A stretch of DNA of 64,000 nt from Liolophura sinensis. Lineage: Eukaryota > Mollusca > Polyplacophora > Chitonida > Chitonidae. Positions 1 to 64,000 of this stretch are shown here, in pieces. Location: assembly GCF_032854445.1 (NCBI RefSeq), contig NC_088295.1, positions 80,628,028-80,692,027 of the forward strand, given 5' to 3'. Below the pieces are notes generated by a model. The model saw nothing but the letters and a program-made list of their open reading frames with translations. It had not been told where the DNA came from and did no database searches. The position numbers were made by a program, and so were the translations under genes. Position 1 is the stretch's first letter; every line of letters begins with the position of its first letter.

Positions 1-1816
1 TTTGAAGAAGCACACGAGCTGTGAAATTTTATTGTGACATTTTGAAGCATATCACCTTGACTACTTGAGAACTTTTATGTTGAAAATATGTTAACTTTAT
101 TGTTAAATAAGAATATATATTTAATTTTAAACTGAAGTCTTAGAATTGAGGTCACAAGTACATGGAATTTCGTTAATTTCAGCAATGTTGAGAATCGCTA
201 TGAAGTTCATAATTACTAGTCTGCTTTATAGAGGAATATAAAGCACTGCATGCAAATAAGCAAATAGAACCTTGGCCAAGCCATGGTATCAAGATCTTTG
301 CAAAGCCACACATTTGATATGAGAAAGAGAAAGGCAAACTAAATGGTTGAGTGAGCGTACTATTTCTTCACAAACTTTTTTGAGCCTGAATGCCTCAACA
401 AAAAAATATAGAAATAGCCATCCAGCGCATGGTCACATTACAAATCAATTAATCATAAACCAATGATAAAAACATCTTTAACATATCAAGCAAACAATTA
501 ACTGCCTGTGTGAAGAAATCTTGCGCGTGACAACTGTTCTGTTATCCCATTTGTAGACAGCTGGTGAATCTTCCGGTTCCTTTGACGCAGAGAATATACA
601 GCCTGGATTCGAAGTTTTCGACTGCTGACGCTTATACACCGCACACCGGAAGTGTTACACCGTGTCACAAGATCACAGGAAGCGGACGTAGTCGTTTCTT
701 TTATAACGCCTTAGTATGGAACGGTAGATCGCGAATTCCGACATGACAACTACATATTGCATGCAGAGATGATGAGTATGTACAGAAAATCAATCCAACA
801 GCGATTGACGATGATCCCCTTCCTGAAGCCAAACGTTTCGTGTGCCGTAATTTATTAATAGACACGAATCGCTTTCTCTTGTCACGGTCAATTTTTTTTC
901 GGCATGGGTCTCACTCACCGATAAACTTCAACGCTGACATAAACATGAGTGGAAATCATTTATTATGTCCTTTTTTTCACTCCGAACATTTGGTTTGCTC
1001 TGAACAGAACATTGTTAGCCCTGAAATTTATAGCAGTTGGTTTTTGCCCGGAAGCACGCGAACACATGGCCCATCAATCACGATGGCTGGTCGTGAGTGC
1101 ACAGACCTACCTACACTCTCGTTCTCACTGTGTACAAAACGCAGGGGTGCACTGGTTTGTGTATTTCTGCAGCATCCGTCTCCTGCTCTGTTTAATTACA
1201 TTTACCTGCTCTAAGTATACTGTATAGAAGACTGATAGAAAATGTGAAAACAGTAATCACGTTATCACTTATTTTTAGTACACATGTAATTCTTATTGTA
1301 TGGCATGTAGACGTCGGTGCAAAGTTAAGTCCAAAATTCACTTTGGTTCCTAAAATAATTATTTTCACCCAAGTCAAACATATTGCACATTACATATATA
1401 AGCGTAATATAGAGTAGGCCGGGTTGGCATCCATCTGCATGTCAAAGCCACACCGCAGACTCTATAGCGGAATTGGAGTGTCTTCAGAAAGAAAAGCCGC
1501 ACAATAAACCAAAGTCATGGCGTAAAACACAGAATCTAGTGATCACCAAGAGAACTGTTCATCTGAAGATGCAGCACTAAAAGAGAAAAAGCAGAAAAGT
1601 GTGAATAGGTTGGAACTTTGTATTTGGCTGTCGTGCTGGCAAAGGGAAATTTGGAGCATATCATGAAGGCTGGATTTGGACCGGAGTGTGTCTTTTTAGT
1701 GCTTTATGGTGGCCTGTGCATGATATTCCAGGTGCAGAGTACTGAACTTTTATACATACTAGACTGTATAGGTTTCGGATGATTAGCTGAATTCTGACAA
1801 AATCTAGGATACTTCT
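1..1816. other. Intergenic AT-rich DNA, no gene seen
   Basis: No open frame here has splice-site support or a recognisable protein; the open frames at 564-746 and 840-1227 look like chance. CpG density is ordinary, unlike the CpG-poor block at 8.5-37 kb. It may hold distal regulatory DNA, but nothing specific stands out. Confidence 0.6.
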
Positions 1817-2091
1817 AATACATTTTATTGGCTCATTTCGTTAGCGCGCTAGCGCTGTTTAATGACCCAGGAGTCTCTCACCAATGCGGTCGCTGTGAGT
1901 TCAAGTCCAGCTCATGCTGGCTTCCTCTCCGGCGGTACGTGGGAAGGTCTGACAGCTAGGATGGTTGTGGGTTTCCCCCGATTTCTGCCCAGTTTCCACC
2001 CACCATAATACTGGCCGCCGTCGTATAAGTGAAATATTTTTGAGTACGCCGTAAAACACCAATCAAATAAATAAATAAATACATTTTATTG
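1817..2091 (+). mobile_element. tRNA-derived SINE, near full length, with target-site duplication
   Basis: The element is flanked by a perfect 14-bp direct repeat (AATACATTTTATTG at 1817-1830 and 2078-2091), the mark of a retrotransposed insertion. The body runs 1831-2077. The 5' part keeps an A-box-like TTAGCGCGCTAGCG and a B-box-like GAGTTCAAGTCC, so it derives from a tRNA promoter. The centre contains the conserved block ending CCGCCGTCGTATAAGTGAAA, and the 3' tail is AAACACCAATCAAATAAATA-type. It lacks about ten bases of the 5' end that the copy at 59.7 kb retains. The same family recurs through the window. Confidence 0.9.
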
Positions 2092-2955
2092 CGATTATCT
2101 AATCATGTAGCACTAAGAGTTATGTCCCTTGCCCAATTCCCTTGGACGACGCTCCGCTAGTGTAGCTTACTGACAAAATAATGTTCTGTCCAGTAAATTT
2201 GCTTATGCTATTGTGCCAACGAATACTGCCAAATCACTGACTGGTTCGTGCAGTGCCATACAGAAGACACCAGAAATGCCAGCCGTATAATTTCTGAGCT
2301 AAAATGGAGGATTGTTGTCCACTGATCCGGGCCCCGGGTGTTGAATACCCGGCCTACTGGAATGCTCGGCAAAACTAATTGACCGTGCATTCAAATTGGA
2401 GTTGTTAGTGTCTCAAATTGGTCGTGGAACATTTGTCTGCAATGATGAATCAATACTCGAATTCAACAAACGTTCTGCATGAACAATCTTTCCCGGCAAG
2501 TATAGCAATGCACAATTCTAGCGAGGAAATAATGAGGAAAACACGAACCCAAGCTAAGCGACCTGCTGCGATTATTGCCGGTTAGTGTAAAAAAAAAAAT
2601 AATCTGTTAAATTTAACAGAAAGCCTGTTGTTTCAGTGATTCTAGAATGTATTCTGCTATTGTGGCAGATTATAGCTCACACAGTCTATGAACTAACTAA
2701 TATATTGTATTGAATATGTGTAACTCAATATTACGTTATGATAACAGAATGCATTCTATAGCATCATTCCGACACCAGACATTCCGTTAAAGTTAACGAA
2801 TATAGGGCCTAATACAAAAACAAGCACAGATACACATAATAGAGAGAGAGAGAGAGAGAGACGCATGTATACATGAAATCGCTCTCTTGGTGTTATATTA
2901 AGTGTTTCTGTCTCTGCACAAGACAGCACCTAAGCCAATGCGGTCGATTCCATGA
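2092..2955. other. Intergenic DNA with short AG microsatellite
   Basis: No gene is supported. An (AG)n run lies at 2841-2861 and a short GC-rich hairpin (CCGGGT...ACCCGG) near 2330-2352. Otherwise it is AT-rich filler before the inverted repeat. Confidence 0.5.
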
Positions 2956-3046
2956 ACTCCGGACTATGTACTGCTGACGTTATCGGAGATTTGTCAGATA
3001 GGCCTACCTTGCAAAGGGCGGTATTCTCTCTCAGGCTTTGTCCGAT
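2956..3046 (+). repeat. Left arm of a perfect 91-bp inverted repeat
   Basis: These 91 bases are the exact reverse complement of 3582-3672, beginning ACTCCGGACTATG and ending CTTTGTCCGAT. No mismatch was found on base-by-base comparison. The 535-bp interior holds a SINE fragment. The pair could be terminal inverted repeats of a small non-autonomous DNA element or a foldback structure. I see no clear target-site duplication outside the arms and no transposase inside. Confidence 0.92.
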
Positions 3047-3225
3047 TTTCTCTTCACCTATTACCTCCTATTAAATATGAATGAATAAATCAATAAATAA
3101 ATAAAAAAAACTATATACAACTGTATCACTTGTTAGGTAATCCTATCCAGTTTAGTGATATAATTGTCAATTGCCAAAAGCTTCTTATACATAACGGATA
3201 CATGTTGGTATATAACATATTTTAA

Positions 3226-3354
3226 ACCAGCGGATGGTCGTGGATTTCCCCCGGGCTCTGTTCGGTTTCCTCCCATCATAATGCTGGCCGCCGTCGCATA
3301 AATGAAATATTCTTGAGTACGGCGTAAAACACCAATCAAATAAATAAATAAATA
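3226..3354 (+). mobile_element. SINE 3' fragment inside the inverted repeat
   Basis: This carries only the 3' half of the SINE family, from GCGGATGGTCGTGG through GGCGTAAAACACCAATCAAA to an AAATA tail. The tRNA-like head is missing, so it is 5'-truncated. It sits between the two arms of the 91-bp inverted repeat. Confidence 0.85.
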
Positions 3355-3581
3355 ATATATTTTAAGTTAAATTTTGGAAGAGAGTTGTATTTTTGTCTAT
3401 AACGATGAGAACCGTAAAGGGGGACATTGGGAATTACGTTGTTTATCATTCCCTTGCGGAAACGATGACTGAACGAACTTGCCCTTAAAGCTGATATGAC
3501 ATAATAAAGAGGAGGGTTTGAATTAGTAGTCGGCGATTTGCGTAAAACAGTAAGGCAGCCACAGTCATGTTTTGTTTTCTG

Positions 3582-3672
3582 ATCGGACAAAGCCTGAGAG
3601 AGAATACCGCCCTTTGCAAGGTAGGCCTATCTGACAAATCTCCGATAACGTCAGCAGTACATAGTCCGGAGT
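3582..3672 (-). repeat. Right arm of a perfect 91-bp inverted repeat
   Basis: Exact reverse complement of 2956-3046. Identity over all 91 bases implies recent origin, recent gene conversion or an assembly fold. Similarity stops abruptly at both ends of the arm. Confidence 0.92.
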
Positions 3673-4618
3673 ACTTCGTTAAGTTTCTCTAGACAATAAC
3701 TCGATAACGATTGAGTTCACACTTAGAAAATAGTATTACATGTCATTGAGAGCGGTTCGAATCGGTTTACACCGGCATGCGTAAAACAATATGGTCAACG
3801 TGGTCGTCTTTGCTTTCCACGTTAGTAACTTTGTACAGACAAAAATCGGAGAACACTGTGAAAGTTGCACTTTGTGCTGGAAAATGGTATATGTTAGCTA
3901 TTTCTGATGTACAAGTGCATGCTTGGTATATGAACATGATGGGAATTCTGGGCAGGTATGAGTTTTATTGATGAAAGTTTGTGATTCTTGGTCAGATGAC
4001 GCACGGTCTCAGGTAGCGATGAGGCACCGAGTGGCGTTTCTCTGGCGTTACAATTATAGTATACCCACCCATTCCAGGTCCAGATTTTGACGCTCAGCCT
4101 ATATGTCAAGATTTTATGGCAGCTTTCTCACAGGTTTGGCTACTGAAGGTAGGTACCAGTGCTTATTATCCATGCATGGTATGTTTGGATTTTGACTTAC
4201 GCAAAAGGCAAAGACAACACCAACGTGCAGTACATGTATATGTCAGATTGTGAGAAGGTTTGAGGAATGTCCGGTAAGGGCAGTAAATGGATATGTGAAA
4301 AACGAACAGTACAATATTTTGCAAGGCGAACTATGGTTATTTTATATACTGTAAGGTGTATCGATGTATAAGCCTACATTAGGCATGTTTTAGTGCATAA
4401 TAAAGTATATCATTTACATAGATAAACAATATACTCACGACATACTGCATGCCATTTTTTTTCTGAATAAACTAACATAATATTAACGCGCAACTTATGT
4501 GCATATATACAAAGCAGTAGTTTCCTGGATATAAGTATACTTTATTTCGGCGACATTTTACATAAACAAGTTTACTGTTCACATCCGTCATATGGTAAAC
4601 CCTGTTTTGACCAACAAT
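3673..4618. other. Intergenic DNA, no gene seen
   Basis: No supported gene. A B-box-like GGTTCGAATC near 3752 has no A-box at tRNA spacing. The remainder is AT-rich and unremarkable. Confidence 0.5.
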
Positions 4619-4735
4619 GCTGCGGATGGTCGTGCATTTTCCCATGGCTCTGCCCCAATTCCTCCCACCGTAATACTGGCCACCGTGGTACACGTGAAAT
4701 GTTCTTGACTAAGATACCAATCACATAAATAAATC
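4619..4735 (+). mobile_element. Degenerate SINE 3' fragment
   Basis: A diverged copy of the SINE 3' half: GCGGATGGTCGTG, CTCCCACCGTAATACTGGCC and a decayed ATACCAATCACATAAATAAA tail. The head is missing and substitutions are many, so it is older than the 1.8-kb and 59.7-kb copies. Confidence 0.8.
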
Positions 4736-6021
4736 AAACTGAACAACAATGCACATGCATGGGTTTTGCAGGATATTGTTGCAACGGAACTAGCAATAAA
4801 ACATTTCTATGCCCAAATACTTGTAATACATTTTGGTATTTGCACAGTATATAACCTTGTAGCGACGCAGATTCGTATATTATTTGTTACAGTAAGACAC
4901 TATTACGGTTACTTTTTGTAATATTACAAATTGCAACTCTAAGAATGTCTTTTGTGTAAAACGTATTCGTTTTAAAAAGGCGCTTGGAAATGTCATACAT
5001 GCACTATGCAGGCTGAAACTGGGTGATGGATTGTGAGTGAAAAATGACGAAAAGTCCATTTGTTACAAATTATAATTTATTACGTTAACATCTGAAACCC
5101 AGTTTGTAATAACGTATTTTGTAACACATATATTTTACAGGCTTATGCTTTATCATCACCCATCATTATTTCATCATTTTAATCATTTTTGGAGGCTGTA
5201 TATTCGCATTAAAGTACGTCGTCACTGACAGTTGCTTTTTATATACACGTGATATATATATTATATATTTATATATATAATGCCGATATAGTAGTTCTGG
5301 TAAATTACAACAAGGGGGAAATGTCCACCAAAATTTGTAATAACACAAACCTGTAACAAAAAGCTTAATTTTTATTGACATTTATAGCTTTATCAACTTT
5401 AAGTTATAGGGGGACGTAAAACACCAACAATTAAATGAAATTATTGCCTTAATTATAGTTTGATCATTTGTACTTCTAAAATATCTAAATATACATATTC
5501 GATTTAATTTGCATATTGGTGAATATATTTACACCTTTATAGTGTACAAGTGCATTGGAAATGGCCCATGTATAATTTTTTTTTCTTTTCAAAGTAGATT
5601 GGATTATATGAGATTTTTTTCAGTTTTGAAGAATTATTAAGGATACTCACAGAAAAGATGATACACCATCACAGAAAACATAAAAAAGCTTGCAGTAGAT
5701 AACATCAGGAACGCGATTTGTATTGGCGAAATTCGTAACATACATTTTCGAAGGGTTTTTTCGCCATTATTTTCAATACCCCATGTGTCAGGGTTTTTTT
5801 GTGGCAAAAGAATAAAATTGCCAAGTCTCTTTTCTAAAAAGAAATACACGCTATTAGAGAAAGCCACTCTTGGAGTTGCACCTTGTGACAATAGGGCACT
5901 CTTGTACAGAATATCAATTTGTAGTAATTTACTACAAAAAGTCACTACATCATCAATATCTTCAGCATGTTATCGGTACATTACACATGTTTTGGTTATT
6001 TCGTGTTTACACTGTACTCTA
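4736..6021. other. AT-rich intergenic DNA
   Basis: No supported gene. It holds ATATAT-rich runs near 5250-5280 and a short SINE-tail remnant (GTAAAACACCAA) near 5415. The overlapping open frames at 5637-6117 on both strands show no domain and no splice context. Confidence 0.5.
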
Positions 6022-6127
6022 CAATATTTCACGTATATGACGGCGGCCTGCAATAAGGTGGGAGGAAATCCAGAAGAACCCAGGGGGAACGGCCACGATC
6101 ATCTGCTGCATGCATGAAAGGTTGCTG
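6022..6127 (-). mobile_element. SINE fragment, minus orientation
   Basis: The reverse complement matches the SINE central block: AATATTTCACGTATATGACG, GGTGGGAGGAAATCC, CCCAGGGGGAACGGCCACGA and ATCATCTGCTG. Head and A-rich tail are missing or decayed. Confidence 0.75.
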
Positions 6128-6634
6128 ATCGAGAACTTCTTTATATATATATAGAGGCCTATGATAAATTTTTACACCATTTCTTATATATAGGCCTATC
6201 TGTGGCACATTATTTCATACATAATGTGCAGTACAAGATCTATATTATGTATCGACATACATTCCAAAAGCATGGCCATGGTGTGTGCAGACCATATCCG
6301 GCAAAGTCCGCACGTGTTAATGTGGTAACACATTATCTCAAAAGGAAATCTGTCAAAGGTTTATTGTTTGCTTAGGCTTTAGATGAATTTCTGTGGTGAC
6401 TCTTCGCTGCATGTATAGCTGTCATGTAATTGCATGCAGTGCTTCAATTGCACTCCGTGACGAAGACATATATTGTCTGTAAAGATAAGATTAATGTCTC
6501 ATTATAATTAAGTCGGACAGCTGCATGGGTGCTGACCGCCGTCTTAATTTAAAATTAATAATAATAAAAAAAAGAAAAGAAAACAGATATACTGGACATA
6601 AGCTAAAATGCGGTTGATCTTCAGCTATAAGCGA

Positions 6635-6695
6635 TAATCCACTTAATCCCTGTAACCTGGGATTAAGATAGACGGATCCCAGCTGATTATAATCC
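6635..6695. promoter_or_regulatory. Cluster of four TAATCC (K50 homeodomain) sites
   Basis: TAATCC occurs at 6635-6640, 6644-6649 and 6690-6695, and its complement GGATTA at 6660-6665: four copies in 61 bp. TAATCC is the classic site of K50 homeodomain factors (Otx, Gsc, Pitx). Such homotypic clusters are typical of enhancers. It lies about 1 kb upstream of the probable promoter of the TALE gene and could control it. No binding data are available to me. Confidence 0.5.
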
Positions 6696-7505
6696 GCCAA
6701 TGCCTTACTGGGCCTACCTGCTCCGTGCGGCCCTTTGATGTCATATAAGGACCTGACCAGGTGTGACACACGTGCGAGACATACGCCAGGCAGCGGCTAA
6801 AACACCTCTCTTATCTAATTTCTGTCCCAGCGCAACTTCGTCCTGAAACACGATACCTGTAGAAAACAAGCGAGGAAACGCAACTTGTGCTAAACATCAA
6901 ACAATAAACCTACACAGCCGACAACGCCAAAACACGGGAAAGGCTGGCGAAATCTACGTGGCTAGGCACGCGTTGTTAGGCCTAATTGGTATCCAGTGGT
7001 CCACGCCAAAACGGAACATAGCGTAACCCACGAACTTTGGGCTAAATGAGCCTTGTATATCTTTCGTCTCTGCGGCTTTGCTTGTTGCAAGGTCTGTTGA
7101 GTCTAAACTAGGCAAGTTACGCAATGAACAAATTAAGGCATGTAAGGTTGTTTCTGCATGGATGTGTCCATCGCGTTGCTTGTATCGAAAGAATGAAAAA
7201 ACTAAGCTTGACTGTAGCATTCAAATTTTAAATCAGACATTTCCACCTCGAAAGTCACATTGCTTGTACAATGTCGCTATATTCGCTTTTAGTTCTGCAT
7301 ATATACATGCATGTATATAATGGAAGCTTTTTTTAAATGCCTCGCATTTTTGCATTGAGGACATTCTGAGTAGGATATTATTACACAGTTACTGGAACAA
7401 TCTGATAACATTAAACAGTTTTTTATGTTCGGTGTGTAAATAAATCTATATTAAAATACTAGTGTATCACTAAATGCATCTAAATTATGTAGATTAGCTA
7501 GAACA

Positions 7506-7525
7506 AAAAAAAAAAAAAAAAAAAA
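7506..7525 (+). repeat. Poly(A) tract
   Basis: A run of about 20 A residues about 100 bp upstream of the CpG-rich promoter region. It may be the tail of a decayed retroposed copy or a nucleosome-excluding tract; the sequence alone does not decide. Confidence 0.85.
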
Positions 7526-7599
7526 GATATACACGTGCGCCATAGTGAAATTTTTGTCTTATGTGTTATTTCTCCAGTAACTACTAGCATTACTTGTAT

Positions 7600-8360
7600 G
7601 GTATACCGTATACGGGAACAAAAGGTCAGTGTGGTTTTCCCGCGGTTCTGGCGATCTCTGGTGCTGTTTAGCGACTCCCTGCTGGCCGCGTGTGTACCAC
7701 TCGCTGCATGGACGAATTACGTCACTTAAATCCAATTTTACCGCCATCTTTGAAATCACCGCTAATGACCGCAGTATAGGGGAATGAGCTTGGCTTGGGT
7801 GCTCTTGGTTGCCGAGCTTGGCTGTGCGAGTTAAAAAAGTTTATTCTGTCGAAAGAGAGTAGTGTGGAGCGGTGTATAGTCTGCAGGAGTAAAGCAAGTT
7901 CATGAGACGGTAAGTGTATGCGTACAGCCTGGCCTGTGCCCATGCTTTGTGAAGGGGAAATCTAGGTCAGGCGAGCTGTGAAATTCCAGCACAGTGAAGG
8001 CTCCTGTAGCGGAGGGGACTCGGGGGCCCAGACCGGCCAGTGCATATAGACTTTCTAGGCTCTCTTTGCCAGATATTTTGTACAAATATTATCGGAGTGT
8101 GTTTACTAAGGCGGAGACACAGAAGCGCTAAATGTGTTTTAGTCCCAAGTTTTCGAGCTAATGTAAGTAGAAGTCTATGTCGGAGTAGGAGAAGTTGAAC
8201 AAGCCCGAGCCGTGGCTCTGAGATTCGAAAAACTGCGGAGGGTAACGGCCGATTCTCTGTTCTCTTCACGTGTTATCGTTCAGCACTCGGGGTTAGGCAG
8301 AGACGGGCCACGGGAACAAGTCAGGCAGGGATGTAAAGTCCTTCAGATGACAGGAGCTTT
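7600..8360 (+). promoter_or_regulatory. CpG-rich probable promoter of the TALE homeobox gene
   Basis: This stretch is rich in CpG (for example CCGCGG and GGCCGCG) while the following 28 kb is strongly CpG-poor, the usual pattern for an unmethylated promoter ahead of a methylated gene body. CCGCCATCTT at 7741-7750 matches the YY1 consensus, and a CCAAT motif lies just upstream near 7732-7738. No TATA box is obvious. Strong donor sequences follow at 7910 and 8467, as expected for untranslated first exons. Assignment to the TALE gene is by position and strand only. Confidence 0.55.
7800..7909 (+). other. Candidate untranslated first exon (start not fixed)
   Basis: The segment ends in GAGACG followed by a strong donor, GTAAGTG, at 7910. 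It lies in the CpG-rich promoter region and downstream of the YY1-type motif. The coding ATG is in an exon that starts at an acceptor (20245), so at least one upstream untranslated exon is required. A second candidate ends at 8466 with donor GTAAGT. The transcription start inside the region is a guess. Confidence 0.4.
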
Positions 8361-11300
8361 AGTTTGCTAGTTTCTGATAGTGATAATTCTGTACTAGTCT
8401 TCTCTATACTGGAAGACGAGTACACGGGGAAAACCTGGCTCCAATGCTGATCTGGTGTTTGAACGGGTAAGTAAGACTGTAGTGGGGACAACACACCGTC
8501 ACGAAAACGACTCGTGCTAAGCTAGCAAAGGTTTTGTTTAGCTGTGGTGGCAGTAGAGTGAACATTGATCCTGTGTGTAAAAAAAAAAAACAAAACAACA
8601 AATTACAGTAATGCTGTACTACTAGTATGATGTGAACCAAATGCCGTAACAGTAACACTTCATGTATAAACACTGACAGTTTTGCGAGGCAAGCAGTTTT
8701 GTGGCTGACCCTTTTTGAAGTGTAGGAATATGGACATTTAGAATTGAGTTGGAAAAAAAATGAAACTTCTTCTGGAAAACTCAAAAGAGAAAAGATACAG
8801 GTTAGAAATTGTGTTTAATGCATGAATGTTAACACATGTCAGGTTGACCCATTCATTGTTGTGGTTGCAGGCTTAGCGTTGCAACATTGTATTACATTGT
8901 TACATTCAACATTGTTTATGAATGGATCTCATTCCTTGTTTTATAAGTAATCTTTGTTGCTTTCACAAGATTGAACCATTGTTTCCACATGGTAGGTTTC
9001 ATGTATGGTGATACAGAATTGCCACAGTGTTGATGTATCTATAAATGCTTATTTGAAGCTCAAATTAAGTGATTTTATTACACCATACATCAAGAAGTCT
9101 TCAAACAGCTTCACGTTTGACAAAATTCGCCAGTGTAGGTATTTCTTCCACAAAGTTGTTCATGCGAACTATAGAAGTCAAACTATAAAACTTGTCTGTA
9201 AGAAAGCTCTCTGGTATTGCAAAATTATGAAAAATGCGAATTTGGTTTGCTAGCTAGTGTAGTGTATGTTGCTGTGTTTTTATTTGCTTGATTTTACATT
9301 ACTGGCCACAATAACCTAAACTTGTGTCAGTTTCTAATAGATCTACAAAGAAGTTGATTTTTTTTATGCTTGCATAATTTCTACAATATATATATGTCGA
9401 AAGTATAAAGCATGCATGCCTTTATTGTGGGTTTGTATAATTTTAAGAGAATCTAAGATATTGTGCATTCTCTCCGATTTCTTTCTGCATATTTTATGTA
9501 AATGTCCTGTGTAGAGTCCATTGTCTAATTCAGTGTATACTTAGGAGCAATATACAATGTCATTCCAATAAACACATGGTGGAGATTTTAGCTGTGACAA
9601 AGCAGCTCTCCATTCCATGCTCTTGGTCGATTGGTAAAGTTTTTGACGTATCTTTTAACATGGACCATTTACTTTACAATCAGCTTTTGCTGTAGATTGC
9701 ATTTGTTACAACTTTTATGTTGAAATTTAATTGAGCAGTGGGAGGACCTGGATTTTATTTGGAGTGAACTCATTTGGGCAAGAACAAAACCAATCTTTCC
9801 AGCCGGGTTCCGAGCATGGAAGAAGATATGCTGAGTTTACTGGTCAGCCTGAAGTCCTTATGCTGTCTCACCATAAAACCTAAAATATTTTGATGCCACA
9901 GTTATCACAATCTCCTCTTCATTGAGAGCTAAGCATGTTGGCTGTGATATATAAGCCAAAAGAAAGATTCATTTTTTCTTACTTCATGTGGACCTTAACA
10001 TTTAGACAAATTAGCTTTAAGTGACTTAGTTTAGCATCTGCTGAAAGTATGTGTTGTGTATGCAGGTGGTAATTGCACTTTCTGTCTTACGCCTGAGTAC
10101 TGTAAGACCGGAGTCTCAAGTTATTACAGCATTAGCCACCCGTTTGTTGACATAACATTACAGTTGTCTCTCCTTGACCATTTGGACTTGGTGGAGGGTG
10201 AGAGCAAATGGCATAGGTGACAACAGTAGTTCCTGGAGACAAGAGACTTTGACAGTGTCATAGTTGAAATACTGTAATAGTGTGATACATGAATGAAGCT
10301 TATTTACTGGGTCAGGTTTTGAACTGGCTGTTCCATAAAACCCACCTCCCCATACAACAGACTGGGTAATAAAAATGGTTTAACTGGAAATCGCATGAAT
10401 ATGACATCTTTGGTTAGAAAATGTCCATGTTACCTTGCACTTAGGCCCCATGTAAATTGAATTGCCCATGTTAAAAGATTAGAATTTTGACCAGCAAACA
10501 TACAGACAGACAGACAGACAGACAAACACTTACATTGTATAGATTTAGCTGCTGGTCACCGTAAGAAGTTAATTTTACTTTTCCAGTACGTGACCAGAAG
10601 AATAATGCCTTGCACTTATTAAAGCTCACTTTGGATCTGACTTTTATATTCTGATTGTCAAAAGAGAAAATCCAAGCTGTCCAGTTGGCATGCTTGTTAA
10701 GTTACTCTGTGTAAACCTTGATGCAGAATCTAGGGGAGGGAATCAGAACGGCTCTGAAGCCTTGATCTGGCAGTATGACAAAAACATGGGGGATTGAGAC
10801 TTTGATCTGATTTATTATTTTTATATTCGTGGGAAACCTGTTGAGCATTTTGACAGGTGAATAGGCAGGTTGCTGTAAAATGTGGTGTCTGACTTTTTCA
10901 ACCACTAAAGCACTTCTTATGGTGCAATTTATGCATATAATTATTATTGAAAATGATGATTTTTTGTGTTGTTAAAGGCTTCATAAAACTGTGCAAATTA
11001 CTTCACTGCACCCCATAGTTCTCTCAGAATGTTTGAAAATATTGGTTGCTAAAGTGAAAGTAAAAGGTTGAAGAATTAGGGTGCTTACAATATACGGTGT
11101 TAATTGTCTTGGAAGTCCTGACGGCCACAAATCAAAAACTTAGTGTATTATGAGAAGCAAGATTCTCTGAAGCCACATGCGCGCATCTGTGGGTTATAAC
11201 TTAGGCTTTGTGGCTGGCCTTTGTATGATGGGTAAAGCTAAGACTATGCACAAGGCTTCATTAATTCATATAAGATGTGAGATAAGAGCAGGACTGAAAG

Positions 11301-14300
11301 GAAGTCTGTCTGCATGATTACATACATGATCCTCGCTGTTAAGCGCATTACCCAACTCACTACGCATATCTCCTCTAGCTTCTCTTATCTTTGGATGATA
11401 TTCTTGAAAGATGGTGGAGGTTTTTTTTTTATCTTTGTTTTTTTTTTGTGTGTGTTTTTTTTTTTGCATTGCCTGCCTTGTGGAGAGGGTTTAGGCATGC
11501 ACCTGTGTATAATGTTACTGCACATTTTATTAAGACCTTTGCCTTTGGCTTTTATGAATCAGTATGTGATGCACTTCATGACATCACTACCTGATTAAGC
11601 TGAAAGAAGTTGCATAATTTACTACATAGACATTCAACCATACAACTTAAGGTATATCAGCCAAAGTTAACAACACCTTATTTGACCTTAATCAATGAAA
11701 AATATCTATTTTATGGAGAAGGTTAAGCTTAAAATATGTGCATGAACTTGGTGTGATGTTTTGATATTTCTGTCTTTTCATGGTTTTAAAATCATGTGAA
11801 AATGCTTAAGTTTCCTATGGCCAGACTCTTCAACAGGGAGTATTTTATGAACTGTTATTAGATCAAGACAATGTGGTTACATAGCTTGTGTGAATGACAC
11901 CTAACTGAAGTTGTGAATTTTTATTTTTCTATATAAATTTTTTAAATTTTTTTATTTAAATCTAGACAAAAAGAAAAGTTTTCCGAAGTGGATATGATTT
12001 TTTGTTTGTTTGGTTTACATTAGAGGAATCTGACCTGATTTTGCTGTATTCACTGGTTAGAGGTTTGATTGAGAGAGCTTGAACCCTCCTGGGCCTCTTC
12101 TTCTCCTTCTCAAACCTGAATGGTATGTGATGGTGAGCTGTCACATTCCAGCTCATGTTACTGTGCTGGCCTCACACAATGCCAGGCTTCTTCTCACCCA
12201 ACTTTCTCAACCTCATTTCTCATCCTTCCTCCCCATGTCCTTTAGCCAGATCACAGGATGCCTGGGCTAACGAGCTAACGAAGCACAGGTGTTAGGTTTA
12301 CTTTTCTCTTTACCTGAAAATCTGGGTTGGAACTCACTCAGGAAAACAACAAACAGCAGTGGAGCATTGAACTTTTCCAGCATGTTCTTTGCTATTAAAA
12401 TTTTGTATCTTTAGTGATGGGATTGTGTTTATGTCAGCTATAATACTGTAATTCTGTGTAGTGCAGAGGAAAGTGGCTTGAGTCTGCGGACAGATAGTAA
12501 TGTTTGCAAGGCATTTTTCTGCTGGTTTGATAATGGTACCATTGGCAGCCCTTGGGGCCCTCTGTTCAGTCAGACTATTGCAGTCAGACTATTCCAGCTA
12601 TTGCAGTTTTAACATCTGAATCAGGATGTGGTATGGTGTTACTGTAAAGTTAGTTCTAAATTTTTTTGCCTATTTCTTACCTGGTCTAAATGGGTCTCTG
12701 TCAACTTCATAATCACATTACTTGTTATGCTAGGATAGTGTGCTGGTTGTACAGACTTCATACCTGCCAAAAAATGGTGAAATTCTGTTACTCGACATTC
12801 AGAGGCATATTTCTTACAATGTGTATGTTATATTATGCTTTGGAGTGTTTCATACTTACGATATATTAGAGTATGTTGAAAATAACACTTGATATTTAAT
12901 TAATTGATAACACTTAAGTGTTACTTTAAAAGGGTATAAGTACATTTCAAAGTTTTTGTTTGAAGTGTTAAATATTTTGTAGAAAAATTCCAGAAGAAGA
13001 AAAATCCCACTCAGAAGCTTTTATTCAAGTTCTTATACCATTCAGCTTTCTAAAAACAATGTGTGGTTTGGATAAAATTTAATGTATGCAGTTTTCCCAG
13101 TATTGCGGGCACATTTAGTTGAATAAATGATAATGTTATATCGGCATATTATGTGGCTTCTTCTAAAATGCAAAGGTCAGAGAGTGCAGTTATAATTTCA
13201 TGCATAAAGATTCATGAAGTGCAGTAGGGTTAAAAGATAAACATCCAGAGCCTTTACAAATTTATACTGTGCATGTATTACAGTTTTATGTGCATTATTG
13301 GTGAATATGCATGTATGTGCATGTAATAGCCTAAACAGTCAGATGTCCAAAAAATATAGTGTTTATAAGTTTGCCAGAAATATTCTTTTTTTTCTGAAGC
13401 ATAATTTGTTTAAACAGAGCATAAAAAGTTCAATAAAGTCAGTGTTGTAGGAAGTCTGGGTTATGGTGACAGGTGTAAAGCTGAGTGTAGAAGGGTGACA
13501 CACACGCACATTCACACACACAACTGTTGAGCAGAGCTGGGATTATCTCATCTGGCATGCCTCATTTACTCCTCACTGTAAAGGGGATTAAGTATTGTTT
13601 TCATGCTTCACTTACTTTCACAACTTTTTCATGTGCAAATTGTAGATTTGCATACGCATGTGCCTGAATATGCTGGAGTTAATGTGCACGTTGACATGCT
13701 TTAGACCAAGCCCTTTGGGTGTTAGCTGAATAAATACCATAATCTGTCACAGTTTAAAATACAAACTAGCGCTTGAGAGGTCGTGGAAGTTCAGGGGTTT
13801 TTTAAGCTTACCTACAAACATGGACATTGTAGGTGTTATAACTGTGTTTTTTTTTTGGTTTGGTAGTGAGCATGTAGGCCTACTTTCTGACATGTATATG
13901 TAAGGAAGATTGAGAGAAGAGGGCTTAGCTTGGAGAGGAAGGGGAGGTGTTACCTGTGTCAACTGATTATGTATGAAGCTGTGGTAAGCTTGCCCCTCGG
14001 GTGGGAGCAATTCTCACCTGTGATGGAATGTAAGCTGTCCTGTCTGGGTGTGTATGTGTGTAAATTTTAATTCATTGATCAAGGGAATTGTTTTAGATCA
14101 CCTAATGGGTATTATTTCTGCTAATCTCCATTAATTGACCACTCAGCCTACTAATGTGAGGTGTTAGACGGGCTGGCTGACTGGCTCACCAGGCCTCAGC
14201 CAGGCCTTTGTTCTAGTCAGGGACAGGTGTGCCCAGTTTGAATGAGGAGTCAGTTAGTGATCAATACTCCTGACCAATCAGCTTGCCTTTGATCACCGTC

Positions 14301-17300
14301 CCTGCCTGCGATAGGCTGCTCCCTCGCCCTGTTTTTTCACACTCCACTGCAGCCACCTTGCAAGTGTCTGTGCCTCTTGTGATATAATTTTCTTTCATTC
14401 ATCTTTGCTGTTGGATACATCCCAGTGGTACAAATGTCCACTTTGCAGTATCATCCAAAGCTATTCAGTCAATGATTCCTGCCACCTGAATCCAGAGAGA
14501 TAGCTTACTGACTGGGACAGTATATGTCTGTACACTTAAAGGCAGCTGTTACCTTGGCAATGAATGGTCATGTAGGTCTTTACCTGGCTTACTTTTCACC
14601 AGGCATGGTCAGCCTATTCTTTGGTGAGTATAGCATACCTTTTCCTTACACACCCTGCTGAACTATAGCCTCTGTTCGAACTGAGTGTCCATTCTTGTGC
14701 TGAGGGGGATTTCCCTGATAGCCTTCAAGTGGCAAGAAACCTGTTATCACCCTTATGTATTCCAAGTATACTGTTAGTGTTTCAATAATCACATCTTGCT
14801 ACTTCTCTGATCAAAAGAGCCTGTGTTCTAGATCATGGGCATATTACAAGAGCATTACCTGTTTTCTGTGACTCGGTCTGAAAAGCTTGATTCAACTTCT
14901 GTCCCTAAATGTTTCTTTGCTGCCCGAGGGGCGAGAGGTTTAGGGTGTGGGTGCACAGCTGGCCAGCCCCACGTTACTGCCGGCCCTAACAATGGCCCAA
15001 CTCAGCAATTAACTCCTGCCCATTGATGATCACGGCACAGCATCTTTTGATCTCCACTAATATATTCCTGGACAATTCCAACAGCTGAACAATGGACCAT
15101 GAGGCAGGTTTGTGAGGGAATTTTCCAGACTGATTCAAAGCACGCGCCTTGTGCCCATTTTAGCTTGGAGGTGTTGGGGGCATATCTGTGCAGACCCTTT
15201 CACAGGCGTGACCCAAAGCCTGAGGAAAAAAATGCATTATACTGAACACAGAATGCCTGCAAGCTAAATTAAATTACAATATTTAAAAGAATTATTAAAA
15301 ACTTCAAACAAGTTTTTTTGGCGTTTTGCAGCTGTCTTTATTTGCTTACCTCTACCGTAGGTGTCGGTAAACCAGACTGAATAAAAAAAAGAAACAACAC
15401 ATTTCACACATCTTTGTTTAAATAAGTGCATGACTATCAAATCCAATGTCAGACAGCAACCCATGAACCTGCAAACTTGTCGGGGATGTGAGTCATTTTC
15501 CATCAAGAAACTTGTTAGAATATTGCTCTGTGTTGTTTAGACCTGTGCTGGAATGCCAGGGTCCGCATTGCTGAGGGCCTATGGAAAGAGAGACACCCTC
15601 TGCCCCATCCAGACGAACTGCTGTAATTAGATCATGGCTAAGTGTTGTATTTCATTAGCAGATAATTAGTGATGATTGCTCCCTTCAGAGATTTACATTG
15701 GTTACAGCCCTCTTACACCTCAAACCAGACCACAAGCTCTTCCTGTAGAGTTTACACTGTCTGAGACTGGTCATAAAATAATACAGATTTGAAATAATCA
15801 TATGCCAGAAAAGTGACCTTTCCCAAATGAAAATGTACAGTTTGTTCATTTGTGGTACTTTGTTATTCACCTAGATCGAAAACCTTATTAATAAGTTGGC
15901 AAAACTAATCTGAACAAAAATTGCAAGTTAGTGAACTATTGCTCTTCTTCTAACACTCCATTAACTTTGAAAGTAACCATGAAAGTTGGAGAGACTAGTG
16001 CAAAGGACAGTTTAAGGTTAATTTTTATAATTTAATGCCTGAATCAGGATATAGTATATGAATCGCTTTTGCACCACAGTAATAAGATTAAAGACAGTGA
16101 CCTTATATCAAACTTTAATATTTTCATCGTATTAATTTAATGTCAGAATAGGTATCAAATTCTGAAGAATTTCTATCCTAAAGCTGAGTATAAAAACAGT
16201 AAAAATGGATGTGACCTTGTGTTTAATACCACCAATGGGTTCCATCAAATGAACATCAGGATACATTCAGAAGTGAATTGCGCATGGTGAAAAATCTAGA
16301 GTTTGTAATGATCTTTCCTTTAGTCTTGAGTGGTCTTTTCTATTAAGGATTATGGTAGTTGCTTGTAAATACGTAAGCTAGAAAGTGACTGCATTGAAGC
16401 AGGAATTAGTTGTAACTTGTACATTATATAGTGCTTCAGTGGGAGCACTGATTGATCATACCTTGCTAAGTTTAGCCTGTTCTGTTTGTTCTACTTTGCT
16501 ATCTGAAGACTAAAGATTGTCATTGACAGGGTTTATTGAGCAACATAACAAAGATGTCTAGCCGCTATTGTGATATATATATTTCTTAATGTCTGTCTGT
16601 CTGGCCAGGGACAGAAATCGACTATATTAACATTCTTTGTTACTCTGCTGTTAGAGAGATTGCTGTCATATTTATGGTGACATAAGCTGACTTTTATACA
16701 TTCAGTATTATATTGGAGACTTGTTCTCAAGAGGACAGGTTGGATGAATGATGCCTATCAGTATATTATGCTTCTACCTTTGTATGTATACACATTCTCT
16801 TTATAGTGACATAGTTAAATACAGTATTAACATTGTAAGACAATCTTGTACTGGCTGACAAATCTTAGACGTTCCCTTAATTGTAGTGTAAATTAAACTT
16901 TAAATATCTTCCACTTTTCAAGTTCATGCACTGTCTTACATGTGTGTACACGCTACATGCACATCTAGGCTGTAGATACTTTTCCTCTGTATTCTAAAAA
17001 ATTTGTACTTCATGTTCATTATCCATTGGAAATTCTGTGGTCCACATCAGTTTAGTCTTATTTATTCTTGTATAACATTCATGGTTCCTTTTATAATGAA
17101 ACACATTTGGGCTCAAAAGTTTGCAGTTTACTTTGAAGATTTGCTGATGTGCTTCTCTGTCCGTGTAAATGATGAACAATATAAACATAGGTGATATAGA
17201 AATGCTGGCTTTATGAAAAATGCATCTTGGCATGTAAAGAGCAATGACACTAGCCTTGGAAGGACTGGAGAGAATTAACTTTAAATGATGTTTGTAAATT

Positions 17301-20244
17301 TTGATGATCTGTTGATAAGGTTAGAAATGTCTAGCTTTGGTTTAAAGAGTATGTACCATTGATACACCCCACTGGCATATGGAGGGAAAATTTTTCAATG
17401 AAGAGGATTGTGAAGAGGTTAGTAGTAAAATCCTGTCCACTGATGACCTCAGCCCCTTCGGGCTAAAACCCTTTTTCATGTGTGGTTTATTTGTTGATTG
17501 ATCACCCATTCATGTCATTCGCATTGGTCAGTGAAGATGAGATTGACAGTTCACCGGGTACTACTACGGTGATTTTTAGCAAGACGTAGGCAGGTTGTAA
17601 AATAGACACTATTACTTCAGTGTGGAGCTATTGCATTCTGTCAACCTTGCACTAACGTCTGGGTCCATTTCACAAAACTTACATGTACATAACTTACCCA
17701 GCTTATAGTGCCATAAGGCAAGTTATTTACTTGTAAATTTTATGAAAAAAATTCATTAACAAACCTTGGGTTCATATTGGGTAAAAAAACATCAGTCAAA
17801 CATTAAAGTTTTTATATTACTTAAGTTGTTTTGAATAGCTCTGTGATAACATGGAGCTGTAATGTAAAAAGGCACCACACCTTTAATAAGTGAAATAAAT
17901 GAAAGTTGACAAGATCTGCAAGAACAACATCGACTGTTGTGTTAAGACTGCTGGAATTACAAGGAGAGGTCTGTCAGTGTATATATTCAGGGTGAGAGCC
18001 GATACTTCAGGCTTGTCCCTGGGTCTCGGGGCCTCTGGACACTTAGGAATGTGGAGTTGATAACCCAGCCTTGCAAAACCTGAGGGTAGAAGCATGTGGG
18101 CTGTGTGGGTACTCAGTGGGTGCCCTCTGTGAGCCAGGACCAAACTAAAGGGGCCAGGGGTGGTGAACAGACAGGCAGGCTTGTTAATAAGGTTCCAAGT
18201 GAAGTGAAGTGTGCTGTGCTATCTACTGGTGATTTAGATAAGAGGACTATTAAATCCCCCAGGGTATTCCTTCACTATTGTGGCTAGGTACTAAAAGTTC
18301 TGCCTGACTTAGTTGGCAGCTCCCTTGGGCCTTCACTCCCACCATGTCTCAGTTGAGGCATGTTGGCTCTATAGCCCTGGTACAACTGGATGTCATGGTG
18401 TTAGAGAGAGGCAGCCTGTGTTTCTCCGGTTCCAGAAGTTGTCATGAATGTAAGTCAAGATATTTTACTCCAGGGATGTGAAAGTCAAAACTATGGCATT
18501 CTAGTTAAGGGAAGTCCTGAAGTTTCTAATCTCAATTCAGTGGTATGTACAGTAATTTAAAACACAGTGTGTATATTTGATTTATTAAATAATGAAAAGT
18601 CAGAGCAGAGTTTCAGCCAGTTTTGTACTAAATGTAAGACCTGGATGAAGACCATGATGTAATATTTGATAGTCACTCATAATTAATATGTTGAAAAACA
18701 AGAACCCCAGGCTGCAGTGATATGGTACAGTTTCTATGCGGAGCTAGGTGTTCATTAAGAATCTTCATATCATGGGGATTTTTTGTCTTCAAGGAGTTCA
18801 GAGGTAAATTAAGTCCAGTTTTTCTACAGGGTAATTTAGTGCATCTAGGTAGAACAAGCCTTCATGGAGTGTTGTAATTAGGTGTAGGGTTAGCTGCTGG
18901 CCCTCTACTGGGTTCTAGTCGCCCTGTGGGACACAAGTGGAGGGAGAGATGCCAGGGGTGTACAGGGAGGGAGAGAGAGAGAGAGGGGAGACACAAGTGG
19001 ACGGAGTTTGCAGGGTATCTGTAGTTCCTTAACTCTCAAGGACCACACACAACTACCAGCAGAATTACCATCTCTAGGTTTATTTATAAATACTTGGTAA
19101 ATCCTGACTATGGAGTTCTTCATGGAGGTCTATGGGACACCAGGAGGTCGTCCTTCTCTTACATCCCACACCCCAGGCTTCTAACTGGTACACCCAGCCA
19201 GGCATTCCCACCCATCTGGAGACATTTTCCTAGATTGACTGATAATTACTTCCTGCAAACTTACTACATGTATATCCATGGGTGTTTGGTAGGTTCATAC
19301 AACATGCATGGAAAGCCTTCAGTCTATTTCAGCCAAAGCTTTTCACACTCGAACAGCATGTTTAGATAAGACATAAACTTGGAAAATAAATTTTATCTTT
19401 GTGTATGACATTTAAATTGAAATCCCTCCTATACTACTCCTCTCAGTAACCTTTTGTGAAGAGCTTGATGGATGTAAGAAAAAATATAATTCTGATATTG
19501 GAATGGAAGGGTATTGGTTCCTTCCACTCAAATACCTGACTGCCATGGACTGGTACTAGTGCATATTTCTCAGTAAGATGCCAAACCCTAAATAGGAACT
19601 TTCATTATAATAATCTTCAGTTGTTTGAGATTGGATATAATTACCATCTGTTGCAACAAACTTGAGTGTTTTATTATTTTTGGTTGAACATACAACATGC
19701 TTTCAAGAGTTGCAGATATGTCATGTCATCAGTATTGTCGATAGATTGTTATCGTCAAACTAAACGACGATAAACCCCAAGCACTCACTCTCTCAAGCTA
19801 AATATTCAAGAATTAGTGCAGTTTGTCTGTATATTTGTCTGACTATCTTGTTATCATTAAGCTTTTTGATCTCTCCTGTCAACCAATTCACGGGTACTGG
19901 CTTTTGTGAATTATCATTATCATTATCATTATCATGAAACAAAAATGGACTCTGAGTAGAAACTGGTCTCGGTGCACAAAGTATGTTGACTGAGATCAAT
20001 ACGTATGGAATCTGGGAAACTTTCATGTGTAAAACCAAATATAGTGTGTGTTGTAAAAGTACAGATGAGGTAAACTATCAAGGACAGTTTTCATTCAGCA
20101 GGTACAGTGGAGCATGGAATGTCTATACCAAAACCTAGATCTTGCAACTGTTTCGGTGTTGTTTTTAACGTACACCTACACATCAAAAACTCCTTTGAAT
20201 TTTAATGAACTATTCTTGACTCATTATGTGGCTTCTACTTTCAG
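7910..20244 (+). other. Long first intron (12.3 kb), CpG-poor and repeat-poor
   Basis: If the 5' exon is correct, this is a 12.3-kb intron inside the 5' UTR. I find no SINE copy in it, only simple repeats: a CAGA tetranucleotide run at about 10501-10525 and an ATCATT run at about 19909-19935. CpG is depleted and TpG/CpA common. GC-richer patches at 14.1-15.7 kb contain homeodomain-type TAATTA and SOX-type AACAATGG motifs. No internal coding exon is supported. Confidence 0.5.
14090..15700. promoter_or_regulatory. Candidate intronic enhancer block
   Basis: Within otherwise bland intron sequence this block has higher GC patches and several developmental-factor motifs: CATTAATTGACC near 14130, a CCAAT motif in GACCAATCAGC near 14274, two SOX-type AACAATGG sites near 14989 and 15090, two CAGCTG E-boxes, and two TAATTAG sites at about 15624-15630 and 15663-15669. 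This is inference from motif content; such motifs occur by chance in long introns. Confidence 0.25.
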
Positions 20245-20430
20245 AGGAAGCTGCTGTGATTGTGTCAGAGATTACCCTCTGTTTGGAGAATGACGGATAT
20301 TACTCACAGGAGCAGTTCGATAGTGCCTCGCTCAGGTCCTTTGAAACGTCGGAAATCTGAAACTCCTGATGGATTCGTTTTACTCACAGAAGATGAGCCG
20401 TTGGAGCAGGAGAAAAAGGAAAACAATAAT
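20245..20430 (+). CDS. TALE gene coding exon 1 (5' UTR plus residues 1-47)
   Basis: The acceptor CTACTTTCAG ends at 20244. Translation starts at 20290 (GAGAATGAC); an in-frame TGA at 20257-20259 blocks any earlier start in this exon. The encoded 47 residues include a basic RRKS patch after a Pro/Ser-rich start and an acidic EDEPLEQE stretch. The donor GTAAGT is at 20431, phase 0. The last 30 bases are the first unit of a degenerate tandem repeat that continues into the intron. Confidence 0.85.
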
Positions 20431-23400
20431 GTAAGTAAAATTCGGGGGCCGTAGAAAAAGTGAAACTATAACGTTAGTAAAATCATTGAAGCAGAAGAGG
20501 AAGGAAAACAATGTAAGTAAAATCCATGGAGCAGGAGAAACAGAAAAACAATCATTTAGGTAAAAGGAGGAGGCAGGAGAAAAATGTAATTAAGTAATGT
20601 AATTAAAAACTGTGAGGCCGGAGAAAAATGAAAACAAAAGTGTAAGTGAAATCCATGATGCTGGAGGAAAAGGAAAGCAATAATTTAAGAAAAGCCAGGG
20701 ATTTGGCAGTACTCTAAATCCAGATGATAAATTGGGGTATTCTCGGGTATTCGGATATTCGGGTTGACAAGTTGTAAGGAAATAAACAGAAAAGGTAGGT
20801 GAAATGAAGTTAGAAGGGATGTTCTTTCAAAGAATGCTAATTTTGGCCAAGATTGGTTTGAGAAGGAATCATGTTTATTGTACTTCAAACAATTTCATGG
20901 TTTCAGAATAACTGAAAGTAACATGGAGTATACATCCAAATGGAAAGACCATTGGTATAAGACTTAAGTACATACACTTGTTATTGCCCTAAAAGCATTC
21001 ACAAAACTAATTGTGTTCTTGACTGACCAAGTTGTTCAACCAATGACCTTGGCTATGTTGATTTTTGCTGCTTTGAAAAGTTGAAAGTTGCCCCTGTTGA
21101 CAAAATGTGTCATCAAGCCAGAGTACTGATCTCACCCTGGCCTATTGACATTGACTTTGTATGGGTGGGTGGAGAGGAGTGTAGGAGGGAGATGACCCTG
21201 ATGTGTTTTTACAACACCTTAACACATCCTCTGTCAATGTTCCTAGCATGCCAGGCATGGCTCAGGAGGTTTAGCCCTGAAGATCAACTAATACAAGGTT
21301 TGATGCAACAGTTAGGTAATGGAGGCTTCTGCTAGGCTTTATCACCCACAGGAAGTGTGGATAAGAGCAATATCTAAGGCTTCTTAAGATGGCATTAATT
21401 TCTGTAGTGTTGTTGTGCAGTCAAGAGTTAAAGAGTTGTGGAGTAAATAAGGCAATGTGAATGAGTTGTGATTGGAACTGGGTAGATACCTTAGAGAAAC
21501 GATTGGTGAATGACATATGTTGTAACAGACTTTGTTTGTTCTGGGTTTGGTACTCATTCGCTAAGAGAAGAATTTGTGGTGGGGGAGGGGGGAGGAGTGC
21601 AGGCTCCTTGAGTTGGCTTTAGGAGGGGATGTTTGTGGAACAGAACAGTAATTCAGGCCTAATGCTTATTCCCTATTCATCCTAGACTGAACCAGATGAT
21701 GCAAGGAGGTCCAGTGGATTACTGAGCATTGGAACTCCCTTGAGAATGGGTGGGTCGGTATCCAGTTTTAGCCTGATTCCGTCTGACCCACTGGACAATC
21801 ACCCCATATCCTGAACTAGTAACTTGGTCCAACCCTCTTCACTTGTCTAATTCTACTCTAATGAGTTTACTTTAGCCAGGTGCTTTTTCAGTGGCTGGCA
21901 TCCCTCTGTGAAATAGCCAGGAAATTTGGTTGTCAAGGGAACGGGTTGGAGATTAGGGTGTTTAGGAGCATGTAGGCTGGGAAGTTGTGTTTACTTGTGC
22001 TTGTCTACTGACTGGTCTTGCACAGTTAGAAAGGTCACAGCCCTCCTCCCATCAGCAAACATTCCTGCAGACAGTGCCCAGTCAGTGACGACCTTCAGGG
22101 GTGGAGAGGACAATATAGGTCAGCAACAAGTCTCACCAGTTAGCCCTGGGAGAAACACCATTCAAATTATCCACTTGAAAGTTTGATTATCATGTATGTA
22201 CATCCAGATAAAAGAAAATTGCCCCCCCCCCCAACAAATAGGCACTATTCATAGCCAAAACTTTATGTAATGTGAGCTGACTCCCTGATACAGTTATTAA
22301 TAACTTTGTTGATAGGAGTTCTGTGCACAAGGATTATGGTAAGAAAACTCTATACAGGGTTTGTGGTGTGGAATGATCAGATACTTGCACAAGGGAACAA
22401 TCAGGATACACTGTTGAGGCCTCCTATGCCTGCCCCCTTTCAAGCAGGGTTGACTGAGCTATTGTGCATGTTTATTGTGTTCACTTGTGCAATAAGCATG
22501 TACACATGTAGAAAATTTGGGACAGATATTAGTAGTGTTGAATGTAGAATGTTTCATTTCTTTACCAGCCTTTTGGAAAAGTAAAGATATGAGAATGTTG
22601 TTCATTAGATGGTCTAACCATGTGAGAAAAAAGAAAGTCAATATACCTGCAAAAATTGCATATATATTGGCCAAAATGAGCAGACCAGGTGTCGCAAATT
22701 TTGGAAAAAATAGGGTATATATCTACAAGTGAAGGAAGTTTGGCTTACAGCTCTGTTTAAAAGACAGGCTGTTCACTGTTTCAGCTTTTATAGGGCTGTG
22801 TTTTTTATGCCCTCCTGTCAAACTTGCTTGAGTAGGAGTAGCCCTAGGTTCAGGTTGGGAAACCTGACTGTTTTATCTGACATGACATAACCAGGCTCTG
22901 TGTGTATAGCTAGGTCCCCTTAAGTACTCAGGCAAGTGCTGTCAGGTGAAGCTTGCATGGGCTTAGCCCCCAGCTATGCTACTACCTACTGTATTCCTAA
23001 TGTTCTCAACAGGCTCTCCCTTAAACAATACTCACGCAAAGGCCATTGGTGAAGACCTTAGTGTTCCAGGCTGTATTTACCTTGAAATATAACATAAACT
23101 GTCTCTCAGTCTTATTGTTTGGTGGCATTTTTAGTCCCATTTTTTGGCAGCAGAAACATTAGTGTTCAAACCCTCAGTCTGTTCACTAATGGATAGCTTT
23201 ATCTGAAAGGAGTCGCCATTTGCAACTCTGGTGCCACTGAATAGCTCTAAGTCTGGAAAAGTGTTCTTGATAGACTAGTCTGTAATCCAAGGCCTGTCAG
23301 GTCTACTGTTCAGTTGTACTGAGGGACACGTCAATTACCTACAGGCTGTTTGTGACCGAGTCTGGTCCCTGTCGGTCGACTATTGTTCTCTATCAAGACC

Positions 23401-26400
23401 TGGAAGTTGTTATAGGTGAGGGTGAGAGGGTGGGACACACAGCTCTTATCATAATTACTTGTACATGTTGTATGTGCTGAAATTCGGACAGTACAACCAA
23501 TTCTCCTGGTTAGGGTACCGTTGACAATTAATTAACGTGGAGAAAGGCTGCTTCTAGGATATCATTAGAAAATGAACAAAAACCTTGTCAAACCTGTAAA
23601 GTGGCCTTAAATGCTTTGACTGAAAGTTAAATTAAATAGCCAGGGAGAATAATGTAATTGTTTTTAAAAGTTTAGAAATCCTTGTGGAAGTGCTTGTGGC
23701 TCGTAAAGAATAAATACTCAGATATTGGAATGTTTCCATTGGGATGCCTTCTATGTACACATGAAAAGTGTATGATATACTAAATGGTTAAATGCAGCAG
23801 TTTGTGTGATTAAAATTATGTTTTCCAGTGGTAAATTTTCATGTCATGTTGGTTTATATGGGTTTGCCATAGGAAAGTTTTCAGCACTCTCACACCGGAT
23901 TAAAATTTTTACTTTTGAATTTCAAGCAGATTATATTGGCACCCTAGCCATGCTATAAATATGGTAGCTGTCTTGCAGTTTGATGTTTGAATTCTTCCAT
24001 CTGTTAGTGGAGGGGTCAGTGTTTCACAGTAGGGGCCAACATGTGAGTTGGATTTACTCTGCCCCTGTCCCTAGTCCTGAATAAACATACAGAGAATCTG
24101 TAGAGTGGACCCATGGGTCAAGACCATAACCAGGTGGCTAACCACTTGTGTTCTTCGGGCAGTAGACTTTAGTCCTTTGGTCAACGGGTTTGTTCTATTA
24201 AATTTCAGACTCTGGTCAGATTTCAGGGCTGAACTAGAAAATGAATTTGTATTGCTTCCCCCAGCTTATACCCATACTTGGTAGTAACAACTGGGGACTG
24301 TATCTTTTGTCATTCCTTTTATCTGACCATTAAATACAGGTGCATTATATAAGCATGTGTCTGTCACAGGTGATGCAGAGGAATATTACACAAGGCTGAC
24401 ATTCCACATGGGGGTTATTAACAAGAAATCTCTGGTCCTGGTTATATATGCTAAGGAAAGGGCTTTCCTGTAAAGAATTCCATTTAAATACATTTTAAAT
24501 TCAGAAAACCCATCATGTTTTATTCATAATTGAACTCGGAATTATGGAATAAGGGTTGGAGTCTGTGCAGATACTAATTTGCATAGTTTCTTTGATGTAT
24601 GCTGGAAGGTTACAAGATGTGCAGAACAAGGTTTTGTAAGACATAAATAGCCTGTGAGTGCCCCCAGGTGGAGAGAAGAGGATTTACTCAGTCAGCACAG
24701 GTGCAAAGGATAAGCAAGTCCTAAACAAATACTTCCCCTATTACATGGGGGGCTATCCGCCCGAAGCGTTTCTTTACTCTGTCAAATTGGATGCTCATTG
24801 CGCTGCCTCGCTGCCACTGTGCAGCTCAGCACGCAGCTGCTGGCGTAACTTGTTCAAACTGCCTGTTTGTAGGAGACTGTAGCCAAATATTGCTCCACTT
24901 CCTTCCTCAAATGTTGAGGGGCAGAAACGTGTGCATTGTCCCTCCCAGGGGCATTCGTCTTTTCACGAGTTTGCACACAGCCAAGGGCCACGAAGAAACT
25001 CCACTACCAGGAGAAGACAACACAACAGTCAAGTGGGTCGAGAAAATATCAATATGTAGATGACACAATATGTAAATATTGGGGGAACATGATGTCAACA
25101 AGTGCAGTGGGTTCAATCTTTCAGCAAACTGCCATCCTTCCTCCAGGTGGACCAATCAGAACCTTCCAACATGACTGTTATATGGGTTGTACACCAAGAG
25201 ACACAGGACAGCAATACTTCATGGGAAAATTGATATTTGCTCCAACCACAGCATTCTGTTTCTACACACAAAGACTCACTTGAAAATAAAACAACAAAAA
25301 TTACAAGAAAACTCCAGATTATTGTTCAAGTGAGAGTTGTAATGCATGTTGGAAGGCTCTTAAAACAACAGGTTCAACAAACTTTTTCTTCCATTTGATT
25401 GTAGGATGCAAAACCACGCTGAAGTCACATGATGCCTTTTGTATTGTACTATTTGAAAGCTTCGTCAGCTTTCCTTCAGTTTCCTGGAAGTGAATTATGT
25501 ATAGAAAAATGTATGTTTGTCATGGTTACAAACCTGTGTTGAAAATGCTTAAGAAAATATAGAAAACTTTTATGGAGTTTGCACTCAATCATATAATGGT
25601 ACAGAGAAACTGCAATTCAACTTCAAATTCCAACCGATGGCAAAGTGTTAACAAAAAAAGCAGTGCTTCAAATGCTAAAAGTTTTCTTGAACTTCTATCC
25701 GTGTTAGAATTGGACAAACGCCATGATTTCTGTAAGTGTTTGCTTAATCATGTCTGCCAAAGCATAAGATAATCTTTTCACCTTTTTTCTTGAAGAACAG
25801 AGTATTGGAATTTTAGTAAGCATTTTTCTGCTAACAGTGATATAATTTATGCTCTTAACTTCTGTTTTTGTACATGTGACCCTCAGCAGGTATTTTCAGT
25901 GGGTGTGCTATCCTAATGAGCTTGAGGTTGTTTTAGGAAAATGCCATTCCATGGGTGTTGATGACACTAAGGTCTGTTGTAGTTTGACATGAAAATGAAT
26001 GAAGAGCTTCGTTCAAGTTAATAATTTGTGGGGGCCGGTTGTGAAAGTTTAACTCGTTACCTGTGCTTTCGTGCGGAGGGGTGTTTAAATGTTCAGAGGA
26101 CAGCTAAGCTTTGTAACTCAAAACCTAACCATTAGGCTGGTCCTTAGAGGAAATCAAACAAAGACAGCTAGGCCTATTGACCATGTAGCTGAAAGGTTGG
26201 TCTGGGGGCAGCAGAACTGAATGAAAGCTGAGAAGTTGCACAATGGTAGATTTGTGTGAGGGAATCAGACCCTGCCAGGCAAACTAGGAGTCTAGATACC
26301 AGTGCCATTGGGGGCCTGGGGAGAACAGACTGGTACTTTTTAGAGGAATTGGCTGGCGATAAATGGTGCTGTGACTCCACTGATTATTAGGGCTGTAATG

Positions 26401-29400
26401 AAAACCAAACAGTGTTCAGGTAACAGAGTGCACATTCCAATCTCAATGCTTTTATGTCCACCACCTGCTGCTGTTATTATGTAGACCAGCCTGGGACATT
26501 TTCTGACTGTATTCACTGTCCCTAACTTACACAAAATAATGGTTCAGGTAATCAGTGGAACTATTCATTCATGACGGTTGTGATAATGTTTTAATGGCAT
26601 TTGCTGTGTTTTGAAGGGTTGTAGTAGGCAGCAAAATGAATAAAAGCTTTCGTCTCGGTGAGAAAAAGGGAAAGATTGCATAATATTTTTTTTTTAAATC
26701 TTTTATGTATGTGAGCTATTGTTGTATTTTTCAGTTAACAGAGTATCGGGATGCCCCCTCCAGCCCTTCAGCATCGGATGCCACCAATGATTTGTCTCCC
26801 TTTGAGAATTTGGGATCTCCAGGGTCTCCACCACCTTTTAATCCAATCGACAATGAAAGACTTCCAAATGAACTTCTGGATGAAATCTGCTCAGATGTGG
26901 GTTTTAAGGATACCATGGACCTGGACATTGTGGAATTCCTCATGGATCAGGAGGTTCCAACAACCGATGCTGGCCAAATTTGCGATCCTTTCTCAACTGC
27001 CGGTCTCTTTTCAGTCAATGGATGCATGGCCACGCCAACGAAAGGAATTGGAAAGTCTGGTGGGGACCGAGCGTCTAGTCCAGGTCTGCCACCGACTGGG
27101 TATTCGGCCTGCTCCAGTACATCCGGCAGTCCAGTCAGCAAACGGTTCCATGCTGCTCCTCTAAGTTCCCAGTCGAGTCCGCAGAAGGACTGCTCTAGTG
27201 CAAATACATTTAAACTGCCCAAGACACCAAGTAAATCCTGTTCTTCCTCTGATACAAACACAGCCGGTTTCCAGTCGCCAAGTCGTCATCAAACCAGTAT
27301 TGACAACAATTTGATTAGCACTCCGTCCAAAACAGGGAACCATGCTGGATTATGCCATGACTCAGCAAACCACCACCACCATCAACAACAACAACCAGGA
27401 CAACAACAACAGCAGCACCCACAGATGCCCTCAGATGGTCATCTGCATACAGGCCAACACGGTCATCACCACATACAGCCCCCTCACGGGACAGTCTCGG
27501 CTGCCACCAGGTGCTGCAGTCCTTCCTCTGGAGCGCCTCCTCCCTTACATCATCTGGGCCCACGCCACCCAATGCAACAAGGACAGAACCTTCAAAATCC
27601 TCAGGGGTCAATGGTGCGTCCCTCTCCTCAACGAATGCCTCAGGGTTATCCACAAAGCCCGGGATACAAAAAGATGGGTCGTCCCTCTCCTCCAGTGGTG
27701 AATGTTCTCAATATGCCACAGTCACAAAACATGCCCCAGACTCAGAATTCAAGGTGGATGAACAACAACAACAACAACTGCCAAGCTTCTATGCAGCAAC
27801 ACCCGTATCATGACATGAATCAAAATAAGTATGATCAAGGGAAACTGGGTTTTTATAACAACCCTAACGCAGCTTCGCAGTACATGAGCCAGCAGGGCAG
27901 AACGTTGGACTCTCCATTAGACCAGGGTTACTTCTCTGGAGATACGGCATCTGTCAGAAGTTTCTCATCATCGTCATCGTCTACTGGCACCACAGTTATG
28001 TGTGGCGGTGTGACAGGCGGCAAGGGGCATATGATGAGGCGAGCCATGGGCTCAAACCCTGCCCTCAATCAGTATATGCCTCAAGCACAGCACCCACAGG
28101 AGATGAACATCTATAGGGCTGCCCAGGGTGGTATGGGTCCTAATGGTGGCATGGGACCAAATGGTGGCTTCCCACAGCAACAACAACAACAACAGCAGCA
28201 GCAGCAACATCAGTTTGGTAATGAGTGTGACTATTTTGGAAAGACTGAACCCAATGATCAGGCTTATCCTGGACAGATGGGTCAGATGTGTCGTCCCCAG
28301 GGCAATCCTCAGGTGAACAGACCCTACCCTTCACCAGGGGTGAACAGTACAAACTGCTTTGACAACAGTTTCAACCCTGTTGGGAATTTTGAAACGGACT
28401 TCAATGACAATGAACAAAAATCCATATCTACCAAAATCTTACCACGTTGTTCACCTTATGTGAAGTCTGACGTGGCACCTTATACTGTGCCTTGCAACAA
28501 TGGGCAAACTGTGGCAAACCCTTATGACATTAGGAATAATCCTGGTGTGCAGAATGGTGGAATACCTCAGCAGGCTGGTGGTCACAATATGGAAATTGCT
28601 CCCAACACAAACTATGACAACTGTAGGCCAGTTCCTGACATGCAGAACCCTAATATGTCAATGATGTCCTCCATGGAAGGTTCCAATATGCATATCCCTC
28701 AATCCATGCCCTCTCCAGCAAGAGGGTACGCATTGAACTCCAATAACTCTACTTCTATGCAAATGCCTCCACAAACTCAGGGGGCTTGTGACTCTCCTAT
28801 GCACTATGGTAACAGATCCATGCAGCAAGGCAGTGCTATGGACCCATCTTTCGTAGGACAAATGTCGAACATGCAGATGCCTGCCACCCCTCAAGCCAGT
28901 AGTTGTAGTGGGGGTATGGGTGTTCAGCAGCCAAACATGACTTCTACGCCCCACCCAGGGCATCACATGTCTACTATGTGCTCAGGAGGGGGATCTCAAT
29001 ACCCTGTGTCTAACAATCCCATGGGTGGGGTTGGCAATCAGTCTTGGCAACAAGGAAACAATATGGCTCCTCAGCCAATGGGGCAGGGCTATGGCAAACC
29101 TCAGGGTATGTGTGCCCAGGGCATGTCTCAGCCCATGGGACAAGGGCCAGTCCCTAATGGTGCGCCCCCTCCTGGTCATATGTGTGGGCCAAACTGTAAC
29201 TGTAAGAATGCAGCAAGACGACCCCCAGTGATATCATCCCAGCAGTCCTTCATCCAGCATTTGATAACAGACAGGTCCAATGCATTCCGATCACATCCAT
29301 TGTTCCCCCTTCTGCGTGATCTCATTATTGCTGATATGAACTTCAACTCCCCGTCCTTCCCCTATCAGCTCATAAGAAATCTACCTGCTGATTTTGACAA

Positions 29401-32400
29401 ACTATTGCAGAACTTCTTACAAAGAAACCCTCCAAATGGGAGTTATCAAAACAACTACGCAGTGGAAAGTGTTATTATGGATGCCTTAAAATATGCCCAC
29501 CAGTGCCTTATAGGTAAGAAGTGCACCTTGTTTGTGCTTTTCTGCATTTGGACACCTATGGTGCCTTATAGGTAAGAAGTGCACCTTGTTTGTGCTTTTC
29601 TGCATTTGGACACCTATGGTGCCTTATAGGTAAGAAGTGCACCTTGTTTGTGCTTTTCTGCATTTGGACACCTATGGTGCATTTTGATAATTAAGTGATG
29701 TAATATTATGCTTGCAGGATGAAGTGGAAATGTTGTTCTGAATATGTATTTAACTGTGGTGACCATGGCTAAATTTCAGATGTGAGGAGTTCATCCCTGC
29801 ATGTTGTTTGTAATGTGCAGTGTTTTTTAAGTGTTACTCTTCATTAGAGAAGTTAGTCTGCATAAGTATTTCATTAAATCAGTCATTCAGGACATTAAAT
29901 TGTCTTGACAGGAAGAAAGGAAAATCTGTTATTTGTTATGTCCTAATGGGTACTGAGCCATAAAACTAGTCCACAAAATGCACTTTCTGTGTTTCAATAA
30001 ACTTAACCAGGCGATATACAGGTTATCTGTGTTTAGACATCTTCAGGAAGGATGAGTTTTTTTCTTTGAAAAGTCATGAATGATTTTTCTTGAAATGCAG
30101 TGGAGAGTACTTTTGATAATGACAGATGTAACTGATTCATGAAATAATTGTGACACTAAATATTTTTATTGTTTGATGATGACCTAAGTTTAGTTTTATT
30201 CATTTGTTCAAGTGCCTTATAGCATTACCTTTAAGGTAGGGAATAACCTGGGGTGGCCTTGCGTGCTAGGCCCTGTGTTGTTTCCCCTCAGTGAGTCAGT
30301 ACATTAGGTTCCCCGACTCCTCCCCCATACCATGCCTTCAGGGCCAGGACAAAGATTTATGCACAGATTAACAGGATAGGATTTAGGGGTGCATCCAATT
30401 AAGACTGATGTATAAAAAAGTCAGGTGATTTACTGTTTGTTAGATTGGAGATGTCAGCTCGGTGCACATGGCTCTAAGCGCATGCACTCAGCACTTTGGC
30501 TGCAGTGTGCTTGACTTGTTCTTCTAAGTGGAACTCTTTTCTTCTGTCCGTGGTATAACTTTACATTAACACTAGGCCATACTATTTCCAGCCTTGGCTA
30601 AAAAAATGAGACTCCAAAAAATTAAGTGAACAGAGAGTGTAAGAGGCATATTGTTTACATAAAATGTAAGCTATAGCCGGCAGGGGTCAGGGAAGAGGGC
30701 TGGATCAGTTTCTGCCCCAGTCCAGACTGTGGAAACCAGCAAGCCAGGCTGACAGTTTCCTTGGTCTACTGCTGATCTATACTGACTACCCAGATGTAGA
30801 TAGCTGAAAATACAGATTACCATATGGTGCCAACGGTTGCCTTTTTTTACCACATTGTAAACATCCAAAAGAATTGCATTGTTGTGCCCCACCCTGAGTT
30901 TGGTATTTATACTTCAGGGGGTGGGAAAACTGGTATATCTATTAAAATACCATGTTGAGGACATGTTTTAACAATTACAATGAAAAAAAAATTTCATTCA
31001 AATCAGCCCAACAGACTCTTGCTCTTTTTGACATAGCAAGTTTTGAGTGGATGAAGCTACACATTTTTATCATTGCTGCAATCATGCCATTATTGTGTGG
31101 AATCACCAACTATATTTAGAATTATGATCGGTATGTGTTCTAGGGTAAATAGACAAATCTTTTGCTTGTAGGTTATGAAAGGTTGTTTGGTTCACAGTTA
31201 GATAAATTAGCAAAATAGTTGAGGAAAGCTAGAGTTATTATTAAATTTTGACTTGCCCCAAGCTTTAGATTAAGTTGCTGCATTTTATTTTTGAGTTACA
31301 ATCATGAATTTTAAAATTATGATGGATTTGTCTTGTCTAAATAGTGTAACTCGTAAACAATTAAACATGTGGGGGTGAAGAAAGTATTCAGACCACATGT
31401 CACAAAGGTAACTTTTAAAGTTATCCCCAAACATGAAGTCCATATTCTGGATGAAATGTTGTGCTTGTAATGTGTGTGATTGGCCTGAAAGCATGAAAAA
31501 TGGCAACCATTGTATGTGGAGCCTCAAATTAGCACAAGGGCAGAATATGTGTACTCATAGCTATTAATGCCATTGTTGAAAGAGGAACAGTTTTGAATGT
31601 GTTGTGCATCCAGGAAACTTTACAGCTCAATATTATGTGTTTTTCCTGTGTTTTTGTATATTACTACATATTTCTCATAGGCAATGAAAATTGTTGTAAG
31701 TAAATGCCCAATTGTTATCAGTTCAGCAAAAGATGCTAACTGTTTGCATAAACAGTGTATATGTATTTATAAAATAACATCTGTTTTCAAGGTAAATGTT
31801 ATATTTAACATGTGTGAAATTTATCAAAGCTTTTGGTTGACTTTTTAAAATCGAAGCTGGTATATCTTCAACCAGTAATCATTTTTATGTTGTGTTATGT
31901 AGTTCATTTGTAAAAGTCAGCAAGTTTTTCTAAATCATGGTTGATAATCATCAATAATCAGTATATGATATTCATATATACGTGATCTGCATAAGATTAG
32001 CAATGCAGGTCTGTGTTCAGCATCATACAAAATACCCAGGTAGTTGTCATCTTTATTTAATACACATGTACAGGAGTGTTTGGCTTAATTATAATCTCTC
32101 TGTTTCTTTTTTTTTTTTCAGAGAAAATTAAAGTTAGACAAGAACAAGACAAACACACAAAGACCACGTCAAAATCTCTAAGTGCTATTGAAGAGTTTTG
32201 TGAGAAGTTTGATCGGGCTGTGAGAAACAGTATGAGTAAGGTAAGAACATGATGACCTTTCTCTGAGCCTGCAAGTTAGCCTTGACTAAAAAGAAAAAAA
32301 ACCTAAAATAATGCACAGATATCAACTCCTTGTTGTCCATTCTTTAATTATTTATGCATGATATGGATAATTAACTACGGTACTAACATGGTCTTTGAAA

Positions 32401-35400
32401 TGGAATCATTGAAACAGTGAAATATTATAAATTTGATTTTGGGATAAAGTTTATAGGGAAAGTTGTGAAGTCCACAGATTGCTCAAGGCTTGTAGGAAAC
32501 TGATGGTAACTTGAGTTCTCATGAAGTAAATCCCACAGGTGTGGACAAATGGATATAATGTAAACTGTGGAATGAGATCTGGTGTTTTATCACTATTGTT
32601 TACATCAACTAATCCCATAAATAAATTTGACTTTTCAACAGCCAGAGCATCCAGCTGCAGGTAACCATGGTGATATGGGTGTTGTGAACCCCATGATGAA
32701 TGGAGGTCAAGGGTCAGGTGTTGTTCCTTTACCAGGAGGTGCTGCAGGCATGTCAGCCCAGGACCATAAACACTCGATGGAGGTAAGACCTATGACTCTT
32801 CACCTTTGACCCGACTCTAACATATCACTGGTGCAGGATCAGGGTTAGATCATTATTACTTCACATAGCTATGTAGGCCATTAGTTCAGTTTACTTGATA
32901 TTTCTTACCAGACGGCCTTTATCTATTTTTGTGACACTTTGGAGAAGTATTTTGTAAGATAAGCTCATTCAACACAAGCTTAGGCTTACCCCAAGCTCAG
33001 GGAAACTGTATCCCGCCCTGGAGTCTCTTATGGCAAATCCAAGACACCTCTGCCACCAACCCTTATGAAGTTGTCAAACTGTTGGAAATCATATTCAACA
33101 CACATCTTTCAGTCAGAAAATTTAGTAGTCATTCAGAAGGGAAGTTATAATCTCATCACACCACACATTACAGGATGATTTTCCAGTTGCACAACGTGAG
33201 GAATTTCAAAATGAGGTGTTATTTAAATGCTGTCAGGCAATGCCATGAACACCTAGACTGCTTTGTCATTAAGACCATATATTGGCTGGCCAGGTGTAGT
33301 TTTGAATACAGGCAGCAAGTAAATCACTCAATCTTATGCTGCCTTTGTGCACTGGCTTAAGATGTAGTCTGTAGTGACACCTTTTCAGGAAATACACACA
33401 TCTAGTTTATCCTTTGTCATCAGATTTGTGATGACTGACCACTTTTTCATTTTTGAAAATGGTTCTGAAGTATAGAAGCAGAGTGCAGAGGTAGTTTTTT
33501 CTCGGAGTAGTGATGGTACTGTGTGCTGTGTTAAACTGCTCAGTGGTAATCACAGTATTGGCCTACAGACTTTTTTTATATAACCTTTTACTCTGTAAAA
33601 ACTATTAATTGTAGGGAGTGGAAAAGTGGGGGCGCTAAGAAAGTTTGTTGTGCAAAAGAGGTTGTGTGCTTCCTGTGGTAGTGTGTCATTGCATTGGCTA
33701 AAGTCTTCTTCATTTAAGGAAGCCAAATAATTGCAGTTGTTACGGCTGTGAAATTCTAGATGGTGTCCCCTCTTGTGTAGAGATAATGACAGGATAAGAA
33801 GGGTGTACATGTAGGTAGTTGGGACTGGAAGCAGCCCCTGGGAAGGCTCATTCATTGCCATGGTACATAACCCAGGGGTTAAAACCAGTCACAGAGGGTC
33901 AGGTTTTTCTGCTAACATCTGGGTGAAATCTACACCAACCCAACTCTACAGGGCCTGTTTGCTTTGAAAACTTAAACTGCTTCTTTTCCACTCAGGGTGG
34001 CTTGTAAACTATAATATAATATAGGCATCTTGTTAAGAGCTGCTAATTTTTGTGAAAGCTGGTCAGAAAAAATGCAGTGATATTTGGGGTGGATAGTAAC
34101 TATGTTGTTAGGGGAATGAAATGCTAGGGTAGGTGGCTAAGGTTGGGTGGATGAGCCCATGGTCTGGGTATTAAGCTGGGTCTGGTCCCACTCCCTCCCA
34201 CCTCCTGTCCCCCTAACAAAGGCCCAGCACTCACCAACAATATCCACAGCTGTGCCTCCACCAGTTTTCTACCTCAGCCTGACTGAGTTTAAATGGACAG
34301 AATGCCTAGCTTTATTTGCGGTGGCAGGAGTGGTTATTCGGAACAATAGACTCTGACCATTCAATATATTATCATTGAGAGCATGCACACGGACAGTCTA
34401 ACTCCCTACTTTAACGTAGAGTGGACATTTAGTGCTATATCTGGCAAAAAGGTCTTGTCGTTTTTTACCAGGGGACTCTCCAGAATTGCTCATTTGTAGT
34501 GATTCTCCATTATAAAGTGCTTTTCTGTGTGTTGCCCTTGTGAAGGATTGTGTATCATGTGTTTGCGGCCATTAATTTTTGTGTGTAAATAATCAATACA
34601 TTGTGTTAATTGAAGTAATGCTTAGCCAGCCACTGATAAGCACACATGTTCTGGATACAATTTCAGCCGTGTACAAGCTTAGTTGATTATGTGGGCACTA
34701 AACCACACCTGGCATGCAGGGAAATCAATAAAACGAAATTTGCTGACGGCTTGTTGCGAAAGTGAATGTAGCATACTGGAAGTTTACTGTTCACTGTTAT
34801 TACAAATCTGTAGAGCATTAATTCAATTTATTGGAGTAAATGTGCCAGAAGGTATGTTAAGGCAATGTATACGAGTCCAGTTCTTCCCTCCTAACAGCTC
34901 AACCCATGCCTACAACACAGAATTCATGGAACTGGCTACCTGCAATACTCTCTTTAACCCCTAATATACATGTCATATAAAATTCAGGTAATATTTGCTG
35001 TTGCAGATGTCATTGCATTGCACTTCTCATTCTTCCATTATAATTCTGGGATAATTTGTCGGTATGGTTATCTAGCAAAGCATTTGGCTTCCCTGTGTTC
35101 TAACTGGGTTTCTCTAAGTGTAAATCTGTAAATTGTCTGAACAGACTAAATGATATTTTAGTAATAGATGTCTGTGTAAATGCATCCTTAGCCATGGTTC
35201 ACCTGTATGGTTTTCCCCTCAACAGATGCCGCCTCCGACTGGCTACCTAAGCTCCCCGATGAAGAAGATGGATCATATGGGGGGTATGATGTCACACTTC
35301 CATGTGCTGCGAGATTTGCCTGACTCTGCTAGTGAATCAGGTTCTTCCATCAGTAGCACATCGTGCCACAACAAAACAGAATCCAAGAAACACCCAAGTC

Positions 35401-36100
35401 TACCCAAAGAGGTGTGTAATTTGCACAGTGTGTAGTACTATTTGTACTCTATGAGGGGTCATGTTTCAGTGTTGTTAATTTGAGCTCTTTATAGTGTGAG
35501 AGTAGTGGTCTGAAGTTATAGTGTAATAAGTCTAGTCCAGGTTAATAGGAATTTGATCATATTAAACAGAGGAATGCCACATTGTTGTTATGTATATATG
35601 AACTTATGTTTTCGATGTTTTCAGAAACTTAAAAGACTTGTAAAGAATAGCAATTATTATTTTTGGCAACAAACCACACTTTGTTTTATTTTAACATTTT
35701 TCAATTTTATTGAAACATTGATACAGTTGTACAGGTACTGCAACTTAAAAGTCAATCATTGGTCCACACCAGGCAAGGTTCTCACATCAACATCTGCCCT
35801 AACCTTTAGCACATGCACTGTGACATTTTCTTTTATCTTGTGTCACTAGTATACATATTTTAATGGAGTTTTATATTAAACTGGTTTGTATGGCACTCCA
35901 AATGACAGAAACTTTCTTTGTTTCAGGCTGTTGCCATGATGTTGGACTGGTTAAGGAACCACAAAGACAACCCTTACCCTAATGATGATGAGAAGGCAAT
36001 GCTAATCAAACAAACAGGACTTACCATCAATCAAATCAACTACTGGTTCACAAATGCCCGCAGGAGGATTTTACCAAAATGGGCACAGGCCAAAACTTAG
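20290..36100 (+). CDS. MEIS-like TALE homeodomain protein with giant disordered N-terminus (6 coding exons, 1,179 aa)
   Basis: Probable nuclear DNA-binding transcription regulator. Coding exons: 20290-20430, 26735-29513, 32122-32240, 32642-32782, 35226-35411, 35927-36100. Every junction is GT-AG and the phases fit (0,1,0,0,0). The ATG has A at -3 and an in-frame stop 31 bases upstream in the same exon. Order of parts: basic PLKRRKS near residue 17; acidic/hydrophobic activation-like segment 92-120; a Met/Gln/Asn/Pro-rich region to about 860 with polyQ, polyN and His runs; a Cys motif at 864-870; MEIS-A-like HPLFPLL at 901-907; MEIS-B-like helix 957-1013; TALE homeodomain about 1110-1173 with the PYP insertion (1138-1140) and WFTNARRR (1162-1169). 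MEIS, PREP and TGIF proteins are usually 250-500 aa, so this is far longer. Lophotrochozoans are known for extra divergent TALE genes; I cannot tell which clade this belongs to. Confidence 0.88.
20401..20690 (+). repeat. Degenerate ~42-bp tandem repeat spanning the exon 1 donor
   Basis: Units begin near 20401, 20443, 20486, 20528, 20567, 20611 and 20656. Each has the form G(A/G)GCAGGAGAAAA...AAACAAT followed in several units by GTAAGTAAAATCCAT. Intact GTAAGT occurs at 20431, 20513 and 20642, so the 5' splice site was copied with the repeat. Only the first donor is usable for the long protein, because read-through hits TAG at 20452-20454. Confidence 0.8.
20431..26734 (+). other. Intron between coding exons 1 and 2 (6.3 kb)
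   Basis: Bounded by GTAAGT at 20431 and TTGTATTTTTCAG ending at 26734. CpG-poor and without SINE copies. A poly(C) tract sits near 22223-22233. A patch at 24.74-24.86 kb keeps more CpG and GC than its surroundings. The open frames at 24658-25283 have no domain and no consistent splice bounds. Confidence 0.7.
26735..29513 (+). CDS. TALE gene coding exon 2 (residues 48-973)
   Basis: A 2,779-bp exon, unusually long for an internal exon. It carries almost the whole low-complexity region: an activation-like DLDIVEFLM segment near its start, His/Gln runs around 27360-27420, NNNN codons near 27765, the polyQ tract at about 28177-28210, repeated GGMGPN units, many Met-Pro-Gln/Asn motifs, the CGPNCNC motif at 29183, then the MEIS-A-like HPLFPLL and the start of the second MEIS helix. 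It ends phase 1 at the first of three identical donors. Confidence 0.9.
28177..28211 (+). repeat. CAA/CAG polyglutamine tract in exon 2
   Basis: Mixed CAA and CAG codons encode an uninterrupted run of about 11 Gln followed by His-Gln. Similar shorter CAA runs lie near 27380-27415 and Asn AAC runs near 27763-27778. Mixed codons make the tract less prone to slippage than pure CAG. Confidence 0.9.
29503..29676 (+). repeat. Three perfect 58-bp tandem copies spanning the exon 2 donor
   Basis: Copies at 29503-29560, 29561-29618 and 29619-29676 are identical. Each contains CTTATAG followed by GTAAGAAG, so the donor of coding exon 2 is present three times (GT at 29514, 29572, 29630). A unit of 58 bp is not a multiple of three, and read-through meets TAA at 29573-29575. 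Only the first donor gives the long protein; use of the second gives a stop three codons into coding exon 3. Confidence 0.95.
29514..32121 (+). other. Intron between coding exons 2 and 3 (2.6 kb)
   Basis: It starts with the donor array and ends at a long T-rich acceptor (T12CAG) at 32121. No SINE or other element is recognised. CpG-poor like the rest of the gene. Confidence 0.75.
32122..32240 (+). CDS. TALE gene coding exon 3 (residues 974-1013)
   Basis: 119 bp, phase 1 in and phase 0 out (donor GTAAGA at 32241). Joined to exon 2 it gives a continuous helix, [12 protein letters not shown], and then the motif [10 protein letters not shown]. This aligns with the second half of the MEIS/KNOX domain, where MEIS proteins have a similar FCHRYI segment. 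The MEIS half-domains bind PBC-class partners in known proteins; partner binding here is inference. Confidence 0.85.
32642..32782 (+). CDS. TALE gene coding exon 4 (residues 1014-1060), Gly/Met linker
   Basis: 141 bp, phase 0 at both ends, acceptor TTTTCAACAG and donor GTAAGA at 32783. It encodes a Gly/Met/Pro-rich linker with no domain. As a symmetric exon it could be skipped without changing frame. Confidence 0.82.
32783..35225 (+). other. Intron between coding exons 4 and 5 (2.4 kb)
   Basis: Bounded by GTAAGA and CCCCTCAACAG. No repeat family or gene recognised. Open frames at 33550-33861, 34147-34356 and 34683-34964 lack splice support. Confidence 0.75.
35226..35411 (+). CDS. TALE gene coding exon 5 (residues 1061-1122)
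   Basis: 186 bp, phase 0 at both ends, donor GTGTGT at 35412. It encodes a Met-rich start, a Ser-rich stretch (SESGSSISS), a basic KKHPSLPKE end and hence the N-terminal arm of the homeodomain. LPKE is the conserved start of the TALE homeodomain (compare LPKE in MEIS and TGIF), so an intron falls just after it. Confidence 0.85.
35927..36100 (+). CDS. TALE gene coding exon 6 (residues 1123-1179), homeodomain core and stop
   Basis: Acceptor TTGTTTCAG ends at 35926; stop TAG at 36098-36100. It encodes helix 1 (MMLDWLRNH), the TALE-specific NPYP loop, and the recognition helix WFTNARRR followed by ILPKW. The protein ends ten residues after the RRR, with no C-terminal tail. Homeodomain positions 47 and 50 are Tyr and Thr, against Asn and Ile in MEIS and PREP. 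Confidence 0.92.
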
Positions 36101-37445
36101 GAGTGATACTTTGTGATTTAGAGCTGTTTATGTGTCCAGGATTAAAAACCACCCTGCCTACCATAGTGACGAGTGGCTTGGGTGTTTTACTGCGCAAACT
36201 CAGGGATGGAATTCTTCTGTATACCTGCCACTCATCTGTGTTCCTTTTGTATAATGAATTTGTGATTTAGAAGACTATTTATTAGTTTTGTAGTCCTGTA
36301 GCTCCTCATATTTGATCTCTTGACTATCTGGTCTCAAACCCACCTGTTCAGGTATTTATAGCTCATCTAGCTTTGTTGCTTATCTGTCTTTTCTCAAAAC
36401 AACAGTGTCTCTCAATTTACCTGTCTCTCCTGATCAACTGACCTGTCCAGGTCATATCTGTTCTCTCTATGTCTGTCTCTCCTCTACTCTGATGTCTCAA
36501 CATTAGGGTTCTGTCTCGCACCTTTACTCATTTTGTCTCTACTGTGTAAGCTCTGTTACAAATTATAGCTGGTATTATGCTGTGAATTGGACAAAAACTG
36601 CTGATCGATCAAACAATCTAAGAACTTTTCGTGAAGATGTTTCTTCCGGTAATGCCTTCTTGGGCTAGCATTTTGCATGTATAATTGTATATTCTATCTC
36701 ACATGAAATATGAACAAATGTAAGCCAAGCAAAGAATCGCCGATTCTTGGTGTTGACAATAGCCTTATATTAGGTTAAGGGAGAGAACTCTGGAACAAAA
36801 ACCCTATCAGTATTTCTGGCGGAAGAGTCTTGTATTACTTGGTGTTTTCAGCAAGAAACCCAGCGTGCGTTGTAGTTATAGGATTTAAATTGAATTCCAC
36901 TTCAAACAACATTTTGTCCCTCAAATGTTCTGTTAGTTTTAAGTTTAGTTTCTGTGTTATTTAATTCTCTGTAGTTGTTGGCATAGTGCTTTTTCTCTTT
37001 CGCCAAGAACTGTTTCATAATGTTGGCATAATATATTGGATTAAGAAAAGCTATGGTGTCTTAGAAAGGCACATCTACAATGTTGAAGGATTGTGTTTAT
37101 GCAAGTTTGATTTCATTTCTTAATTAAGATACAGTCTTAACCATACTCAGAACCATAAATATTTATTATATGTTCTACAATGATTTTCATACCAGTACTT
37201 CAGAAAAGGTTTTCGCCTAAGGGGAAGTTCAGCAATACCATTATCATCTAAATTTACGCAAAACATTTAGAGTTTAATGTTCGAGTGATAACAGTTCTCT
37301 TACGTCATAACATACATCGACCTGCAGCTTGTAAATCAAGAGAGCAATCATTGTTTGCGCTGCTTATATTTTATACATTCAGCAGTCACTAAGTGCCTTT
37401 TACTGTAAGTTGTGTGTAGCTCTCCTAATTAGTGTCTTCCTCTAG

Positions 37446-37553
37446 CCCGACCATCGCTCCCCTGTGGCTAGGAGGTTTACCACCTCGAGCAATTCTGGTC
37501 ACCGATGGACGCTGCCTTCGCCACGCCTGTCCAAGTCATCTGGAACAAAACGG
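37446..37553 (+). other. Unassigned exon-like segment, Ser/Arg/Pro-rich, phase 0 at both ends
   Basis: A good acceptor (GTGTCTTCCTCTAG ending at 37445) and a GTATTA donor bound exactly 36 codons. The phase-0 frame reads a Ser/Arg/Pro-rich peptide (PDHRSPVARRF near the start) and stays open to 37670. Local CpG is high, unlike the TALE introns. It is in phase with TALE coding exon 5, so it could be an alternative terminal exon giving a protein without homeodomain; it could also belong to another transcript or be chance. Confidence 0.3.
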
Positions 37554-37789
37554 GTATTACTATATGCTGTAGCTCTGGCATGTGTTGTCGCTGTAGGTTT
37601 GCATCACACCCCGTACCTGTCTTGTCACGACGCTGCCTTAATGTATATGCAAGTCCAACTAGTTTTTTAAGCATATTTACAGGGTTACAGCAACGTTGTT
37701 ATTTTTAATGAACACGATTCTTGGTTGTTTTAACTGTTTATATTACTTTTGGTACTAGAGTCCGACAGCTTGTTGTATAAATTTAGACA

Positions 37790-37795
37790 AATAAA
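37790..37795 (+). terminator. Candidate poly(A) signal of the TALE gene
   Basis: AATAAA followed 8 bases later by TGTATATA and then a GT-containing stretch. It is the first canonical signal after the stop codon that I found. Confidence 0.5.
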
Positions 37796-37912
37796 ACTTG
37801 ATTGTATATAAAGCAAGTGTTCTCTTAAACCTTTGCTTATATCGCACTGAGATGTTAAAGGTACTAAAGCGTTTGCGTCGGGACCTTGGCCTGAGTGCAG
37901 ACACGATCTGCT

Positions 37913-38051
37913 TAAAACTTATTTGATTGGTGTTTCACGCCGTATATTTCATTTATACGATAGTCATGAGTATAATGGTGGGAGGAAATCCACGATCATC
38001 CGCATGTTGCTCGCAGATATTCCCACTACGGCCTGACAGGACCTAAAACTT
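37913..38051 (-). mobile_element. SINE fragment, minus orientation, with probable target-site duplication
   Basis: The body begins at 37921 with ATTTGATTGGTGTTTCACG (tail end of the family) and runs through GGTGGGAGGAAATCC to the ACGGCCTGACAGG region. TAAAACTT flanks it at 37913-37920 and 38044-38051. The tRNA-like head is missing, and part of the centre is deleted. Confidence 0.8.
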
Positions 38052-39574
38052 CAAAACTTGATATGTTACCTGATGTCCTTGAAATGGCATTTACCGTGTG
38101 GCAACACTTTGAAATTATTGGTATCGGGGATAGGCCTGCTACATGCAAGGAGACCTCGCCGGGATTTCATACAAAAATTATGATGAAAAGCGACGTTGAA
38201 ATCCCCAAGGCTTGTGAACTTCACGGTGTCCCGTACTACGCATTCGCAAATCCACAAAAGATGCATTCTGTCGAATTCGACTGGTTGAATGGAAATAGGA
38301 CAAACGATTTGTATAGAACGTGGAAAGGCTTGACATGGCAGGTTGCATGTCCTTTCATCCAGTCGACATGACAAATCTCAGCGTTTGAAAAAGTCAACAG
38401 TTGCACTCTACAAACCATTTAATCTTAATGTAACAAGCGGCTAATCTTATTGCACAAAAAAGAAACAGTGGCCTTTCCATAACCGTGAATGTCATAAGAT
38501 TGTTACGTTCTGTATATCGAAAATTTTCGCGTTTGAAATCGCAATTTTATTTGCCAAATACATCGAGCTTTTAAACCCTGTGTATAAATTAGTGTTCAGT
38601 TGCACCTTTAGTTTTGTATCGGTGAGTTTGTCAAGTACATGTGCTTAGTACGTAGGGGATGGGGTTTCTTTCGTTTTAGTCGAACTCGACTAGAAGAAAG
38701 AAAAGAGGACAAGTATTATGTCGCGTTTACATTGTACGATATGTTGCATCCACTCGTCCAATCGAATCAAGCAAATCAGACCTGCTTAAGTCGAGTTGAT
38801 TCGGTGTGGTTTGGCGTATCAACGAGAGTTGATTTCGGCTGGCGGAATAAAATGGGGTGAGTTCGATTTATTAAGGCACAGTTATACAAGTTCTACAATT
38901 CCAAGAAAATTGTTTTTGTCGTATTTTGATCAGACTTAGTCGAATTCGAGTTGATACGAGACAAAACCGCCTCGCATGAATATACGTTTATTCTTTCATC
39001 CACCCCGCCAGGTTTTGCCTGATCATCTTGTCATCATCATAATACATTCGTCCTCGTCCTATATACATTCGTCCTCTACCCGAAATCTTAAAAACGAACT
39101 GCATTTGAAGTATAGACGCCTTTAAAAAAAAAGCTTGTCGCATTCTACTTAGCAAAGTTATGGCCCTTTGGTCAGTTTACCGAAAATATCCTGCATTATG
39201 TTTTTCATGCTACACACGATTCTGAAATGGAACGATGAACTGACACTGTGATCTTGTATATTATACGAACATCTGGTTTGCCCACAGATTAGTTACCTAG
39301 AACTAAAACATTAGCATTTTAGTGACTAGTACCTGGTGACGATTCCACAAAGCCATTTCCCTTTAAATTGTTGGGACACACTGCGCGGGTTCAAACTAGT
39401 CTAGGAGAGGTAGTTTATGGAATCCCCCGCTTTCATCGCTTGTGTGGAATTGGTGACGATCGAGTGAACTTTCGTTTGTTCGAAACCGCTTGTCTCCCGG
39501 TATTGTGGAGTGCACGTGTACCGTCACAGGTGGGTTCATCGGAAACTTGACCATTGTCAGTGGTTTACCTAAGT
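38052..39574. other. Intergenic DNA between convergent genes
   Basis: No gene supported. Mirror-image open frames at 38063-38374 on both strands show no domain. Three related GTCGA-containing motifs lie at 38678, 38788 and 38938. CpG content is ordinary here, in contrast to the TALE block. Confidence 0.5.
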
Positions 39575-39645
39575 CACTCCGGTTTCCTCCACCCATTATA
39601 CTGACCACCATCGTATTGGTGAGTGTGACGTTAAACAACAATCGG
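39575..39645 (+). mobile_element. Short SINE-related remnant
   Basis: GGTTTCCTCCACCCATTATA, then ACCACCATCGTATTGGTGAG and ACGTTAAACAACAATC, match the order of the SINE 3' part, with strong divergence. It may belong to a related subfamily. Confidence 0.55.
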
Positions 39646-39816
39646 GGGAAATAATTAAATACGGACCATTATGTCTCTATGATGCTTCTGTTTCTGATAA
39701 CGGTTTTATCGCACTGAGACGGAGGAATTTATATGTAGCGCAATGATGTGATGGATGACGCTTTGTATAATACAGATGCCTTACATTGGATATAATCATT
39801 AAAAGGTTCCCAATAA

Positions 39817-39819
<3 letters not shown>

Positions 39820-39892
<73 letters not shown>
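39820..39892 (+). repeat. (TA)n microsatellite, about 36 units
   Basis: An uninterrupted TA dinucleotide array of 73 bp in the space between the two convergent genes. The apparent IYIYIY open frame across it is not a gene. Two similar arrays occur at 55.1 and 56.4 kb. Confidence 0.98.
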
Positions 39893-39895
<3 letters not shown>

Positions 39896-40092
39896 AATGC
39901 AGCAGCGTCTATTGGCAAGAATTGCTGCATGGGCAGATCTGCGTTGCCTCCGAACCTTCTCCTGATAAATCGTTCTCCGTAGAATATTCAGTCAGACTGA
40001 GGAATAACTCAGTTCTTGCATACACTTGTGCCTTCAGTATGACATAAAGTAAATGAATGCCACCAGTATAGACTTAACATATATGAGCGAAT

Positions 40093-40098
40093 TTTATT
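40093..40098 (-). terminator. Candidate poly(A) signal of SPMIP4
   Basis: AATAAA on the minus strand (TTTATT on plus), about 500 bases beyond the SPMIP4 stop codon. An ATTAAA variant lies closer, near 40450. Transcript ends were not checked. Confidence 0.5.
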
Positions 40099-40599
40099 TG
40101 GTGACCTTTCCGTATTATACGAAAGTAAAAGAACCTTCTTTTAAAGTCACATACGAAAGCCCAGTTGTGTGATGCTTACATCAACAATACTGCCAAAATG
40201 AAAGTAAAAGAATGAAACCAAACGTATTCGCTCTCAACAGAATTGTGAAAACAACATATAAAGTTAAAATATGATTGAAGTACAAAAATATAAATTGTCA
40301 TCTCTCTAATACTGTTCAAAATTATTGCCATGGGTGCATGTAAAGTATTTAACCATTTAGTGTACATTAAAATTACTCATCTTATAAAACTGTAGCGCTT
40401 GTGTCGTGTGTCCAAGATGGTGTACGCATCACTATACTACGTGCGTTTTAATCTAAATGGCAAAATCGAAAAGATATTGGGAATGAAACACCCAACAAAT
40501 TTTCCTTGCCAAGGAAAACGTTTTCAGATTTCCACTGTCTTCCAAGTTGGAGACAAATTTAATTCATTGTTTATGTTTTTGACTACTCCTGAAATGTAG

Positions 40600-42013
40600 C
40601 TAACCGTGTAACGTTTGGGCGTTCATCCCATCAAATGTATGTTTCTTGCCCATTCGGATACCGTGCCTCAGGTCAGGGGCGGACTCGTGGAATGTCTGGT
40701 GAAAAGTGCTGTGGACGCGGCTCTTACTGAAGCTTTCCTGGAGTTTCAGTAGGGTGGTTTGTGGTCGAGGTTTCCCACAGCCAGGCTGCCATTTGAACCG
40801 TGGGTCCTCGTCTTTTCTTAAGTCGTACGCAGGAAACTGGTTACTGTAAGCGGTCGATTCCGTCACGCTCGCTGTAAGATTCGTTGGCGCGAAGTTCGTT
40901 GACAGACTGGCGAATTCATTTCGGGGGCGTCCTTGAGCTGAAATTGGACGAGGATTGGAGAATCGAACTACAGCCGACGAACATGGCATGGTTTTCTCTC
41001 TCCTGACCATGTCCGTTATTCCGGGGACAGGCACGATCACATTAGAAACATGGCATTCGTTTTCACGCTTCCACTGGGCATGTCGGCTTGTGTACTGTAT
41101 GGTATTGGGTTGCCCCGTCCTGCTAACTGGCCTCGCGGGAAGGGACTGTCTTAGGTCGTCTGCAAAGCGAACAGTTTTGAGATCCGCTTTGAGAGAGGCT
41201 GTCAGACGGACATTGTCCAGGTTTTGGTTTTCGTTACTCATGAGGCAAGCAGGGTCATTCCTGGCATACTTTGGTAAGTCATACTCTTGGAGGAATTTGG
41301 GCACATCGTAGCAGTCTCCTTTGGTACTCTCTGTCAGAATTGTCTCCCCTTCCTGGACTTTCACTCTGCAGTTCTTTGTGGAAGGCTGTAGCCATTCTTT
41401 TTGAGAGTGTTTTTGCTTCGCCAGAGAGGTTAGTGGGGAGAACTCTTCACCTGGTGATCTATCAGGAATTGTGACACTCTCGTGAAGATCGTCCCGCATC
41501 TGGGCGTTCAGATCGCTGGGTACACTGATCGCGTCAACGTGAGAGAACATAGTATTCATGATTTCAGGACCTGACGTCTCTAGGTGATTCATAGAATGGT
41601 AAAGGCGATAAGGATCGAAACTGGTCTTGTACAAACCCGCTCTTTCTTCATTAAACTTTCCCTCGTGCTCATAAAAGGTCTTGGGTTTATCGCCATCGTT
41701 AACGTGACTGTACTTTACATTTAATAGTTCGATGTCATGTTTCGGTGTCTGGTTCTCTAGAACTTTCCATCGATTCTGAGCCTCGATCTGTTGGAACCGC
41801 TGGGCTTGATCTTGTTTAAATTTATCTAAGTAGTTAACAGGTTCTTCCTCTTGAGGTTGGTAGCATTTTACCATTGAATTGCGTTGAGACAACGATGCGC
41901 ATTCAGACGGCTGTTTTGTTGTCAGTGCCCCCTCAGATGTCGTTATAGGCAGGTTAATGTATTCCTTGCCGTTCAACAGGCGGTCCTCCTCTATCTCATT
42001 CAGTGTCATTTTT
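40600..42013 (-). CDS. SPMIP4 exon 8 (residues 299-769, last exon)
   Basis: A 1,414-bp exon after acceptor CCCTCCCTAG, ending at TAG (40602-40600). Most is poorly conserved hydrophilic sequence, but the last 55 residues carry the family C-terminal block (TTLLKLQESFSKS, then DLRHGIRMGKKHTF). Open frames on the plus strand across this exon (40955-41474) are shadows. Confidence 0.88.
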
Positions 42014-43580
42014 CTAGGGAGGGAGGCAAACGAGAAAAAATCATTTGAACGTATTCAAACAGGAATCCCAGTCAGGCTATGCTCTTTTGACAACGTTGCT
42101 GATAATCTCTATAGTGTCGTGTACATATGTAGTATTACTGGCTTCCTCTCCGGCCATACGTGGTAAGGTCTGTTATCAACCTGCGGATGGTCGTGGGTTT
42201 TCCCCGGGCTCTGACCGGTTTCCTACCACCCGTAATGCTTTCCGCCGTCGTATAAGTGAAATATTCTTGAGTACGGCGTAAAACACCAATCAAATAAATA
42301 AGTATACAATATAATGCCAGTAAGAATAACTAACATTCTAAAAAATTCCGATAAAGATAGTTGAAACTCTGGAAAATTATGAATAACATTTTGTAAGTTT
42401 ACTGAAAGTATTTGGTATTTCTCTAAAAAAAATCTGATTGGAATTGATATTGCATGGTATTTTGGACTGTGAATCCTTTTGCAATAGAAGTTACCCCATA
42501 GTTGGGTATAGGGGGATTTTAACGCAAGACTAGTCAAACAACTAAAATAAAACCCTTAACAAGGCTAACCTTTCACTGGGCATTTCCGTTTCCGCTTGCT
42601 TGCCCTGTGGCTTAGGAAGACAGCTTAGTTGTCTGGCTATGCGACCTTCCATCGGACGAGGTGCGACGAACGTGTTGGTGGACCTAGGATACTGTCAACA
42701 GGTACGAAGACGATATTGAATAGTTGGCTACGTATATAAGTCTTAGCTTTGGTTCTGTTTTGCTCACAACTATATGATTCTTTATATGATAGGGGTTTAG
42801 CGTTGTAACAAAGAATATTTCACTCATGTGATAAAAATAAGGTTTAAGTGTTGAAACGGACAAACATTGTTATTTCAGTAAATGAAATAAGCCAGTGAGG
42901 GCCTATTACTTAAATATTGCTTTATATTCAAACATCATAGTTTAAATGTCGTTCTGAGGGCTGCTCCATTATTGACATTTCTCAAAAATTTGAAAAAAAA
43001 AATGACTAACATTGCCCCGAATTCTTAAGTTTTATCGGAATGAAGTCATACAAACATTTGTTTCTTCTCTGCAAGCGTTATTTCAATAGTGACAAGGATT
43101 TGAAAACTTCCATCTACAAAGTGCCAAATGGGTTCATGGGATGTACACAGATATTTACACAGTCAACGAAGAGAACTGCCCTTCTGTATATAAGGTATGT
43201 TTTAAGCTGGGCTGAAAACTTCAAATCAGGCGTAAGCCCTTCGAAAAGGCCTCACCAGATTATCGTCTTCTGTGCCGTCTGTCTTGAACTTCTCCATCTT
43301 CTCCTTGTAGTTGTCAAGGCTCATAGGATTAGCGTCGCCGAGCCCTGTGTGAGCCAGATCGTAGCTGGTTTGCCATTGGCTACGCTCCACGTTCCGAAGA
43401 GTGTTGGCCGTGCGTTCTGAGATCTTCATTTCCACTGGTCGATCTTGTAAGTTCGGGGCCACAAGTTTTGGCGGATAAGGGTAGTAGCTCTGCCTCCCGC
43501 CATGTGTCTTAACGAGCTGACGGAGACAAAGACGAATACGTATTATTAAAATATTATATTTATTACTCTGGATATCAAAA

Positions 43581-43622
<42 letters not shown>

Positions 43623-46600
43623 CAACAGTGTACTATGTGTTTTCAGCTATTGCCAACCCTCGACAACAATTCTTCGGTTTAATTTTATTTTCCATACAGT
43701 ATATCCCGACTTGCATAAATTATCTCAAGAAAATGGGAAATAAACTATGGCAGTAATTAATCGTACTTGATCAAAGCCGTCTTCACCTAGCCACACCAGG
43801 GGGCGCTTCTCAGATTCGCTTGGTAAAGCCTGGAGTTCATGGCGATATCCAAATCCTGAAAAAAGCAAACACTTTGTGAGTATCGTTACGAAGAGCTGTG
43901 TCTATATTCTTAGCTTTTTCATTTTTAGTTTTATCTACATTTGCGACATCTGTGTGTGTCAATGATTAACCAAGTCTTTAGATCCCCTATCAAGTCTTAT
44001 TCGTTACTTCATTTCAAAGAGTTGACCAAACAGACATGCTAGTTAGAATCGGGCATATCTTTTCATGTTAATGGTGATTCAAGACCAATTTGTCGATAGT
44101 TGATTGATTTCTTTTAGCATGGCATATACCTGTACACATTTATTGGTAACGCCCAATTCAAAGACCATTCAAAGCTTGTCACACAGCAGTGTTATAGACG
44201 CAAAGGATTTTAGATAGTTCCGCGGGTTAGACATGCACCTTTGGTTTTACTGACGATCGTGACGTCATAAGGACATGCAGGCATCTCATTGTTGATTGGT
44301 AGGCTTCGAGCTTTGACACCTCGTTTTGGATCCTCTGGAGAATCAAATTTTGGGATGAGAGCATTCCTGGGAATATGAGAGCTGTAGGGGTGTTCAGCTG
44401 GAAAGGGCTTGTTGATGAGCAAAGGTCTGCAGGGTAAAAAGATAAGTGACTCAACAAATGCTGGAAAATAAGTCACTTATTTACAGTCATTCCATAGCGA
44501 AAACTCAATATAATAAATCATACAATGAAATAAAAGTTTTGATGTTAATGAAATAGTGGTAACAAACAGTGGAAATGTTGATTTTCTCTAAACTTCTTCT
44601 TTACGGTGATTTGAACAAATACACTTTTGTACTGGATAAAAAAGTTTAGATATGTTTAGATAAATTTACACGTTTTTGTTTGAATTAACAAAATCATTTT
44701 TACAGAGCTTGCAGTTCTATTATGTATATTACGGTAAATCGCCTTTCACAAGACACTGGACTTACCCCATTGTACACTCCTTAGGATCAGGTAATCTGCA
44801 ATGGTTAAAGCATACAATCATGCACAGTGGCAGAAAAAAGTAGATAATTAACATTTCGTGCGACCATAATAAAGACGGTCTGATGAATGTCATGCTAGAG
44901 TATGCTATTGTTCAAAACCTGCACACAGGTCAAAAATGGGTTTACAAGCAGTTAGTGTAAAACACATGGTGCGTACGTTTCTGTAGTCAGGGGAAGTAAC
45001 CTATTATATACATTTCCTTTTAGTTCAATCTGAAAGTGATCCCCCGCTTCCGCCAATTGAATTCCGGCGTTCCCAATTTACAAACAAAAAAACGACACGG
45101 AGCTTAAACAGGCTGTTGTGCTTATCTTATACTTACAGCTGGTCGGTCATTCGCACATTGCTTAGTTTGAGAGGGGTTAACGTGTACTTGTGCTCACTGG
45201 CTTCTCCACTGAAATTAAGGAATTAAAAGAGAACGTGAATGGAGATAAATGAATGCTTAATATGTTCTTATTTAGCCATGCTCAATGATCCACGGCAGTG
45301 AAAAGATATGTCTAATTATATCAACTTTTATAGCTATTACATAAAGTGGTCTCTCTTGTGTTGTGGTTTAGAAAATAAGTAACTTTCAGTTGGCTTTCAT
45401 TAGCGACTGGAACTTACACGTAAAGCGATTTGAAGGAACGTGTGTGGCTAGCGGCCAACCAATTTGCTCGCCACTTGTCCGGAACTACCAGGTGGACGAG
45501 ACCTTATTAATGTGTCATGGGGGTGTATGTAACGTCATTCTGTATTATAATGCAGGACTGTTCTTTGTCCTTGTCATCATACTGAATACAGGTCATTGTT
45601 AGCGTACATGGTGTGGAGTACGTAAACTGCTGTAGACACAGTGTGCGTAAACACAGCGTAGACGCGATTAAGTCGTTAAGTTGATATCAACATGAGTACA
45701 AAGATTCGTCTATCGTCCAGTATTTATGGATTTTTTTAGTCGTTATGACACAAACCAAATTTGTTTTATATCTGTGTAGGTGTATGCAGAATCAAACAAA
45801 AATGCATTAGTCTAAAATGTATGTAAAGTTAGGTATTTTACTCCTATACATACGGCTGGAGGTGCATGTGAACAGCCGTAGCTTTGCAAGGGTTGTTTTC
45901 GTAAATTTTGTCGCCACTTTAATATTAACAGTCGAAGCCAATATACTTTTTCAAATAAATCGCGTAAATATTCTAAAAACTGAATGTGTAATTTGTATGA
46001 TTACATGTAAGTTAATCTTCTTACAGCGGGAAAAATATCAGTAACCATACAATTTATTTACTTATCTGACTTGTGTTAAACGCCATGCTTAAAAGTGTTT
46101 CATTATGACGGCAGTGAGGTTTATGTGTATAGTTAAACTGGTCCAGAGTGAACCATCGATCTTTTCCAGGCAGGTGACCATTTGACAATTTGTCAAGTCC
46201 GTTTTGTTTGGTAATCGTAACGAAGAAGCCATTTGTTCCGATGCCTCGATGAGACAATCTGTCTATGTTGAGGTTTGACAACGATGAAGCCAAATCATTT
46301 TAGCAAACAAAAACACGAATTTGAGAATTTTTATTCAGTTTATCATAACACTGTCAGTTTTGATCAATGTGTCCAAGAACATGTTCATTTAATAGGCAGA
46401 TTTGCTCGCGAGAATTCGCATTTGGTCGGATGTGTTAAAGAGAAAGCCCCTTTGTTTAGAATCTTAAGCAAACATTCTTTTTGTAACAGATTTACCAACC
46501 GGGAAACCCCATTTCGTATGATTTGTGACACTGTTGACACGTTTATTTGATAACAAATTCCGAACTGGGACAAATGTTTTTGTTGCCATAAATAATATCT

Positions 46601-47123
46601 GTTGCTTGATACATCCAAGTGATAGCTAAGTAAGTTGCTTTATGGACATGTATTATTTTTTAAATCAATTGAAAGGGGGCTAACCGCTGCCTATTGCCTT
46701 GGAAATAACCAATACGCCTTACACTGTACTTTGGGCGAACGACTAGGGTCTTCAGTTAACCTACAATATACACTGCATGCGTTTGATAAAATATATGGCT
46801 CTTACATTATCTTTCAAGCTTTCTGGATAGGGATGTCGGAAAACATGTCAGTGCAAACATTAATGCAAACATTCCAGGTGAAAACTTGGTGCAAAATAGA
46901 ACTAGGTAACTAGGGGAGAAACTATAATATGCATCATCTGGTGTACACACCTGAGTTACAGGTAACCGTTCAACAACGGCCAAACATACCTGTACTGCCA
47001 GGATGGGTGTTTGGCAATCCAAACTTTCTCTTTGGCATCAGCCCGGAAGTCGCCGGTTCCCCACTCCTTGGGTTCAGCTTTGTGCACATTCCCAGTGGGT
47101 GGGAATAGTTCCATTGAAGTCAT
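40600..47123 (-). CDS. SPMIP4 (C7orf31) orthologue, sperm axoneme microtubule inner protein (8 exons, about 769 aa)
   Basis: The vertebrate family member is a filamentous protein inside the doublet microtubules of the sperm tail; a structural role in motile cilia or sperm is expected here. Coding exons in transcript order: 47123-46990, 45208-45137, 44795-44766, 44426-44239, 43855-43767, 43516-43256, 42691-42570, 42013-40600. Every junction has GT-AG signals and matching phase (2,2,2,1,0,0,2). Motifs shared with the vertebrate protein, as I recall it: EHPYSSHIPR then SPEDPKRGVKAR; SKTKG plus YRHEL; RNVERSQW then HTGLGD and LDNYKEKM; APRPMEGRIARQL; C-terminal TTLLKLQESFSKS then RKHTF-like GKKHTF. 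The human protein is about 590 aa; the extra length is in the last exon. An acceptor abuts the first exon, so the true start may lie further upstream. Confidence 0.88.
42014..42569 (-). other. SPMIP4 intron 7, containing a SINE
   Basis: Bounded by donor GTTAGC and acceptor CCCTCCCTAG on the minus strand. About 170 bp of it is the plus-oriented SINE fragment at 42130-42302; the rest is AT-rich. Confidence 0.75.
42130..42302 (+). mobile_element. SINE, head-less copy in SPMIP4 intron 7
   Basis: It covers GGCTTCCTCTCCGGCCATACG, CCTGCGGATGGTCGTGGG and GTCGTATAAGTGAAATATTC to an AAATAAATA tail. The tRNA-like head is missing. It is antisense to SPMIP4 transcription. Confidence 0.88.
42570..42691 (-). 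CDS. SPMIP4 exon 7 (residues 259-298)
   Basis: 122 bp between acceptor TGTTGACAG and donor GTTAGC; phase 0 in, phase 2 out. It encodes APRPMEGRIARQL, close to the PPRPLEGRIARL motif of vertebrate SPMIP4. That match and the phase agreement fix this exon. Confidence 0.88.
43256..43516 (-). CDS. SPMIP4 exon 6 (residues 172-258)
   Basis: 261 bp (87 codons), phase 0 at both ends, acceptor TGTCTCCGTCAG and donor GTGAGG. It holds the best conserved family motif, RNVERSQWQTSY, followed by HTGLGDANPMSLDNY and KEKM. The preceding YYPYPPKLVAPN also matches the vertebrate order. Confidence 0.9.
43580..43622 (+). repeat. (AATC)n microsatellite in SPMIP4 intron 5
   Basis: About ten uninterrupted AATC units between exons 5 and 6 of SPMIP4, roughly 65 bp upstream of the exon 6 acceptor. 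Confidence 0.97.
43767..43855 (-). CDS. SPMIP4 exon 5 (residues 143-171)
   Basis: 89 bp; the acceptor GCTTTTTTCAG is strong, the donor GTACGA is weak. The phase 1 entry makes SKTKG-FGYRHEL across the junction, matching the vertebrate KTRG...YRYEL motif. The weak donor is the least certain junction of the gene. Confidence 0.8.
44239..44426 (-). CDS. SPMIP4 exon 4 (residues 80-141)
   Basis: 188 bp after acceptor TTTTTACCCTGCAG, donor GTGCAT. It encodes FPAEHPYSSHIPR and FDSPEDPKRGVKAR, matching the vertebrate segment around IEHPYHTHICR and TSPEDLYTGIKAR. Confidence 0.9.
44766..44795 (-). CDS. SPMIP4 exon 3, a 30-nt microexon (residues 69-79)
   Basis: Only 30 bases between acceptor ACCATTGCAG and donor GTAAG. 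It is supported by phase (2 in, 2 out) and by the order LPDPKECTMG, which lines up with the LIPKPPNSTVG stretch of the vertebrate protein directly before the EHPY block. It is symmetric, so skipping would keep frame. Confidence 0.72.
45137..45208 (-). CDS. SPMIP4 exon 2 (residues 45-68)
   Basis: 72 bp between acceptor CCTTAATTTCAG and donor GTAAGTA. It encodes GEASEHKYTLTPLKLSNVRM; the WQYSGE junction with exon 1 matches the HYGFGGE context of the vertebrate protein. Confidence 0.82.
45209..46989 (-). other. SPMIP4 intron 1 (1.8 kb)
   Basis: Bounded by donor GTATGT and acceptor TTTCAG on the minus strand. Open frames at 46054-46618 on both strands show no recognisable protein. No repeat family identified. 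Confidence 0.7.
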
Positions 47124-47150
47124 ATTAAAGATTGAGTTTTCGTCCGAAAC
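46990..47150 (-). CDS. SPMIP4 first recognised exon (residues 1-44)
   Basis: 161 bp after acceptor CTCCTTAG, donor GTATGTT. The ATG at 47123-47121 has A at -3 and starts MTSMELFPPTGNVH. The frame is open back to the acceptor (VSDENSIFN), so either a 5' UTR exon or a further coding exon lies upstream (above 47150). EPKEWGTGDF and HPSWQYS fit the vertebrate N-terminal region. Confidence 0.8.
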
Positions 47151-47896
47151 CTAAGGAGACATATAGGGGTTATAATATCACAGCTATTATCCAGCGACTT
47201 GTGTATGTTCGGCCGTTACCGAGTGTCTAGGTTTGTTCTGTAGACGTGTTACCTACTTCTGTACGAGTTAGTAACACCGCGGTTGCCAAGGCACGTACGC
47301 GTCAGAAAAGGGGAGGTAATTTGTGTGCTGAATTATGAATAAGCTTTAGTAGAGCGTGAAACTACAGTATAACCATGCTTAAGGCGATTACTTGTTCATG
47401 TTGTTTTGGTATAAATGACGAAAAGAAACAGTGGCTAAGAAATGCACGGAAACACTTATATTTTATTTGGCCACACAATCTGTAAACCTAGCGGGTGCAG
47501 TGTGGATATAGAAAGGCTCTGTGATAAGAGGGCTGAGTACTGGTGAAATATAATATAAAGGAGAGAAAAGACGCAGACAAAGCAAGCCCACATACCGGTG
47601 TTAGCAATATATGTGTTCAACACAAATGTGGATGTGTGTGATTCATGAGCCTTTGTTACATCTAATGCAGTAAATGTACAAATGCACATTCAATTTGCAT
47701 TGAAGACAGTTTGGTAGAAACAGTTTTTCTTATCATGTGTTGAACTGAAACTTTCTGAATACTTACATGTTTGTGGTACATGTTTTGACTAGAAACCCAC
47801 AATCTCACAAATGACTGGTACATTTAATTCGCCCCAAACATCCACAAAATGTGCACTGTTTTCATGACGAACATCTGGCTAAAATATCCATTCAGC
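47151..47896. other. Upstream flank or 5' intron of SPMIP4
   Basis: No further SPMIP4 coding exon was recognised. AT-rich with short open frames only. If the minisatellite that follows is in the same transcript, it is intronic. Confidence 0.45.
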
Positions 47897-48978
47897 GTGC
47901 TTGGGATATGCCTCATTTGCGACAGGACTAGGTATACATACAAAGACGGGATTGGGAAGCATCTCATTTGCGGCAGGTTCAAGTAGGCATACAAAGACGA
48001 GATCAGGATGTATCTCACATTGGGCAGGTTCAGGTATGCAAACAAAGACGGGCTTGGATATGTCTCACATTTCACAGGTTGAGGTATACATACAAAGCCG
48101 GTCTCGGGGTGTGTCTCATACGCATCCGGGCAGGTAGCGGTGTACAGATAAAGCCGGCCTCGAGATATGTCTCACGTGACAGGTTTTAGGTATTCATACA
48201 AAGCCGAGCTCTGAATGTGTCTCACATGGGCAAGTTGAGGTATGTATATAAAACTGGGCTCGGGATGCGTCTCACGTGCGATAGGTTGAGGTATACATAC
48301 AAAGTTTGGCTCGGGATGTGTGTCAGGAGCCACTGGTTGAGATATGCATACAAAACCGGGCTCGGGATGCGTGTCACATGCCACAGGTGGAGATATACAT
48401 ACAAAGCCGAGCTCTGGAAATGTCTCAAATGCCACAGGTTTAGGTATGCGTACAAAACCGGGCTCGGGATGCGTCTCACGTGCGACAGGTTGAGGTTTAC
48501 ATACAAAGTTTGGCTCGGGATGCGTGTCAGGAGCCACTGGTTGAGATATGCATACAAAGCCGGGCTCGGGATGCGTGTCACATGCCACAGGTGGAGATAT
48601 ACATACAAAGCCGAGCTCTGGAAATGTCTCAAATGCCACAGGTTTAGGTATGCATACAAAGCCGTTAGGGATGCGTGTCACATACCACAGGTTGAGGTTT
48701 ACATACAAAGTTAGGCTCGGGATGCGTGTCAGGAGCCACTGGTTGAAATATGCATACAAAGCCGGGCTCGGGATGCGTGTCACATGCCACAGGTGGAGGT
48801 ATACATACAAAGCCGAGCTCTGGAAGTGTCTCAAATTCCACAGGTTTAGGTATGCGTACAAAGCCGGGCTCGGGATGCGTGTCACATGCGACAAGCTCAG
48901 GTATGCATACAAAGCCGTTAGGGATGCGTGTCACATACCACAGGTTGAGGTATACATACAAAGCCCGGCTCGGGATTG
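47897..48978. repeat. 51-bp minisatellite (about 21 units) with a 204-bp higher-order period
   Basis: Basic unit of 51 bp with the core CATACAAAGCCGGGCTCGGG and GTGTCACATGCCACAGG. In the central part four unit types recur every 204 bp (for example TATGCATACA at 48343 and 48547). Near 48660 and 48915 units lose 2 bp (CCGTTAGGG for CCGGGCTCGGG), shifting frame. Because 51 is divisible by three and the unit is stop-free, several frames on both strands stay open for up to 246 codons with a 17-residue period; I do not regard these as genes. Confidence 0.93.
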
Positions 48979-49509
48979 GGATGAGAAAGAACTACTTATG
49001 TAAACAGTAACAAATTCTAGGAATATGAGAAGACACCGCGTGGATCTTCCTGCGGTGCATAGATACTTTCTATACTAGGATGAAAGTACCCTGATAATAT
49101 TGGGTTGCACCTTTTGATTAGCTTCATATTTCCACTCAATAGTACATCAATCCATAGCCACAGAACAGCATAGTGATATCGAATGCTCTGAGAATCTAAT
49201 GACACTTCAATAATTAATACAAGATTAAAATAATAACTATTAAAAGTTAATATGATACACACACTGTCAAAAAGGTATTTCCGTCCTGTTGTACACATGT
49301 TATAAACCTACTTTGATAGGAAGCACTTGATTACCAGTTTGAATGTTCACGCTATCCGAAGGACCACGCAACTTCCAAAAACAGTGTTACTAGGCAAAGT
49401 TATACAAGTAGTACCTTGCATTATCTGCCTGAAATACAATGAAATAAGCTCAGGCAATAACAACCAAAATTACATTATGATATTGAGCATAAACAAGAAC
49501 AAAGCAAAA
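48979..49509. other. Spacer between minisatellite and promoter-like region
   Basis: AT-rich, with no gene recognised. An upstream untranslated SPMIP4 exon on the minus strand could lie here, but no junction is convincing. Confidence 0.4.
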
Positions 49510-49580
49510 TGTCAAAAGATGGCTAAAATACTTTACAAGTCTAGTCACATGACTAGCAGGGTTGCCGATGGAAAACATGG
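49510..49580 (+). promoter_or_regulatory. Promoter-like element with YY1-type and M-box-type motifs
   Basis: AAGATGGC at about 49517-49524, GTCACATGAC (M-box/CLEAR-like) at 49544-49553, and ACATGGCCGCC overlapping the start codon at 49576. YY1 sites overlapping the first ATG are a known arrangement in housekeeping genes. It may also serve SPMIP4 on the other strand. Confidence 0.35.
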
Positions 49581-49678
49581 CCGCCGCAACATTTACAAAA
49601 GGTGTTATATGGATGACTGGTACACAGGGGCAAATTCAGAAGTTAATACATGTGTCACCGACTTATTTTTTGTTCCAG
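49577..49678 (+). CDS. Candidate first coding exon of an unidentified gene
   Basis: ATGGCCGCCGCAAC opens 34 codons (MAAATFTKGVIWMTG at the start) and ends at CAG followed by an excellent donor, GTAAGTTC (GT at 49679). The Ala/Lys-rich, acid-free N-terminus could be a mitochondrial leader. No downstream exon was found in phase, and I do not recognise the protein. The splice donor and promoter context are the main support. Confidence 0.35.
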
Positions 49679-49975
49679 GTAAGTTCAGTAAGGTATACAG
49701 TAAATTCCTTGCCGATATAGGATGCTATACCCTTCAGAAAAAGTTAAGGAAAAGTACATCATAATAAACACATGTTCAGTACTGGTGATGTCTACATTGG
49801 CAGTGAAATAGTTGAACATGCATGCATTTAGGTACATTTGTGGTTTACAATAGCAATATAAAAATACATTTCACCTTCCCATCCCAAACTAGAATTATAC
49901 TTTACAGTAATAACCCAGCTAAATTGCACTCTAGATCAAAAACGTCAAATTTTTTGTTCAAACGAGGCACCCTTC

Positions 49976-50300
49976 ACACATCCATACGGGCATCCTAGAC
50001 ACATCCATACGGGCATCCTAGACACATCCATACGGGCATCCTAGACACATCCATACGGGCACGCTACACACATCCATAAGGGCATCCTACACACATCCAT
50101 ACGGGCACGCTACACACATCCATACGGGCACCCTACACACATCCATACGGGCATCCTACACACATCCATACGGGCACCCTACACACATTCATACGGGCAC
50201 CCTACACACATCCATACGGGCACGCTACACACATCCATACGGGCACCCTACCCACATCCATACGGGTACCCCACACACATCCATAGGGGCATCCTACACA
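49976..50300. repeat. 23-bp minisatellite, about 14 copies
   Basis: Unit CACATCCATACGGGCATCCTA plus two bases, with variant units reading CACGCTACA or CACCCTACA. The array is nearly perfect over 325 bp, then decays into CATCCA/CATTCA-rich sequence to about 50560. It would lie in the first intron of the gene starting at 49577, if that gene is real. Confidence 0.95.
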
Positions 50301-51600
50301 CTTTTATTTTGGCATGCATCCATTCATTTATCCTTCCTACAGACATTCATCAAGGTTTATCCTTCAAGCATCCACATCCATCATAGATTCATAGAAACGT
50401 ACGTCCATCAAATAACATACATCGTACACACTCCCATTCTACAGACGTTCATTCGTTCATCCTACACACACACATTCATAAATTATATCCACAATACACA
50501 TAATTTTTCCCCCATGGTAAGACATACTTCCATCCTACCGACACCCATAAGTTAATCTTGCAAATATTCATCCGTTGATAGCACTATAGGCCGAAGTATC
50601 GACTACGACTTCAGATGTTCTAATTTCGCTACACTGGGTGTGTGGAGAACCGGCGTCTCCGGGTGGCGGGTGTTTATCAGACCCGGACGGAAACCAGTGA
50701 CATATAGTTACATCTGACCGACCAGTTAGCTCTGGTCCTTGGAGAGAAGTAGAAGAGCTGAAGAGTACCCTGGGGTTGGAGGCTATTGAGGAACTGATTG
50801 ACGTGGAGGACCGCTGCTGGCACCTGATGAGGGCTCTTGTGCGTCCTTGGTTAGGTCACGGGTCAAGCAAGGACGTAGCTGGAAGAGATTCCGGTTTTCC
50901 GGCCACACAATGCGGAGCTCTACTGTGGCTGAAAATAACCTTCCAAGATCCATCTTCTGTTTACCAGACTGCCTCAGCGTCGGGAATTTTGCAGCCGACT
51001 TGAGGTGCTGAGCCTGGGAAGACCGAAAACAAGAAATAAAATACAGATTTATTTTCGGATCGCATGCTATGTGGGAATCCATAACACACATCCAGTGCAG
51101 TGTTGATTATTTAAATAACAACTAGCGATGAAACGATTTCTAGAAATACGGGTCCGTTTTATTCTTCTATGCTTTCACACTTTGGTGAGCCCCCCTTGTG
51201 TATAACATAACGCCCACGTAACCACATCAGCTATACTCAGAACATCTACACATAACTACACCTTGGTGGGAAGTTTTCCAGGAACCAACTTATGGGATAA
51301 ACTTAAGGGGAGAGTTACTGGCGAGAAAATATAAAATGCACATCACAATAAAGGATTGTTATTTCTTGATTGAATTTTGTCCAAAGAAATAAAATAGTGG
51401 GTGTTACAAGGACAAAACTGAAATTTTGATATACAAAAATACTTTATCAGTTAAGATCCTGTTCCCGGGCATCCCAGGTTTATCCTTGATATATACCTAA
51501 TTCTTCGACCATCAGACAGTTCAGAGTTGCCATTCCAATGACAGTCCAGTGCGCCACGCCAAGCCTTCATCGATCAGTTTTATTATACCCCTGTTTTCCT
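50301..51600. other. Unresolved region with overlapping open frames
   Basis: A plus-strand frame at 50701-51003 (101 codons) and a minus-strand frame at 51091-50783 overlap. The minus frame follows an acceptor-like GGTCTTCCCAG at about 51026-51016. Neither matches a protein I know. It may be an old mobile-element remnant or a real exon. The flanks are AT-rich. Confidence 0.3.
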
Positions 51601-51644
51601 CACATTTCACACGTCTGGTTGCAGAGTACGTACAGAGTACGAAG

Positions 51645-51806
51645 ATGGCCAGCACGTCTATTGCCATTAAAGCCCGTGTGCTGTGGAGTGATCGATGGAA
51701 GAAGGGCCTGCTGGGTATATTAGGTACAACTTCACAGCCTCATCACCACTTTACTCATCAACAAAGAATCCGAGGTACCACCAATCTGAGCACCAATCTC
51801 GGCAAG
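51645..51806 (+). CDS. Candidate first coding exon, possible mitochondrial leader
   Basis: GAAGATGGCCAGC opens 54 codons ending at AAG followed by GTAGGA. The peptide starts MASTSIAIKARVLWSDRWKK, with many basic and hydroxyl residues and one acid in the first 40, as in mitochondrial presequences. AAGATGGC over the ATG is again a YY1-type context. No in-phase downstream exon was found. It could be an alternative start of the gene at 49577 or chance. Confidence 0.25.
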
Positions 51807-52748
51807 GTAGGAATCAAATGAAAAGATAAGGAAGACGAACATATTTATCGTTGTTTCCAGACTTCAAAATTCATATAACGAATCTCATTAAAGGTAAACT
51901 ATAAGTACCTGTATTACATAAGTCACAATCGGATAGGAAGTGGATAAAGAGAAAGTGTTTATACGTAATATCGCTGCATGACTAATCAAGCTGGCGCTCC
52001 AGTACATACACCATAGAAAAGACAGCATTAGACCGAAAGTATCTGTATGCAGCGATTCATGTAGTATCCCACATAAAATTTTAAAAGCGTGCATTTTTAT
52101 TTTTGTGATATCGCAGTTCAGAGTGAGCTAAATCTCAAACATTGAGAAATCGAAGTCATAGCCATGTTTTCAGTTTTAACCAATCAGGTGCATGTGTTAT
52201 TTCTATCCGTAGGTTTCTCCGGGCTCTGCTCGGATTATTCTCTAATAATGCGTAAAGACCTGATTTGACTAATATGTGCGTAGTATATAAGTGACGCGAC
52301 ATCATGTTGCGGGTCTCTCCAACATTCACGCGGATCCCATGGCCTCAAGAATTCCGGATAAAACATTGGATTTTCATGAAGGTCAAAGAAAGGCCTTAGT
52401 CATTCAGGTCTGTTTCCACATCTCTTCTGAAATAACTAAGGTTATGTTGTTGTCTTTTCCTTTCAAGTAGTCCCTCACTGTTCTGTTTGCATGCAATGAA
52501 CTGTAAACTATAACCTTGTACCTCGTCAGTCCACCATTGAAGACTGTCTCACCTGAAATTAACCTCACTCATCAATTCTGATTTATTTATTTATTTATTC
52601 TAAAAGTAAGATCTCGGTTTATTCAAGCAAATACTTTTACGAAATCGGCGCTTACAGCTAGTTTCGTGAGATGTCGCACTAGTTCTGAAGTTGTATTTTT
52701 CATTTTGATTTATAGGTATGTTCCTAGTTTCGCATGTCTTCTCCATTT
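51807..52748. other. Intergenic DNA with a small SINE remnant
   Basis: A short SINE remnant (GGTTTCTCCGGGCTCTGCTC) lies near 52211-52255. A 43-codon frame from 52339 (MASRIPDKTLDF) has only a weak GTCTGT donor. Nothing else stands out. Confidence 0.4.
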
Positions 52749-52872
52749 GCTCCGGATGAGTTTTCCACTGGCTCTGCGCGGTTTCCTCCCACCATGATGC
52801 TGGCCGCTGTCGTATAAGTGAAATATTCTCGAGACGGCGTAAAACCCCAATCAAATAAATAGATAAATAAAT
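52749..52872 (+). mobile_element. SINE 3' fragment
   Basis: TCCGGATGAG, GGCTCTGCGCGGTTTCCTCC and GTCGTATAAGTGAAATATTC, ending in AAACCCCAATCAAATAAATA and an A-rich tail. Head-less, like most copies in the window. Confidence 0.88.
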
Positions 52873-55070
52873 CAAATTCCCCTTTTGATTTTACAGACCT
52901 ATGCACACTTCATCTTTGTTGGAGAATTCTGACCAAACATTGGTGCAATATATATATATCAAACATAGCGTTTTATTGAGATTTATTTATTTACTGGATT
53001 GTTGTTGAAGGCAAAATATGAAATTTGCACATATAAAATGACGATCTGTTTTCATGTTTGGAGGAACCCGGAGGGCCCGCAGTTTATCATTAGCCTGTGC
53101 AGGTTATTAACAAAGTTTTCCGCCTTTCATGTGCAAATAAGCACACCATTTCATGTGTGACAAACAAATTGTCGCAACAAACGTGAGACTGTTTAAGCTG
53201 CCAAACAAGCACCGTTGCCCGCTTTTAACATCAGGTTTCATCCTACACCACGTGTATGTTAGAGAGAGAAGAGGCAAGCGCCTTAACCATTAAACCACGA
53301 ACTGCTCCTGGTTTTAACAAGCAGCTCCCGTTCCTCAACTAAATCTATGCTCAATTATACATGTACATAGAGTACATTTATCTGTATATACCAAATTACC
53401 TTATAATATAATTAGCGACAGTGCCATTAGTGTAGGTGAATATGGCATCCTTCCAGTTTCTTAGCTTCTATTTGGCACCTCACATTTCCCTAATGATTCA
53501 CACGTAAGAAGATTCAATTTACTTAATGCAGTCTCCAAAATTAATAAAATAAAATAAAAAAACACGAAAGGCTGTTATTTGCTTAAAACTGAGTTTAGCT
53601 GGTTCAGAAATCAAACAAAAGTGAAATCTGCGAAACTATTTACAAGTTCAGAGGAAATTCCCATTATCGTTAAAAATACGAAACGATGAACTATATGCAT
53701 TTTGTGGCTTTCGCTTTCCGCAAAAAGTACTTTACAATTGATTAATCCTCAATTAATATTTATTTAAATTAATTCCTCCTGCCTAACGTGGTCCATGGTG
53801 GTTTAGCATAATTTTTAACGTTCCACGTTGAAAATCAATTACTATCTCAGACAACTTTTTATTTGTTATAATTTTGTTATATTTCTTTGTCGGCATCTAA
53901 AAGTACGGTATTCTGTAAATTTCTGAAATTGTTTTTTACTTTATGCATTCGTAGATGTATTTCTCTTGTGGAAAGGTTCTGTACTATGTGATCATGTCAA
54001 CGAATCACCAAGAGATCGCGTAAAACATTGTATGGACAATAAGTTATTTCACTGTATTACTGTATCGTTTTGTTGCCGGACAGTTTCTAGACATATACAT
54101 GTATACATGCATTTATTCGTGTCTTAACTTGTGTAAGGTTACAACCAAATTTTGTAAAGGCGAGTTGAGTGTCGTTTTGCAAGACGAAATGCACATGGTG
54201 TAAGTGTCCATGTTTCCCTTATAGAGTTTGAAACCGATGTGTTATCAATGACAAATACCTTATTATTATAGCTGAAAGAAATTTATCTGTGAACAATATT
54301 TTTTTTCTAACGGAGGTTTATATAGTATATTGCCACTCGAAGTGACGATGGAATTCGCCTGCACGTCTTGCTTAGTTCTGAATGGGGCAATCACTAAAGC
54401 TTCACTTTAATTCTCCCAGGTTATGTGGCCGACTCATCACGCTTTTGCAAACTCGCTTGTAGGCCTATTACTCGGCATCCTCAGAAAATAACAGCCATCA
54501 AAACGCATCTTTATAATGGACACGCTTATTCTGAACTGAGGACTTTTTGAATTGTGGGAGCACATGGTATCGACCTACAGTAAATACTCCCCTGACAATG
54601 ACGATCCTCATGACACCCAATTACTGTTATTAGCTCCTAATTGGACTGACCACATGACAGCCATCCCTGGAGTGTGACCAGAGTCAAGTGCTTGAAGGAT
54701 GCCGCCTAGTTTACTTAAACGACTGAATACACCACACAGCGAAGGATATGCAAGACGGTATAAATGCTACATAGATCACATTGTACGAAAGTGTAATAGA
54801 TAAAACTGGAACTATCATCGTTAATTCGAAAATATGCGTGTGATTTAAAACAAAAGCGTAAAATAGTAATGACTGCGACTGTCCAGAGTAGGCTATGCCA
54901 GCAGATGTATTATTTCATATTAAATATGCCTTGTGATAAATATGTTTATGCCAGACCTAAAATTGAAAATATATCTTATAGTTAAAGTGGCACATCAAGA
55001 TACGTTAGTACAGTCTCATTGTCACGAGTCTGGTTTTCACTAATCTGTTATCTACGTGCATAGAATCATA

Positions 55071-55073
<3 letters not shown>
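52873..55073. other. Gene-less AT-rich DNA
   Basis: No gene supported. A minus-strand tRNA-like A-box (GGTTAAGGCGCTTGCC) sits near 53277-53297, perhaps the head of another SINE. A motif-rich patch with TGACAG and homeodomain-type CTAATTGG/CAATTA sites lies at 54590-54662. Confidence 0.4.

Positions 55074-55074
<1 letters not shown>

Positions 55075-55142
<68 letters not shown>
55075..55142 (+). repeat. (TA)n microsatellite
   Basis: An uninterrupted TA array of about 68 bp. Tyr/Ile frames through it are not genes. Confidence 0.98.
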
Positions 55143-55147
<5 letters not shown>

Positions 55148-56389
55148 TATCAATATTGTGATTAATGAATGGAGAATGTTTCAAGACAAAAACGAACAAT
55201 TTTTTTTTTACAGAAATCTTGACATTTGAGGTACACTAGTATGTACCATATCACGTAGAGTAACGTAACACGATATAACACGTTTGATAACTCGTTTGGG
55301 GTATGATAGGGGTACAGCATCAATTTCACGATCTGTGTGTTCTTTGACTTGGTTGAACTTTATTTCCAAACCGCGCCTCGGTGTTTGTCATCATCAGACG
55401 GTGAAAGATGATCGGTTTCTATCGATAATTAAAGGTGGATGGTTGTGGTTAATCAAGTTGTGCAGTCGAGCAGGGATACATAGTCATTAGCAGACAATTC
55501 TGCCCAGAGATTTCTCTTAACATCGGGTTGTTCATTACGGCGATTGCTTTGAGATTCCCATCCGTGCTGTCAAGCTGTGACCGTGGGACAATAACCTCAC
55601 AAAATCATACAGACAGACGTGTTCTCTCCAAACCCCTAGTTGTGGAAGATTAATGAAATTAGAAAGCGTTAGAATCTCAAATAAAGGTCAGCTCGCGAGA
55701 GCATACTACGTTAGATTCTGGAAGCTTTTGGCGAACTAATCCCACCGCGAGATTCTTACGTATGAATAATAAATAAGGGTTTCTGCCAATGGCGCAGGGC
55801 TGACTGGATGCTCCGATGGAGTCCCGAGCGGTGCAGCTCCCCATGTAGTCCGCTTTCACTTCTGCCCTGATGTTATTACAGCAATAACACTTACTGCTGG
55901 GACTCCATGGTTCGTTTTGGTGTCTAGCTCGTCTGTGCACCGCTGGTCCCATAAAGAATTAGAACTTGATGTGAATAAAGTGTAAATGTTGTCGTACGCC
56001 TGGATGGTTTAATAGCGCGCAGACTCGGACAGACTTCTTAAAGGCCTTTTCCCACATTCTTGCCTTGATTCTTTCGCGATTCTTGATGTATGTAGGTGAT
56101 ATGCTACAGACCGTAAGTAATCCGAAAACATGTTTCGACGCCATACGTTCGTCGTTTTCGTCGCCATGTAAATTGAGAAGTGGGCAACTAAGGAGCTTCG
56201 CGGCCAATAAGGTAGCGTTGTCTTTTAGATTTGTGTTAACGTAGGCCTCTCCACTCGCCCAGAATCCAGTCGGTCTGTGATGTAGACGGTCCTATAACTG
56301 AACAATATTTTGATCCCCCCCCCCTTTTTTTGACTTTGGAAACAGATGTAATTGATCATTTGATGATGATTTAATCAGATATTCTGCAA

Positions 56390-56391
<2 letters not shown>
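55143..56391. other. Intergenic DNA with CpG-richer stretch
   Basis: The part at 55680-56210 is CpG-richer than its surroundings. On the minus strand, ATGGCGACG at 56167 opens a 53-codon frame, and an overlapping 82-codon frame spans 56207-55959; neither has a convincing donor or a known domain. A C9T7 tract sits near 56316-56331. Confidence 0.35.

Positions 56392-56457
<66 letters not shown>
56392..56457 (+). repeat. (TA)n microsatellite
   Basis: An uninterrupted TA array of about 66 bp, the third in the window. Confidence 0.98.
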
Positions 56458-56463
<6 letters not shown>

Positions 56464-59400
56464 GGCAGTTCTCTACAAGTTGGCTCTGGCATTGCTTGCA
56501 TATTATTCTCCATGGATATTAATTTTTCCAATCGCTAAGATCAGTTGTGAACAGATGGTTTCCTAGCAATTCCTAGGTAGCTTTCTTTATTTTTGCTTTT
56601 ATCTGATCTGCAAGGTTCTGAAAATTAAATGAAATTAATCTGAAAATCAAGAGCAATGTGTTATTGCCGTCATGTGTGTCATTTGTGGTTCTGTGTCATC
56701 GATATGTATCAGTTGGATGTAATATGCACATGTATATAAGCGGGCTATGTGTGTAGTGGCGCTGACCCTACTACAGATATGAAGTGGATAGCCACATACC
56801 TCCGGTCCCCGGGATACCCGCTATCAGACCTATATATGTTAAGGCCAGGTACAGAAATAATCAGTCCATAAACCAGACACGTCACATGTTTTCCTTGTAC
56901 TAGAAATATCGATGTGGACAGCGGTGGAGGGCAATACCATTTTCTATCATCAAGGAGCTTTATAGCTCTGATTTCGAGCGTCTTGAATCTCGCATAAACC
57001 GTGAATATTGCGGACCGCGACCATCAGTGAAAGGAGTCGTAGACATTTGATTAACGAGGTGTAGCCTTTCTGAAGGTGCTATACGGAATATAGAACTCCC
57101 AGAAATTTACATGCACCAGATACACGCATCATCGCTCAGGAAGGGTAAGTAAATTTCATGTATCTGATGTTAATGTCACTTATCCTTCTTTTCTGTAAAG
57201 TCTTCCATATTACAATAAACTTAAATGCTCCTAGACTTTTGGGAAGTGTACCTACATGAATAATTATAATACCATTGGCTAACACCGTCAAAGCACTGTA
57301 CTGCTGCCACAATCTGGCGGGGATGAGGCCGCATGTTTGCATCCAGCCCTCGCTGTTTTGACTGCGGTATGGTTTAATGTCTGTTTACTTTGCGCAAGAG
57401 CCAAGTGCGTTTTGTCAAATGCATCATCTGCTGTGATATTTCTGGTAACACCTGGTAAACTGTAAAAACACTTGGACACCTTTCCCATAAGGAACACCTG
57501 GGTGCTGATTTATAGCACGAACCCACGTCTCTACTGATAGTAGTTTAAAAGTAGACACAATCTGATAGTTAACTAATATATATATGTGTGTAACTGTAGA
57601 ATAAATATTTCGGCACTGACGTACAGGTAATGGTACAAAGTGTAGATGGTCGTTCGGATGTTCCGCTTGGGGCTGTAATACACAGCCTATCCATGCAGGG
57701 TGTTCAGCGGGTTTGTACACTACATGAAGGACAACATTAACTCCACCATGTCAAGCTGATTCGCACTAGTCAACACCATACTCTGTGACGTCAAATGTCA
57801 GATAAAAAAAAAAAACAGGCGTAGATACTAATGTAGTATCCACATGCCGTCTAATTGCAGATAAAAAGAGGCGTGGATATTAAACTAGTAGTCTAAACAT
57901 CTAGATAGGAACTGGCTGTTTTACTGTGGACTTTCCCATTCTTAGTTCATTTAGGTGGGGAATAATATGACATTTTATTGAGTGTGTTCTGATCGGCATC
58001 AAGGTAATCGCCAAAGACAACATGTGACTGCACCCCTTTTGACTACAGATGCTTCCGTGTGATAATCGTAAGTGTTGAACATAGAAAGAGCGGAAAGGTA
58101 TAAGTGGCTAACATGACAACTATGTTGCTACAGAAAATTCATCAGCGGTTCTCTGACATTCCCGAAAGGTTTACTGTACGTGTGGATATCAGCAACTCTA
58201 TACAAAACTTTAATTTCCAAGCCAAACACAATGACGTTGTTTATTGTTTTATTGCGCTCTGTAAAAGACTCCATCGATGAAGCCGTAAATGATATTTTGG
58301 CCATTGGGGTGTTAGATTCGCTTTGCGCTTATTATAAAATGATGCTTGGTGAATGGTTGAGCCCGGAGCTAAAAGACATGACAGATTCATCAAAAATTAC
58401 GTGGAATCCGACTATAGTATCACATTCATAAAAAAAATCATAATGATGAAGATTCTATGGCTGAATAATCGTTGTAGTCTACTTATGATAGCAATTTCTG
58501 CAGAAGTTTATTCTGTCACACAGTTAACTTTTTACTGGATTTCGACAGTGTACCTGCGAAGCTCTGGGGTCTCTTTAATAAGACTTAGTAAATCAGCTAC
58601 AAGCTTACGACACATTATAAGCCGACATGACTGACAAGAAGAGTCACAAAAATGTTTGCAAAGTTTCGTAAAAGCGGGCTCTTCATTTTTGGTTTTAACC
58701 ACCATTAAAAAAAATTATATTATGGTCACAGATCAAGAATGGTTTTATCTCAGTGTAGCGCTCATAATGTCAACCGGGTAAAACAAAAATAAGGGTACAA
58801 ATATATGCCCTTGAATCACGTGTTAAATTAAGTTTGTTTTTTGACATCGGTCTGTTACTACCGGTCCTGAAAGCAGTTAAGCCTATTTGGCATGGTGATG
58901 ATACTCTCACCTGGAGTTAGGCAATGGGGTAATTTTAGGAACAGGTCTTAATAACAATATTGAGCTTGTATGGATATATACATTGTGTTGAAACTTTATA
59001 TCTTTCTAACTGATAACTGGAAAGCCTTTGTAATCTTCAAAACGTAATGTACATTAAATGGTATTATATTGTTATAATAAAAAAAGGTTTTTGGCTATAT
59101 AACTAAACACACTAATGTATGGACTGACCTAAAGTGATCAAATAGAGTGAGGTTCCCTCATGTGTATGGTGTTGTGTCTGTCATGTTGACAATTGAACAG
59201 AATTACCATTATCCTCGCTCGATACAGTATGTGGGAAAAGTGTTAGGAAATTGTTACAAAGGAAAGCATTACAGTGGGACACTAGGGGTCGCGGGTTCAA
59301 TTCCGTCCTTGTCAGAAAATTTGTTGATTTCCCCACTCTCACTGTTCATAGGTCCTTGATGAAAATAAACGGTCTACATAGTCTAACCTGTCTTCAACCA

Positions 59401-59677
59401 ACATGGAGTGGGTATCTTTACAACACACCAGAAGAAGTTCATCAGTAGAGTTCGGAAGGTAAGGAATTTACCCCATGCACTCCCATTCATTCATCCACAA
59501 ATAAAACTTCCCGCCATAGTTTAAGTAAAAAAAAATTTCAACATGACCCTAAAAGCAATCAAACACATCAAGTCGACTATAATGAGATTAGGGAATAAAC
59601 AATGCACGGGAAAACCAAGTCAAATCAAAACATTCCTTTCCTTGATGTTGAAAATGCAATACATATTACATGATAAC
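56458..59677. other. Gene-less DNA
   Basis: No gene supported. A B-box-like GGGTTCAATTCC near 59288-59299 may be part of a second tRNA-derived repeat, since no matching A-box is seen at tRNA spacing. Open frames at 57136-57720 and 58180-58634 have no domain. Confidence 0.4.
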
Positions 59678-59896
59678 ATATATGTAACATTTATTTATTT
59701 ATTTGATTGGTGTTTTTACGCCGTACTCAAGAATATTTCACTTATACGACGGCGACCAGCATTATGGTGGAGAGGAAGCCAGCATGAGCTGGACTTGAAC
59801 TCACAGCGCCGGCATTGGTGAGAGGCTCCTGAGTCATCACGCTGCGCTAACGCGCTAACCAACTGAGCCACGGAGGCCCCTATATATATGTAACAT
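59678..59896 (-). mobile_element. SINE with intact head and tail, internal deletion and target-site duplication
   Basis: ATATATGTAACAT flanks the element exactly (59678-59690 and 59884-59896). On the minus strand the body starts GGGGCCTCCGTGGCTCAG with A-box TGGTTAGCGCGTTAGCG, then B-box GAGTTCAAGTCC, and ends CACCAATCAAATAAATAAAT. About 80 bp of the central region is missing, so the head joins directly to the CACCATAATGCTGG block. Both ends and the duplication are intact, so this deletion form may itself have been mobile. Confidence 0.92.
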
Positions 59897-62649
59897 CCTG
59901 ATATGGTTCAAAAACTCTTTGAAAGACACAACGAATGTATATATTACTACAAGACTAACAGACAGACAGAGAGAAAAGACTATAGACGAGCAGTCAAACA
60001 AGACCGCTGATGGCCCATCTGTTACACAACGACGTCCGATTATATGGAGAATTTGTGCCATCTAAGACTAGGAAAATATTCAAAGCGTCGTTAATGCATA
60101 GCTGCAAGATTTTGTTGAATGTACTTCCAACATTGGTAAGAGTAAAGTAGAGCTGTTCTCTATGCTCATACTAGTACTTTAATTGGAAGAACTTCGTCTT
60201 AACTTTGTTCATACATGGAGCTTTTGTTACATGGCATGGGGAGATATAGGATGTCACACGTTTTGCCACACGTTCCTCCTTTTGCAAAATGAAACAGGTC
60301 AGTGAGATGGGGCATGGAGTCGAAACTGTCTGAGTAGGAACTGATCTCAACTATACAAATCACATACTTGTTTAATTAATCCGAGTTCTCCCAATGGACA
60401 CCCGACTTATAGACGACTGAATTATTCACCATTTCAGAAGATATTAGAAGGGTTTGTCATATGGCTTCATCCATCGATAGACATAATGAAAGGGCTGTGC
60501 CACACGGGACTTCCGGCTTTGGCCGTTAGTCTATGCACAGGCCGCTGGTTATGAACAAACCACCTCGTAGCATGCCAATGCTCCAATAACCTGGTTTATT
60601 TTTTAAAGTGCTCTTTGATAAGCGAAAATTGGGAGAAGGGAAGGACAAAGGTATCACTTTGGCAGGCGTTAGTGCTCAGGGCAAAGAGGTGCCTTCATTC
60701 TGTGAACTCACTGATTACTCAGTGAAGATAAAATGAAAGCATTCTGTGAAGAAAAAGCGGGATGATGCGGGTATAAGATACCTTCGGGACGTGTGCCATA
60801 TTGTACGCGTTTTCGTGCGAACAACAAGTGAAAATTGCAAAGCGATGCAGTACTCTTGTCGCTAAAAAATGTGACTGTTCGAACAGTTGACATCTCTAGA
60901 GATAACAATACGAAACACATAAAATGGTATTAAGCGGGGCATAGATGCACGGTACTGTCCACAATTGTCGTAGGATTCCGAAGTGTAGGCGGTATATAAC
61001 AAATGGCTGAAAGTGAAGCCTTTTTGCGAGGACAATATCAAACTCGTGTACTTATGGGACATTGCACAAGAGTAATCCCTTGTGATTCTTCTACAAATAT
61101 AGATCTAGGCGAGGTATGTTGTCTCTTGATGGTGGATATTTATGTTTAACTCTTCAAAACATATACGAGGTGTATGAGTTCAACAAAACACCAACTAATC
61201 AACTAAATCTATTAAATCTTGACATGAATGGTAGTATATGTAAGTTTAGAAATCCCAGTCAGATACGTTTATAAACTGTTCGTGTGTTCTTTTGTAAAAT
61301 ATTTTAAATCGACATGCCCACATAAATTAATGACACTGTCGTGCGAAAATGGTTGTACAGTTTGCTGAACTCTTAGTGAAAGGATGATCAGAAGCCAGGT
61401 GACATACAACTAGATTCTAGAGCCCTTCAAGTTTCTTAATGCCCCGTACATGCCCCGAGATGTGCTTAAACATGCTTTGTCACCAAGTTCTTTTCTATAT
61501 TTAAACTATAAATTAACAGTTCTCCAAATTGAAGATCACGTGGTTGTACTTCTTCGTAGCTATAGTGGGGAATTGCTGTAAAGGTCTACCATTTTATGAT
61601 TTCACACAAGAAATGAAACCTGCTAATCTGAAGGGTACAGTCTACACAGTTACTGTTCCTGTGCGGGACTGCATTTAACACACTGGTGATCAAATAGCCG
61701 GTTTGGCAATTATAGAGTCAGAGTGCCATGGGTTTTGTCAGAGATAAGCTTGATTAATGAACTGATCGTTTTTTCTTGAACAAACACTATACCAAGAGAA
61801 TGCCTGGCATCTTCAGCCAGTATTCCCGCCTGATGAACGCTATGTGGGTGAGTGAGCAGGATGACAATTACTGCCATATTATGTGTTCGTAGTGGCTTTC
61901 CCCTTTGCCGATGATTGCATTTCCATTCTTTACCTCATTCTAGATTTTTTATATAGCTTCCTTCAGGCCACTGACTTTATGGTGATATGACTAGCCTAGT
62001 TCCCGTAAGGCGGATGAGATTTAGTCGTTTCTTCTAGGTTAAGAGATTTACTGACAATGTTCAGAATCTGCATGGACGGTACTTCTTTCTTCTGCATCAC
62101 ACAGATATGTGAATGCAGGAAGTACATTGTCAAAAAATCGTTGCGTGAAATACAGTTATAAATCATTATGGAGTTTAAAAGCTTTACTATTTTTGGAAGA
62201 CAAATTGTTTTGGACGTTATATGACGTAAACTCCTTCTGATATATTACTACATTTGAGATACTGTTTCAGACACATGATGGTTTACACTAACCTCAGCGT
62301 CAGTGTTCGTTGGATGTGTAAGAGGTTTATCCCTTTCAGGGTAAATCGGTTTGCTCATTTCAGATTTTGATCACCTCAAATTGGTTTAAATTACAGGCGT
62401 GAAGTTAAATGCTGACTTTATTCATGATTCCTTATCCCTGTCTCCAAAAATGCATAAATCCCCATGCAAAGCAGGATCGAGGAGCTGTGCCATAAAGCCA
62501 TCTACCTTCTTAACGAAGGCACTACAAGAAGTACAGTCATTTTGGAAAAAGCACTGTTTTTGAAAAACATTCTGGTGTTAACTGTATGTTGATCTTTAAA
62601 AACTGAAAACGTCTCACTGAAAAACTAAACGCTCAAATACACTTACAGT
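59897..62649. other. Gene-less DNA upstream of the reverse transcriptase remnant
   Basis: No gene supported and no further SINE seen. The N-terminal part of the reverse transcriptase found downstream was not recognised here. Confidence 0.4.
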
Positions 62650-63475
62650 AGGAGATCTCTGACTGGGACTTCTCCACTCTTTATACTATAATTCCTCACA
62701 CAGATGTAATTGACAGAATTTCATTTCATGAATTTCAAATTTGTCACCGCTGCATTAACGCCAGTGGCAACAAAGCCTTCTTCAGTTCAACTAAATACAT
62801 GGGTTACCATTCATGGAATGTTTCGTTGTTCATGGAGTTGCTTGAGTTTCTCATTAATAACATATATGTGAAATTCGGGGAAACCATATTTCAACAGTGT
62901 ATAGGTATTCCGATAGGTACCAATTGTGTGCCCCCTTATGGCTGACCTATACCTATTCTCGTATGAACACGTTTATATGCAGAAACTATTAAGGAGTAAG
63001 TCGAACCATGCCCGATCTTTCCCATTTACCAAATTATATTGATGATCTGCTAGCTTTAAACAATCAATATATTGCAAAGGCTGTGAAAGATATATATCCA
63101 CCTTCACCTGATTTACAGGAAACCACAGCCTCTCCAAATGGTATATCTTTCCTCTGTCGCAGACTGTGCGACAAGAGGGATACTTTCAAATTTGGCATGG
63201 TAAATTAACCTTACTTGGACAGTAATATGCCGAAAGATCCTCCATATGGCGTGTACATATCTCGCCTTGTAGGATCTGTTAGATCCTGTGTGTTATGTGA
63301 CGATTTCAATCAACGTCACAAGTTATTACTGCAAAAACTTGTGTGTCATGGTTATTCCTCCAAACTCTTTCACTCTAAGTTTTACAGTGAGTATAATTCT
63401 CTTGTCAGTGAATGTGGACAGAGCGTTCAGAATCTCTGGCACTGCTTCATGATTGTGTCTAATTCCGCTTAACCC
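62650..63475 (+). pseudogene. Broken reverse transcriptase of a retroelement (YIDD box)
   Basis: The order FSTLYT, INNIYVKFG, IGIPIGTNC, then YIDD at 63035-63046, LCDKRDTF and PYGVYISRLV matches the RT domain of a retroelement common in marine invertebrates, possibly Penelope-like; I am not sure of the class. The frame breaks in a C5 run at 62930-62934 (stop at 62943), again just before YIDD, and after 63205 (stop at 63206-63208), and a stretch before LCDKRD is deleted. It is a dead fragment without visible endonuclease or ends. Confidence 0.8.
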
Positions 63476-64000
63476 AGGGCTAATGATGATATACTCATCA
63501 TGTGGAATTGGGTAGCCATTTTGGATAAAAAAAAAACAAACAGTTGAGGCCAAAGCGCAACATTTTGCACATTTTATTACCGATTATTATATTTTATTTT
63601 ATTAACTTATATTCTCGCATGGTACACGGTTTGAATACTGGATTCACTCAGTCGCCTAGAACATACCTTGCGTCTTTCCTACATCATTCAAAATTGTTGA
63701 CTGCTTCTCCTTGTATGGCTTGGTCTTGTTTTCGTACTTTATATACTTTCATCGTTTTTTGGTAGTTTGTGCTAAATGTCGTTCTGGGAATTGGCCTTGC
63801 GATTCTTGACCTCGTCTATTAAAGCATGCACTATGTAGGTTATGTGACGACAGTGACAAATATTTTCTACATAACATAATGTGAAAAAACATTATATCAG
63901 CCTTTGAGGGTCGCAGAAATATGCAGAGATTTTAAATGAAGTAAATGTTTTTCAGCTTAAGAGTCAGCTGAAGGTGTTTATTACATTCAGTTATGGCCAG
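63476..64000. other. Flank of the RT remnant to the window end
   Basis: It may include decayed 3' sequence of the element. The open frame at 63544-63765 shows no domain. Nothing else recognised. Confidence 0.35.

Follow-up and report, generated by a model that had tools for sequence, protein, structure and literature searches.

The 64-kb window, by which we mean the whole stretch of DNA analysed here, contains a gene that we read, with a probability of about 55%, as intact and as encoding a non-canonical TALE transcription factor of the spiralian type, possibly a member of the published TALE-I clade, that would act through the mechanism proposed below as the best explanation of its features. 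The gene lies on contig C1 of the 609-Mb genome of Liolophura sinensis. Its unbroken frame of 1,179 aa is assembled from six coding exons on the plus strand (20290-36100; CDS of 3,540 nt including the stop, no internal stop), laid out as follows.

20290..20430, plus strand: coding exon 1 for aa 1-47, with the start codon ATG at 20290; placed from sequence signals
26735..29513, plus strand: coding exon 2 for aa 48-973 and one further base; holds the long S/P/Q/G/N/M-rich region, followed by the beginning of the MEIS-like segment
26846..26986, plus strand: acidic-hydrophobic patch, aa 85-131; candidate activation motif of putative function
29294..29513, plus strand: exon-2 part of the MEIS-like segment; HR1-like HPLFPLL at aa 901, HR2-like stretch to aa 973
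29503..29680, plus strand: 58-bp unit in 3.1 perfect copies; the exon-2 splice donor is present three times
32122..32240, plus strand: coding exon 3 for aa 974-1013, in which the MEIS-like segment may end (AIEEFCEKF)
32642..32782, plus strand: coding exon 4, linker
35226..35411, plus strand: coding exon 5, linker followed by the homeodomain's N-terminal arm (SLPKE)
35927..36100, plus strand: coding exon 6, remainder of the TALE homeodomain (Y47, T50) and stop

Each of the five introns has GT-AG ends, and the exon junction phases are 0, 1, 0, 0 and 0; the six-exon, 1,179-residue model of the initial annotation thus holds as a predicted in-phase frame free of internal stops. The frame containing exon 2 runs for 963 codons without a stop, 926 of them within the exon; among 50 simulated 64-kb sequences that share the dinucleotide make-up of the region, the maximum is 394 codons. 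The length of the exon-2 open frame is far beyond chance. A start at 20290, in an exon with a short 5'UTR, agrees with two upstream signals, an in-frame TGA (20257-20259) and, before it, an acceptor-like TTTCAG that ends at 20244; exon 1, including this 5'UTR, probably begins at 20245. At the end of exon 2, each of the three perfect 58-bp copies contains TATAG/GTAAGAAG. The products predicted from donors 2 and 3 (29571 and 29629), of 995 and 993 residues, would be devoid of the homeodomain, and the triplication could yield homeodomain-less proteins. In Drosophila, homeodomain-less forms of Hth are known. Alternatively, the long protein might be an artefact of the model, with exon 2 in one gene or transcript and the homeodomain exons in another: the exon-2 frame is able to terminate alone at 29575, the three identical splice donors might lead preferentially to proteins lacking the homeodomain, and the MEIS-like match barely extends past the exon 2/3 junction. 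We consider such a split quite improbable, since the junctions are all in phase and GT-AG, the joined frame has no stop, and MEIS proteins are expected to have just this order, a MEIS-like segment followed directly by a TALE homeodomain.

The C-terminal TALE homeodomain proposed initially was recovered clearly. Pfam Homeobox_KN matches the C-terminal end of the protein with 64.1 bits (E 1.1e-17), the closest solved chains in the PDB comparison are those of TGIF1, TGIF2LX and PKNOX1 (E about 1e-15), and no internal gaps are needed to align the domain with those of other TALE proteins; the three extra loop-1 residues of the superclass are present. It carries the unusual residues H5, Y47 and T50, of which Y47 and T50 occur in no other row of our tree (n=20). 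The MEIS and TGIF classes of Drosophila have R5 and I50 (PMC4901127), instead of which H5 and T50 are found here. DNA preference of TALE proteins is set by positions 47, 50 and 54, and a 48(2/3) homeodomain intron is a MEIS-class trait (PMC6219170). In the same genome, this intron is seen on both sides in Pknox and on the donor side in Meis; it is absent from the window gene, the last exon of which runs through codon 48 and the sole homeodomain intron of which follows LPKE. Four residue strings from the homeodomain had no match in a text search of a limited set of papers.

The remaining TALE complement of the genome was located as well: Meis (C6), Pknox (C1), Pbx (C13), Tgif (C14), Irx at four places (C9), Mkx (C4) and several SPILE-type genes, with names assigned by eye and the Meis and Pknox domains also confirmed by Pfam. 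The window gene is an extra TALE gene, separate from Meis, Pknox and Tgif, all three of which lie elsewhere, and from Pbx, Irx and Mkx. Our tree was built from 20 homeodomains: three are human, and the other 17, with the window gene among them, come from this genome. Out of 56 homeobox matches in the genome, 16 entered the tree directly and one row stood for 28 of a tandem array; the 12 omitted were an array-like copy (L012), six Six-type matches and five others that were non-TALE by eye or unread. The window gene groups with MEIS/PREP and TGIF at 85/83, a value below our mark for good support, and is placed inside neither: both the TGIF clade (three rows, 96/87) and the MEIS/PREP clade (92/93, just below the mark) exclude it. 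A 96/91 branch separates it from Pbx and from five SPILE-type rows, and an unclassified row on a very long branch (C6_49M) falls on its side. It lies within neither the SPILE group nor the TGIF class, and no well-supported set in the tree includes it. The placement beside MEIS/PREP and TGIF, in neither, thus has moderate support.

Several features would suit a fast-evolving duplicate of Tgif or Pknox rather than an old separate lineage: LPKE and RRRILP are common to the window gene and Tgif, HPLFPLL is common to it and Pknox, homeodomain identity is 47.6% to both Tgif and Pknox of this genome and 50% to human PKNOX1 and the own Meis, and the moderately supported placement comes with an end branch of 0.86. 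Even so, we regard a duplicate as unlikely, because the gene falls outside both the TGIF and the MEIS/PREP clades, its homeodomain is unsplit at codon 48, where that of Pknox is split, and TGIF proteins are not known to have a MEIS domain.

The segment upstream of the homeodomain had been described as a divergent MEIS-like domain, a description for which the signal is weak: hhalign scores the segment above all 200 shuffles, and Pfam does not find the domain. The MEIS/PKNOX N-terminal domain, PF16493, gave no match to the segment at E<=10; the own Meis and Pknox domains match it with 183.6 and 141.2 bits. Against a two-sequence Meis/Pknox HMMER profile, the segment obtained 6.5 bits; of 2,000 shuffles, five did better and one equalled it. 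The full-length protein does not appear among the 20 matches listed for this profile. With hhalign, the segment matched the own Meis/Pknox with a score of 26.0 (E 6e-4, probability 29-30%) over 78 columns, and none of 200 shuffles reached this score, the best attaining 20.8. The match extends past the exon 2/3 junction by about five residues, and the rest of exon 3, with AIEEFCEKF, aligned at -1.8 bits in HMMER. PREP1 contacts PBX through L63, L66, L67 and L70 of HR1 and through I122, L125, L129 and L132 of HR2, and HR2 is described as fundamental to the binding of PBC-B (PMC7545097). We transferred this numbering to the own Pknox by residue spacing and took the register of the window gene from hhalign. 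All four HR1 positions are kept (L903, L906, L907, L910), as against two of four in HR2 (L965, A968, L972, K975); since sliding the HR2 register by up to four residues gives 0 to 3 of 4 contacts, the latter figure is no better than that of neighbouring registers. HPLFPLL itself arises in 2 of 200,000 shuffles of the segment. It follows from these counts that the first helix is kept and that the second is degraded or not recognisable. The AlphaFold model of aa 876-973 has a pLDDT of 56.6, too poor for a structure search, and the best PDB match to the MEIS-like domain (E 0.35) is unrelated.

SPILE proteins are extra spiralian TALEs with a roughly 90-aa (PADRE) domain ahead of the homeodomain (PMC8524836), and aa 881-1015 might be such a domain and not MEIS, with a partner left unspecified. 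hhalign aligns the segment to three own SPILE rows, in which the PADRE identity was judged by eye, with a score of 21.6 that none of 200 shuffles equalled, although the best reached 21.1; moreover, the segment begins with RSHPLF and two own SPILE-type frames begin their domain with similar [SN]PMF-like letters (SSHPMF and RSNPMF). The own Meis/Pknox and SPILE domains do not match each other by hhalign (10.0). We find a PADRE identity rather unlikely: the SPILE match covers 31 columns, compared with 78 for the higher-scoring Meis/Pknox match, and the window homeodomain falls outside the SPILE-type rows of the tree. SPILE homeodomains, unlike that of the window gene, have A50 and an N-K-R-x-R motif.

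Most of exon 2 encodes a long N-terminal region of biased composition. The low-complexity stretch of roughly 750 residues noted in the initial annotation is present and slightly longer, at about 810 residues (aa ~60-870, by eye); aa 61-800 consist of 11.5% S, 11.1% P, 10.5% Q, 10.0% G, 8.6% N and 5.9% M. The two labels attached to this stretch did not stand. By the usual threshold of 30 Q+N in 80 residues it is not prion-like, the maximum being 28, and none of 1,100 windows reaches 30. Mastermind proteins are marked by an N-terminal MamL-1 domain; the 1,179-aa protein gave no Pfam match to a Mastermind domain at E<=1, and the likeness does not go beyond composition. Two of the three Q runs of at least four residues mix CAA and CAG, the third is pure CAA, and the N run is pure AAC. 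The acidic-hydrophobic patch was found by an ad hoc window rule of our own, as one run of windows only. The N-terminal 143 aa had a best E of 0.47 against the PDB, and a search of viral contigs for relatives gave two pattern matches, none of them confirmed.

Lophotrochozoan-specific TALE clades have been described by Paps et al. 2015 (PMC5322547) and Barton-Owen et al. 2018 (PMC6118893), and one of these published spiralian clades is the likely home of the window gene. TALE-I, with a clade support of 99% (PMC5322547), has members in Lottia, Patella, two oysters, Lingula and annelids (PMC6118893), and its oyster member TALE2 (Cgi_TALE2) is expressed from egg to blastula (PMC5322547, PMC6118893). 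Assignment to TALE-I is a guess that we somewhat favour, TALE-XIII and TALE-XIV being the alternatives. Like the window gene, TALE-I is a non-canonical spiralian TALE outside the canonical families; compared by description, it differs in that no large companion domain is reported for it (PMC5322547). The MEIS/PREP class (Meis, Pknox/Prep, Hth) has a TALE homeodomain in common with the window gene, the upstream MEIS-like segment of which keeps the HR1 contacts. By contrast, the window gene has no Pfam MEIS match, half of the HR2 contacts, H5/T50 in place of R5/I50, no codon-48 homeodomain intron and a far longer N-terminus. TGIF resembles it in LPKE and RRRILP and in supplying the best solved homeodomain matches, and the own Tgif (L001) likewise has no intron inside codon 48; H5, Y47 and T50 set the window gene apart from TGIF, which is not known to have a MEIS-like segment or a long N-terminus.

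Read as a non-canonical spiralian TALE factor, the protein would bind DNA through its homeodomain, presumably at a TALE-type core with a preference altered owing to H5, Y47 and T50. The MEIS-like segment may be a worn form of the module by which its relatives pair with their partners. We infer binding to a PBC partner from the intact HR1 contacts, the HR2 contacts being half lost: the HR1-like helix would still dock on a PBC protein (Pbx/Exd), though, owing to the loss in HR2, less tightly than Meis/Prep does. The patch at aa 85-131, displayed by a disordered N-terminus, could recruit co-activators. Such a protein would be an activator competing with or diverting Meis/Pknox/Tgif complexes, plausibly in embryos; spiralian TALE genes have been linked to early blastomere specification (PMC8524836). 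More speculatively, and in our estimate doubtfully, the gene might be an intermediate that has survived as a fourth lineage within the MEIS/PREP and TGIF group, with a domain linking the canonical MEINOX domain to the SPILE PADRE; the TALE radiation of spiral cleavage would then carry a degraded PBC-docking module, and the donor triplication would be a switch to homeodomain-less activators. The literature examined in part here gave no account of the origin of the N-terminal domains in spiralian TALEs. An intact HR1 with a worn HR2 and PADRE-like edges would make the Pbx pairing of such spiralian factors testable, and the size of the protein would show a TALE factor bearing its own large activation region.

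Further observations concern other TALE genes of the genome. In the tandem array on C5 (1098499-1163070), SPILE-type TALE homeobox matches number 28 within 64.7 kb, with a usual spacing of about 2,276 bp and frames of up to 338 aa; one frame has a stop within the homeodomain, and the four copies at the start of the array (L010) are nearly identical. Lottia is reported to have eight near-identical tandem SPILE-type genes (PMC8524836). The own Meis (C6, 66.09 Mb) has two adjoining near-identical homeodomain exons, HPYPSEEQ and HPYPTEEQ, a candidate mutually exclusive pair. On C3, at 5.22 Mb, a single 637-aa frame carries two TALE homeodomains and matches the description of TALE-IV/SPILE-B. The SPILE-type genes, including this frame and the array, would by themselves suggest a spiralian, probably a mollusc.

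Elsewhere in the window, a SPMIP4-like gene on the minus strand (40603-43582; frame 43229-43582, E 1e-13) is convergent with the TALE gene, and a 483-aa frame near it had no Pfam match at E<=0.1. Minisatellites with 51-bp and 23-bp units (47930-48976 and 49966-50301, respectively) produce spurious long frames, and a 97-aa frame at 62652-62942 resembles, by eye, a decayed reverse transcriptase.
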